A stretch of 41,999 nt of DNA. Source: Cyanobacteria bacterium QS_4_48_99. GTDB taxonomy: Bacteria > Cyanobacteriota > Cyanobacteriia > Cyanobacteriales > Rubidibacteraceae. The notes under the pieces were generated by a model, which was given only the letters and a program-made list of their open reading frames with translations, was not told the origin of the DNA and did not search any database. The stretch lies in contig PXPT01000045.1 of assembly GCA_003021505.1 (NCBI GenBank), forward strand, positions 1-41,999, read 5' to 3'. Every line of letters begins with the position of its first letter. The stretch's first letter is position 1. Positions 1-41,999 of this stretch are shown here, piece after piece. The position numbers and the translations under genes were made by a program.

Positions 1-140
1 CATGATCTCGACTTATACCAATCCTTGCGCTCACCAAGGGCATAGTTCCAGACCTTACGACTAGTTTCTAACCAGTCGCTCATTGTCTGGGTTTGTGCCT
101 TAGTGGGCTCAAGCTTGTATTGCTACGTCAAATTGATCAT
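1..140 (-). pseudogene. tnpB: TnpB (IS200/IS605 or IS1341-type) 5' fragment, cut by window edge
   Basis: Read on the minus strand, positions 83 to 1 encode the N-terminus MSDWLETSRKVWNYAL, almost identical to the TnpB at 21327-22484. A plausible start ATG lies at 140-138 behind a GGAG-like ribosome site, but the sixth codon is TAG (125-123) where the family has Tyr (the pattern is LTYQYKLEP). The gene could therefore only be translated from the internal Met at 83. The rest lies beyond the window. TnpB is an RNA-guided nuclease that helps its transposon persist. The upstream DNA matches the leader of the second copy, so both belong to one element family. Whether the copy is active cannot be judged from this fragment. 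Confidence 0.8.
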
Positions 141-203
141 ACTCTCCTTGTATCTGATCTTTTGCCTATTGCCTAGTTAAGACAACAGAATAAATAAAAA
201 GCT

Positions 204-230
204 GCCCTAGAAGGGCATGCCCTAGAAGGG
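204..230. repeat. Two direct copies of a 12-bp partly palindromic unit
   Basis: GCCCTAGAAGGG occurs at 204-215 and 219-230 with a 15-bp period. Each copy can fold (GCCCT/AGGGC). It lies between the TnpB start and the broken reductase gene, so it may be part of the element's left end. This is a visible pattern only. Confidence 0.5.
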
Positions 231-240
231 AAGGGCAGGG

Positions 241-402
241 CTTTATACCCTTGGGTGAGGTAACTCCCAGTTCTAGGGCACGGTGGATAGTGGCGATCGC
301 TTCTTGTTCATCCCGTCCGCTATAAAACTCCGACATTCCCATGCAGCCGAGTCCCAGTGCCGAAACTTCTAGTCCCTAAGTTCCCAGTTTCCGCGTTTTC
401 AT
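241..402 (-). pseudogene. Aldo/keto reductase remnant, truncated
   Basis: From an ATG at 402 the minus strand reads MKTRKLGT, then a TAG stop (378-376), then [18 protein letters not shown] and on to a helix ending near ELGVT (about 259). This is the canonical N-terminus of the aldo/keto reductase family (NADPH-dependent reduction of aldehydes). The next conserved segment, the catalytic Asp region FLDTADMYG, is absent; the sequence changes character and runs into TnpB-element DNA. The gene is therefore dead twice over: a nonsense change at codon 9 (probably a Gln codon to TAG) and loss of about 85 percent of its length. A GGAG ribosome site precedes the ATG. The MerR gene upstream on the same strand probably once controlled it. 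Confidence 0.8.
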
Positions 403-454
403 CAGTATTCTCCTGTTTTTTGATTGCTTGTTGCAATTGTGCCGTCAACTTTTA

Positions 455-470
455 TTAACGTTAACGTTAA
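455..470. promoter_or_regulatory. MerR-type operator palindrome upstream of the dead reductase
   Basis: TTAACGTTAACGTTAA is a perfect 16-bp palindrome between the end of the MerR gene and the aldo/keto reductase start. It shares the core ACGTTAACGT with the site upstream of merR (893-902). MerR proteins bind a dyad lying between the -35 and -10 boxes. Assignment to this regulator is inference from the matched pair. Confidence 0.55.
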
Positions 471-485
471 TTTTTGCACAAAAAA

Positions 486-866
486 CTATGAGTTACCACT
501 CCGCTCGTCAATGCATTGCTGGATGCGAGCAATATTTGCCTGTAACTCCCAACGAAATTGCGTTAGGGCTTCAATCTTCTCATCCGTTTCCTGAAGATGA
601 GTTTGAAGGACTTCCAGCACCTTCCGCTTACCCGTCAGCCCGGTTGGGTCTTCCAAGTAAAGTGGGAGTACGCTGCTAATTTCCTCTAGACTCAAGCCCA
701 GCTCCTTGAGCGCATTAATCTTCTGAAGTCGTGCCAGCTCCGCCTCCGTGTAATATCGGAAGCCTGTCCCCTCACGCTCACTTGGTTCGAGCAACCCTAG
801 GCTCTCGTAGTAGCGAATTGTTCGAGGTGTCACGCCAGCTTGTTCAGCCAGTTCTCCTATTCGCAT
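486..866 (-). CDS. MerR family transcriptional regulator
   Basis: A 126-residue protein with the MerR winged helix-turn-helix at its N-terminus (MRIGELAEQAGVTPRTIRYY, with the RYYE signature) and a C-terminal coiled coil (about residues 75-118) for dimerisation. Length is typical of the short MerR members. It lacks a cysteine-rich C-terminal metal loop: the only Cys is near the end (IQQCIDE), so it is not an evident metal sensor. It is more like the regulators paired with aldo/keto reductases or other detoxifying enzymes. The adjacent reductase (241-402) is a pseudogene, so the regulator may have lost its main target. The two palindromes flanking the gene suggest autoregulation. Confidence 0.85.
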   Translation of the reverse strand: MRIGELAEQAGVTPRTIRYYESLGLLEPSEREGTGFRYYTEAELARLQKINALKELGLSLEEISSVLPLYLEDPTGLTGKRKVLEVLQTHLQETDEKIEALTQFRWELQANIARIQQCIDERSGNS

Positions 867-892
867 TATTATCTTACTTATATCTAACTTTT

Positions 893-902
893 ACGTTAAC
901 GT
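893..902. promoter_or_regulatory. MerR operator palindrome upstream of merR
   Basis: ACGTTAACGT is a perfect 10-bp palindrome 27 bp upstream of the MerR start and identical to the core of the palindrome at 455-470. It is probably the autoregulatory site. No mapped promoter supports this. Confidence 0.5.
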
Positions 903-957
903 GAATCTAATCTTGGCAATGTCAATTCAGATGAAATCCGTTTGATGAATCAAAAAC

Positions 958-1062
958 TCTCCTTATTAGTCCGTAGTCAGTAGTCCGCGAGTAGCTAACG
1001 CGTATAGAGTTTGACTATTAGTTACTAATGACTCATGACCGATGACTAATGACTACATTTGG
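958..1062. repeat. Intergenic low-complexity inverted repeat
   Basis: Short units such as AGTAGTC, TGACTAATGACT and GACTATTAGT occur in both orientations, giving a foldable stretch between merR and the hydrolase gene. It resembles the short tandem repeats common in cyanobacterial intergenic DNA. No gene is seen. Confidence 0.5.
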
Positions 1063-1064
1063 TA

Positions 1065-1763
1065 TCACCCTAAATAGGGCATCCAGGCTTGTCTGGCTTC
1101 AGGAGAAGCGTACCAAATGCCCTGCGAGCTAGGAGAATGCATCACCCCTTCAAGAGTCAAATTCGTTGCCCCTTCCAAATGTGCGGCTGCCACTGGAGTA
1201 ATTCCATCTCCCCAGCAGTTACCCTCTCCAGAGGTTAATTGGTAGCTGTTGTAAGCAAACCAATTGGTAGGGCGTTTACCATACAAGGCTTTGCCAGCGA
1301 CGCAAACGTAATTAACATCAGGATAAAAAGCGCCTGGATAGGTTTGTTGGACAAAATCTAGATTGCGCTTAGTCCAGCGCTCCTGGCTCATGTGGGGAGT
1401 TCCTAACGTAATTAAGGTGGCAACCTGAGCGCGAGCATTCCATACTGCATCGGAGCCTGTGACATCCCCGTGAATGTCGTAGGGTTTGTCTCCTAGATAA
1501 ATGCGAGCAATCCATCCGCCCGCAGAATGACCAATTAGGTTTACTTGAGAAGCATTGTGTTGCTGCAATACTTGTTTTACCGTGCGGTCAATTTGCCGCA
1601 AAATCGGCGTAACAGAGCGACCTCCGAGCGTTGGCACCCAACTCCATCGAGTCAAGGGAACAGTTACAGTGGGCACACCCTGTTGATTTAAACCTTCATT
1701 AAGTTGGCGGTAGGCGGTAGCACCCGCCAAGTAGCCCGGTAAAATAACAGTCGGTAAAGACAT
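1065..1763 (-). CDS. Alpha/beta hydrolase, lipase-like (PGAP1/triacylglycerol lipase fold)
   Basis: A predicted cytosolic alpha/beta hydrolase of 232 residues when started at the ATG at 1763; the open frame extends to a TTG at 1799, which would overlap the neighbouring GTG start and is less likely. The N-terminus PTVILPGYLAG is the first strand and oxyanion loop, and GHSAGGW is the nucleophile elbow with the catalytic Ser. LGTPHMS follows in the region typical of lipase and PGAP1-like proteins. A C-terminal His in GVMHSPSS is a good candidate for the catalytic His. The substrate is not known. The gene is divergent from cobI with about 30 bp between starts, so they may share a control region. 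Confidence 0.75.
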   Translation of the reverse strand: MSLPTVILPGYLAGATAYRQLNEGLNQQGVPTVTVPLTRWSWVPTLGGRSVTPILRQIDRTVKQVLQQHNASQVNLIGHSAGGWIARIYLGDKPYDIHGDVTGSDAVWNARAQVATLITLGTPHMSQERWTKRNLDFVQQTYPGAFYPDVNYVCVAGKALYGKRPTNWFAYNSYQLTSGEGNCWGDGITPVAAAHLEGATNLTLEGVMHSPSSQGIWYASPEARQAWMPYLG

Positions 1764-1793
1764 ATCTAATTTGAGGTTCTCAATTTCACCATA

Positions 1794-2501
1794 GTGCAAC
1801 CAGGAATTCTTTACGGGATAAGCGTGGGAACCGGTGACTCGGAGTTGATCGCGCTCAAGGGATTGCGCCTCTTACAAGAGGCATCTGTGGTAGCGTTCCC
1901 AGCAGGAGTACGGGGCAAGCAAGGAATAGCGCAACAGATTGTCTCGCCCTGGCTAACACCGGAGCAGCAGCAGCTTGCTTTACATTTTCCCTACGTGCAA
2001 GACACGGATGTATTAACCCAGGCATGGCAGGAGGCAGCAGAGCAGGTTTGGCAATTTCTGAAATTAGGGCAAGCGGTGGCGTTTGCCTGTGAAGGAGATG
2101 TGAGTTTCTATAGTACCTTTACCTATTTGGCGCAGACTTTGCAACAACTCCATCCAGAAGCAGTCGTGGAGACAGTGCCGGGGGTTTGTTCGCCAATGGC
2201 ATCAGCAGCAGCATTAGGAGTGCCGCTGACAGTTCGCTCTCAGCGCCTTGTGGTGTTACCTGCCCTTTATACGATGGGGGAGCTAGAAAGGGTGTTGGAG
2301 TGGGCAGATGTAGTGGTGCTGATGAAAGTTAGCTCGGTTTACGAGCAGGTTTGGCAAGTGTTGCAGAAGCGTCAGTTATTGGAGCGTAGTTGGGTGGTAG
2401 AACGGGCAACTTTACCGGAGCAAGTGGTTTATACTGATTTAGGCGATCGCCCCCACCTACAATTGCCTTACTTTTCCTTACTAATTGTCCAACTCACATG
2501 A
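1794..2501 (+). CDS. cobI: Precorrin-2 C(20)-methyltransferase
   Basis: CobI/CbiL uses S-adenosylmethionine to methylate C-20 of precorrin-2 (or its cobalt form) in the corrin ring pathway to vitamin B12. The 235-residue protein has the N-terminal GTG-D-E-L glycine loop of the tetrapyrrole methylase fold (LYGISVGTGDSELIALKG), the GDVSFYSTF motif near residues 103-111, and the VPGVCSPMASAAALGVPL segment. The start is a GTG at 1794, two residues before the conserved region. It is the only corrin gene in the window. Two products here, HpnP and probably HpnJ, belong to the class of radical SAM enzymes with B12-binding-type N-terminal domains, but a regulatory link is not suggested. Confidence 0.93.
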   Translation: MQPGILYGISVGTGDSELIALKGLRLLQEASVVAFPAGVRGKQGIAQQIVSPWLTPEQQQLALHFPYVQDTDVLTQAWQEAAEQVWQFLKLGQAVAFACEGDVSFYSTFTYLAQTLQQLHPEAVVETVPGVCSPMASAAALGVPLTVRSQRLVVLPALYTMGELERVLEWADVVVLMKVSSVYEQVWQVLQKRQLLERSWVVERATLPEQVVYTDLGDRPHLQLPYFSLLIVQLT

Positions 2502-2528
2502 GGTACGAGTTAGGAGTTATTCGCTGAA

Positions 2529-3089
2529 GTGGATTTTGAGATCATCAGTGAAATCACCAACATTGAAACCATTGTTGTAGGACTATCCGCGATCACGCAC
2601 GCTTACAGAAAAGCTATGGAAAAGGTAAATTTTGCGGCACTTTACACCGACGAGGATATGTCAGCGTTGGTTGCCACACTGTTGCGATCGCGCGGTCTGT
2701 ATATCACAACCGCTCCTGAACAAGCAACTCTTGGCAAAACCGACAGCGAGCAAATTGAAGTGGTCAAAGCAGGTTGCAGGACTTTAAATCGCAATCAAGG
2801 ATATGGTTATGAAGCAACCCAACTCGCGCTGAACTTTGCTTTTAACGAATTAAATTTGCACCGAGTTCAGTTTACAGTGTTTAGCTACAATCAAGCTTCC
2901 ATTGCTCTGTGTGAAAAATGTGGTTTTCGCCATGAAGGTATCTACCGCGAGTTTATTCAGCGTGATAGGAAACGCTATGACATGTACTTATATGGTATTG
3001 TTCGCCACAAATGGGAGGTGAATCAGGATAGCTATTCAAGTCCCCTATTTCCAATATGCCTGAATCTTCTACTGTTACAACTGAACTGA
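2529..3089 (+). pseudogene. Chimeric ORF: small-protein N-terminus + DUF5615-like fragment + GNAT acetyltransferase C-terminus
   Basis: One uninterrupted frame of 186 codons (GTG start) is built of unrelated pieces. Residues 1-20 (MDFEIISEITNIETIVVG) look like the start of a common small cyanobacterial hypothetical protein. Residues 33-75 (FAALYTDEDMSALVATLLRSRG and following) resemble the N-terminal half of DUF5615 PIN-like toxin-type proteins, with the acidic DED. Residues 84-165 are the C-terminal half of a GNAT N-acetyltransferase (NQGYGYEA acetyl-CoA loop, then LNLHRVQFTV and ASIALCEKCGFRHEG), without the N-terminal GNAT strands. The last residues run 34 bp into the next gene in another frame. 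Most likely this is deletion scar tissue left open by chance; a working fusion is less likely. The family assignments of the first two parts are from memory. Confidence 0.55.
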
Positions 3090-4087
3090 TTGCCGCACGA
3101 GAGCGCTTATTTGCCCTACTAGACCGCTTTGATCAGGCAAAGGTGCTAGTTGTGGGTGACTTGGCACTAGATGAGTTTCTCACCGGTCAGGTAGAGCGGC
3201 TTTCTCGGGAGGCTCCTGTGTTAATTCTGCACCACGAGAACACTCGGCAAATCCCTGGTGGGGGGGCGAATGCGGTTTATAACCTGGCGAAGCTGGGAGC
3301 GCAAGTGAAGGTAGCCGGGTTGGTGGGAAAAGACCCTCAAGGAGAGGCACTGCGTAGCATCTTTGAGGCAGCCGGAATCGACACAGGGGGAATATTTATG
3401 GCGGCAGAGCGCCCCACGGTTACTAAAACCAGAATCGCGGGTCATGCTCGCCAATCCGTGACGCAACAAATTGTACGGGTAGACCGCACCTCGGAGCAGT
3501 TGCCAGACCAAGAGTTGCAAATGCAGCTTGCTGAGTATGTCCAGAGCGAGATAGCCACCTCAGACGCGGTGGTTTGCTCAGATTATGGTGATGGGGTGCT
3601 AATGCCATCTGTGATTTCGGTTGCGCTATCTCACTCACGGGCTGTTGTTGATGCTCAAAAGGGTCTAGAGCGGTATGCGGGGGCAACGCTGTTTACGCCC
3701 AACCTGCCAGAAGCAGAGCAAGCAGTGGGCTACGCGATTAGCGATTTTCAGTCTTTGGTCAAAGCCGGGCAAGACTTACTAAAGCTCACGCAAGCACAGC
3801 ACATTCTCATTACTCGGGGAGAAGAGGGAATGAGTTTGTTTGAGCGTTCGGGTGAGGTGCGTCATCTCCCTGCTTTTAACTACACGGATGTTTTTGATGT
3901 TACAGGAGCGGGAGATACGGTAGTGGCAACCCTAACGTTGAGCTTATGTGCTGGGGCATCGCTTTGGGAAGCAGCCGCTTTAGGGAATTTAGCTGCGAGT
4001 ATTGTGGTGCGTCAGTTTGGGACGGCAACGACAACCGCTACAGAAATTAAGGAGGCGTTGCAGATGCTATTAGATGAGGCTACTTGA
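3056..4087 (+). CDS. PfkB-family sugar kinase, HldE/RfaE kinase-domain type
   Basis: A 343-residue ribokinase-fold protein that most resembles the kinase half of HldE (D-glycero-beta-D-manno-heptose-7-phosphate kinase), which makes the ADP-heptose precursor of LPS core. Seen: the N-terminal VLVVGDLALDEFLTGQV strand, the GGGANAVYNLAKLG sugar-binding loop, SDYGDGV, and the PfkB signature DVTGAGDTVVAT with the catalytic base Asp at residue 287. There is no C-terminal nucleotidyltransferase (HldE cytidylyl) domain, so if it acts in the heptose pathway the adenylyltransferase is encoded elsewhere. The start ATG at 3056 lies within the end of the preceding chimeric frame. A related sugar kinase function cannot be excluded. 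Confidence 0.8.
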   Translation: MPESSTVTTELIAARERLFALLDRFDQAKVLVVGDLALDEFLTGQVERLSREAPVLILHHENTRQIPGGGANAVYNLAKLGAQVKVAGLVGKDPQGEALRSIFEAAGIDTGGIFMAAERPTVTKTRIAGHARQSVTQQIVRVDRTSEQLPDQELQMQLAEYVQSEIATSDAVVCSDYGDGVLMPSVISVALSHSRAVVDAQKGLERYAGATLFTPNLPEAEQAVGYAISDFQSLVKAGQDLLKLTQAQHILITRGEEGMSLFERSGEVRHLPAFNYTDVFDVTGAGDTVVATLTLSLCAGASLWEAAALGNLAASIVVRQFGTATTTATEIKEALQMLLDEAT

Positions 4088-4286
4088 ATAGTATTTCACG
4101 CACAGGCAATTGATGATTGAGACGAGCAGGGGGAGCAGGAAAGACGCGGCGGAGCTGCGGGGCGGAAGGGGAGCAGACATTCCCATCTTTGCTATGTTGC
4201 ATCCTTGCTAGGAAAAGCCGCTAACTTTGCAGGATTTACCTATAAAGGAGGGGCTGTGCTAGGTTAATCTTTATGAAGATTCTGAA

Positions 4287-4775
4287 ATGATGGGCGAGAA
4301 CAAGATGGATTTTGAACTTCCTGAAGCGGTGAAATTTTGGTCCCAATTCTTTCACCCTACTGTTATGTTGATTCTTTTTGGGACTTCCCTTTATGCTGCG
4401 TATCTCGGCTTGCAAGTTCAACGCACCCGCAATACTGAAGACAAGGAATTAAAAAAGGAGCTAGGCAAGCAACAATTCAATGTTAAACATTATCAAGTGG
4501 GTTCAGCCCTGTTAGCCCTGGTAATACTGGGAGCCATTGGTGGTATGGGAGTAACTTACATCAACAATGGCAAGCTCTTTACTGGACCTCACCTGTTTAC
4601 CGGATTGGGTATAGTCGGAACGCTCGCCACATCCGCCTCTCTGGCTCCTTTTATGCAAAAAGGCAACAACTGGGCCCGTATAACCCATATTGTTCTTAAC
4701 TTTACCATTTTAGGGCTATTTACCTGGCAGGCAATCACTGGAATACAGATTGTATTTAAGCTCTTGAGCGATTAG
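4287..4775 (+). CDS. DUF4079 membrane protein
   Basis: A 162-residue integral membrane protein with four hydrophobic segments at about residues 22-42, 68-90, 100-118 and 132-155. Histidines sit at or near the segment edges: FFHP, VKHYQVG, GPHLFTG and ARITHIVLN. Four spaced His in a four-helix membrane protein is the pattern of cytochrome b561-like di-heme proteins, so heme binding is a reasonable guess. DUF4079 is widespread in cyanobacteria and plastid-bearing organisms and has no firmly known function. A second Met at residue 7 is an alternative start. Confidence 0.8.
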   Translation: MMGENKMDFELPEAVKFWSQFFHPTVMLILFGTSLYAAYLGLQVQRTRNTEDKELKKELGKQQFNVKHYQVGSALLALVILGAIGGMGVTYINNGKLFTGPHLFTGLGIVGTLATSASLAPFMQKGNNWARITHIVLNFTILGLFTWQAITGIQIVFKLLSD

Positions 4776-4885
4776 CTGTTGTTGGTTCATTGAGATCAGA
4801 TATGGAGGGGACAAGGGGACGAACAGTTCAAAATGCAAAATTTTGAATGTTGAATGTTGATTTTTGATTTTCCCATCCCCCCATC

Positions 4886-5566
4886 CTAGGAGCAAAGCGA
4901 CTTCGTAGGTGGCATGGGTAACCCCAAGCGGGAGTGAAAGTCTTCTTGTACTTTATAGGTGAGGCTGCGCGAAACTTGGCGTACAATTCGATCAAGGAGG
5001 CGATTGCCTGTTTTCTGAATGGCTGATGGAGGCAAGCGATGAATCAAGTTGGGAAACTGAATCGCTACACCTAAATCTAACTGCCACTCCACTAGTGTCA
5101 CTGCCGAGGATTTTTTCCCCGCTGCCGAGTCTTCCACTAATTCTATAGAGGCTTGATAGTCCACTTCATAGCCCGAGGGCGCGTAGTCGGGCACAGGAAC
5201 GGTGTGCATACGATATATCCCTTGGTTTTGCGGGAGTAACTTCAGACCAATTTTGGGTTCTACTTCATAACCAAAAGCTCCAAAACGCCCAATTGTCAAG
5301 GCATAGCTGTTTTCTCCGAGGGGTTCTGCCTTCATGGGGTGGGCACAGCGGCGAAACCAATTCTGGTGGGCACCCAAATAACGGTTTACAGTTTCCGCGT
5401 TGCCGTACATCTCCATGCAGCCTTCAAAGTGATTTTGAAAGTTGAAAGTTGCGGTGGCAGTGGGTGATTGTTGAATGTCGAAATCCGTTTTCTCTATAGA
5501 AGACTGGGTCGGTGAATGCAGCTCGGATAACTCAGTCAGTCGATGGTTAACTACTCGGGACTCCAT
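4886..5566 (-). CDS. DUF1997 family protein
   Basis: A soluble 226-residue protein. After a variable N-terminus (1-38), residues 39-220 match the DUF1997 pattern: FNFQNHFEGCMEMYGNAE, an RFGAFGYEVEPKIGLKL segment, then VEWQLDLGVAIQFP and a C-terminal helix. The fold is probably a START/SRPBCC-like lipid or ligand cavity; the family is conserved in cyanobacteria and plants but its role is not established. No signal peptide or membrane segment. The gene stands alone, with about 340 bp before typA on the same strand. Confidence 0.75.
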   Translation of the reverse strand: MESRVVNHRLTELSELHSPTQSSIEKTDFDIQQSPTATATFNFQNHFEGCMEMYGNAETVNRYLGAHQNWFRRCAHPMKAEPLGENSYALTIGRFGAFGYEVEPKIGLKLLPQNQGIYRMHTVPVPDYAPSGYEVDYQASIELVEDSAAGKKSSAVTLVEWQLDLGVAIQFPNLIHRLPPSAIQKTGNRLLDRIVRQVSRSLTYKVQEDFHSRLGLPMPPTKSLCS

Positions 5567-5905
5567 AACATGCCTTGGTAGATCGCTTATCGCATACTAA
5601 CCTTCTTTCCCGTCAGATTCGATTTTTCCTCAGTCGCCCAATTATAAAACTGTAAAACGCTTTGTAGATTAGGAGATCAAACTTCATTTATTTAGGATTG
5701 TTGAGGGCGATCATCCCAACTTCCCTACCATTTCATCCTGATTGCCAGGAGGTTTCTCCGTGGACTGAGGAGGTTCGCTTGCTACAGGGTTTAACAAGGC
5801 TTCCGCCAAGTATCGGCAGGAAGCGTGACGTGAGGACTAAGTATGAAGGAGGAAGGTAGAAGAGATGGTAAACAACTTCTGTCCTCCGCCCAAAGCCCTT
5901 ACTAT
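5567..5905. other. Intergenic, no gene seen
   Basis: 339 bp between the DUF1997 gene and typA, both on the minus strand. An imperfect hairpin (AGAAG/CTTCT arms near 5857-5880) lies just downstream of typA and could help termination, but there is no clear T run. Confidence 0.4.
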
Positions 5906-7696
5906 TTAACGCTTTGCCAGTTTCTTCGACATCTTCCGCAGGCGAACTGAGGAGGGGGTTACTTCCACCAATTCATCGGAGTTGATGTACTCCAAAGCCC
6001 GCTCTAGCGTCATCTCTGCTGGTGCTTGGAGTTGCACCAGTTCCTCTCCTGTAGAGGAGCGCATATTGGTTAGCTGCTTCGTTTTGCAAATATTCAGTTC
6101 CAAGTCTTGGGGGCGACTAGTTTCCCCCACAATCATCCCTTTGTAAACTTTTGTGCCAGGGGTAATAAAGAACACGCCTCTCTCTTCAGCATTTTTGAGA
6201 GCATAGAAGGTGGCAGTCCCTTCTTCAATGGCAATAATCACGCCACTGCGTCGGGTTTCCATGTTGCTGGTGAGGGGGCGATAGTCGAGGAAACTATGAT
6301 TCATGATTCCTTCTCCCCGCGTCAGGCGCAAGAACTCCCCTCGGAAGCCCACCAAACCTCGGGCAGGGATGGCAAATTCCAGTTGGGCACGACTATTCGC
6401 TCCCACTTGCATATTCTGCATTTCCCCTTTGCGCTCCCCAAGGCGCTCAATACAGCTCCCGACCGTCTCTTCTGGGACATCCAAAATTAGATACTCAAAC
6501 GGTTCGCAGGGTTTGCCATTGATCTCTCGATAAATCACCTGAGGCTGAGAAACCTGAAATTCATAGCCCTCACGGCGCATATTTTCAATTAGGATGCCCA
6601 GGTGCAATTCTCCTCGTCCTGAAATCTGGAATTGATCTGTCGAGTCGGTTTCTTCCACACGCAGGGCAACATTTGTTTCCAGTTCTCGCAGGAAGCGATC
6701 ACGCAACTGCCGTGAGGTTACATAAGTCCCTTCTCGGCCCGCAAACGGCGAATCATTAACTGAGAATGTCATCTGCAAGGTGGGTTCATCCACCGTAATC
6801 AGTGGCAAAGCCTGGGGATCTTGTGGTGAGGTAATTGTTTCCCCAATATTGGCATTGGCGAACCCTGCCACAGCAACTATGTCACCAGCGCTTGCTTGTT
6901 TAATGTCCACTCGCTTTAGCCCTTCAAACCCCATCAGTTTGGAAACTTTGGCTTTGACGACCTCTCCAGTTTTAGTCACTAAAGCCGCTTGCTGCCCTGC
7001 TTGGAGAACCCCGTTGTGAATTCTGCCGATGACAATGCGCCCCAGATACTCAGAATATTCCAGGGTTGTTACCTGAAGCTGTAGGGGTTTGTTAGCATCC
7101 CCGGCTGGTGGCGGGACTTGGTGAACCACCGTTTCAAACAGTGGCTGCATATCCGTGCCTTGGGCATCTAACTCTTCTTTGGCGGTGCCGTCTAACCCGG
7201 AGGCAAACAGATAGGGAAACTCACACTGATCCTCATCTGCCCCCAGCTCAACGAACAGGTCTAAAACTTTATTAACTGCGCCGTAGGGATCTGCCTGGGG
7301 ACGGTCAATTTTATTAACCACCACGATAGGGCGAAGTCCTTTCTCTAGGGCTTTTTTCAGTACAAACCGCGTCTGGGGCATGGGTCCTTCGTTGGCATCG
7401 ACAATTAACAGACAGCCATCCACCATGCCGAGGACACGTTCGACTTCGCCACCAAAGTCAGCATGACCAGGAGTATCTACTATATTGATGAGATTATCTT
7501 GGTAGCGAACTGCTGTATTTTTGGATAAGATGGTGATTCCTCGTTCCCGCTCTAGGGAATTCGTATCCATGACGCATTCGGGAACTTCTTCCCCTTGACG
7601 GAAAATGCCAGATTGTTTCAGCAGGGCATCAACCAAGGTGGTTTTACCGTGATCGACGTGGGCAATGATAGCAACGTTACGAATGGAAAGCGTCAT
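5906..7696 (-). CDS. typA: GTP-binding protein TypA/BipA
   Basis: A ribosome-associated translational GTPase related to EF-G, involved in ribosome assembly and in stress and low-temperature growth. The 596 residues contain all GTPase motifs: [10 protein letters not shown] (G1, residues 11-20), RGITI (G2), [15 protein letters not shown] (G3) and VVNKIDRP (G4). EF-G-like domains III and V follow, then the TypA-specific C-terminal domain with [12 protein letters not shown] and [14 protein letters not shown]. Length is normal for the family. It is a single gene with its own upstream region. No lesions are visible, in contrast to the decayed genes further right. Confidence 0.97.
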
Positions 7697-7954
7697 TAGG
7701 ACTTCTCGGGGAATGTTTTGAATATTTGTTAATAATTTTAGCTTACTTTGGTTTTCACTCCTAGGCTTAGGAACCCCTAGATTTTAAGAACCGCCAAGAC
7801 GCAAAGGGCGCAAAGTTGGTCTAATTAATAAAAACCCGCCTACCATACGCCCAATATAAACGCGATCGCTTTCATCACTCATCAGTTAAGGTTGGGACAC
7901 AGCAATCTCAATCTAGCTATCAGGGATGAGTTCAACCAAAGGGAGGTTTTTAGC

Positions 7955-8188
7955 GTGTCCAAAGAGAGTGCCGCTCAATTTCTCAAGGATGCCACTTGGG
8001 ATGTGGATTTGCGAGAGCAATTCAACGCAGTTGCTAAGCCAGAAGAGTTTATCAAAGTAGCATCGCAATTGGGCTATACTTTTACCACCGAAGAACTCAA
8101 GGCTGTAGTCCACGAACACAGTCAAGGAATACAAACCAGAAGAAGTACTGGCATCTGGTCATGGCTGCGTCGTGTCAACTGGATCTAA
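7955..8188 (+). CDS. Nif11-domain small protein
   Basis: A 77-residue protein started at the GTG at 7955, chosen because GGGAGG (7941-7946) is placed 8 bases upstream and because SKESAAQFLKDATWD is the usual Nif11 beginning. The open frame continues upstream only to TTG codons. Residues 2-50 are the Nif11 domain (helical, ending GYTFTTEELKAVV). The tail RRSTGIWSWLRRVNWI is the basic/Trp ending seen in many stand-alone cyanobacterial Nif11 proteins. Nif11 domains also serve as leader peptides of lanthipeptide-type precursors, but there is no Gly-Gly cleavage site with a Cys/Ser/Thr-rich core here and no modifying enzyme nearby. It is therefore probably not a natural-product precursor. Confidence 0.75.
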   Translation: MSKESAAQFLKDATWDVDLREQFNAVAKPEEFIKVASQLGYTFTTEELKAVVHEHSQGIQTRRSTGIWSWLRRVNWI

Positions 8189-8518
8189 GAGGAAGCCCCC
8201 AGAACTTTTGCATGGAGATGGGAAGGGAGTCGAGATCAAAAAAGCTAGCGCGTATCCTGGAACCATTTAGCTTGGGTAAGCGAGAAGCCCCACACTATAA
8301 TTTCTAATAAGCGTGTAGGTGAAGCGCGAACTTTTTTGCTAGAATAATGATGTAGGTAAAATTAAAGTTAAATGCTGAGAAGCAGCCTACATTTAAACAA
8401 TCTAGTCTGCTGTGGGGCATCAAGTGGACTCTAAACTAAAGCCTACTTTATCTCCGAAGCGCGATTCTGGAGTTGGTAGGAACCCCACACTGAATCATAG
8501 ATTACAGTCTGGGAGATG
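8189..8518. repeat. Intergenic region with repeated CCCCACA/TGTGGGG arms
   Basis: 330 bp without a gene. CCCCACAC at 8288-8295 faces TGTGGGGC at 8411-8418 as an inverted repeat about 115 bp apart, and CCCCACAC recurs at 8483-8490. Motifs like this occur at the ends of small insertion sequences, so this may be an IS relic or a structured RNA. Neither is proven. Confidence 0.4.
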
Positions 8519-9880
8519 TCACCTTCTCTTGAGAGGCAAGCGAATAGTAAAGGTAGTGCCTTTACCTGGCTGGCTTTGCAAGTGGATACTGCCTTGATGA
8601 GCCTGAGCGATCGCAGCTGCAATTGGTAATCCCAAACCAAACCCACCCGTTATTCGTGAGCGATCACTATTCACCCGATAGAAGCGATCAAAGATGCGCG
8701 TTTGCTGCATGGGAGCAATACCAATGCCTGTATCTTGGATGGCAATCAGCGCTTCCTGCTGGTAGCGATCCAGAGTAAGGTTAACTTTGCCATCGGCAGC
8801 AGTGTATTGAATCCCATTGGTGACTAAGTTTGTAAGCAGACGATAGAGCTGCTGTTCATTTCCCATCACCTCTAGAGATTGCTGCACTCGAATATCGGTA
8901 ATCAGCTTTACCCCGGCTGCCATCGCCAGCGGAGCTAATTCTTCTGCAACATCGCTGACGATATCGTGGAGAGAAACGCGATCGCTGTGACTGTATTGGT
9001 TTTGTCGACTCAGCCATCCCCGTCGCTCCATGCGGGACAGCAGCACTAGGGAATCAACTAACTGAGATAACCGCTGATCTTAGCGTTTGACAACTTGTAA
9101 GGTTTCTCGTGCCTCCGAGTCGCTCAATTGAGATATCCGCAGGGTTGATTCAATCGTGGCTTGAATTGCTGCTAGGGGTGTGCGTAACTCGTGGGCAGCA
9201 TCTCCAGTGAACTGTTGGATTTGTCGATAGGAGTCATAGATAGGTTGCATGGCAAGTTTGGCTAACCACCAGCTCGATGCACCCACCAACAGCATGGTAA
9301 TCGATAATCCCAGCAACATAATCCCTCTGATCGCCGTTAAATTATCCTCAATGTCTTCAAGGGAGTGTCCCACCTGGAGATAGCCCCAGCGACGATTATC
9401 TTGAATATGCAACCATAAAGAGATTTGGCGGTAATGTATTCCTTTGTCGCTTGTAAGCGTCTGCCATCGTTGTTGGGGACGAAGTAACGGCAATCCTTCT
9501 GGCAATTGTTCACTGAAAGCAACTACCTCTCCGGAGCGATCCACTCAACGCAGATAGTAGCTGTCTTTACGGATTTCACTGACGCGATGACGCTCTAAAT
9601 CCGTCCTCTGGATAGGGCAGTGGATTGCTTTTAAACAAAGGTTGGGTAAAACTTCTTGAGCCACGGGGGTTAGCTGTCCTGGTTGCTTTAGCACTGGTTC
9701 CAGGCTGTCATGCAGCGTTCCGGCAACCGACTTGACTTCGCTGTCTATGTTCACTCGATGGGCACGGACAATTGCTTCGTAAACTCCCAACCCGCATAGG
9801 CTCAGAATTACTCCCATAATACCTGTATACCAACTCGCTAGCCACCAACGCCTGCACCGAAACAGTCGATTTTCACTCAC
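8519..9880 (-). pseudogene. Sensor histidine kinase (RppB/NrsS-like), two in-frame stops
   Basis: All 453 codons lie in one frame but are interrupted by TGA at 9547-9545 (codon 112) and TAA at 9082-9080 (codon 267). The N-terminus has a membrane anchor (about residues 12-34) and a periplasmic sensing region, with a second membrane segment near residues 180-200. The dimerisation box is AAHELRTPLAAI (His about 230). The catalytic domain has VTNGIQY (N box), DTGIGIAP (G1), DRFYRV (F box) and GGFGLGL (G2). Flanking residues fit a normal kinase if the stops were once sense codons (for example Trp TGG to TGA). The partner regulator just upstream is also broken. The layout resembles cyanobacterial RppAB/NrsRS redox or metal-sensing pairs, but the name is only a likeness. 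Confidence 0.85.
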
Positions 9881-10032
9881 CAGTCAACGTCGCTTCGCTC
9901 CAATTCAAAGTTAAAAGTAATGAAGGCGAAAGGCGAATGGCTAAAGGCAAAAGTGTCGCATGCCACCTCTTCTAATGAGTGCCCTTTGCCTCTTGCATTG
10001 GGTTCCTTCGTTCAAAATTTAATTTTTAATTT

Positions 10033-10727
10033 CTAATTTTTAATTGTTAGGCGATATCCTAAGCAATAGACAGTTTCAAGGAAATGATCGCAACCAAATT
10101 GAGCCAGTTTTCGTCGCAGTAGGCGCATTTGCGCTACCACCACATTACTAGTGGGTTCTATCCCGACTTCCCAAAGCTGATCCAAAATCTGATCGCGAGT
10201 AACAATTTGGTTGGGATGCCTCATCATATACTCCAGCAACTGGAACTCTTTAGCAGTCAGGGGAATCACTTGCTGCTGCTCAGTGGCATCTTGAATCCAA
10301 ACCTGATTAGTGCTGTAATTTAAGGTGAGGCTACCAAGGTGAAATTGCTGAGTTTGCGACTGAGGTGATCGCCGCTGCAGTGCCCGCAGTCGCGCTAGGA
10401 ATTCTTCTGTGCCAAAAGGCTTCACCAGATAGTCGTCCGCCCCCGCATCTAGCCCAGCCACCTTATCTGCCTGAGTGTCTTTCACCGTCAGCATCAAAAT
10501 GGGAACGGAATTATTTTGCGATCGCAACTTCCTTACCAGTTCCAATCCTGACAATTCTGGTAACAACCAGTCAAAAATGACTAGGGTGTATTTTGTCCAC
10601 TGGCTTTCTAAATAGTCCCATGCTTGGGCACCATCTAAAACTCAGTCAACGATATACGCCTCTTGATTCAAAATCCGCTTAATGGCGGCACCTAAACTGG
10701 CTCATCTTCGACTAGCAACACTCGCAT
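10033..10727 (-). pseudogene. OmpR-family response regulator (RppA-like), frameshift plus stop
   Basis: From the ATG at 10727 the frame reads MRVLLVEDEP and then hits TAG. Adding one base near 10697 restores LGAAIKRILNQEAYIVD, which then meets TGA at 10644-10642, after which the reading is clean to 10033. The restored protein has the acidic pocket EDE, the phosphorylation Asp in IFDWLLPELSG, the switch Lys in DYLVKPFG, and a C-terminal OmpR winged helix (PLTAKEFQLLEYMM, VVAQMRLLRRKL). A shortened product starting at the internal Met (10566) would lack the phosphoacceptor. Both halves of the two-component system have thus lost their reading frames, the signature of genuine gene decay. Confidence 0.85.
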
Positions 10728-10935
10728 AGCAATCTACTAGAATCCATTCCCCATTCTTTGGCTAGAAGTAACCCTAATCATTGCAGTAGCTGCTGCGATC
10801 GCACGTGTTTCATGGTGAGATGGTGTTCCTGCAATCGGGAGAACAGCTTTTTTTATAAACTTTAACAAAAACTTGTCAATAGTAAGGCAAGCTGAACAGT
10901 TAATAATGAAAAGATTGATCGTTTATCCGCGCTTT

Positions 10936-11718
10936 TTACATAGTAGGAAAACCAATTAAGTACGTGATATTAAAACTTGACTCTTCTGATTTCAATTTTC
11001 CAAACTCCCAGTTATAATTTTCGCTGTTTATTTCCGATGTAAGCTGCTGCAATTCTTCGGGAGAGTAGGTTCTCAGATGCGAAACGAGTGCATCCCAGCA
11101 ATAAGCTAGAGGCGCAATAGGAATTACGTAAGTCCAAAACAGTCTACTCCATTTAAATGGGCGAATGAAGGGGGTTTGTAGGAATACTATCAAGGGCGCA
11201 AATAAGATAATTTTTATTACATTCGATATAGTTCTTTCGGTGAACTCAAATATCCCTATAGGTGCCTCCTTGTCTACAGCATCTTGTAGTATTTTTTTGG
11301 CAGCTTCCGGTGGGAAATGGTGAAAGGAGGTGAAAAGCGATCGCAGCCCCTCGTACTCGGGGGGGACAGACGTAGCATCTATAGGGTCGGAGATATAATT
11401 AATACGATTATTTGATAGCTCGCGAATTCTCTCGAATCTTTCTATGTTAGGATATTTATCGGTTAATGTAACTGAAATACTATTTTTTTTGGATTCTAGC
11501 ATTTCTTGAATTTGCAATACTGATCCAGAACTTCCAGAACCTAAATCAATAATTTGGTTGCAATTAGTTTTTTGCATCACCTCCTGAATTTTAGGGATGG
11601 CAGGTTGATAAACATTGAAAGCTGTTAACTGGTATTGAAGTAAGTCAGTAATTAGACTGCGAAGTTGGCTGGGGAACCAACTTTGATCTTCTAGTTCAAA
11701 TAAATGAATACGCCCCAT
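10936..11718 (-). CDS. Class I SAM-dependent methyltransferase with a membrane-associated segment
   Basis: A 260-residue protein with a Rossmann methyltransferase core: IIDLGSGSSGSVLQI (about 56-70, SAM-binding motif I), VTLTDKYPN (motif II acidic end) and LRSLFTSFHHFPPEAAKKIL (motif IV region). A strongly hydrophobic stretch at about residues 165-205 (IKIILFAPLIVFLQTPF and FWTYVIPIAPLAYCW) suggests membrane attachment and perhaps a lipid or isoprenoid substrate. The substrate is unknown. A TTCAT-type operator candidate lies about 300 bp upstream. The gene stands between the decayed two-component genes and the Gly/Ser-rich gene, on the same strand. Confidence 0.7.
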   Translation of the reverse strand: MGRIHLFELEDQSWFPSQLRSLITDLLQYQLTAFNVYQPAIPKIQEVMQKTNCNQIIDLGSGSSGSVLQIQEMLESKKNSISVTLTDKYPNIERFERIRELSNNRINYISDPIDATSVPPEYEGLRSLFTSFHHFPPEAAKKILQDAVDKEAPIGIFEFTERTISNVIKIILFAPLIVFLQTPFIRPFKWSRLFWTYVIPIAPLAYCWDALVSHLRTYSPEELQQLTSEINSENYNWEFGKLKSEESSFNITYLIGFPTM

Positions 11719-11980
11719 TTAAATATCTGATTTCTTTACAATCAAGCAAAAATTCAGAGATTACGCTGCTGTAAAACGACGGCGTTTGCTGGAGACCGTT
11801 GGTGAAATAACCGAGTTTGCACCTGCCATTGGTAAATCTAAAAATAGGAAGTAGAAAAGTTAGTATTATAGTCGCCCACCTCGTACCAAATGACAGGACA
11901 AGGCACTCCACTACATAAATTATACATAGTCAAGCTTACTTGCAGCACTGAATAGAATGGACTAGCTTTTAAACTTCCTA

Positions 11981-12018
11981 TTTATATATTGACACTCCTG
12001 TTTATATATTGGCACTCC
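11981..12018. repeat. 20-bp tandem repeat, two copies
   Basis: TTTATATATTGACACTCC and TTTATATATTGGCACTCC follow each other with a 20-bp period, next to the candidate operator at 12022-12039. They may be regulator or integrase recognition repeats; nothing more is visible. Confidence 0.6.
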
Positions 12019-12021
12019 AAA

Positions 12022-12039
12022 ATGAAATCAGGATGAAAT
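12022..12039 (-). promoter_or_regulatory. Candidate OmpR-type operator (TTCAT repeat)
   Basis: Read on the minus strand this is ATTTCATCCTGATTTCAT, two TTCAT half-sites with an 11-bp period. The same pattern occurs at 13476, 13533 and 17213. It lies about 300 bp upstream of the methyltransferase gene in the reading direction. OmpR/PhoB-type regulators commonly bind direct repeats of about this period. Confidence 0.5.
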
Positions 12040-12228
12040 CCCATCACGCAGAGCAAGTACAACCAGTCTTGTAAATGCTCTAGGGATATAAAGAAATTAG
12101 GTGATGAAGGGATTATAAGTAGGGGCGCATGTCGGGATTGGCTGGGTCGTTTTCCTTACCAGTTCTGTACTATTTTACAACCTGATTACAAACGCTTGAA
12201 AACTGGTCTAACCAAACCACTGATATTA

Positions 12229-12258
12229 AATACCCCGAGTCAAATAACTCGGGGCATT
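12229..12258. terminator. Hairpin terminator candidate after the Gly/Ser-rich gene
   Basis: CCCCGAGT (12233-12240) pairs with ACTCGGGG (12247-12254) around a six-base loop, and flanking AAAT/ATTT bases extend the stem. It lies about 70 bp downstream of the 12325-13008 gene. The T tract is short, so efficiency is uncertain; it could act in both directions. Confidence 0.6.
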
Positions 12259-12324
12259 TAAACGCTTTCCAGTATCTCTAGAAAGTGGTCAGAAGTGCTA
12301 ACGCGATCGCCAAATTACTGACAA

Positions 12325-13008
12325 TTACATCATCACTTCCTCGCCACCAGCGAAGGAGTTGTTACCACTACCAAGAGAGTCGTCGGCTTTGGCTGTACTG
12401 CCACCTGTGAGGGGATTGCCACTATCCCCTAGGGAGCTATCACTGCCTTGTAGGGAGCTTCCGCTAGCTAAGGAGTTGCCACCTGAAAAATCGTACTCGT
12501 ATTCGTAACCTTCATCAGGTGCGTTAGCATCCCCTTGGGAGCTTTGACCGCCACCACCGAAGGGACTGTTGCCGCCTCCTCCCATGGAGCTTTGACCGCC
12601 ACCACTGAAGGGATTGCTGCCGCCTCCTCCCATGGAGTTACCGCTCCCCCTGTAGGATCCATAGTCGCCAGAACTCCCGGTTGCGTTGCCTCCTGCTAAG
12701 GAGCTGCCGCCGCCACTGATCGGGCTACTACCGCTCCCGAGGGAGCTTTGACCGCCGCCACCGATAGGGCTACTGCCGCCACTTGCGATGGGATTGTTGC
12801 CTCCTCCGAGGGAGTTACCACTACCTCTGTAGGAGGTATCACCCGAACGCTCGTATTCGTAGTTGCTAGAACTCCCGTTTGCGTTGCCTCCTGCTAAGGA
12901 GCTGCCGCCGCCATCGATAGGGCTACTACCGCTGTCCCCCATAGGGCTACTACCGCTCCCGAGGGAGCTGCCGCCACTTGTGAGGGGATTACTATTATCT
13001 TCAGCCAT
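12325..13008 (-). CDS. Gly/Ser-rich repeat protein with Tyr-acidic islands, unknown function
   Basis: I do not recognise this 227-residue protein. It is almost entirely Gly, Ser, Asn, Pro and Asp, with no hydrophobic segment, Cys or signal peptide, so it should be disordered. An imperfect unit of roughly 60-65 residues recurs. Each copy begins with Gly/Ser blocks such as GSGSSP and GGGSSLAGGNA, then has a Tyr/acidic or Tyr/Arg island (YEYERSGDTSYRGSGNS; YGSYRGSGNSMGGG; GYEYEYDFSGGNS). The coding frame is real: an AGAGGA ribosome site precedes the ATG, the start is single, and a hairpin follows the stop. Gly/Ser spacers with regularly placed aromatics recall phase-separating or adhesive proteins, which is only an analogy. 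Strong inverted repeats lie directly upstream. Confidence 0.65.
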   Translation of the reverse strand: MAEDNSNPLTSGGSSLGSGSSPMGDSGSSPIDGGGSSLAGGNANGSSSNYEYERSGDTSYRGSGNSLGGGNNPIASGGSSPIGGGGQSSLGSGSSPISGGGSSLAGGNATGSSGDYGSYRGSGNSMGGGGSNPFSGGGQSSMGGGGNSPFGGGGQSSQGDANAPDEGYEYEYDFSGGNSLASGSSLQGSDSSLGDSGNPLTGGSTAKADDSLGSGNNSFAGGEEVMM

Positions 13009-13044
13009 TGTTTTCCTCTAAATACTGCTAGAAACCTCTCAAGA

Positions 13045-13203
13045 GAGCTAATTTTTTGCCATTGAAAGAGTAGCTAGTGCAAACATAAAAATGTCTGCAT
13101 TTCTGTTTTAAGTCGTTGGCAAAAAATGGAAATTCAAAAATTAGCTCTACTTATAAAATTGATGTTCTGTTTGGTAACTACTCATTTTTTACACTAGCTA
13201 CTC
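13045..13203. repeat. Nested inverted repeats upstream of the Gly/Ser-rich gene
   Basis: GAGTAGCTAGTG (13068-13079) and CACTAGCTACTC (13192-13203) form a perfect 12-bp inverted repeat. A second pair interleaves with it: GAGCTAATTTTTTGCCA (from 13045) matches TGGCAAAAAAT (13117-13127) and AAAAATTAGCTC (13136-13147) with a short insertion. The 136-bp interval flanked by the perfect arms has the form of a miniature inverted-repeat element, or of a long leader structure for the gene at 12325-13008. Confidence 0.6.
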
Positions 13204-13475
13204 AGCATATTTAGTATGTTGAAATTAAAGTTAAATCCTGTACATATTGTGTTTAATTTACGTATTATTTGCTCGAAGTAAGTTGCAGCATACTCTGCCA
13301 TCAAAAAAGACATGGAGCCCAAGTTTGGTCAAGATGCTTTTTGGGCGGGCAATAAGCGCTGCTACATCGCGCTTCGTCATCTGTTTTAGTATGCCTTTCG
13401 TTCCATGGTGGATTATTTACCGAGATAACAGTTCTTGTTCTACTACTTGTTTAAAAGGTTCTCTATAAAATAAAT

Positions 13476-13493
13476 ATGAAATTGGGATGAAAT
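13476..13493. promoter_or_regulatory. Candidate OmpR-type operator (TTCAT repeat)
   Basis: ATGAAATTGGGATGAAAT, which on the other strand is ATTTCATCCCAATTTCAT: TTCAT twice with an 11-bp period. It lies upstream of the copper-protein genes and 57 bp from a second copy at 13533-13550. Confidence 0.55.
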
Positions 13494-13532
13494 ATTCATA
13501 AAAACTCAAATTCTACCTCATATCGCAAAAAA

Positions 13533-13550
13533 GTGAAATTGGGATGAAAT
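13533..13550. promoter_or_regulatory. Candidate OmpR-type operator (TTCAT repeat), second copy
   Basis: GTGAAATTGGGATGAAAT differs from the copy at 13476-13493 in one base. The spacing between the two copies is 57 bp, about five helical turns, which would place both on the same DNA face. Confidence 0.55.
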
Positions 13551-13660
13551 GATCGCCATAATTAGAAAAAATTTTTTCCTGGTTGATATACCTCATCGGA
13601 TAGATGCGATCGCCTAAAGTAAATTTATGTAATTGAAGAGTGTTGAGATGTGATTACTAT

Positions 13661-13690
13661 TGCCGACAAATAGCTACGGCAATGGCATAA
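13661..13690 (+). pseudogene. 3' relic of a further Cys-rich copper-protein copy
   Basis: Codons TGC CGA CAA ATA GCT ACG GCA ATG GCA TAA read CRQIATAMA-stop, nearly the same as the last residues of the intact protein at 13847-14215 (CKQMATAMA-stop). The DNA after both stops is also alike for about 100 bp (TAAGTCAT, TTCACAT-TTGACAC, CTCCA, GAGACA, AAACCT in order). This is what is left of a tandem copy after deletion of its front part. Confidence 0.7.
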
Positions 13691-13846
13691 GTCATGCCAA
13701 TTCGCAAGCTGCTTCGACTGTGGTGTAGGAGTTTGCGATCGCGCCTGCTCTGTTTGCTTCACATTTTTTGACACCTCCTGGTTGACTCTCCAGCTAACTA
13801 GAGACATTAGCCTAAACCTGAAGTTACCTACCAAAAGGTGAAAACA

Positions 13847-14215
13847 ATGCCGATACAACAACTCTCACTCAATGAAACAGCTCAAGAGATGCAGCCGTGC
13901 ATTCAAAACTGCTTGGACTGCCACAGCATTTGCTTGAGTACAGTTACATACTGCTTACAGAAAGGTGGTCAGCACGCGGAAGCTGCCCACATTCGGTTAA
14001 TGCTCGACTGCGCTGAAATTTGTCAGACAAGCGCCAACTTTATGCTCAAGGGCTCTGAGTTCCACGGACGTACTTGCGGCGTTTGTGGTGAGATCTGCGA
14101 GCGCTGCGCTCAGGATTGCGATCGCATGGGTGATGACGCTCAAATGAAAGCTTGCGCTGAAATGTGCCGCCAATGTGCTTCCACCTGCAAGCAAATGGCT
14201 ACAGCAATGGCGTAA
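13847..14215 (+). CDS. Cys-rich four-helix copper-binding protein (DUF326/Csp type)
   Basis: A 122-residue helical protein with Cys spaced so that it faces the core of a four-helix bundle: CIQNCLDCHSICLS, YCLQ, LDCAEICQT, CGVCGEICERCAQDC, CAEMCRQCASTC. This matches the DUF326 / copper storage protein (Csp) class, which sequesters many Cu(I) ions. There is no signal peptide, so it is probably cytosolic as in Csp3. ATG 13847 is chosen over the upstream GTG 13838 because AGGTG lies six bases before it. It is followed by a damaged paralogue (14316) and a CopB-type ATPase (14788), together a copper storage and export unit. Confidence 0.85.
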   Translation: MPIQQLSLNETAQEMQPCIQNCLDCHSICLSTVTYCLQKGGQHAEAAHIRLMLDCAEICQTSANFMLKGSEFHGRTCGVCGEICERCAQDCDRMGDDAQMKACAEMCRQCASTCKQMATAMA

Positions 14216-14315
14216 GTCATCTTCCGGTTTGATTCACATCTCTTGACACGCCATGTTTGTGTCTCCATTTAACTGAGACACTCTTCTAAACCTCTAGTAA
14301 GTAAGGAGAATTCTC

Positions 14316-14654
14316 ATGCTTCACCAAATTTCTCAATCGAGTGTCGATATTGCGACTCATTGTGCCTAGGAATGCGAACACTGTGCCGATCAGTGTTATG
14401 GCAGCTCCCACATGGCAGAATGTGGTCGTATTGCCCGAGATAGCGCTGAAATTTGCTGGGCGATCGCCGGTTTCATGAATCGGAGTTCGCGCTTTATTCC
14501 TTCTCTAGTTAGCTCCTGCGTCGAAATCTGTGAAGCTTGCGCCAACGAGTGTGAAAAGCACGATGCCGAACACTGCCGCAAGTGTGCAGAAGCTTGTCGG
14601 CGTGCGGCGGAAGAGTTCCGCAAGATCTCGGAGGTTGCCGCTGCAAGAACTTAG
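14316..14654 (+). pseudogene. Second Cys-rich copper-binding protein, in-frame TAG at codon 18
   Basis: From the ATG at 14316 (GGAG ribosome site upstream) the frame reads to THCA, TAG (14367-14369), ECEHCADQC and continues cleanly to 14654: 112 residues with the Cys pattern of DUF326/Csp proteins (CEHCADQC, CVEICEACANEC, CRKCAEAC). The stop most likely replaced a Gln codon (CAG to TAG). Reinitiation at the Met at 14412 would give an 80-residue protein lacking helix 1. It differs considerably from its neighbour at 13847, so it is an old paralogue rather than a fresh duplicate. Confidence 0.8.
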
Positions 14655-14716
14655 TAGAGGCAAAGATTGAAGAGGCGATCGCGCCTTCACTCCCATCTTG
14701 CACTACCCCCCTTGAT

Positions 14717-14733
14717 CCCCCTTATTAAGGGGG
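14717..14733. repeat. Palindromic intergenic repeat CCCCCTTATTAAGGGGG
   Basis: A near-perfect 17-bp palindrome between the copper-protein pseudogene and the ATPase. The CCCCCTT-GATCCCCCTT context is a common dispersed repeat of cyanobacterial intergenic DNA. Confidence 0.6.
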
Positions 14734-14787
14734 AAAACGCTGCTCCCTCCCCTCGCTAGTCAACAAATAGATTTAGGGTAATGGCAA

Positions 14788-16851
14788 ATGGCACGCTCAA
14801 GTAGTCAGCAAAGACAGACAACTCACAACCAAGACGGACACGAACCTCAACACCAAGATCAGGGAAACGGAGGAAACGGAGGAAACGGCGGACACGACGA
14901 TCATAGTGGGCACGATCCAGCAATCTTCCAACGGCGCTTTTTCATATGCCTGGTTTTAACACTTCCCATCCTTTATTTTTCAGTTCAGCTTCAACAATGG
15001 TTTGGTTACAAAGCCATTCAGTTTCCTGGCTCGAGTTGGATTAACCCCATTTTAGGAATTTTCATTTATTTCTACGGGGGCTGGGTTTTCCTCAAAGGCG
15101 CATGGCACGAACTGCAAAGCCAAATCGGGATGATGACCCTGGTTGCCCTGGCGATTACCGTTGCCTTCGTCTACAGTATTGCAGTTTCGCTGGGGCTATC
15201 CGGCAGACCTTTCTATTGGGAACTCGCCACCCTGGTTGATGTCATGCTGTTGGGACACTGGATCGAGATGGCTTCGGTTCAAGGGGCAAGTAAGGCACTA
15301 GAAGAACTCACGGAGTTGGTTCCTTCCAATGCCCACAGGTTGCGGAATGGGAGAGTAGAAGATGTGCCAGTGAGCGATATTGAAGCCGAAGATCTCATCC
15401 TAATCCGCCCAGGCGAACAAATTCCCAATGATGGTGTGGTGATCGAAGGTGACTCCCAGGTGGATGAGTCCTTTCTCACGGGGGAATCTCGCCCTGTTCC
15501 CAAGCAAGAAGAAGATGAAGTCGTGGCGGGTTCGGTTAATGGTGAGGGTTCGATCCAAGTGGAAGTTACCCGTACCGGGGAAGAAACCACGATTAATCAA
15601 ATGGTGCGTTTAGTGGAAGAAGCCCAATCTTCCCGGAGTGGTTATCAAGTCTTGGCTGATAAGGCAGCATTCTGGTTAACCCTAGTGGCGATCACAGCGG
15701 GCACGTTAACCTTTGTCGTCTGGTTGCCTTTGCGTGACCTCCTATTTGCCATCAATCGCAGCGTTACCGTATTAGTGATCACCTGTCCTCATGCCTTGGG
15801 TTTAGCCATTCCCCTAGTGATTGTTAGTGCCACGGCTATTGCCGCCAAAAATGGCATTCTAGTACGCAATCGGGATTCCTTGGAACGGGCAAAAGATATC
15901 AAAATTATGGCGTTTGATAAGACAGGAACGCTTACCGAAGGTCACTTTGGTGTCCAGAGAATTTATGCAGAAGGTTTAGAAGAAACAGAAGCGCTTGCCA
16001 TCGCTGCTGCCCTAGAAACCTCCTCCGAACATCCCCTTGCCAAGGCAGTCGTAGAAGCAGCCCAGAACCAGAATCTCAACTCTCCCCAAATGAGTGATTT
16101 TCAGACGGTGACAGGCAGAGGTGTCCAAGGGAAGGTGAACGGGAAAACGTATCGAATTGGACGTTCTGAGTGGGCGAAAGAGGAGAACATTGAAATACCT
16201 CAATCCCTCCAGGAAGGTTTGGATAAGGCGGATGAACGCGGGGAAAGTGCGATTGTCTTAATGGAACCAGAACGGGCAGTTGCCGTAATTGCGATGGCTG
16301 ACCAAGTACGCGATCGCGCGCGCGAAGCGGTTAATCAATTGCAAGCAGCGGGCAGACAAGTAGTGATGATTACAGGCGATGCTGAAGCGGTTGCCAAGTC
16401 TGTCGCTGCTGATTTGGGGATTGATCGCTATTATGCCCGCGTTATGCCTGAGGATAAGGTCAACACGATTAAAACACTCAAACAGGAAGGACCAACGGCG
16501 TTTGTTGGCGATGGGATTAACGATGCCGCTGCCTTGCTAGAAGCAAATATGGGCATTGCCATTGGTGCAGGAACGAATGTAGCAATTGAATCGGCGGACT
16601 TGGTGCTAATTGAAGATGATCCCCTCGATGCTGTAATTGCCTTGAAGTTGGCACAGAAAACCTACGGCAAGATGATTGAAAACCTCTTCTGGGCGACAGG
16701 TTACAACGTCATTGGTATTCCCCTAGCGGCTGGAGTAGCTGCTGCCTGGGGGATCCTCGTCTCTCCGGCAGTGGGGGCATTATTAATGAGCCTTTCGACA
16801 GTAATTGTGGCGATCAATGCGATGCTGTTGCGTCGTGCAAAGTTGGCTTAG
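14788..16851 (+). CDS. copB: CopB-type heavy-metal P-type ATPase (Cu/Ag export)
   Basis: A P1B-type ATPase of 687 residues that exports copper or silver across the membrane with ATP. The N-terminus (1-49) is a Gly/His/Asp-rich metal-binding tail (HNQDGHEPQHQDQ, GGHDDHSGHDP) instead of CxxC domains. The membrane metal site is CPH (residues 333-335), which with the His-rich tail is the mark of the CopB (P1B-3) subgroup. Catalytic motifs are LTGES, DKTGTLTEG (phosphorylated Asp 377), SSEHPLAKA (nucleotide-binding HP) and VGDGINDAAAL. No lesions. It follows the Cys-rich copper proteins on the same strand, so the unit stores and then expels copper. Confidence 0.93.
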   Translation: MARSSSQQRQTTHNQDGHEPQHQDQGNGGNGGNGGHDDHSGHDPAIFQRRFFICLVLTLPILYFSVQLQQWFGYKAIQFPGSSWINPILGIFIYFYGGWVFLKGAWHELQSQIGMMTLVALAITVAFVYSIAVSLGLSGRPFYWELATLVDVMLLGHWIEMASVQGASKALEELTELVPSNAHRLRNGRVEDVPVSDIEAEDLILIRPGEQIPNDGVVIEGDSQVDESFLTGESRPVPKQEEDEVVAGSVNGEGSIQVEVTRTGEETTINQMVRLVEEAQSSRSGYQVLADKAAFWLTLVAITAGTLTFVVWLPLRDLLFAINRSVTVLVITCPHALGLAIPLVIVSATAIAAKNGILVRNRDSLERAKDIKIMAFDKTGTLTEGHFGVQRIYAEGLEETEALAIAAALETSSEHPLAKAVVEAAQNQNLNSPQMSDFQTVTGRGVQGKVNGKTYRIGRSEWAKEENIEIPQSLQEGLDKADERGESAIVLMEPERAVAVIAMADQVRDRAREAVNQLQAAGRQVVMITGDAEAVAKSVAADLGIDRYYARVMPEDKVNTIKTLKQEGPTAFVGDGINDAAALLEANMGIAIGAGTNVAIESADLVLIEDDPLDAVIALKLAQKTYGKMIENLFWATGYNVIGIPLAAGVAAAWGILVSPAVGALLMSLSTVIVAINAMLLRRAKLA

Positions 16852-16879
16852 ATCAATGGCACGAAGATAAGAGCTAATG

Positions 16880-17160
16880 TTGCAGACAGACGCGGGGACG
16901 CGGGTACAGGGAGACGCGGGCAATGAAGTGAGAGCGTTAGTGCGTGAGGGTGTGAGAGCGTTAGGGAAGCAGGGGAGCTGGGGAAGCTGGAGAAGCTGGG
17001 AAAGCTGGGGAAGCAGTGAGCGCGTGAGAGCGTGACAGAATTGGAAATAGGAATAAATTTTTCGAGTAAACAAGCCAATTTACCTCCTCACTCCTCACGC
17101 CTCACCTCTTTTACTCGGAACTCCTCACTCCTCACTCCTCACTTTTCCCTCTCCGCGTCA
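16880..17160. repeat. Low-complexity intergenic repeats (GAAGCTGG, CTCCTCACT units)
   Basis: Between copB and the Rieske gene lie runs of GACGCGGG, GTGAGAGCGTTAG, (G)GAAGCTGG repeated about five times, and then CTCCTCACTCCTCAC repeated. The purine-rich half and the pyrimidine-rich half can pair. This is the usual cyanobacterial interspersed repeat; no gene is seen. Confidence 0.65.
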
Positions 17161-17212
17161 ATCTTTACTAATCAAGCTTAACAAGCGTGCCATTGGGCTT
17201 AGATCGGACGAA

Positions 17213-17230
17213 ATTTCATCCTAATTTAAT
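17213..17230 (+). promoter_or_regulatory. Candidate OmpR-type operator upstream of the Rieske gene
   Basis: ATTTCATCCTAATTTAAT matches the motif at 12022, 13476 and 13533 (TTCAT-N6-TTCAT) except for one base in the second half-site. It lies 42 bp before the Rieske start, a suitable place for a promoter site. Confidence 0.5.
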
Positions 17231-17271
17231 TTTTGCCTGCTACACCTGAAGGTGAATTGCAAGTATGAAAA

Positions 17272-17837
17272 ATGAAAAATTGGATATCTTCTAAAAATCG
17301 ACGGCAGTTCCTGAAATACATGGTGGCAGAACGGGAAGTCTTGCTATGGGATGGCTGTTTCCCCGCAGTGGAGAGACTCGTGAAGCTAATTTAGAAAGCT
17401 TCTGCGCTTCGTATCCCTACAACTCGCGCTGCGAAGATTATCTCTCTCAGGCGGGCGTCATAGCTGTTAACAGTCAGGGCAATCCCGTTGCGCCGTCGCA
17501 AGTTTTAGCTAATGCTCAACCCGGAAATCCCGTGCCAGTACAAGGGTTATCAAATACTACTTATCTGGTAATTAAGGAGGGACCCGAAATTGCTCGATAT
17601 GGCATTAGTCCTGTTTGTCCACACCAAGGATGCATCGTGGATTGGAAGCCACAGCAAGATCGCTTCGTGTGTCCTTGTCATGGCTCTGAGTTTGATGCCC
17701 AAGGGCGAGTGGAAGAGGGTCCAGCCATCAATCCCTTGCCTCTGGTGACGGTAGTAGCGAAGGACAATCGAATCCGTCTGTTAAAGCGCGAGAACTCCGA
17801 GACAAACTTCGATCCTCGCAATCAGAACTACTCATGA
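17272..17837 (+). pseudogene. Rieske [2Fe-2S] protein with Tat signal, one-base frameshift
   Basis: Translation from the ATG at 17272 gives MKNWISSKNRRQFLKYMVA, a twin-arginine signal (RRQFLK). The frame is then lost; one extra base near 17332 would give GTGSLAMGWLFPRSG, and the rest is open to 17837. The mature part has both Rieske cluster ligand motifs, CPHQGC and CPCHGS, and the Gly/Pro end loop (GPAINPLPL). The restored protein of about 188 residues is like the PetC-related Rieske proteins outside the main cytochrome b6f set. Its stop overlaps the ATG of the NADH dehydrogenase (ATGA), so the two were one operon. The remaining frame from 17346 lacks the signal, so a product could not be exported correctly. 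Confidence 0.8.
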
Positions 17838-19261
17838 ACTCTCGGACTAACCATTCAGCTCATCAAACAGTAATTCTCGGTGGCGGTTTTGCCGAACTCT
17901 TCACAGCCATCCACTTGAGCAAAAAGGGATATTCCCAGCCAGTCGTACTGATTGACACAGAAGAGCGCTTCACTTTTAAGCCCTTGCTCTATGAACTGCT
18001 CAGTGAGGAGTTAAGTAGAAACCAAGTTTTGCCTCCCTTTGAGAAACTGTTGCATGGGAGTGGTGTGAAGTTTGTGCAAGATCAGGTGCAAGCAATTGAC
18101 CTGCCGAATCGAGGAGTAGAACTTGCTAAAGGCGGACGCTATGCCTATAACCATTTAGTGTTGGCTTTGGGCAGTGTCGCTGGTGATTTCGGAATTGAAG
18201 GGGTGAACGAGAATACATTTCCCTTCCGTAGCGGCAAAAATGCGATCGCGCTCAAAAACCATCTCCGTAGCGGCAAAAATGCGATCGCGCTCAAAAACCA
18301 TCTACGAAACCGTCTCAAGCAAGCAACCCGGACACCAGATCCTCAGCAACGCCGTTATTTGCTTACTGTCGCGGTGATCGGTGCCGGACCAGCAGGTGTG
18401 GAATTGGCAGCCACTCTGGGGGATTTACTACCCCACTGGTACAGCGAAATGGGTGGCAACCCGGAAGAAATTCGCCTGGTGCTGATGAATCGAGGCTCCC
18501 AAATCCTCAAGGGGGATATTAATCGCCACATGCGCCCATCTGCCCGAACTGCCTTGAAAAAGCGCAGCGTGCCAGTGGAATTTCTCTTGGGGGCTTCTGT
18601 CAGTGCCTTTACTCCGCAGCGGGTGTAGTTTAAGCGCAATAATCAAAATGAGTCTCTAGAAGCTGCAACCATGGTTTGGACAACAGGAACGACGACTCAT
18701 CCGCTGATTCAATCCTTGCCGATTCCCCCATCACACTGCAAAAAGGGAGGTCGTCTGCTGGTTACTCCCACGCTGCGATTACCTCATTTCCCCGAAGTTT
18801 TTGCGGCTGGAGATTGTGCCGCCGATTTGCAAAACCCGCAAATTTTGCCCCCTAATGCCCAGGTTGCCTATCAGCAAGGAGAAGCGATCGCTGGCAATCT
18901 GCTCGCCATTTCCCAAGGGAAGCCGCCTACCTCTGCGGAAGTGCATCTACGCGGGTCACTTCTCAAACTCGGATTGGGCGTGGCTAGAGCAAACTTGTTT
19001 GAGAACTTTGTGGTGACAGGCAAAGCTGCTCACCTGATGCGTCTAGGCATTTATCTTACCCTATTACCCAATCTAGCTCACCATCTCGAAGCTACCACTC
19101 AATGGCTAAATAACGAGAGCTTTAATCTTTTCAGCAATTCTGCTTGCGAGCAAAAACAATGTTGTCGGTGGGTTGGCGGGATAGGGGTAGTTGTTGCGTT
19201 GTTAGGGATGGGTTGGTGGTTTGCTCGTAGAGCGAATCGTCCCGCCCAAACAATTTCGTAG
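17834..19261 (+). pseudogene. Type II NAD(P)H dehydrogenase (NDH-2), in-frame TAG at codon 265
   Basis: Both parts, 17834-18628 and 18629-19261, are in the same frame; the TAG is at 18626-18628. Readthrough would give 475 residues. Seen: an FAD-binding glycine loop GGGFAE (16-21), a second dinucleotide loop VIGAGPAGVE (about 181-190) for NAD(P)H, the FAD motif FAAGDCA (about 322-328, after the stop) and a C-terminal hydrophobic helix (about 450-467) that would attach it to the membrane. NDH-2 passes electrons from NAD(P)H to quinone without pumping protons. A 39-bp duplication (18226-18303) adds 13 residues between the FAD and NAD domains. The usual Tyr/Leu after GGGFAG is LFTA here with Glu in place of Gly, a further mild oddity. 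Confidence 0.85.
18226..18303 (+). repeat. Perfect 39-bp tandem duplication inside NDH-2
   Basis: Units 18226-18264 and 18265-18303 are identical, each containing one HIP1-like GCGATCGC and encoding RSGKNAIALKNHL. Being a multiple of three, the duplication keeps the frame. No divergence between copies suggests it is recent. Confidence 0.92.
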
Positions 19262-19330
19262 CGTTTGACACCAAGCCTGCTTGCAAAGTTTATGCGAGGA
19301 TTCACACTCAATACAAAGAGGTAAAAACTG

Positions 19331-19969
19331 ATGGACTTAAGTTGGGCACACGTACATCTGATTTTCAATCACTTCCCAATCATAGGGGCTATACTTGGTT
19401 TTTTACTACTGGGTTATGCTGCCCTCACTAAAAGTGAACAAGTGAAGCAGGCAAGTTATTGGGGCTTCATCTTCATTGCGCTAACTACGATCCTGGCATA
19501 TTTTGCAGGCACGCAAGCAGCAGCAGCGGTTAGTGATGTTCCTAATGTCGCAGGGATTCATCAACATAAACAAGTCGCGCAGCAGTCCCTAATTGCTCTA
19601 GAGATCTTAGGAGTATTGAGCATAGGAGGTTTATTTCTTTTTCGAGGTGCAAAAAAAACGCCGAGTTGGTTCACTATCACTATGTTGATCGTTACCTTGG
19701 CTGCTGCTGTTCTGGCATCGTGGGCAGGAATTCTTGGAGGAAAAATTAGGCACACCGAAATTCGAGGAGAGTTAGATTTTTTAGCGCCAGTGGAAGCAGA
19801 AGAGGGAGGACACAGCCACGGAGGTTCGGGAAGTGAGCAGGGACACTCAGAGGGAACTGGCTCTTCTCAACCTTCCTCGATGGAACAGGGAACTGGCTCT
19901 TCTCAACCTTCCTCTACTGAGCAGGGAAACTCAGAGGGATCTGGGGACTCTCATGAGCATTCTCATTAA
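19331..19969 (+). CDS. DUF2231-like membrane protein with His-rich tail
   Basis: A 212-residue membrane protein with four predicted helices (about residues 15-30, 40-58, 83-103, 112-133). Histidines in HVHLIFNHFPIIGA near the N-terminus and HQHKQVAQQS between helices match the DUF2231 / ferric-reductase-like heme or metal site pattern. The hydrophilic tail (150-212) is rich in His, Ser and Gly (GGHSHGGSGSEQGHSEG; DSHEHSH) and carries a 12-residue duplication. The tail probably binds metal. The neighbourhood (copper ATPase, Rieske, NDH-2) fits a metal or redox role; the exact function is unknown. Confidence 0.7.
   Translation: MDLSWAHVHLIFNHFPIIGAILGFLLLGYAALTKSEQVKQASYWGFIFIALTTILAYFAGTQAAAAVSDVPNVAGIHQHKQVAQQSLIALEILGVLSIGGLFLFRGAKKTPSWFTITMLIVTLAAAVLASWAGILGGKIRHTEIRGELDFLAPVEAEEGGHSHGGSGSEQGHSEGTGSSQPSSMEQGTGSSQPSSTEQGNSEGSGDSHEHSH
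19855..19926 (+). repeat. 36-bp imperfect tandem repeat in the His-rich tail
   Basis: Two units (19855-19890 and 19891-19926) encode TGSSQPSSMEQG and TGSSQPSSTEQG. They differ at a few bases, so the duplication is older than the one in NDH-2. Confidence 0.8.
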
Positions 19970-20372
19970 GGAAATAGTTGTTCATTTCGCCAGGCGTTAA
20001 AAACTCCTACTGCAACATTCAAGTCGGTATCGTTCATCACTACTGCTGTGGTTAGAAATGTGAAATTGCAGGTTTACTCTCCATCGACTGGAGACTTTAT
20101 TATAAATTTCAACAACCTCGAAATGCTGAATTTTCACTCATCCCATCAGGCTATACAAATACAGCAGTTTTCGACGACCTGAGGTACACCTTGGCGCGAA
20201 ACTGGGAAAGGGGGAAAGGGAAAAGGGGAAATTCCTTTAATCCTTACCCAAAACCTTTAACCTACTTTCGGATTTCGCTGTACTTCCCACTCGATGCTTG
20301 CCCGCTGTAAGTGTAGCCGTTTGCAACAGGTTATCTGTGGCGCGAAAGTAATTCAAATAGGAGGAAAGACCG
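19970..20372. other. Intergenic, no gene seen
   Basis: About 400 bp between the DUF2231-like and DUF4396 genes. A small hairpin (CTCCA/TGGAG, near 20077-20091) and a purine-rich run (GGGAAAGGGG near 20206-20230) are the only structures. A strong ribosome site (GGAGG, 20360-20364) belongs to the next gene. Confidence 0.5.
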
Positions 20373-21035
20373 ATGGCAGCTTTTATAGAAACATTGCGAG
20401 CAATTATTTCAAACCCGGTGTTGCTTTCCATCTGGGCAGCGCTGGTGGTGCTATCCCTGTGGTATGTAACCCGAGACTTGACTCGAAAAAATACGGGTCT
20501 AATGCCACTAATGAAAGTGGTTTGGTTTCTGATTGTCCTCTACTCAGGACCGATTGGTCTGGCAGTATACCGATATTCTGGTCGCAAGCAGATTCCTCAG
20601 GATTCGTTATGGCGCAGAACGTTTCGTTCCGATGCCCACTGCTACTCCGGCTGCGGACTCGGCGAGATTATCGGTGTGACGCTTACGGTGGGCTTGCTGG
20701 GACTCAGTAATCTCTGGGTTGCCCTGATCACGTTCGCCTGCGCTTACATAATCGGCTTCTCACTCACTATTGGTCCCCTCCTTCAAGGTGGCGAGAGTCT
20801 CACTAGCGCCATATCGGATTCCTTTTGGGGCGAAACCGCTAGCATCACGGGAATGGAGGTTGCGGCGATTGGGGTTGACCTGTGGTTGGCGGGGGATGCC
20901 AGGATGGGTAATTTGCTATTCTGGGGTTCGTTGATCGTTTCGCTTATCGTCGGGTTTTTCATAGCTGATCCCATCAACGCGCTTCTGATTCGGTTTGGCG
21001 TGAAAGAAGGAATGATGAATCCCCGATATACATAG
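20373..21035 (+). CDS. DUF4396 membrane protein
   Basis: A 220-residue integral membrane protein started at ATG 20373 behind GGAGG. Helices are at about residues 16-34, 44-63, 98-118, 120-142, 155-172 and 180-200. The conserved motif DAHCYSGCGLGEIIG (about 87-101), with His and two Cys at the mouth of a helix, matches DUF4396. The family is often found beside copper or other metal-resistance genes, which fits here. A metal-transport or metal-binding role is inferred from motif and location only. Confidence 0.7.
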   Translation: MAAFIETLRAIISNPVLLSIWAALVVLSLWYVTRDLTRKNTGLMPLMKVVWFLIVLYSGPIGLAVYRYSGRKQIPQDSLWRRTFRSDAHCYSGCGLGEIIGVTLTVGLLGLSNLWVALITFACAYIIGFSLTIGPLLQGGESLTSAISDSFWGETASITGMEVAAIGVDLWLAGDARMGNLLFWGSLIVSLIVGFFIADPINALLIRFGVKEGMMNPRYT

Positions 21036-21269
21036 CTGTAGGGGCTAGATGGAATTTTGTATGTGGCAGGTTAGGCTGTTACAGCCTAAGCGCTACTAGC
21101 TATTAGCGCACTAGAAGCTCGAAGCTGGGAGCTATTATTTCCCTCTGCCTTCTGCCTTATTGGTTTTCAAGCAAGACCCACGCTCTTTAGACGTGGGATG
21201 TAACGTGGTTAGCTTTAGCTAAGGTGATTTAATTAGACAGTATGCAAAAGATAAGATAATAATGAAAAC

Positions 21270-22484
21270 ATAATAAATCTTACTTACCAAGATAAGCTTG
21301 AGCCCACTAAGGCACAGAGCCAGACAATGAGCGACTGGTTAGAAACTAGTCGTAAGGTCTGGAACTATGCCCTTGATGAGCGCAAGGATTGGTACAAGTC
21401 AAGATCGTGTCGGATAGACGCTTGCTCGATTAGGAGTGAGTATGTAATCCCTGCTGATACCCAACGTCCGAGTTACGTTAACCAGGCTAAAGCACTAACC
21501 GAAACTAAAAAGGCTAACCCAGACTTCAAGGCTGTCCAGTCTGCTGTACTGCAACAGGTACTCAAGCGACTAGAACACGCTTTCACTTCTATGTGGGAGC
21601 GTGGTTTCGGCTTTCCACGGTTTAAGAAGGCTGGACAATTCCGGTCGTTAACCTTTCCACAACTAGCAGACAACCCAGTGCAAGGGAATAGAATCAAAAT
21701 TCCTAAAATTGGACTGGTCAAGGTTCGCTGGTCACGACCTATCCCAGACGGTTTTGTAGTCAAGCAAGCCCAAATGGTTAGGAAAGCTTCGGGCTGGTAT
21801 GTGATGCTAACCCTACAGTGTGATGTTGACGTGCCATCGCCAACTGCTAAGGGTAATCCTATGGGGTTGGATGTTGGGCTTCAGTCTCTAGTAGCAACCT
21901 CTGACAAGGAGCTAATTCCAGCTCCTAAGTTTTTTTTAAGCCTCCCACGCAAGCTGCGATTGCTGCAAAAACGAGCCAGTAGAAAACAGAGGGGTTCAAG
22001 TAACTGGAAGAAGGCACAACACAGAGTTGCCAAACTACACGAGCATATAGCTAACTGTCGCCAGGATTTCTTCTACAAGCTTGCTCATCAGCTCTGTAAT
22101 AGGGCAGGAATGATCTTCGTAGAAGACCTAAACTTTCTCGCTTGGGCAAAAGGACTCTTCTCGAAGCATATGCTAGATGCCAGCTTTGGGGAGTTCTTTA
22201 GGATACTGGAGTGGATTTGCTGGAAACGAGACGTATTGTTCCTTAAGGTAGATGCTTCTCACACTAGCCAAATATGCCCAGAATGCGGCACTCACACAGG
22301 TAAAAAGGAACTATCTCAACGAGTTCACAAATGCCATGAGTGTGGGCACGAAGGCGATAGAGACGTGGCAGCATCTCAAATCGTAGCTCAACGCGGGCTT
22401 GCAGCGGTGGGACATACCGTCAAGATGCTTGATAAGGGGTTAAGCGTAAGCTCCCCTACGACCCAAGAATTCCACGCGCTTTAA
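21270..22484 (+). CDS. tnpB: TnpB RNA-guided nuclease
   Basis: The core frame runs from ATG 21327 to 22484 (385 residues). Homology continues upstream in frame (NLTYQDKLEPTKAQSQT) to codon 21270, which is ATA where the sister copy has ATG, so the original start seems mutated. Translation from 21327 removes about 19 N-terminal residues of the wedge/OBD region. All RuvC catalytic residues are present, numbered from 21327: Asp182 (GLDVG), Glu266 (VEDLNF) and Asp346 (DRDVAAS). The zinc finger is CPECG-CHECG. TnpB with its omega RNA cuts DNA next to a short target motif. Catalytic residues are intact, so activity depends on the start. Confidence 0.85.
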   Translation: MINLTYQDKLEPTKAQSQTMSDWLETSRKVWNYALDERKDWYKSRSCRIDACSIRSEYVIPADTQRPSYVNQAKALTETKKANPDFKAVQSAVLQQVLKRLEHAFTSMWERGFGFPRFKKAGQFRSLTFPQLADNPVQGNRIKIPKIGLVKVRWSRPIPDGFVVKQAQMVRKASGWYVMLTLQCDVDVPSPTAKGNPMGLDVGLQSLVATSDKELIPAPKFFLSLPRKLRLLQKRASRKQRGSSNWKKAQHRVAKLHEHIANCRQDFFYKLAHQLCNRAGMIFVEDLNFLAWAKGLFSKHMLDASFGEFFRILEWICWKRDVLFLKVDASHTSQICPECGTHTGKKELSQRVHKCHECGHEGDRDVAASQIVAQRGLAAVGHTVKMLDKGLSVSSPTTQEFHAL

Positions 22485-22500
22485 GCCGTGGGAGTGTCAA
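22400..22500 (+). ncRNA. Predicted omega RNA (reRNA) overlapping the tnpB 3' end
   Basis: In this class the guide RNA spans the tnpB 3' end and the right end of the element, with the guide part beyond the element. The terminal hairpin (22472-22491) and the CCCCTACGACC segment fit that layout. Boundaries are guessed from family knowledge; the guide would be the DNA after about 22500. Confidence 0.4.
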
Positions 22501-22503
22501 TCA

Positions 22504-22815
22504 TTAGGCTGATGCCACAAGTTGACCAATCATCACCGCTAGCGCCACTAACCCAAGGATAATCATCAATCCCGCAGGCATAAACTTGCCAGTCTTCCGT
22601 AGTCGGATGATGAAGACGATTACTAAAACTGCTGCTACCACTGTTGCCAGAACTACTCCCCAAGTTTGTCCCGACGCGCCGCCCAGGATAAGCAAGATGC
22701 CGCTGACAATCCCAGAAATCAACGAAATCTGAGTCCGAGCTTGAATATATCCGATTATGCCGCCAATAATGGCAATAATGCCATAGGCGATCGCTGCAAT
22801 ACTTCCTAAGTTCAT
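22504..22815 (-). CDS. TMEM14 family small membrane protein
   Basis: A 103-residue protein, started at ATG 22815 because MNLGSIAAIAYGIIAIIGGIIGY is the family beginning; the longer frame to 22893 would overlap the upstream gene with polar, non-conserved residues. Four short Gly/Ala-rich helices. TMEM14 homologues (including FAX1 in plastids) are proposed to help fatty-acid or heme-precursor export; the bacterial role is not known. Its stop is close to the right end of the TnpB element, so insertion may have occurred just after this gene without damaging it. Confidence 0.75.
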   Translation of the reverse strand: MNLGSIAAIAYGIIAIIGGIIGYIQARTQISLISGIVSGILLILGGASGQTWGVVLATVVAAVLVIVFIIRLRKTGKFMPAGLMIILGLVALAVMIGQLVASA

Positions 22816-22858
22816 TCCTGATTGCTCACTAACTGGACTTACCAATAATCGCAGAGTA

Positions 22859-23305
22859 TCACTTTCGCTCGCATTCCCGTTGCGTAACCTCATGCCGATA
22901 GCGAAACATATCCTCCAGGCGCGAATTCACCCACCAACCAAGCAGAAACTCAGCAATTTCTCCCCCCGGTAAGGTATACTCAATCGCATCAGTTAGTCGG
23001 GTTTGCCCATTCTCCTCCCTAAATTGATGACGATGCACCCAAGACTGCATGGGACCATCGACTTGCTCATCTGTAAATTGCTGATATTGTTTGCATTCGG
23101 TGTGGCGGGCTTGCCAGGGTATAGGCAAAGGTCCCAGGAAAATGCGGAATTCTGAAATTGCACCAACTTCGAGTCCTCCCTCCCGGCGGATGACTTGAAC
23201 AGGTTGCCAAGGAGGAGTTAGCAGTTCCAGGACGTCTGCTCGTTCGTGAAACTTCCAGACGACTTCAACTGGGGCAGCGATTAGGGTGGAATATTGGAAA
23301 CGCAT
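22859..23305 (-). CDS. SRPBCC-family (START/Bet v1-like) protein
   Basis: A 148-residue soluble protein with the SRPBCC pattern: N-terminal strand FQYSTLIAAPVEVVWKFHERADVLELLTPPWQ, central QARHTECKQYQQFTDEQVDGPMQSWVHRHQF, and C-terminal long helix (NSRLEDMFRYRHEVTQ). This fold holds hydrophobic ligands. The substrate is unknown. The end of the gene is about 43 bp from the start of the TMEM14 gene on the same strand, so they may be cotranscribed. Confidence 0.8.
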   Translation of the reverse strand: MRFQYSTLIAAPVEVVWKFHERADVLELLTPPWQPVQVIRREGGLEVGAISEFRIFLGPLPIPWQARHTECKQYQQFTDEQVDGPMQSWVHRHQFREENGQTRLTDAIEYTLPGGEIAEFLLGWWVNSRLEDMFRYRHEVTQRECERK

Positions 23306-23337
23306 GAGCCCAATAATAATTCGTAATGCGTAATTCC

Positions 23338-23358
23338 GGGCGAACCGCCGGCTCGCCC
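23338..23358. repeat. Palindromic repeat GGGCGA/TCGCCC
   Basis: A stem-loop with GGGCGA (23338-23343) and TCGCCC (23353-23358) around a GC-rich loop, with AT-rich flanks in which TAATTCGTAATGCG and TTACTAATTA recur. It is a dispersed cyanobacterial repeat and may also end transcription from the CPXCG gene. Confidence 0.6.
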
Positions 23359-23388
23359 CTACGAATTAACAATTACTAATTATTTTTA

Positions 23389-23577
23389 TCATTCCTCACA
23401 GTCGCTATCAATTTCAATATCGAGAGTATCTTCGTCCACTCGCAGGTATAGCACATTGGGGCGGCAGCAGACTTGACAATCTTCGATATAAGACTGTTGC
23501 ATCCCAGCACTAAGATCCACGAAGGTGGGATTTGATTCGCCACAAAAGGCACAGGAAAACTCAGTAGTGGTTTGCAT
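23389..23577 (-). CDS. CPXCG-motif Cys-rich small protein
   Basis: A 62-residue protein with two zinc-type Cys pairs: FSCAFCGE near the N-terminus and CQVCCRPN in the middle, and an acidic C-terminus (RVDEDTLDIEIDSDCEE). It matches the CPXCG small-protein family of unknown function. It is directly coupled to the upstream radical SAM gene: the stop TAA and start ATG share a base (TAATG at 23575-23579). The two are therefore probably made together. Confidence 0.8.
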   Translation of the reverse strand: MQTTTEFSCAFCGESNPTFVDLSAGMQQSYIEDCQVCCRPNVLYLRVDEDTLDIEIDSDCEE

Positions 23578-25187
23578 TAATTTTTAATTGTGGTTGTTGC
23601 GTCCTCTAAGTGCTTGAGAAGAGTTTTTTGAGGAAGGGAGCTTTGCAAGTGACTCCAGGGTAAGACTTGCTCAGTTGACCAGTTAGTATGGACATAAAAA
23701 TCGAGTTCTGGTAATTGTCCTTTCAGTTGTTTAAAGGCACGCTTGTAACTCCCCACAGAGTCGCCATAGTTTCGGGTGAGTTCTAATAATTTAGAAAGGC
23801 GGCGATCGCCTCTAGAAATTAATGCCTGAATCACTGACCAATTATAGCTTTCGGGTCGAAAATCAATGCCGCGCGATCGCAACTGTTTTTGCAAATACTT
23901 CAGTCGTTTGTTCCCTTCGGAATTCACACCAAACCACTGAAAAGGTGTATGAGCTTTCGGCACAAATGTCGAGCATCCTAAAGTCAAGCGTAACCCAGGA
24001 GCGGCTTTTTTTATCTCCTGCATCATTGCTACCGTCTGCTCGATATCGGCTTCTTCCTCACCGGGAACCCCTACCATACCGTAGAGTTTGACACCCTTTA
24101 ATCCCCCTGCCTTGGCATTCACTGCCGCCTGGATAATCTCCTCGTTGTCCAGCTTTTTATTAATAATTTGCCGCAATCTTGGCGAACCACTTTCCACGGC
24201 AATGGTAATTGAGCGCGTATCTCGCTTACTCAGCGTTGTTGCCAACTTCTCTGTCACCGTATTTGTGCGTACCGAAGCCAGACTAAGCCGCACGTCGTCA
24301 TATTGGGGTTGAGCGATGTGATCGAGTAACGCTTCAAACTCTGGGTGCTGCGTCACGGATGCCCCTAGTAAGCCGATGCGATTAGTGAACTTCAATCCCT
24401 GCTCAATCGCAGGAATCAAGGAGCCTTTTAAACTGGCAGTGCGAAAGGGGAGAGTGAGATAACTCGCCAAACAGAAACGGCACATTTCTGGGCAACTACG
24501 CACCACTTCCGCCATGTAAATGTTTTCCCAAGCTGCCTTCTCAGTTACCACTGTCGATGCTGAGAGAGTGTTGCCCCGGTAAGTTTGCTTTTCTACCTGA
24601 GCCGGAATTTCCGCATCCAAGGGCTTAATCGACTCAATCGCCCCATCTGGGCTGTAATAACTCACCTCATACAAACTCGGGACATAAACCCCCGGAACTT
24701 GAGTAAGCCGACGTAACTGTGTTTTTCTGGGGGCGTTTCTAACTTCCTTGTAAGCATCAACAAAGTTATCCAGCAGGTTTTCCCCGTCTCCCAACAAAAT
24801 AATGTCGAAGAAATCCGCAAAGGGTTCTGGGTTAGCACTCAGTACAGAACCACCGCCGAAAACGAGGGGGTGGGGATCGCTACGTTCACCAGCACGAATG
24901 GGAATTTCTCGAGATTCGAGAAGATTAAGAATGTTGATGTAATCCAGTTCCCAGGAGACAGAAAAGCCCAAAATTTCAGGCGTGCGCGGCAGGGATTCGT
25001 GAATATCTGTAAACAGGCGACTCACCTGAAGATCCGAACGCATCGCCAAAGTTGCCCAGACAATTTGATAGCCCAGGCTAGTAATCCCCACACTATACTC
25101 GTTGGGAAAAGCAAAAATCGTCGGAATCGCGTCAACGTCAGCGGAAGCGGGGGTAAATAAGAGGCGTTCGCTGGAAAATACACTCAA
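23577..25187 (-). CDS. B12-binding-like radical SAM protein, TIGR03960-related
   Basis: A 536-residue enzyme with an N-terminal cobalamin-binding-like Rossmann part (about 20-165: YSVGITSLGYQIVW, PEILGFSVSWELDYINIL, FGGGSVLSANPEPF, DIILLGDGE) followed by a radical SAM core. The cluster motif is CPEMCRFC (CxxxCxxC), with the GGE-like segment and later SGSPRLRQ. It has no HxxG cobalamin motif that I can point to. The family acts on unknown targets; some members are in tRNA modification neighbourhoods. The downstream CPXCG protein overlaps by one base and may be its small partner. Confidence 0.75.
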   Translation of the reverse strand: MSVFSSERLLFTPASADVDAIPTIFAFPNEYSVGITSLGYQIVWATLAMRSDLQVSRLFTDIHESLPRTPEILGFSVSWELDYINILNLLESREIPIRAGERSDPHPLVFGGGSVLSANPEPFADFFDIILLGDGENLLDNFVDAYKEVRNAPRKTQLRRLTQVPGVYVPSLYEVSYYSPDGAIESIKPLDAEIPAQVEKQTYRGNTLSASTVVTEKAAWENIYMAEVVRSCPEMCRFCLASYLTLPFRTASLKGSLIPAIEQGLKFTNRIGLLGASVTQHPEFEALLDHIAQPQYDDVRLSLASVRTNTVTEKLATTLSKRDTRSITIAVESGSPRLRQIINKKLDNEEIIQAAVNAKAGGLKGVKLYGMVGVPGEEEADIEQTVAMMQEIKKAAPGLRLTLGCSTFVPKAHTPFQWFGVNSEGNKRLKYLQKQLRSRGIDFRPESYNWSVIQALISRGDRRLSKLLELTRNYGDSVGSYKRAFKQLKGQLPELDFYVHTNWSTEQVLPWSHLQSSLPQKTLLKHLEDATTTIKN

Positions 25188-25321
25188 AGCTTACTCGAAA
25201 ATAGGCGGCATACCGGATTTGCATATTCCATTGTAAAAACTCTCTGTGTTCTTCTCTTTGTGTCCTTTGTTGGGGCGGTGCTCACAAGCTTCCCAAGGAT
25301 TCCTCGGAAGACAAGGGCACG

Positions 25322-25343
25322 GGTGGCGAAGTACTTCGCCACC
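25322..25343. repeat. Perfect 22-bp palindrome between priA and the radical SAM gene
   Basis: GGTGGCGAAGT joined to ACTTCGCCACC with no loop. Followed by GCGAACCGGCGGCTCGCC-type repeat DNA. It is probably a dispersed repeat rather than a regulator site. Confidence 0.7.
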
Positions 25344-25455
25344 GTGAGGAGGGGCTGTGTAAGCCACCTGCGGGCGCACCTTGTAAGCCCCGTCTGTCCG
25401 TCGGCGCCTTGCGAACCGGCGGCTCGCCTGTGGTTCCTTCAATACCGATTATTGC

Positions 25456-28023
25456 TCACTCTATATCCAGTGGATCAACATCAATCGTCAGGCTCACCGA
25501 TGCTGGGCATAGCTCACGCAGGGTATTTAAATCCGGTACATCTTCCTGCTGTAAGTGAGGCGCAAACTTAAGCAAAATCTGCCAGCGGAAGCGACGAGCA
25601 ACACGCATAATACTAGCGGGTGCTGGTCCCAAAACTTCGTAGTCGGCAGCAGAACTAAAGCCCTCACAAGCGTCTGCTAACACTGCTGCTGTATGCTGCA
25701 CCTCTGCACCATCCCAACCACTGAGCCGCAACAGGATTAAGCGTCCGTAGGGAGGATAATGCAATGCTGCCCGTTGCTCTAACTCTGCCTCTGTGAAGCG
25801 TTGATAGTCATGATGCTGCACTGCCTGAATCACGGGATGCTCTGGAGAATAAGTTTGAATAATAACTTGCGAGGGAGCATCCCCTCGACCCGCACGACCT
25901 GCCACCTGTGTTAAGGTTTGAAAGGCTCGCTCAGAGGCACGGTAATCGGAGCGATGGAGTAACCCATCTGCTGAAACAATTCCCACTAAGGTTACTCCAG
26001 CTAAATCTAGCCCTTTAGTAAGCATCTGAGTCCCCACTAATAAGTCAGCCTCCCCCTGAGCAAAGCGCGTTAGCAGCGCTCGGTGTGATCCCTTGGTGCG
26101 AGTGGTATCGCTATCGAAGCGGATTAGTCGCAGTTCGGGAAACTGCCGCTCTAATTCATGAACTACCCGCTGTGTGCCACTGCCGAAGTGTTTTAAGTAA
26201 GGAGAACCACAGGCGGGACATTCGCGCGGTTGTAGCTGGGTGTAATTGCAGTAGTGACACCGCAACAGCGGAGTTGCGCCTTGGTGGGTATAGTGATACG
26301 ACAGGGAGACATCGCAGTGAGGACACTCCATGACATAGCCACAACTGCGGCAAGAGACGAAGGTGCTGTGTCCACGTCGGGGGATAAAGAGGATGCCCTG
26401 TTGGGGCGACCCGTCGGGTCGCCCGTACTGCTGTAGCTGTTGCAAAGCTGCTTGCAGGGAGCCGCTAAAAATGGAGCGATTGCCCGCTTGCAACTCCGAT
26501 CGCATATCCACAACAGAGACAGGCGGCAGCGATCGCGCTTGGATTCGCTCAGGTAGGGAGAGATAGTGGGATGGGAGGACGGGGAGATGAGGGGAGTGCG
26601 GAGGGGAAAGGTTGGCTTGTTTCTCCTCTGCTCCCCCTACTTCCCTTGCCACCTCTACCCAACTCTCCAAAGAAGGCGTTGCTGAACCTAATACCATAGG
26701 ACAGTTTTCTAATTCGGCACGCCATTTGGCAACAGTACGCGCATGATAAGTAGGGGCGCGTTGGCTTTGCTTGAAGCTAGTGTCGTGTTCTTCATCGAGT
26801 ACGATTAAACCAAGCTGTGGGAGTGGTGCAAAGATCGCAGAGCGAGTGCCAATCACTACTTGTGGTTCGCCTGTAAGCATCTGCCGCCAGGTGTCGTAAC
26901 GTTCGCCTTGGGAGAGGGCACTGTGATAAACGCAGACTTTGCTGCCAAAACGCGCGCGAAAACGATCAGTAAGTTGAGGCGTTAAACTGATTTCGGGGAC
27001 GAGTACCAGGGCAGATTGTCCTTGTTCTAACTTCGGGGCGATCGCTTGTAAGTAAATCTCGGTTTTTCCTGAGCCTGTCACGCCATGCAGCAGCACTTGG
27101 GTAAATGCCGAATGACTGGTAATCACTTCTAGCGCTTCCGCTTGCGATGATGTTAGCGCTTTGGGGCGATCGCTGGTGGGGCTTGGTTCGGTTGCACGTC
27201 GCAGTACCTCCTGTTGTTGAATTACTACGCAACCCTTGCGTGCCAGCGCTTCCACAGTTGAGGAACTGGTACTACAAATTTGCAGTAATTGATTTTGCCA
27301 CAGTTCCCCTCCCCGACGGCGCAATACTTCCAAGACTTCCCGTTGCCGTGGAGTTAAATCGGGCGCATCCGCCACCAACGCCACCGCTTTCTGTTGCTTC
27401 GGGCGTGCGGGTTTGGGAGGTTCAAGATAACTTTCCACCCAGCCGCGCTTGAGTAATGCTTGGATTCCTCGCCTTGCCCCTTGAAGTTGACGTTGGAGAT
27501 ACTGAGCGCTGTAATCCCCGGCTGGTTGCGATTGTAGGAGTTGAAGCACTGCCCCCGCGCTAGCCTCACAAAAGGCTTGTGCCCCTTCAGGAATTGCCTC
27601 AGGCTTCAGGCGAATCCGACGCTGCGATCGCCCTAGTAACCCAGGCGGCAGTGCTACCCTGATTACCGCCATTAGTGGCGTACAGTAGTATCGAGCCACG
27701 CGATCAAGCAACTGCCAGTAAAAGCTGGGAAAGAATTTCGACGCAATCACTTCCCCAACCGTTTTAATGCTAGTGGGATCTAAATCAGCCGGGGGCGAAG
27801 CCAGCAGGCGAATCACAATTCCACCCTTGAGCTGCCCGCCAAATGGCACACTTAAAATATCTCCTGGCTGCACCGAAAAATTATGGGGCAACCGATAAGT
27901 ATATAATCCCTGTACACCAGGACAATCCACCAGCACTTCCACCCATTGCTTGGAAGAGGAACTCGATTGGTAAGCTGCTCCGGGTTCGGCTAAGACTAGA
28001 CCACAAGCGTAATGGGACATCAT
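25456..28023 (-). CDS. priA: Primosomal protein N' (replication restart helicase PriA)
   Basis: PriA rebuilds replication forks after collapse by binding forked DNA, unwinding and loading the primosome. The 855-residue protein has the N-terminal 3' DNA-binding domain (WVEVLVDCPGVQGLYTYRLP), a helicase core with Walker A GVTGSGKTEIY, DEEHD, GSATPSLESW and QVAGRAGRG, and the zinc-binding insert CRSCGYVMECPHCD and CHYCNYTQLQPRECPACG. All eight zinc Cys are present. About 28 residues (EVAREVGGAEEKQANLSPPH and following) just after motif III are not conserved and come from a repeat insertion (26565-26655). The start ATG is 28023; the next ATG one codon later is equally possible. Confidence 0.95.
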   Translation of the reverse strand: MMSHYACGLVLAEPGAAYQSSSSSKQWVEVLVDCPGVQGLYTYRLPHNFSVQPGDILSVPFGGQLKGGIVIRLLASPPADLDPTSIKTVGEVIASKFFPSFYWQLLDRVARYYCTPLMAVIRVALPPGLLGRSQRRIRLKPEAIPEGAQAFCEASAGAVLQLLQSQPAGDYSAQYLQRQLQGARRGIQALLKRGWVESYLEPPKPARPKQQKAVALVADAPDLTPRQREVLEVLRRRGGELWQNQLLQICSTSSSTVEALARKGCVVIQQQEVLRRATEPSPTSDRPKALTSSQAEALEVITSHSAFTQVLLHGVTGSGKTEIYLQAIAPKLEQGQSALVLVPEISLTPQLTDRFRARFGSKVCVYHSALSQGERYDTWRQMLTGEPQVVIGTRSAIFAPLPQLGLIVLDEEHDTSFKQSQRAPTYHARTVAKWRAELENCPMVLGSATPSLESWVEVAREVGGAEEKQANLSPPHSPHLPVLPSHYLSLPERIQARSLPPVSVVDMRSELQAGNRSIFSGSLQAALQQLQQYGRPDGSPQQGILFIPRRGHSTFVSCRSCGYVMECPHCDVSLSYHYTHQGATPLLRCHYCNYTQLQPRECPACGSPYLKHFGSGTQRVVHELERQFPELRLIRFDSDTTRTKGSHRALLTRFAQGEADLLVGTQMLTKGLDLAGVTLVGIVSADGLLHRSDYRASERAFQTLTQVAGRAGRGDAPSQVIIQTYSPEHPVIQAVQHHDYQRFTEAELEQRAALHYPPYGRLILLRLSGWDGAEVQHTAAVLADACEGFSSAADYEVLGPAPASIMRVARRFRWQILLKFAPHLQQEDVPDLNTLRELCPASVSLTIDVDPLDIE
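26565..26655. repeat. Purine/pyrimidine palindromic repeat inserted in-frame in priA
   Basis: GGGAGGACGGGGAGATGAGG faces TCCTCTGCTCCCCCTACTTCCC across about 40 bp. It has the composition of the intergenic repeats at 4130 and 16880 and is absent from ordinary PriA. It encodes a Pro/Ser-rich insert in the helicase after LESW. Confidence 0.65.
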
Positions 28024-28635
28024 TTACCAAGATACCAATAAACGTAACTATACATAAATTACACCTCTGAGCGCCACTTATTCCAGCGAGCAATCTGGGA
28101 CAGAAATCTTTCTCCTAACTGCTGGAAGATAACCTAAATTTGCCTAAGTCTTGACTAATTTATCACCATTGGTAGATTGGAAACTCCCTTATGTATGAGA
28201 TGCTATTCCCATAGCAAACCCAATGGGGAGGAATGTTTGTTGAGTAAGCTATCTAGCAGCTATGTGTTTCGCTGGCTTGGTCGAATTTAGGAACTTTTAA
28301 TCCGATTTTGATTAGCATTGATGTAATCAGTAACCTTCCCAATAGCTAATAACATACATCAGCGTAGACTTTGTATCTAAACTAACTAATAGCAGAGAAA
28401 CTGCTGTTAATGTTATAGGTGATTTTCTATACTTTCAAAACCAAAAAGCTGGAGTTTTCAACAGTGTAGAGACAGCAACTTAATTACTTCGCGGTTACAA
28501 TGACACCACAAGCCTTTAAATAAGAGAGATTAATTTATTCATCTAAACTCATAAACAAACAAACGCGAATGGGTGCGAGTCATATTTCCTCTCTCTTTAA
28601 CTGTACGATAACTAATCTTCAATTCAGATAAACCT
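28024..28635. other. Long upstream region of the sigma factor, no gene seen
   Basis: 612 bp between the divergent priA and sigC-like starts. It is AT-rich, with TAAT and TATAAT-like stretches, but no frame with a plausible product. A long 5' leader or several promoters would fit a regulated group 2 sigma factor; no operator could be assigned. Confidence 0.5.
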
Positions 28636-29760
28636 ATGAATGTTGCGGAATTTAATCAAAACAATAATTCCAACTCCATAACGTATACAAATTCGCCAGA
28701 CTACAGCGAAGCTACTCTGGAAGAAGTAGAATCAAAGCTAGTCGATGTTGCCTTATCAGGACAATCCGAAAATTTAGCGGAACTCCACCCATCTGGATAC
28801 AACAAAACTGAAACGGATGATACAGTCGGCGCATTTTTCAAAGAAATGGCACGCCATCCGCTGCTCAACCCAGAAGAAGAGGTGGAATTAGCGCATCGGG
28901 TTAAATTTTTCATGGATGTGGAGCGACATCGCAAAAGCCTGAGAGACACCCTCGAGTGCGAACCAACGAAGGCAGAGTTGGCTCAAGCCTTTTTCCTAAC
29001 AGAATCCCAGCTAGAAAATCATCTCTATAATGGGAAAATAGCGAAACGAAGAATGATTCGCTCTAACTTGCGGCTGGTAGTCTCGATAGCGAAACGCTAC
29101 CTCAACCGAGGCGTTCCTTTCTTGGATTTGATTCAGGAAGGTGCAATTGGCTTAAATCGCGCTGCGGAAAAGTTTGACCCTAACAAAGGATACAAGTTTT
29201 CCACCTATGCCTACTGGTGGATTCGTCAGGCAATTACCCGCACCATTGCCAACGATTCTCGCACCATTCGCCTGCCGATTCACATGGTTGAGAAGCTCAA
29301 CAAGCTTAAAAAAGCGCAGCGCAGTCTCAAGCAGAATTTGCAGCGCAATCCTAATGAGGCGGAACTTGCTGAGGAGTTGGATATTTCCCTGCCTCAGTTG
29401 CGCCAACTGCTCCAGTTGCGAAGACAATCGCTTTCTCTTAACCACCGGGTTGGTAAAGGAGAAGACACCGAACTGGTAGAACTGCTCGAAGACAAGGAAC
29501 TACAGTTGCCCGAGCAGCAGATGAACGAAGCGATGATGAATCAGGAAATCTCGAAGGTACTGAGTGAGGTTCTGAGCAAACGGGAAAAAGACGTAATTGC
29601 TTTGCGCTTCGGGTTAAACGCCAGTCAGCCCTATACCCTGGAACAAGTGGGAGCAACATTGAATCTTTCCCGCGAGCGAGTGCGTCAGATTCAAAGCAAA
29701 GCCATGCGCAAACTCCGCCGCCCTCAAGTTACCCAACGCCTCAAGGGCTGGTTGAATTAA
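28636..29760 (+). CDS. sigC: Group 2 RNA polymerase sigma factor, SigC-like
   Basis: A 374-residue sigma-70 family member. The order is region 1.2 (DTVGAFFKEMARHPLLNPEEEVELAHRV), 2.1-2.4 (IRSNLRLVVSIAKRYLNRGVPFLDLIQEGAIGLNRAAEKFD and YAYWWIRQAITRTIA, the -10 binding helix), region 3, and 4.2 with the helix-turn-helix (YTLEQVGATLNLSRERVRQIQ). It lacks the long N-terminal region 1.1 of the main SigA. The FFKEMARHPLL block is closest in my memory to cyanobacterial SigC, which acts in carbon/nitrogen and heat responses. The assignment among SigB/C/D/E is not certain. A hairpin terminator follows about 115 bp downstream. Confidence 0.85.
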   Translation: MNVAEFNQNNNSNSITYTNSPDYSEATLEEVESKLVDVALSGQSENLAELHPSGYNKTETDDTVGAFFKEMARHPLLNPEEEVELAHRVKFFMDVERHRKSLRDTLECEPTKAELAQAFFLTESQLENHLYNGKIAKRRMIRSNLRLVVSIAKRYLNRGVPFLDLIQEGAIGLNRAAEKFDPNKGYKFSTYAYWWIRQAITRTIANDSRTIRLPIHMVEKLNKLKKAQRSLKQNLQRNPNEAELAEELDISLPQLRQLLQLRRQSLSLNHRVGKGEDTELVELLEDKELQLPEQQMNEAMMNQEISKVLSEVLSKREKDVIALRFGLNASQPYTLEQVGATLNLSRERVRQIQSKAMRKLRRPQVTQRLKGWLN

Positions 29761-29876
29761 TGGAAAGTTAAAGATTGTAAACACACAAGAGACTGCAGCA
29801 ACTATAAAGCTAAAAAGTCTAAGAGACAACATACAATCTTTATAAGTTTTAGTCTAGCTTAAACATCTACCTTGCC

Positions 29877-29903
29877 ACACCGACTACTTTTGTCGGTGCT
29901 TTT
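29877..29903 (+). terminator. Rho-independent terminator after the sigma factor gene
   Basis: CACCGAC (29877-29883) pairs with GTCGGTG (29891-29897) and is followed by CTTTTT. It is well formed and placed about 115 bp after the stop. Confidence 0.8.
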
Positions 29904-30249
29904 TCAATTCTATCTAACGACTCGAAGAGCGGATGAATTCGCTGTTGATAAAATCTAGCAAAGATAAATGGCTCCTAATTTGAAAATGAAGGCAAAGGGC
30001 AAATAGCAAATGGCCAAAGCGATTAGCCTTATTTGGCGTTAGCTTCGTTCAGACTGGATAAGCATTCTGTAGGTTCTTCAGTAATACGGAAGGTGAGAGT
30101 CTTTTTTTTGTGTGATTTTCTGCTATTTTAGTCGAAATAATACCGCGCTTGATTATCATTTGACTTAGCTTTGGAAAGTGGATTTCCGGCGTAGGTGGTT
30201 AAAAACTGTTATTTGCATGGCGCTGTTTTAGTTAAGAGGAGTGAAACGG
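29904..30249. other. Intergenic upstream of the hopanoid cluster
   Basis: About 345 bp with GGCAAAGGGCAAATAGCAAATGG-type low-complexity DNA (split here into short units) near 29992 and an AT-rich stretch near 30090-30160. GAGGAG (30236-30241) is the ribosome site of the next gene. No gene is seen. Confidence 0.5.
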
Positions 30250-31086
30250 ATGGATTCATATGGAGATGCTTTAGAAATCTTAAAACAAACGAGTCGGACG
30301 TTTTACATCCCGATTAGTCGTTTACCGGGAGGACTCCAGGAAGCAGTGGCATCCGCCTACCTGTGTATGCGTGCCATTGACGAAATTGAAGACCATCCTG
30401 ACCTTAATAACGCTGCCAAGGCAAGCCTGTTACATACAATCAGTTTAGAATTACAGGCAGCCGTAGAGGGCAACATTCTTAATGACTTATCAGTTGCCTT
30501 AACGACAGATGCCTTCACGACAGAGGAAACTTCTTTAGCAGAGGTAACAATTCGGATTGGAGAATGGGCACAACTAGCCCCTTCAACGATTTCTCCACGC
30601 ATTTGGGATGCCACATCGGCGATGGCAGATAGGATGGCTCATTGGGCTTTCTGCAACTGGGAAGTGAATACAGAAGCAGATTTAAATCGCTACACATTTG
30701 GAGTGGCTGGTGCTGTGGGATTGTTACTCTCGGATTTGTGGGCTTGGTACGACCATACGCAGACCAACCGTGCCCATGCGATTGGCTTTGGTCGGGGTTT
30801 ACAAGCCGTCAACATCCTCCGAAACCACAATGAAGACCTGGCACGGGGCGTAGACTTCTTTCCGAATGGCTGGAGTGCTGATAACATGCATACCTATGCC
30901 CGTCGCAATCTAGCACTGGCACACACCTACACTAATGCCCTCCCTGCTGGACCTGCTTTAGAGTTTTGCCAAATTCCGCTCACTTTGGCTGATGCAACGC
31001 TCGATGCTCTGGCTGATGGGCAAGAAAAACTTAGCCGTAGTGCGGTTTTAAGCCTAATTAAGCAGATGAATAGCGGCGAGCATTAA
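30250..31086 (+). CDS. Squalene/phytoene synthase-family protein
   Basis: A 278-residue trans-isoprenyl diphosphate synthase-fold protein started at ATG 30250, eight bases after GGAG (a GTG at 30241 is possible). Seen: SRTFYIPISRLPGGL (substrate pocket), the first Asp-rich motif AIDEIED, YTFGVAGAVGLLLSDLW, and the second motif region VNILRNHNEDLARGVDFFP. In squalene and phytoene synthases that second motif is normally D-x-x-E-D; here the first Asp is Asn. This variant is known in a bacterial subfamily of squalene/phytoene synthase-like proteins. It starts the hopanoid cluster, so a role in making squalene or another C30/C15 isoprenoid is likely. It is shorter than classical squalene synthase (about 350 residues). 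Confidence 0.75.
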   Translation: MDSYGDALEILKQTSRTFYIPISRLPGGLQEAVASAYLCMRAIDEIEDHPDLNNAAKASLLHTISLELQAAVEGNILNDLSVALTTDAFTTEETSLAEVTIRIGEWAQLAPSTISPRIWDATSAMADRMAHWAFCNWEVNTEADLNRYTFGVAGAVGLLLSDLWAWYDHTQTNRAHAIGFGRGLQAVNILRNHNEDLARGVDFFPNGWSADNMHTYARRNLALAHTYTNALPAGPALEFCQIPLTLADATLDALADGQEKLSRSAVLSLIKQMNSGEH

Positions 31087-31331
31087 GCTCATCCCCCACT
31101 TAAAGGGGATTTCGTGCTAATTGCTAATTGTTAATTGCCATGAGCAGTTAGCCATTAACGGTGGCGTAGTGACGTCCCCATCATATGAAAAAAGGAGCTT
31201 CCACGCCGCCTTGTTGGTGAATTTGATTGATGGCGGTTTGATGTCATTCCTTGCCCTTGTTTTCCATCCCAAGATCAAAAAAGCCCTACATCCCCCCATT
31301 ATGCCCTTCCGCAATTAGTTGGGGTGACGCG

Positions 31332-33314
31332 GTGATATTAGCTTTAGCACTCCTCCCTTTGAGCTTGGGCTTAGGTGGGTACGGATTGTATGAACCCCAT
31401 GAAGGTCACTTTGCTAGCGTTGCCCGCGAGATGGTGCTACGCGGGGACTGGGTGACACCCACTCTGAATGGCGCTCCCTATCTAAATAAGCCTCCACTTT
31501 TGTATTGGCTCAGTGCTACTGGTACAGCACTGTTAGGTTTCACAGAATATGCGGCGCGGTTGCCACTGGCGCTTTCCGGTTGGCTGGGAGCAGTGGTGGC
31601 TTGGAAATGGGCGCGAGAACTCTGGAATCCTGCCTCGGGGCGCATTGCTGCTTTGATGCTATGCGTTGCTTGTGGCTGGTTTATGTTTACCCACCAACTC
31701 TTAATTGATGTACTGCTGTCAACCCTGCTTTTAGCAACGTACTACTGTTTGTGGCGGTTGGCGTGGAATGGCGGCTGGGTTTACTTTTTTGCCCTGTATC
31801 TACTTTTGGGGTTGTGCGTACTAGCCAAAGGTCCCTTCATGCTCGCATTTCCATTGCTCGGTTGTGTGGGGTTAGCTCTCTCCAGGAGGAATAGGGAAAT
31901 CTTCAAAAAACTGCGCCCGGTGCTTGGAATAGTCGTTACTTCTCTGGTTGTTCTGCCCTGGGCGCTTGCGGTGGAAAAAGCTAACCCAGGCTTCCTCAGC
32001 TATTTTCTGTTCAACGAAAATCTTAAACGGATTGCTGACACCCGTTGGCCACCCGATTACGAAGTCTCGAAAGTTAGTGCTCTCGGTTATTTAGCAGTAA
32101 CAGCAGTCTGGTGTTTGCCTTGGACACTGGTCCTGCCGCAGGCAATCCGCTCGGCTTGGCAGGATTGGAAGCAGGGGAGCAGGGGGACAGCGGGGAAAGA
32201 GGACGCGGGGACACGGGGACGCGCGGACGCGGGGAGGATTGCTGAATTCAACAACTCTCCGCGTCTCCCCATCTCCGCGTCTACGCGTCAGGAGCAGAGC
32301 GACTCTCCTTATCCCCAATCCAAGGGCGTGTTGCTCTTAGTAATCGCCGCTGCTACGCCGATTCTCCTGTTTCTTCCTCTCTCCTCTCGTTTAGTTTACT
32401 ATAGTATTCCCAGTATTGCTCCTGTGGCAATTTTGTGCGCTGGTTGGTGGTCGCGCTGCCATCAGCGGCAACGACGAGAACGTATCCCTGCGGGAATGGG
32501 TTTCTGCTTGTTAGGGTTGGCTGCCTGTAGCGCGGCTTTCTGGGCACCGACCCTAGTCACGAGTTTACCGAAGGTCGCCCATGTTCCTAGTATAAGTTTG
32601 ATGACTAGGGCGATCGCACTTTTAGTTGGTAGTGGTTCTCTGATTGGGGGCATCTGGCTCTTACTCCTGCGTCCTCACCGCGCCTTAGCAGCAATTTTGC
32701 TCGGCTTCGTGGGCGCTTACCTGGTGACTAGCAATGGTTTTGCGGCTTTTCAAGATTTCCGCTCTTCCAAAACCCTGGTCGAAACTGCCCATCCTCACTT
32801 AGGAAATACCACCCTCTGGACTTTTGAAGGTTCACGAGAATTGGGGGCTGCTGGGGCGATGAGCTACTATTTGGATCGTCGGGGTCATGCTTTATCAGAG
32901 GTGGCAGGGGAAACGCGGAGACACGGAGACGCGGAGACGCGGAGACGCGGTAATACTCCTCACTCTCCCACTTCCCTCCCTCCCGGCTGGGCTAAAGGTC
33001 AACAGGACACTGCTTATCGGATAGTAATGGTGCTGACAGACGGAGAAAGAAATCGCCTTCCTCCCCAATTTCCTGGTCCTCAACCCGATTATGCGATTAC
33101 CCAAAGGGAACTTCAGGCGTATTGGGATAGTTCCCGTCCCGTGGTCTTTGTCACGGATTTCCTACGCCAGCCCAATGATTCCAGCGACCCGCCCGAGCTC
33201 AATTTACCTGATAACGCCGGCGAACCTTTGCTAGTGGTGGGACCGAGAAAACTTTATGGTAACCCAGCAGCGAGAGAACGCTTTCGTAGCTCGCGCCAGA
33301 GTGAGCAAAATTAA
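31332..33314 (+). CDS. ArnT-like membrane glycosyltransferase (GT39/GT83 family)
   Basis: A large integral membrane enzyme of about 660 residues. It should transfer a sugar from an undecaprenyl- or polyprenyl-phosphate carrier to an acceptor at the outer face of the membrane, as ArnT does with aminoarabinose. The frame opens at a TTG at 31251; GTG at 31332, just before the first helix AVILALALLPLSLGLGG, is a better start. The first loop YEPHEGHFASVAREM is the conserved acidic motif, DPDEGRYA in relatives, with changes at key positions. NGAPYLNKPPLLYWL and about 11 helices follow. Two low-complexity inserts (from repeats at 32165 and 32905) lie in loops. It lies between the synthase and HpnP, suggesting a hopanoid or related lipid acceptor. 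Confidence 0.75.
   Translation: MILALALLPLSLGLGGYGLYEPHEGHFASVAREMVLRGDWVTPTLNGAPYLNKPPLLYWLSATGTALLGFTEYAARLPLALSGWLGAVVAWKWARELWNPASGRIAALMLCVACGWFMFTHQLLIDVLLSTLLLATYYCLWRLAWNGGWVYFFALYLLLGLCVLAKGPFMLAFPLLGCVGLALSRRNREIFKKLRPVLGIVVTSLVVLPWALAVEKANPGFLSYFLFNENLKRIADTRWPPDYEVSKVSALGYLAVTAVWCLPWTLVLPQAIRSAWQDWKQGSRGTAGKEDAGTRGRADAGRIAEFNNSPRLPISASTRQEQSDSPYPQSKGVLLLVIAAATPILLFLPLSSRLVYYSIPSIAPVAILCAGWWSRCHQRQRRERIPAGMGFCLLGLAACSAAFWAPTLVTSLPKVAHVPSISLMTRAIALLVGSGSLIGGIWLLLLRPHRALAAILLGFVGAYLVTSNGFAAFQDFRSSKTLVETAHPHLGNTTLWTFEGSRELGAAGAMSYYLDRRGHALSEVAGETRRHGDAETRRRGNTPHSPTSLPPGWAKGQQDTAYRIVMVLTDGERNRLPPQFPGPQPDYAITQRELQAYWDSSRPVVFVTDFLRQPNDSSDPPELNLPDNAGEPLLVVGPRKLYGNPAARERFRSSRQSEQN
32165..32310. 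repeat. Palindromic GC-rich repeat inserted in-frame in the glycosyltransferase
   Basis: The top-strand half is rich in GGACGCGGGGACA units and the second half in CTCCGCGTCTCCCC, so the two can pair. It encodes a loop rich in Gly, Arg and Ser (KQGSRGTAGKEDAGTRGR and following) that conserved relatives lack. Same repeat type as 4130 and 16880. Confidence 0.7.
32905..32965. repeat. Second in-frame repeat insertion in the glycosyltransferase
   Basis: GCGGAGACACGGAGACGCGG units repeat and encode ETRRHGDAETRRRGN, a peptide that recurs in repeat-invaded cyanobacterial proteins. It lies in the C-terminal soluble part. Confidence 0.65.
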
Positions 33315-33395
33315 TCAAATGTCAAAAAAACTTGCGATCGCGACTAAACACCTCTTAGAGTATCAGAAAAACTCGCTGTGAGGAGATAATCCGGG

Positions 33396-35045
33396 ATGAG
33401 TGCTAGCCTAGAGGAGTTCGAGAAATCAACTTCAGAAAGTACGGCTGGGAGAACTCACTACACACCGCGCCACCACAAGCGCATTCTCTGCATCTTCCCT
33501 GAATATTCGCAATCATTTGGCACATTCCACCATGCCTACCCGCTGATGGGCAATGTCCGTGCCTTTATGCCACCTCAAGGCATTCTCGTTGTAGCTGCCT
33601 ATCTTCCCCAAGTATGGGAAGTTCGCTTTGTTGACGAGAATATAGAAGCCGCGAAACGGGTGGACTATCGCTGGGCAGATGCGGTGATTGTCAGTGGAAT
33701 GCACATCCAGCGCCCCCAGATTAATCGTATTAACTCACTCGCCCACCAAGAAGGCAAAATTACAGTTGTCGGTGGTCCCTCTGTCTCGGGGTGCCCAGAA
33801 TATTATCCAGACTTTGACATTCTGCACCTGGGAGAATTGGGGGACGCAACGGATGCGATGATTGAGTATCTCGATAGCCATACCGAACGTCCGGACGGGC
33901 AAATTCGCTTTCAAACCCAACAACGATTACCCCTCAACGAGTTTCCCACTCCCGCCTATGACTTGGTGAACCTCAATCAATATTTCCTCGCCAATATTCA
34001 GTTTTCCAGTGGTTGTCCCTTTCGCTGCGAGTTTTGCGATATTCCCGAGCTTTACGGGCGCAATCCCCGTTTGAAGGCTCCTGAGCAGATTTTAGCAGAG
34101 TTAGATGCCATGCTGGAAGCTGGTAATCCAGGCGCAGTCTATTTCGTCGATGATAACTTTGTCGGCAATCGCCGCGCGGCAATGGAGCTACTTCCTCACT
34201 TGATTGAGTGGCAAAAGCGCAATGGCTATCCTGTCCGGTTTGCTTGCGAAGCGACACTGAATCTTGCCCAGAGTCCCAAGCTGCTGGAGATGATGCGCCA
34301 AGCCTATTTTTGCACTGTTTTCTGTGGCATTGAAACGCCCGATTCTGAAGCTCTCCAAGCAATTTCTAAACAACAGAACCTCAGTATGCCCATTGTCGAA
34401 GCAGTGAAGGTTCTCAATAGCTACGGCATGGAAGTTGTTTCGGGAATCATTATGGGGCTAGACACAGATACCCCCGATACAGCAGAGCGCATTCTAGAAT
34501 TTATTCGTCAGTCTCAAATTCCCATGCTGACAATTAACTTGCTCCATGCGCTACCAGGGACACCTCTGTGGCGCAGGTTAGAACAGGAAGGGCGCTTAGT
34601 ATTCGATGAAAATCGTGATTCCAATGTCGAGTTTTTGATGCCCTACGAACAGGTAGTCGAGATGTGGCGGCGCTGCATCACTGCTGCCTATGAACCAGAA
34701 TTTTTGTATCAGCGATTTGCCTATAACAGGTTACATACCTACCCGAATCGGATTGAGGTTCCCAATAGTTCTGCCCGTACTTCTTGGGCGAATATTCGTA
34801 AAGGTTTAACGCTCATGACAAATATACTGCTGCGGGTAGGGGTATTCAGTCACTACCGCAAAACCTTCTGGAAATTTGCCAAGCCCGCCCTGAAAGCAGG
34901 CGACATTGAAGGTTTACTCAGCGTAGCGCTAGTCGCTCATCATCTGATTCGATTTACCGAGGAGTGCGCTACAGGCGAAGAAACTGCCTCGTTCTACTCT
35001 CAGAAGGTGCAAGGTGCTACACCTCAACCCTCTGAGGGAGGTTAA
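33396..35045 (+). CDS. hpnP: Hopanoid C-2 methylase HpnP (B12-binding radical SAM)
   Basis: HpnP adds the methyl group at C-2 of the hopanoid A ring, giving 2-methylhopanoids. The 549-residue protein follows the family closely: B12-binding-type N-terminal domain with ILCIFPEYSQSFGTFHHAYPL, FMPPQGILVVAAYLP, ADAVIVSGMHIQR, VVGGPSVSGCPEYYPDFD; then the radical SAM cluster CPFRCEFC (Cys 207, 211, 214), YGRNPRLKAPEQI, VYFVDDNFVGNR and GMEVVSGIIMGLDTDTPD. The match through the whole length is the strongest name in the cluster. ATG at 33396. A C-terminal extension beyond about residue 470 is usual. HpnJ follows 100 bp later on the same strand. Confidence 0.92.
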   Translation: MSASLEEFEKSTSESTAGRTHYTPRHHKRILCIFPEYSQSFGTFHHAYPLMGNVRAFMPPQGILVVAAYLPQVWEVRFVDENIEAAKRVDYRWADAVIVSGMHIQRPQINRINSLAHQEGKITVVGGPSVSGCPEYYPDFDILHLGELGDATDAMIEYLDSHTERPDGQIRFQTQQRLPLNEFPTPAYDLVNLNQYFLANIQFSSGCPFRCEFCDIPELYGRNPRLKAPEQILAELDAMLEAGNPGAVYFVDDNFVGNRRAAMELLPHLIEWQKRNGYPVRFACEATLNLAQSPKLLEMMRQAYFCTVFCGIETPDSEALQAISKQQNLSMPIVEAVKVLNSYGMEVVSGIIMGLDTDTPDTAERILEFIRQSQIPMLTINLLHALPGTPLWRRLEQEGRLVFDENRDSNVEFLMPYEQVVEMWRRCITAAYEPEFLYQRFAYNRLHTYPNRIEVPNSSARTSWANIRKGLTLMTNILLRVGVFSHYRKTFWKFAKPALKAGDIEGLLSVALVAHHLIRFTEECATGEETASFYSQKVQGATPQPSEGG

Positions 35046-35096
35046 AATCCCATCAATAAGGCAGAATTGACTCGGTTCAAGGCGTCGCCATTGTAG

Positions 35097-35116
35097 AGAC
35101 GCGAGCGATCGCGTCT
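35097..35116. repeat. Palindrome AGACGCGA-gcga-TCGCGTCT between hpnP and hpnJ
   Basis: A 20-bp stem-loop with a HIP1-like GCGATCGC overlap. It resembles the dispersed GTAGAGACGCG repeat found in cyanobacteria. It might modulate message stability between the two genes. Confidence 0.6.
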
Positions 35117-35146
35117 ATCACCAAGTAACATAGCAAAAGGAGAGAA

Positions 35147-36595
35147 ATGATGAAAAAAACGTTGTTCCTCAGTCCTCCCTCGTTTGATGGGTTTGACGGC
35201 GGTGCTGGTTCCCGATACCAGGCGACGCGCGAAATTACTTCCTTTTGGTATCCCACTTGGTTGGCGCAGCCTGCCGCACTCGTACCAGACAGTAAGCTGG
35301 TGGATGCCCCACCTCACGGTTTAACTGTCGAAGATGTGCTGAAAATTACCAAGGATTACGAACTGGTGATTATGCACACCAGCACGCCGTCTCTACCCAA
35401 TGACGTGAAGTGTGCTGAAGCGATTAAGGCGCAAAACCCGGAGGTGCAAATTGGCTTCATTGGGGCACATGTGGCTGTTCTGCCGGAGGCAACTCTAGAG
35501 GAGAACCCGATTATTGACTTCGCCTGTCGGCACGAATTTGACTACACCTGTAAAGAACTGGCAGAAGGTAAACCCTGGGATGAGATTAAAGGACTAAGCT
35601 ACCGTGACAAAAACGGCAAGTTGCACCATACCCCAGAACGCGAACTGATTCACGACTGGGATTCTATGCCCAGTGTCTTGCCGCGCTACGCCAGTGACCT
35701 CGACATTAACAAATACTACATTGGCTACTTGTTGCACCCTTATGTTTCTTTTTATACTGGGCGCGGCTGTCCGGCGAGATGTAGCTTTTGCCTCTGGCCC
35801 CAAACGATTGGCGGGCATCAGTATCGCACTAAAAGCCCAGAGATGGTGGGAAGGGAAATGGAAGAAGCCAAAGCGATTTTTGGTGATCGCGTACGCGAGT
35901 ATATGTTCGATGATGACACATTTACCATTGATAGGCAACGCGCGATCGCAATTAGCAAACACATGAAGCGGCTCAACCTCACTTGGAGTTGCAATGCCCG
36001 TGCCAACTTGGATTACGACACGCTGAAGCAATTGCGCGACAATGGTTTACGCTTACTACTGGTGGGCTTCGAGTCTGGCAATCAGGAAATTCTCGACCAC
36101 ATCAAAAAAGGCATTAAGCTAGAAAAAGCGCGAGAGTTTATGAAAAATTGCCGCAAACTGGGCATTACTGTCCACGGCACTTTCATGATTGGTTTGCCTG
36201 TCGAAACGCGCGAAACTATCGAGGAGACTATCCGCTTCGCCTGCGAAATCAATCCGCACACGATTCAAGTTTCCATCGCCGCGCCCTACCCAGGCACAGA
36301 ACTTTACGAACAGGCTCAAGCCAACGGCTGGTTTACCAGTGGTTCCCATGTTGCTGCCTCTGGTATTCAAACCGCCACGCTAGAATATCCCAATCTCTCC
36401 AGTGCAGACATCGAAGATGCAGTGGAGCGGATGTACCGCCAGTTCTACTTTCGTCCCAAAGCTATCCTACCAATTGTCCGAGAAATGGCCAGCGATCGCC
36501 AGATGCTAGTGCGTCGCCTTCGCGAGGGCAGGGAATTTTTCTCCTACTTGAAAAAACGCCGTACTCAAGCTACCTCTCTATCCACTGGAGGATGA
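35147..36595 (+). CDS. hpnJ: Hopanoid biosynthesis radical SAM protein HpnJ
   Basis: HpnJ acts late in hopanoid head-group synthesis; it is needed to convert bacteriohopanetetrol glucosamine into the cyclitol ether. The 482 residues start MMKKTLFLSPPSFDGFDGGAGSRYQ, the HpnJ signature, then a B12-binding-like domain and the radical SAM motif CPARCSFC (Cys 208, 212, 215), with FDDDTFTIDRQ and LLVGFESGNQEILDHIKKG. AGGAGAG before the ATG is a good ribosome site. It sits 100 bp after HpnP, and the pair is the usual core of methylated, cyclitol-bearing hopanoid clusters. Confidence 0.92.
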   Translation: MMKKTLFLSPPSFDGFDGGAGSRYQATREITSFWYPTWLAQPAALVPDSKLVDAPPHGLTVEDVLKITKDYELVIMHTSTPSLPNDVKCAEAIKAQNPEVQIGFIGAHVAVLPEATLEENPIIDFACRHEFDYTCKELAEGKPWDEIKGLSYRDKNGKLHHTPERELIHDWDSMPSVLPRYASDLDINKYYIGYLLHPYVSFYTGRGCPARCSFCLWPQTIGGHQYRTKSPEMVGREMEEAKAIFGDRVREYMFDDDTFTIDRQRAIAISKHMKRLNLTWSCNARANLDYDTLKQLRDNGLRLLLVGFESGNQEILDHIKKGIKLEKAREFMKNCRKLGITVHGTFMIGLPVETRETIEETIRFACEINPHTIQVSIAAPYPGTELYEQAQANGWFTSGSHVAASGIQTATLEYPNLSSADIEDAVERMYRQFYFRPKAILPIVREMASDRQMLVRRLREGREFFSYLKKRRTQATSLSTGG

Positions 36596-36747
36596 AGCAA
36601 ATGCAAAAATTTGTAAGACTCTAACTCTGACAAGGTTTAATTACCAGCCCAACAGAAAGCTGCAGCAATGCCGTCAGGCTTAACAGTTCGTCTCTATAGA
36701 GGCTTTGAGCTGACCAACGACAACGGTAGAAAAACCATGGTATCGCC

Positions 36748-37215
36748 GTGAAAAGTTTTATCGTCATTTCATTAATCGTCTTGTTTAAGGTCATAGGTGA
36801 TGTCAGTTTAAGCTATGGTCTCCAAGCAATGGACGAATTAGAGCTGCTCAACCCTATGGCTTTGCTTGCCTTCGGGCTTCAGACACTCCTAAACCCCTGG
36901 GTTATTCTGGGCATGGTATTTCTACTGAGCTACTCTCTTTTGTACCTCTGCTCGCTTTCATGGCTAGACCTCAGCTTTTTGATTCCGATGACTGCATCTG
37001 GCTACGTGCTACATGCTGTGTTCGCATGGCTGTTGCTCGGTGAGGAAATTGCTTCCACTAGGTGGGCAGGTACAGGCATAATTACGATTGGTGTCTTAGT
37101 TGTGGGCTGGGGCGGTCGTGAGAGAAGCGGGCGGAGAGCACTATTAAACTCGTTTATACGGCGAAAAACTAAAACACGAAACCGTCAAAAAGAAACTAAT
37201 CAACGGAAGAGGTGA
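36748..37215 (+). CDS. Half-size EamA (DMT) membrane transporter, copy 1
   Basis: A 155-residue protein with four helices (about residues 3-22, 34-46, 49-71, 78-98, 102-120), the size of one EamA repeat and of SMR/ArnE-type subunits. It starts at GTG 36748. Conserved features: DVSLSYGLQAM, a Pro-containing LSFLIPMTASGYVLHAVFAWLLLGEEI and ARWAGTGIITIGVLVVG, the typical C-terminal EamA pattern. The C-terminal tail is basic. Two half-size subunits make an ArnEF-like flippase in other systems, so with copy 2 it may flip a lipid-linked substrate for the nearby ArnT-like enzyme. Confidence 0.8.
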   Translation: MKSFIVISLIVLFKVIGDVSLSYGLQAMDELELLNPMALLAFGLQTLLNPWVILGMVFLLSYSLLYLCSLSWLDLSFLIPMTASGYVLHAVFAWLLLGEEIASTRWAGTGIITIGVLVVGWGGRERSGRRALLNSFIRRKTKTRNRQKETNQRKR

Positions 37216-37296
37216 CAAAACAATTAAACGATGCTCGCGCGTCGCAGTATTTCTGCGCGTCGGTTAAAAATTAAAAATTAGAAAGTGAGTGTGCAA

Positions 37297-37313
37297 GTAG
37301 GAGATGTTCCTAC
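37297..37313 (+). repeat. Small hairpin GTAGGA/TCCTAC in the gap before the second EamA gene
   Basis: A six-base stem (37297-37302 and 37308-37313) around a five-base loop with no T run. It lies in a 206-bp gap of otherwise repetitive DNA. Its role is unclear. Confidence 0.4.
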
Positions 37314-37421
37314 AGACATATCACGGTCGCGGGTTCATTCCGGAGGAGCTGTGTCCTGCTCAAAGCGGGTATAGGCACTCAAGAATTAAAAACTGAATTC
37401 GGAGCAAAGCGAGGAGGCACT

Positions 37422-37790
37422 ATGGGAGTTGGGATTATCGTTATCATGATGGTGCTTACGAACACTGCGGGAGCATTACTTGTATCTCGAGGAATGAAAC
37501 AAGTAGGTGAAATTTCCACGCTGCAACCCCGAGAGCTGTTAAAGATTTTCCGCCACGGCGTGCTGAAGAATTACCTGGTCATATTGGGTTTCTTGTCCCA
37601 AGTTTGCACGTTCTTTTTGTTTTTGGCTGCGCTGAACTTAGCTAATTTGAGTTGGGTAATCCCGATGGGTGCACTTGGTTATTTGGTCAGTGTATTAGGC
37701 GCGAAATTATTTCTCAAAGAGCAGTTTACAAAAGAGCGATGGATTGGAACTGTGATTATCGGCATTGGCGTTGTTTTAGTCTCGCTCTAA
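37422..37790 (+). CDS. Half-size EamA (DMT) membrane transporter, copy 2
   Basis: A 122-residue four-helix protein with the pattern VSRGMKQVGE, HGVLKNYLVILGFLSQVC, LANLSWVIPMGALGYLVSVLGAKLFLKEQF and RWIGTVIIGIGVVLVSL. The ATG at 37422 follows AGGAGG. It is a paralogue of copy 1 (37215 gap of 200 bp) and probably its heterodimer partner. Its stop is immediately followed by the stop of a minus-strand EamA gene (end 37791), so the two pairs face each other tail to tail. Confidence 0.8.
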   Translation: MGVGIIVIMMVLTNTAGALLVSRGMKQVGEISTLQPRELLKIFRHGVLKNYLVILGFLSQVCTFFLFLAALNLANLSWVIPMGALGYLVSVLGAKLFLKEQFTKERWIGTVIIGIGVVLVSL

Positions 37791-38198
37791 TCACCTAGTG
37801 TTTATCAGCCCGACAAGACCGACTACGACTACAGAGACGCCCACCCATCTCAGCAAAGTGACTCGCTCGCGAAGTATATATTGAGCCAAGATAGTCTCAA
37901 GGATGTAAGTAGATGCCATCAGAGGCACAACCATGGTGACAGCAGCTACTCGCATTGCCAGGAGATAGCCGCCAAAATGAACTGCCAAAACAGCAATGCC
38001 CAGCCACAGTTTCCAGTTATGGGTAATGCCCGACTGCTGGAGATACTGGAAAAGCGTGCGTGGATTGAGCAGTTTCTGGATACCGCCGAATGAGTCAGCA
38101 GTGGGACCACCAACCTTCATAGTTCCCTCTTTGATTAGAAAGTCCCCGACGACAGAGCCAATAATTGCTATAGCCATACCAATCGCGAAGTAAGCCAT
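37791..38198 (-). CDS. Half-size EamA (DMT) membrane transporter, copy 3
   Basis: Started at ATG 38198, where TAATG couples it to the upstream gene: its A is the last base of that gene's TAA. This gives 135 residues. Pattern: IGSVVGDFLIKEGTMKVGG, WLGIAVLAVHFGGYLLAMRVAAVTMVVPLMASTYILETILAQYILRERV and LRWVGVSVVVVGLVGL. The longer frame to 38264 adds non-conserved residues and is rejected. It forms a translationally coupled pair with copy 4. Confidence 0.82.
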   Translation of the reverse strand: MAYFAIGMAIAIIGSVVGDFLIKEGTMKVGGPTADSFGGIQKLLNPRTLFQYLQQSGITHNWKLWLGIAVLAVHFGGYLLAMRVAAVTMVVPLMASTYILETILAQYILRERVTLLRWVGVSVVVVGLVGLINTR

Positions 38199-38677
38199 TA
38201 ATCTTCCCCCCCGGTAAGTCCAATTATGGTGACACCGACCAAGATAACTACAATTGCCCCCCACCGCTCAAGTGTAACCTCCTCACCCAAAAAAGCCTGA
38301 GCTAGCAAAGCTGTGGCGACGTAGGTGCAAGCGCCCCGCATGGGCACCACAAAACTTAGTGGACCTAGGCGCAGGGCTTGTGCGAAAGTGACGAATTGGA
38401 TTAGGATTAGCACAATCGCTAGAATCAGCCAGACGTTTGTTAGCATATGCAGCGCTGCATCAGGAATATCGGAAAGGGAATTTACTGTAAAAGCCCTATC
38501 CCCGCTCACGCTGTACTTAATTAATACGTCTGCCGATGACGCTGTTATTACCACTAAAATGAAGGAAATAATAAAATTCCTACGCTTCCCGCGCGGGATT
38601 CCTCCGGTTCGCTGCGCTTCCTCTATGGGGTCGGCTGGCGAATGACCGTTATCTGATTGATTGCGTCGATTAGCCAT
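38198..38677 (-). CDS. Half-size EamA (DMT) membrane transporter, copy 4
   Basis: A 159-residue protein with a polar N-terminus of about 33 residues (rich in Arg/Asn, partly repeat-derived near the PRGKRR segment) and four helices: ISFILVVITASSADVLIKYSV, LTNVWLILAIVLILIQFVTFAQAL, LSFVVPMRGACTYVATALLAQAFLGEEV and RWGAIVVILVGVTIIGL. Together with copy 3 it forms a second half-transporter pair. The pattern ArnE/ArnF, two small subunits per flippase, is the closest functional precedent. Confidence 0.8.
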   Translation of the reverse strand: MANRRNQSDNGHSPADPIEEAQRTGGIPRGKRRNFIISFILVVITASSADVLIKYSVSGDRAFTVNSLSDIPDAALHMLTNVWLILAIVLILIQFVTFAQALRLGPLSFVVPMRGACTYVATALLAQAFLGEEVTLERWGAIVVILVGVTIIGLTGGED

Positions 38678-38809
38678 TAGCGAGAACCTTTTTCATGACC
38701 ATATGTGATGAGCTTTTAATCAGCATGACTCACCTAGATTAGCAATTCATATATCTAAAGTTAACTAAACAGTATTTTCAAGGTATTAAATGAGATGACT
38801 TTCCCCCCG

Positions 38810-38868
38810 TTAATGGCTAATGGTTAATCGCTAATGGCAATTCGCAATTAGCAATGAACAATTAGCAA
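38810..38868. repeat. TTAATGGCTAATGG-type tandem low-complexity repeat
   Basis: Short units of TAATGG, AATCGCTAATGGC and CAATTAGCAATGAACAATTAGC between the EamA pair and the carbamoyltransferase; inverted TAATTGC/GCAATTA units can pair. This is the common cyanobacterial intergenic repeat type. Confidence 0.6.
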
Positions 38869-38882
38869 GGGATTTAAAAAAT

Positions 38883-40568
38883 ATGGTCTACACCTTGGGA
38901 GTAATTTGTCATGGAACCCATGATGCAGCAGCAGTTCTGCTCGAAGATGGTCAGGTAGTGGCAAGCGCTGAGGAAGAACGCTTTTCTCGCAAAAAGTTTG
39001 ATAATCGCTTTCCGGCACAAGCGATTGAATTTTGTTTAGCAAAAGCGGGAATTACTTCTCAAGAACTTTCAGCGATTGGTTATGGGTTCGACCCCAGGCG
39101 AAAGGTAGGATTGAAGGCGCTATATGTCCTCAAACACTTTCCCCAGTCTGTGGAAATGGTAGTCAATGGGGTACCAATAGCACGGCGAATGAATGGCATC
39201 GAACAGGATTTTCGAGAGCATCTGGGCTACACAGGTTCGGTGTATCGCCTCAATCATCATCTCTGCCATGCTGCCAGCACATTCCTGGCCTCTCCTTTTG
39301 AAGAGGCTGCCGTTCTCGCCCTTGATTGTATGGGAGATTGGGAGTCTTGCTGGTGGGGTTTAGGTAAGGGCCACCATATTAGCGAGCTAGAAGTGACGGA
39401 TTGGCCCCAGTCCCTAGGATTGGTGTACATGACTTTCACTGATTACTTGGGCTTCCAACCTTTATCTGATGAATATAAGGTGATGGGTTTAGCTTCCTAT
39501 GGTGAACCGCGCTACATCGAGCAGATGCAAGAAATCTTTTGGGCAACGCCTCAAAGCTACCAGCTTAACCTGGACTACTTTAACCTTAAACTTCAGCCCA
39601 CTCCCCCTTTATATAGCCAAAAACTAGTAGAGCGCTTTGGTCGGGCTTTAAGCAAGTTTGACCACTCTATCCCCCAATATTACCGAGATATTGCCGCCTC
39701 CCTGCAAGCTCAACTAGAACAAGTGATTTTTCACCTGGTTAAGAAAGTCGTTGCCACAACAGGCAGCCGCAACCTCTGTTTAGCAGGCGGTGTTGCCATG
39801 AACTCGGCTGCCAACGGTAAGATTCCAACTCGAGGGTTAGTCGATGCGCTCTATGTTCCCCCTTGTGCCGCTGACCCTGGTGTTGCTCTAGGGGCAGCCT
39901 ATCTCGCTTACCAAGCCACTACGGGCAAGCCTCAGCGCCAAGTGTTAGACACGGCGTTGCTGGGACCAGAATATAACGACGAGCAAATTCTAGTAGCAAT
40001 TCAACATCGCGGGCTGCAAGCACATCCTCTCAGCAACCCCTCTCAGCAAGCAGCGAAACTGTTAACCGAAAGCAAGGTGGTGGGGTGGTTTCAGGGGCGC
40101 ATGGAATTTGGTCAACGCGCTTTGGGGGCACGCTCAATTTTAGCTGACCCGCGATTAGCAGAAATGAAGGATATTGTCAATAAAAAAATTAAGTTTCGGG
40201 AGGGCTTTCGTCCGTTTGCCCCTTCTGTTTTGGAAGAATCTGTGGCGGAATACTTCCACTACGATGCACCTGTGCCGTTTATGACGCAGGTTTATCCGGT
40301 GCGCGAGGAAAAACAGGCAAAAATCCCAGCAGTAACTCATGTAGACGGAACTGCCAGAGTGCAAACGGTTTCCATCTCAGCTAATCCCCGATACTGGCAC
40401 TTGATTGATGCCTTTTATAAACTAACGGGGGTTCCGGTAGTTTTGAATACTTCCTTTAATGTTAAGGGTCAACCAATTGTAAACACACCCGCAGAAGCCC
40501 TAGACACATTCTTGAACACGGAAATGGATGCTCTTGTCTGTGGCGGCTATCTCGTTGTGAAAGATTAA
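38883..40568 (+). CDS. Carbamoyltransferase, NodU/CmcH family
   Basis: This family uses carbamoyl phosphate and ATP to place a carbamoyl group on a hydroxyl or amine of a sugar or antibiotic through a carbamoyl-adenylate. The 561 residues show the N-terminal ASKHA/Kae1-like domain (GVICHGTHDAAAVLLEDGQVVASAEEERFSRKKFDNRFP; metal His in NHHLCHAAS; GGVAMNSAANGK) and the YrdC-like C-terminal domain from about residue 370 (GRMEFGQRALGARSILADPR, FRPFAPSVLEE, TSFNVKGQPIVNTP). All are intact. It stands between the EamA pair and HpnI inside the hopanoid cluster. Carbamoylated bacteriohopanetetrols are known natural products, so a hopanoid hydroxyl is the likely acceptor. That target is inferred from location only. 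Confidence 0.85.
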   Translation: MVYTLGVICHGTHDAAAVLLEDGQVVASAEEERFSRKKFDNRFPAQAIEFCLAKAGITSQELSAIGYGFDPRRKVGLKALYVLKHFPQSVEMVVNGVPIARRMNGIEQDFREHLGYTGSVYRLNHHLCHAASTFLASPFEEAAVLALDCMGDWESCWWGLGKGHHISELEVTDWPQSLGLVYMTFTDYLGFQPLSDEYKVMGLASYGEPRYIEQMQEIFWATPQSYQLNLDYFNLKLQPTPPLYSQKLVERFGRALSKFDHSIPQYYRDIAASLQAQLEQVIFHLVKKVVATTGSRNLCLAGGVAMNSAANGKIPTRGLVDALYVPPCAADPGVALGAAYLAYQATTGKPQRQVLDTALLGPEYNDEQILVAIQHRGLQAHPLSNPSQQAAKLLTESKVVGWFQGRMEFGQRALGARSILADPRLAEMKDIVNKKIKFREGFRPFAPSVLEESVAEYFHYDAPVPFMTQVYPVREEKQAKIPAVTHVDGTARVQTVSISANPRYWHLIDAFYKLTGVPVVLNTSFNVKGQPIVNTPAEALDTFLNTEMDALVCGGYLVVKD

Positions 40569-40642
40569 AAACTATAGACCTAGCACATCTTTTGTCAGGG
40601 TTCGTATGATTTTGGTGCAGGGATAGATATATATTAATCCCT

Positions 40643-41869
40643 ATGATGACGTATTTGCACCAACTACTAATTTCCTTAAAAGACCCTGGATTTTATTTTC
40701 TACTCTTACTTGTGATCTTGTGCTTATCGGCAATTTGGTATTATTTTTACACAATTTATGCAGCGATCGCATTTTTCTCCCATTCCACACCCAACAACTC
40801 CGAGTTCCACCCGCCTGTTACTATCCTCAAGCCCATTTGCGGTCTCGACCTCGATACCTACGAAAACTTCGCCTCCTTCTGCCAACAAGATTACCCAGAG
40901 TACCAAATCATCTTCGGTGTGCGCGACGCGCAAGACCCCTGTGTGGAAGTTGTCAAAAAACTAATCCATAACTTCCCAGAAACTGATATTCGTCTGGTGG
41001 TGAGCGATGAGGCAATTGGCACTAATCTTAAAGTTAGCAATCTTGCCCATGCCTATGCCCATGCCAAGTATTCCATCTTGCTCCTTGCCGATAGCGATAT
41101 CCGCGTCGGTTCAGATTATTTGAAGCGAATTGTCCAGCCCATGCGTGACCCAGACGTTGGTGTTGTCACCTGCCTTTACCGTCCACTAGTGCGAGGATGG
41201 GTAGCAATCCTAGAAGCAGTCGGGATTTCTACGGACTACCATGCAGGCGTTTTCGCTGCCAGAAAACTAGAGGGAATGAAGTTTGCCCTGGGACCAACCA
41301 TTGCCATTCGCAAAACTGCGCTCGAAGCGATCGGCGGATTTGCGGCAATTGCCGATTATTTGGCGGATGACTACCAACTTGGCTACCAGCCCACCCAAGC
41401 AGGCTATCAGGTCGTGCTGTCCGACTACATTATCGATCACGTCATTAGAACAGAAAGCCTGAGCGATTTAATCCATCGTCAGATTCGCTGGGCTTACTGT
41501 GGTCGAGTCTCTCGACCTGGGAGCTATCTCGGTCTCATTTTTACCCAAGGCATAGCCGCCAGTTTATTATTGTTGATAGTAACTCGCGGAGCGCTTTTAG
41601 CCTGGGTAGTTGCTGGTGTCACCTGGATGGCGAGATTAGCAATGGGCTGGGTGGTGGGAGTCAGCAGGCTTGGCGACCCGGTGGCAAAAAAGTTTCTATG
41701 GCTTATCCCGATTAGTGACCTCATCGGCTTGGCGCTTTGGTGCTACAGCTTGTTTGGCAACACCATTAATTGGCGCGGCAGGCAACTGAGGCTAGTTGAA
41801 GACGGTAAGCTAGTGCCCATCGCCACCGATTCGGTAACAGAATCTCAGTATCCTGATTCTCGAAAATGA
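40643..41869 (+). CDS. hpnI: Hopanoid glycosyltransferase HpnI
   Basis: HpnI transfers N-acetylglucosamine to bacteriohopanetetrol, the first step of the head-group pathway that continues with HpnK and HpnJ. The 408-residue protein has an N-terminal membrane helix (about 17-44), then a GT2/GT21 fold like ceramide glucosyltransferase: VTILKPICGLDLDTYENFASFCQQDYPEYQ, GVRDAQDP, ADSD (Asp 150, 152, the metal-binding DxD type), YLADDYQLG, and the product-binding Q-x-x-R-W as HRQIRWAY. The C-terminal membrane helices follow. It is 75 bp after the carbamoyltransferase, same strand. The name is from the family pattern and the neighbours HpnP and HpnJ. Confidence 0.88.
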   Translation: MMTYLHQLLISLKDPGFYFLLLLVILCLSAIWYYFYTIYAAIAFFSHSTPNNSEFHPPVTILKPICGLDLDTYENFASFCQQDYPEYQIIFGVRDAQDPCVEVVKKLIHNFPETDIRLVVSDEAIGTNLKVSNLAHAYAHAKYSILLLADSDIRVGSDYLKRIVQPMRDPDVGVVTCLYRPLVRGWVAILEAVGISTDYHAGVFAARKLEGMKFALGPTIAIRKTALEAIGGFAAIADYLADDYQLGYQPTQAGYQVVLSDYIIDHVIRTESLSDLIHRQIRWAYCGRVSRPGSYLGLIFTQGIAASLLLLIVTRGALLAWVVAGVTWMARLAMGWVVGVSRLGDPVAKKFLWLIPISDLIGLALWCYSLFGNTINWRGRQLRLVEDGKLVPIATDSVTESQYPDSRK

Positions 41870-41999
41870 CCATCCCTTACAGCAGTACGCAAATACGTTA
41901 GGACATTGCTGGAAGGCGGCATCCACGCAGTCCCGAAAGCGCTCCAATTCCTCCCACCTTTGCTTCATCCCATTCTTAGAGCACGAACCACCAAGGCTC
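41870..41999. other. Right edge, no gene assigned
   Basis: 130 bp beyond hpnI. A short open stretch on the minus strand (rich in Arg, Cys and Phe) reaches the window edge, but it resembles nothing I know. It may be the end of another gene or chance. Confidence 0.3.

Follow-up and report, generated by a model that had tools for sequence, protein, structure and literature searches.

A probable hopanoid tailoring locus of recurring modules and one private insertion in a 2-methylhopanoid-competent cyanobacterium

The window analysed here, a stretch of 41,999 nucleotides from Cyanobacteria bacterium QS_4_48_99, contains a ten-gene cluster that we read, with a probability of roughly 0.7, as a locus for hopanoid tailoring in a cyanobacterium competent to make 2-methylhopanoids, composed of separately recurring modules and one private insertion. 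The recurring modules are a divergent squalene synthase, an ArnT-like GT-C glycosyltransferase together with HpnP, and HpnJ together with a split EamA transporter and HpnI. Most of the genes that look unexpected in such a cluster recur by hopanoid genes in other genomes, and they point to overlooked steps of transport and sugar addition; the textbook set of HpnA-HpnO does not cover all of the cyanobacterial genes. For times earlier than 750 million years ago, a case has been made for 2-methylhopanes as markers of cyanobacteria (PMC10697835). Little is known about the synthesis, transport and decoration of their parent lipids in these organisms.

Organization of the locus

The window is one entire contig (C45) of a 3.62-Mb genome that is 99.9% complete and comprises 196 contigs, and 130 bp remain 3′ of HpnI before the contig ends. 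All named genes are intact open reading frames at the positions first assigned to them, and the locus spans 30241-41869. The plus strand carries, in this order, the squalene-synthase-family gene, the ArnT-like PMT_2 gene, HpnP, HpnJ, Eam1 and Eam2; these are followed by Eam3 and Eam4 on the minus strand and then, again on the plus strand, by a NodU-type carbamoyltransferase (CarbT) and HpnI. Since scans for promoters (12 found, 12.6 expected) and terminators (16 found, 13.5 expected) were at chance level, operon limits are set by spacing only. The comparison with other genomes covered the neighbourhoods of HpnJ (31 genomes) and HpnP (20 genomes), each of at most 20 kb, as well as the loci of relatives of the squalene synthase and the ArnT-like gene. 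The HpnJ set comprises 32 cyanobacterial genomes including that of the window, and 28 of these fall within a set of 282 genomes of the class. Outside the locus, the window also harbors an IS605-type OrfB/TnpB-like transposase gene (21327-22484).

HpnJ, HpnI and the absence of HpnK

HpnJ (35147-36595, plus strand), the radical SAM enzyme of bacteriohopanetetrol (BHT) cyclitol ether formation, scores 799 bits against an equivalog cut-off of 577.6 (NCBIfam TIGR03471), and the HpnI-family glycosyltransferase (GT21-like; 40643-41869, plus strand) scores 360 bits against a cut-off of 310 (TIGR03472), such that the recognition of both by the first-pass annotation holds by curated standards. Squalene-hopene cyclase (SHC) is encoded elsewhere in the genome (C173, 921 bits), as is HpnH (C166, 564 bits), which lies next to an HpnA-like gene. 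SHC is present in 137 of the 282 genomes of the class and in 28/28 HpnJ genomes of this set (p=3e-10). Together, SHC and HpnH would provide hopene, adenosylhopane and, through further steps, the bacteriohopanepolyol (BHP) scaffold.

A search with TIGR03473 at E≤1e-3 found no HpnK in this 99.9% complete genome of 196 contigs, and HpnK is also absent from five other near-complete HpnJ genomes (G107, G007, G020, G089 and G258). With HpnJ and HpnI present and HpnK missing, the standard cyclitol-ether route is thus incomplete. In a tree, HpnI proteins form two clades, one of which adjoins HpnK, while the genes of the other, clade A, which includes HpnI of the window, lie mostly by EamA, by HpnJ or by a family of putative di-iron proteins that we call c6. 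All placeable HpnI proteins of the HpnK-less genomes belong to clade A. There are two exceptions, G014 and G135, where HpnI of the window's type occurs together with HpnK, and the link between clade and HpnK is therefore not absolute. Clade-A HpnI would add a sugar at the cytoplasmic face, which HpnJ would then remodel to a cyclitol; as HpnK is missing, either another deacetylase may act or the sugar may not be N-acetylated. Five clusters (L014, L024, L027, L032 and L033) carry two HpnI paralogs, one by HpnK and the other by EamA or c6, suggesting that the paired paralogs perform two different sugar-transfer steps.

The c6 proteins, of 285-293 amino acids, are encoded in many cyanobacterial loci, where their genes lie between HpnI, HpnJ and HpnK (e.g., L018 3772-4638; L034 10815-11678; L170 10488-11351; L165-L168). 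They have no Pfam or NCBIfam match, but their conserved EExRH and EEARH motifs form a ferritin-like di-iron signature, which makes the family a candidate hopanoid oxygenase or desaturase.

One of the closest known systems is the composite hpnI-hpnK-hpnJ cluster of alphaproteobacteria for BHT glucosamine and BHT cyclitol ether, where the three genes are nearly always present or absent as a set (PMC12583986). HpnI, HpnJ, HpnH and SHC are shared with it, whereas the genome studied here lacks HpnK, adds an EamA pair and the squalene-synthase-like gene, and has its HpnI in the clade that is not paired with HpnK. BHT cyclitol ether, BHT glucosamine and forms with a guanidine substituent are all produced by cyanobacteria (PMC5642901), and hence unexplained head-group chemistry exists in this group.

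A split EamA transporter linked to HpnJ

The four half-size EamA genes proposed earlier are indeed present as intact open reading frames, though their matches to Pfam EamA (PF00892, gathering threshold 28.2) are weak (24-36 bits): Eam2 reaches 35.6 bits, Eam1, Eam3 and Eam4 reach 24-26, and a fused homolog reaches 45.4. The two pairs differ in their distribution. EamA genes adjoin HpnJ, HpnI or HpnK in 14/32 HpnJ genomes, which span six families, and occur there either as a pair of half genes (the window, L015, L020, L029, L167 and L168) or as a single fused gene of 277-316 codons (L013, L014, L018, L019, L022, L027, L165 and L166). In the tree, Eam1 (36748-37215, plus strand) groups with the N-terminal halves and Eam2 (37422-37790, plus strand) with the C-terminal halves of the fused homologs beside HpnJ and HpnI, which indicates that Eam1 and Eam2 are one EamA/ArnE-F-like transporter in two pieces. 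The module of HpnJ, split or fused EamA and HpnI is found in L013, L014, L015, L018-L020, L022, L027 and L029, and an HpnK-Eam-HpnI arrangement in L165-L168. Around the HpnJ, HpnP, squalene-synthase and ArnT genes of other genomes, in contrast, Eam3 and Eam4 were not seen next to hpn genes.

The substrate of Eam1/Eam2 is not readable from the sequence. Their ArnE/F homology and linkage suggest that they may carry the headed lipid, or a lipid-linked sugar donor, across the membrane; the recurring pair provides a specific candidate for moving hopanoids across the inner membrane.

An ArnT-like glycosyltransferase that travels with HpnP

The gene between the squalene-synthase-like gene and HpnP (31251-33314, plus strand) encodes a PMT_2 protein (65.7 bits) that matches the solved ArnT structure 5ezm with E=5.7e-24. 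Its score of 141 bits is far under the ArnT equivalog cut-off of 567, and by sequence the transferase is a member of the GT-C/PMT_2 family and not ArnT (the L-Ara4N transferase) itself. It belongs to a hopanoid-associated clade: orthologs occur in 9/282 genomes, and all nine have SHC (hypergeometric p=0.0013, uncorrected for kinship). In five of the six genomes having both genes (G000, G020, G080, G256 and G242), the ArnT-like gene directly precedes HpnP on the same strand; in G242, it is broken across two contigs, and one small open reading frame separates it from HpnP. Three further genomes (G022, G184 and G198) have SHC and an ArnT-like ortholog without HpnP. The earlier expectation that the transferase recurs beside hopanoid genes thus holds for HpnP, but not for HpnJ.

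An HpnP ortholog is common to the cyanobacterial C-2 methylation loci, for which HpnP and squalene cyclase were not syntenic in a published survey (PMC10697835), whereas the ArnT-like gene directly 5′ of HpnP is a feature that the window shares only with G020, G080, G242 and G256. Among the papers we searched, none described an hpn-linked ArnT or an hpn-linked carbamoyltransferase. The arn operon, with ArnT and the flippase ArnE/ArnF, likewise unites a PMT_2 transferase and paired small membrane proteins of the ArnE/F kind, but no Ara4N synthesis genes were seen among the genes of the cluster, which is linked to hpn genes and whose proteins score far below the ArnE, ArnF and ArnT equivalog cut-offs. 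On the basis of ArnT homology and linkage, the transferase may transfer a sugar at the outer face, drawing on a polyprenyl-phosphate donor; given its position by HpnP, it is a candidate enzyme for a glycosylation coupled to 2-methylation.

The ArnT-like gene of the window carries in-frame low-complexity cyanobacterial repeats of the GGAGACGCGG type (about 32183-32290 and 32913-32950) that its orthologs lack. Two TAATTGC-type cyanobacterial repeats, one 5′ of the ArnT-like gene (31115-31164) and the other in the divergent intergenic region between Eam4 and CarbT (38804-38868), are inverted relative to each other and lie on either side of the segment that runs from ArnT to Eam4; rearrangement of the locus could have been aided by them.

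CarbT and the Eam3/Eam4 pair

Eam3 (37791-38198, minus strand), an ArnE-like half-size EamA protein (NCBIfam ArnE 24.9 bits, below cut-off), and its partner Eam4 (38198-38677, minus strand; PF00892 24 bits, below gathering) form a second pair. The start of Eam3 is probably at 38198, overlapping the Eam4 stop, while the first-start reading frame extends to 38264. We considered whether Eam3/Eam4 are a duplicate of the HpnJ-linked pair and rejected this, as the two branch together and apart from that pair (SH-aLRT 85, long branches). CarbT (38883-40568, plus strand) has both carbamoyltransferase domains over cut-off (PF16861 245 bits, PF02543 198 bits) and is a full-length homolog of the NodU/TobZ O-carbamoyltransferases (TobZ, GdmN and the novobiocin carbamoyltransferase), matching TobZ with E=3e-97 and with the HHxxHA, QGR, RALG and LNTSFN active-site regions conserved. 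Its gene context differs from theirs, and its identity to the nearest genomic relatives is about 46%. In L015 and L020, HpnJ, Eam1, Eam2 and HpnI are contiguous, so that Eam3, Eam4 and CarbT look like a cassette inserted between Eam2 and HpnI.

This raises the question whether two unrelated loci simply abut here, namely a hopanoid operon, which would comprise the genes from the squalene-synthase-like one to Eam2 as well as HpnI, and a cassette for envelope polysaccharide or lipid sugars, made up of Eam3/Eam4 and CarbT, whose products would never act on hopanoids. The distribution of CarbT speaks for such a separation: it is absent from the eight other genomes of the family that were searched, the closest proteins within the order have at most 47% identity, and the best 80 loci among 84,980 genomes, with 37-46% identity, contain no convincing hpn gene, only a few weak matches to radical SAM and other proteins. 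CarbT was likewise found in none of the HpnJ, HpnP or squalene-synthase neighbourhoods of other genomes, its nearest cyanobacterial relatives adjoin dTDP-sugar or EPS-type genes, and Eam3/Eam4 run in the opposite direction, the divergent region between Eam4 and CarbT containing repeats. However, CarbT lies 75 bp 5′ of HpnI on the same strand, and the two are therefore probably co-transcribed; moreover, the GC content of all genes of the locus is alike (0.44-0.54) and bears no mark of recent foreign origin, and carbamoyl bacteriohopanepolyols exist in alphaproteobacteria (PMC12583986). We consider the odds of two abutting loci to be about even.

At the other extreme, all ten genes could serve a single product, namely a 2-methyl bacteriohopanepolyol with a carbamoyl group and two sugars that both EamA pairs would flip. 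The tight clustering of the genes, the recurrence of the EamA and ArnT-like modules with hpn genes and the TobZ-type conserved regions kept in CarbT would fit such a product, but neither CarbT nor Eam3/Eam4 recurs beside hpn genes, and the ArnT-like gene tracks HpnP rather than HpnJ/HpnI, which makes the single product rather unlikely. Similarly, it seems doubtful to us that there is a cyanobacterial branch of head-group synthesis in which a dedicated EamA flippase pair and an ArnT-like outer-face transferase act on 2-methyl BHPs and in which, in this strain, the head group is also carbamoylated and formed independently of HpnK.

The reading we favor is a tailoring locus with a private insertion. 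The first-pass annotation had proposed an assembly line from isoprenoid synthesis through C-2 methylation, sugar and cyclitol chemistry and carbamoylation to flipping and outer-face glycosylation. The genes were grouped correctly, and part of the assembly line stands: a locus for C-2 methylation and head-group synthesis is well supported, as are, in terms of gene content, the steps from squalene supply to EamA transport, and the Eam1/Eam2 and ArnT-like genes recur. The idea is weakest with respect to carbamoylation, because CarbT and the second EamA pair recur beside hopanoid genes at none of the loci examined. Outer-face glycosylation and carbamoylation may nonetheless take place in this strain. 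The TobZ-type regions of CarbT, its place by HpnI and the carbamoyl bacteriohopanepolyols of alphaproteobacteria make carbamoylation of hopanoids possible, whereas the comparison of genomes does not support it, and the target of the inserted cassette may or may not be a hopanoid.

A short squalene-synthase-like protein with an asparagine signature

The first gene of the locus (30241-31086, plus strand) encodes a short squalene-synthase-family protein of 281 amino acids (SQS-like; PF00494 93.5 bits) that reaches only 76 bits against the cut-off of 287 of the NCBIfam model squal_synth (TIGR01559). Its first Asp motif, DxxED, is intact (DEIED) and conserved in all members covering that region. 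The second motif reads NILRN..ED in 26/26 aligned proteins, where CrtB and canonical squalene synthases have Asp (NILRD/NILKD). Besides CrtB, the short form is the only protein of the SQS_PSY family in the genome. Among the 32 HpnJ genomes, CrtB is present in every one (as fragments only in the incomplete G285), along with exactly one further squalene synthase, which is canonical (361-366 amino acids) in 7/32 and short in 25/32; the two are mutually exclusive in 32/32 genomes, and the short form occurs in SHC-positive genomes of six families. It lies beside HpnJ in 13 genomes, including that of the window, where two genes lie between; elsewhere it is beside HpnH (e.g., G119, G015, G135 and G204), HpnK (L152) or HpnP (L136 and L137).

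Two squalene synthase variants among hopanoid-producing cyanobacteria were noted in a pan-genome study (PMC5862535). They are two ortholog groups of the same family and, like the short form, co-occur with SHC. New here are the mutual exclusivity of short and canonical forms, the invariant Asn and the clustering of the short form with hpn genes. From its status as sole candidate, we infer that the short form makes squalene and may supply it in place of a canonical squalene synthase or HpnCDE.

The conserved change from Asp to Asn in the first position of the second Asp-rich motif could mean that the SQS-like protein is perhaps no squalene synthase, and that its role is instead regulatory or lies in a new kind of prenyl coupling during head-group synthesis, a reading to which its frequent position beside HpnJ might also point. 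We regard this as distinctly improbable, given that the short form is the sole non-CrtB member of the family in SHC-positive genomes of six families, that it is strictly exclusive with the canonical enzyme, and that squalene synthase variants are on record for hopanoid cyanobacteria. The Asn-type protein scores far under the curated squalene synthase cut-off and would thus be missed when hopanoid producers are predicted with it.

Genomes of family f26 contain, as a third member, a weakly matching relative of squalene/phytoene synthases with 345-392 amino acids and 36-58 bits (e.g., G135:C1:3131837-3132088 and G170:C22:55098-55880). Just 5′ of the SQS-like gene, the window carries a gene for a group-2-type sigma factor (28636-29760). 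A gene of this type likewise lies just 5′ of the squalene synthase gene in G007 (L137 12162-13313), and related sigma factors are found near HpnJ in L023 and L036; the scores are too low for an ortholog call.

HpnP

HpnP (33396-35045, plus strand), the predicted hopanoid C-2 methyltransferase, has the B12-binding, radical SAM and DUF4070 domains that make up the HpnP domain set (PMC10697835), with CxxxCxxC present, and it is the sole DUF4070 protein of the genome. Homologs of the protein fall sharply into two groups by identity, one of 68-79% that occurs in about 64 genomes and another of about 36-42% that most of the genomes in the class contain, and SHC is found in 62/64 genomes of the HpnP clade as compared to 137/282 overall. 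The best match in plasmid records is from Methylobacterium bullatum (55% identity over 97% of the query), followed by Acaryochloris and others with less than 38% identity. Since many cyanobacteria carry, in addition to HpnP, an uncharacterised HpnP-like protein with all three domains (PMC10697835), and since no NCBIfam HpnP model is matched by the protein, one might ask whether the locus is unrelated to C-2 methylation, but the bimodal identities, the SHC co-occurrence and a tree that places the protein with a cyanobacterial clade and Methylobacterium, on a 100/100 branch from four HpnP-like outgroups, make this very improbable, and we rejected the paralog identity. By its domains and its place in the tree, the protein is HpnP, as had been recognised at first reading, and its orthology implies that it would methylate C-2.

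A sign of the loss of HpnP may be seen in G249, where the gene is directly 5′ of HpnJ but broken into two frames (L019, about 1594-3240). Other HpnJ genomes of the same genus are without an intact HpnP, as if the gene were decaying in this genus.
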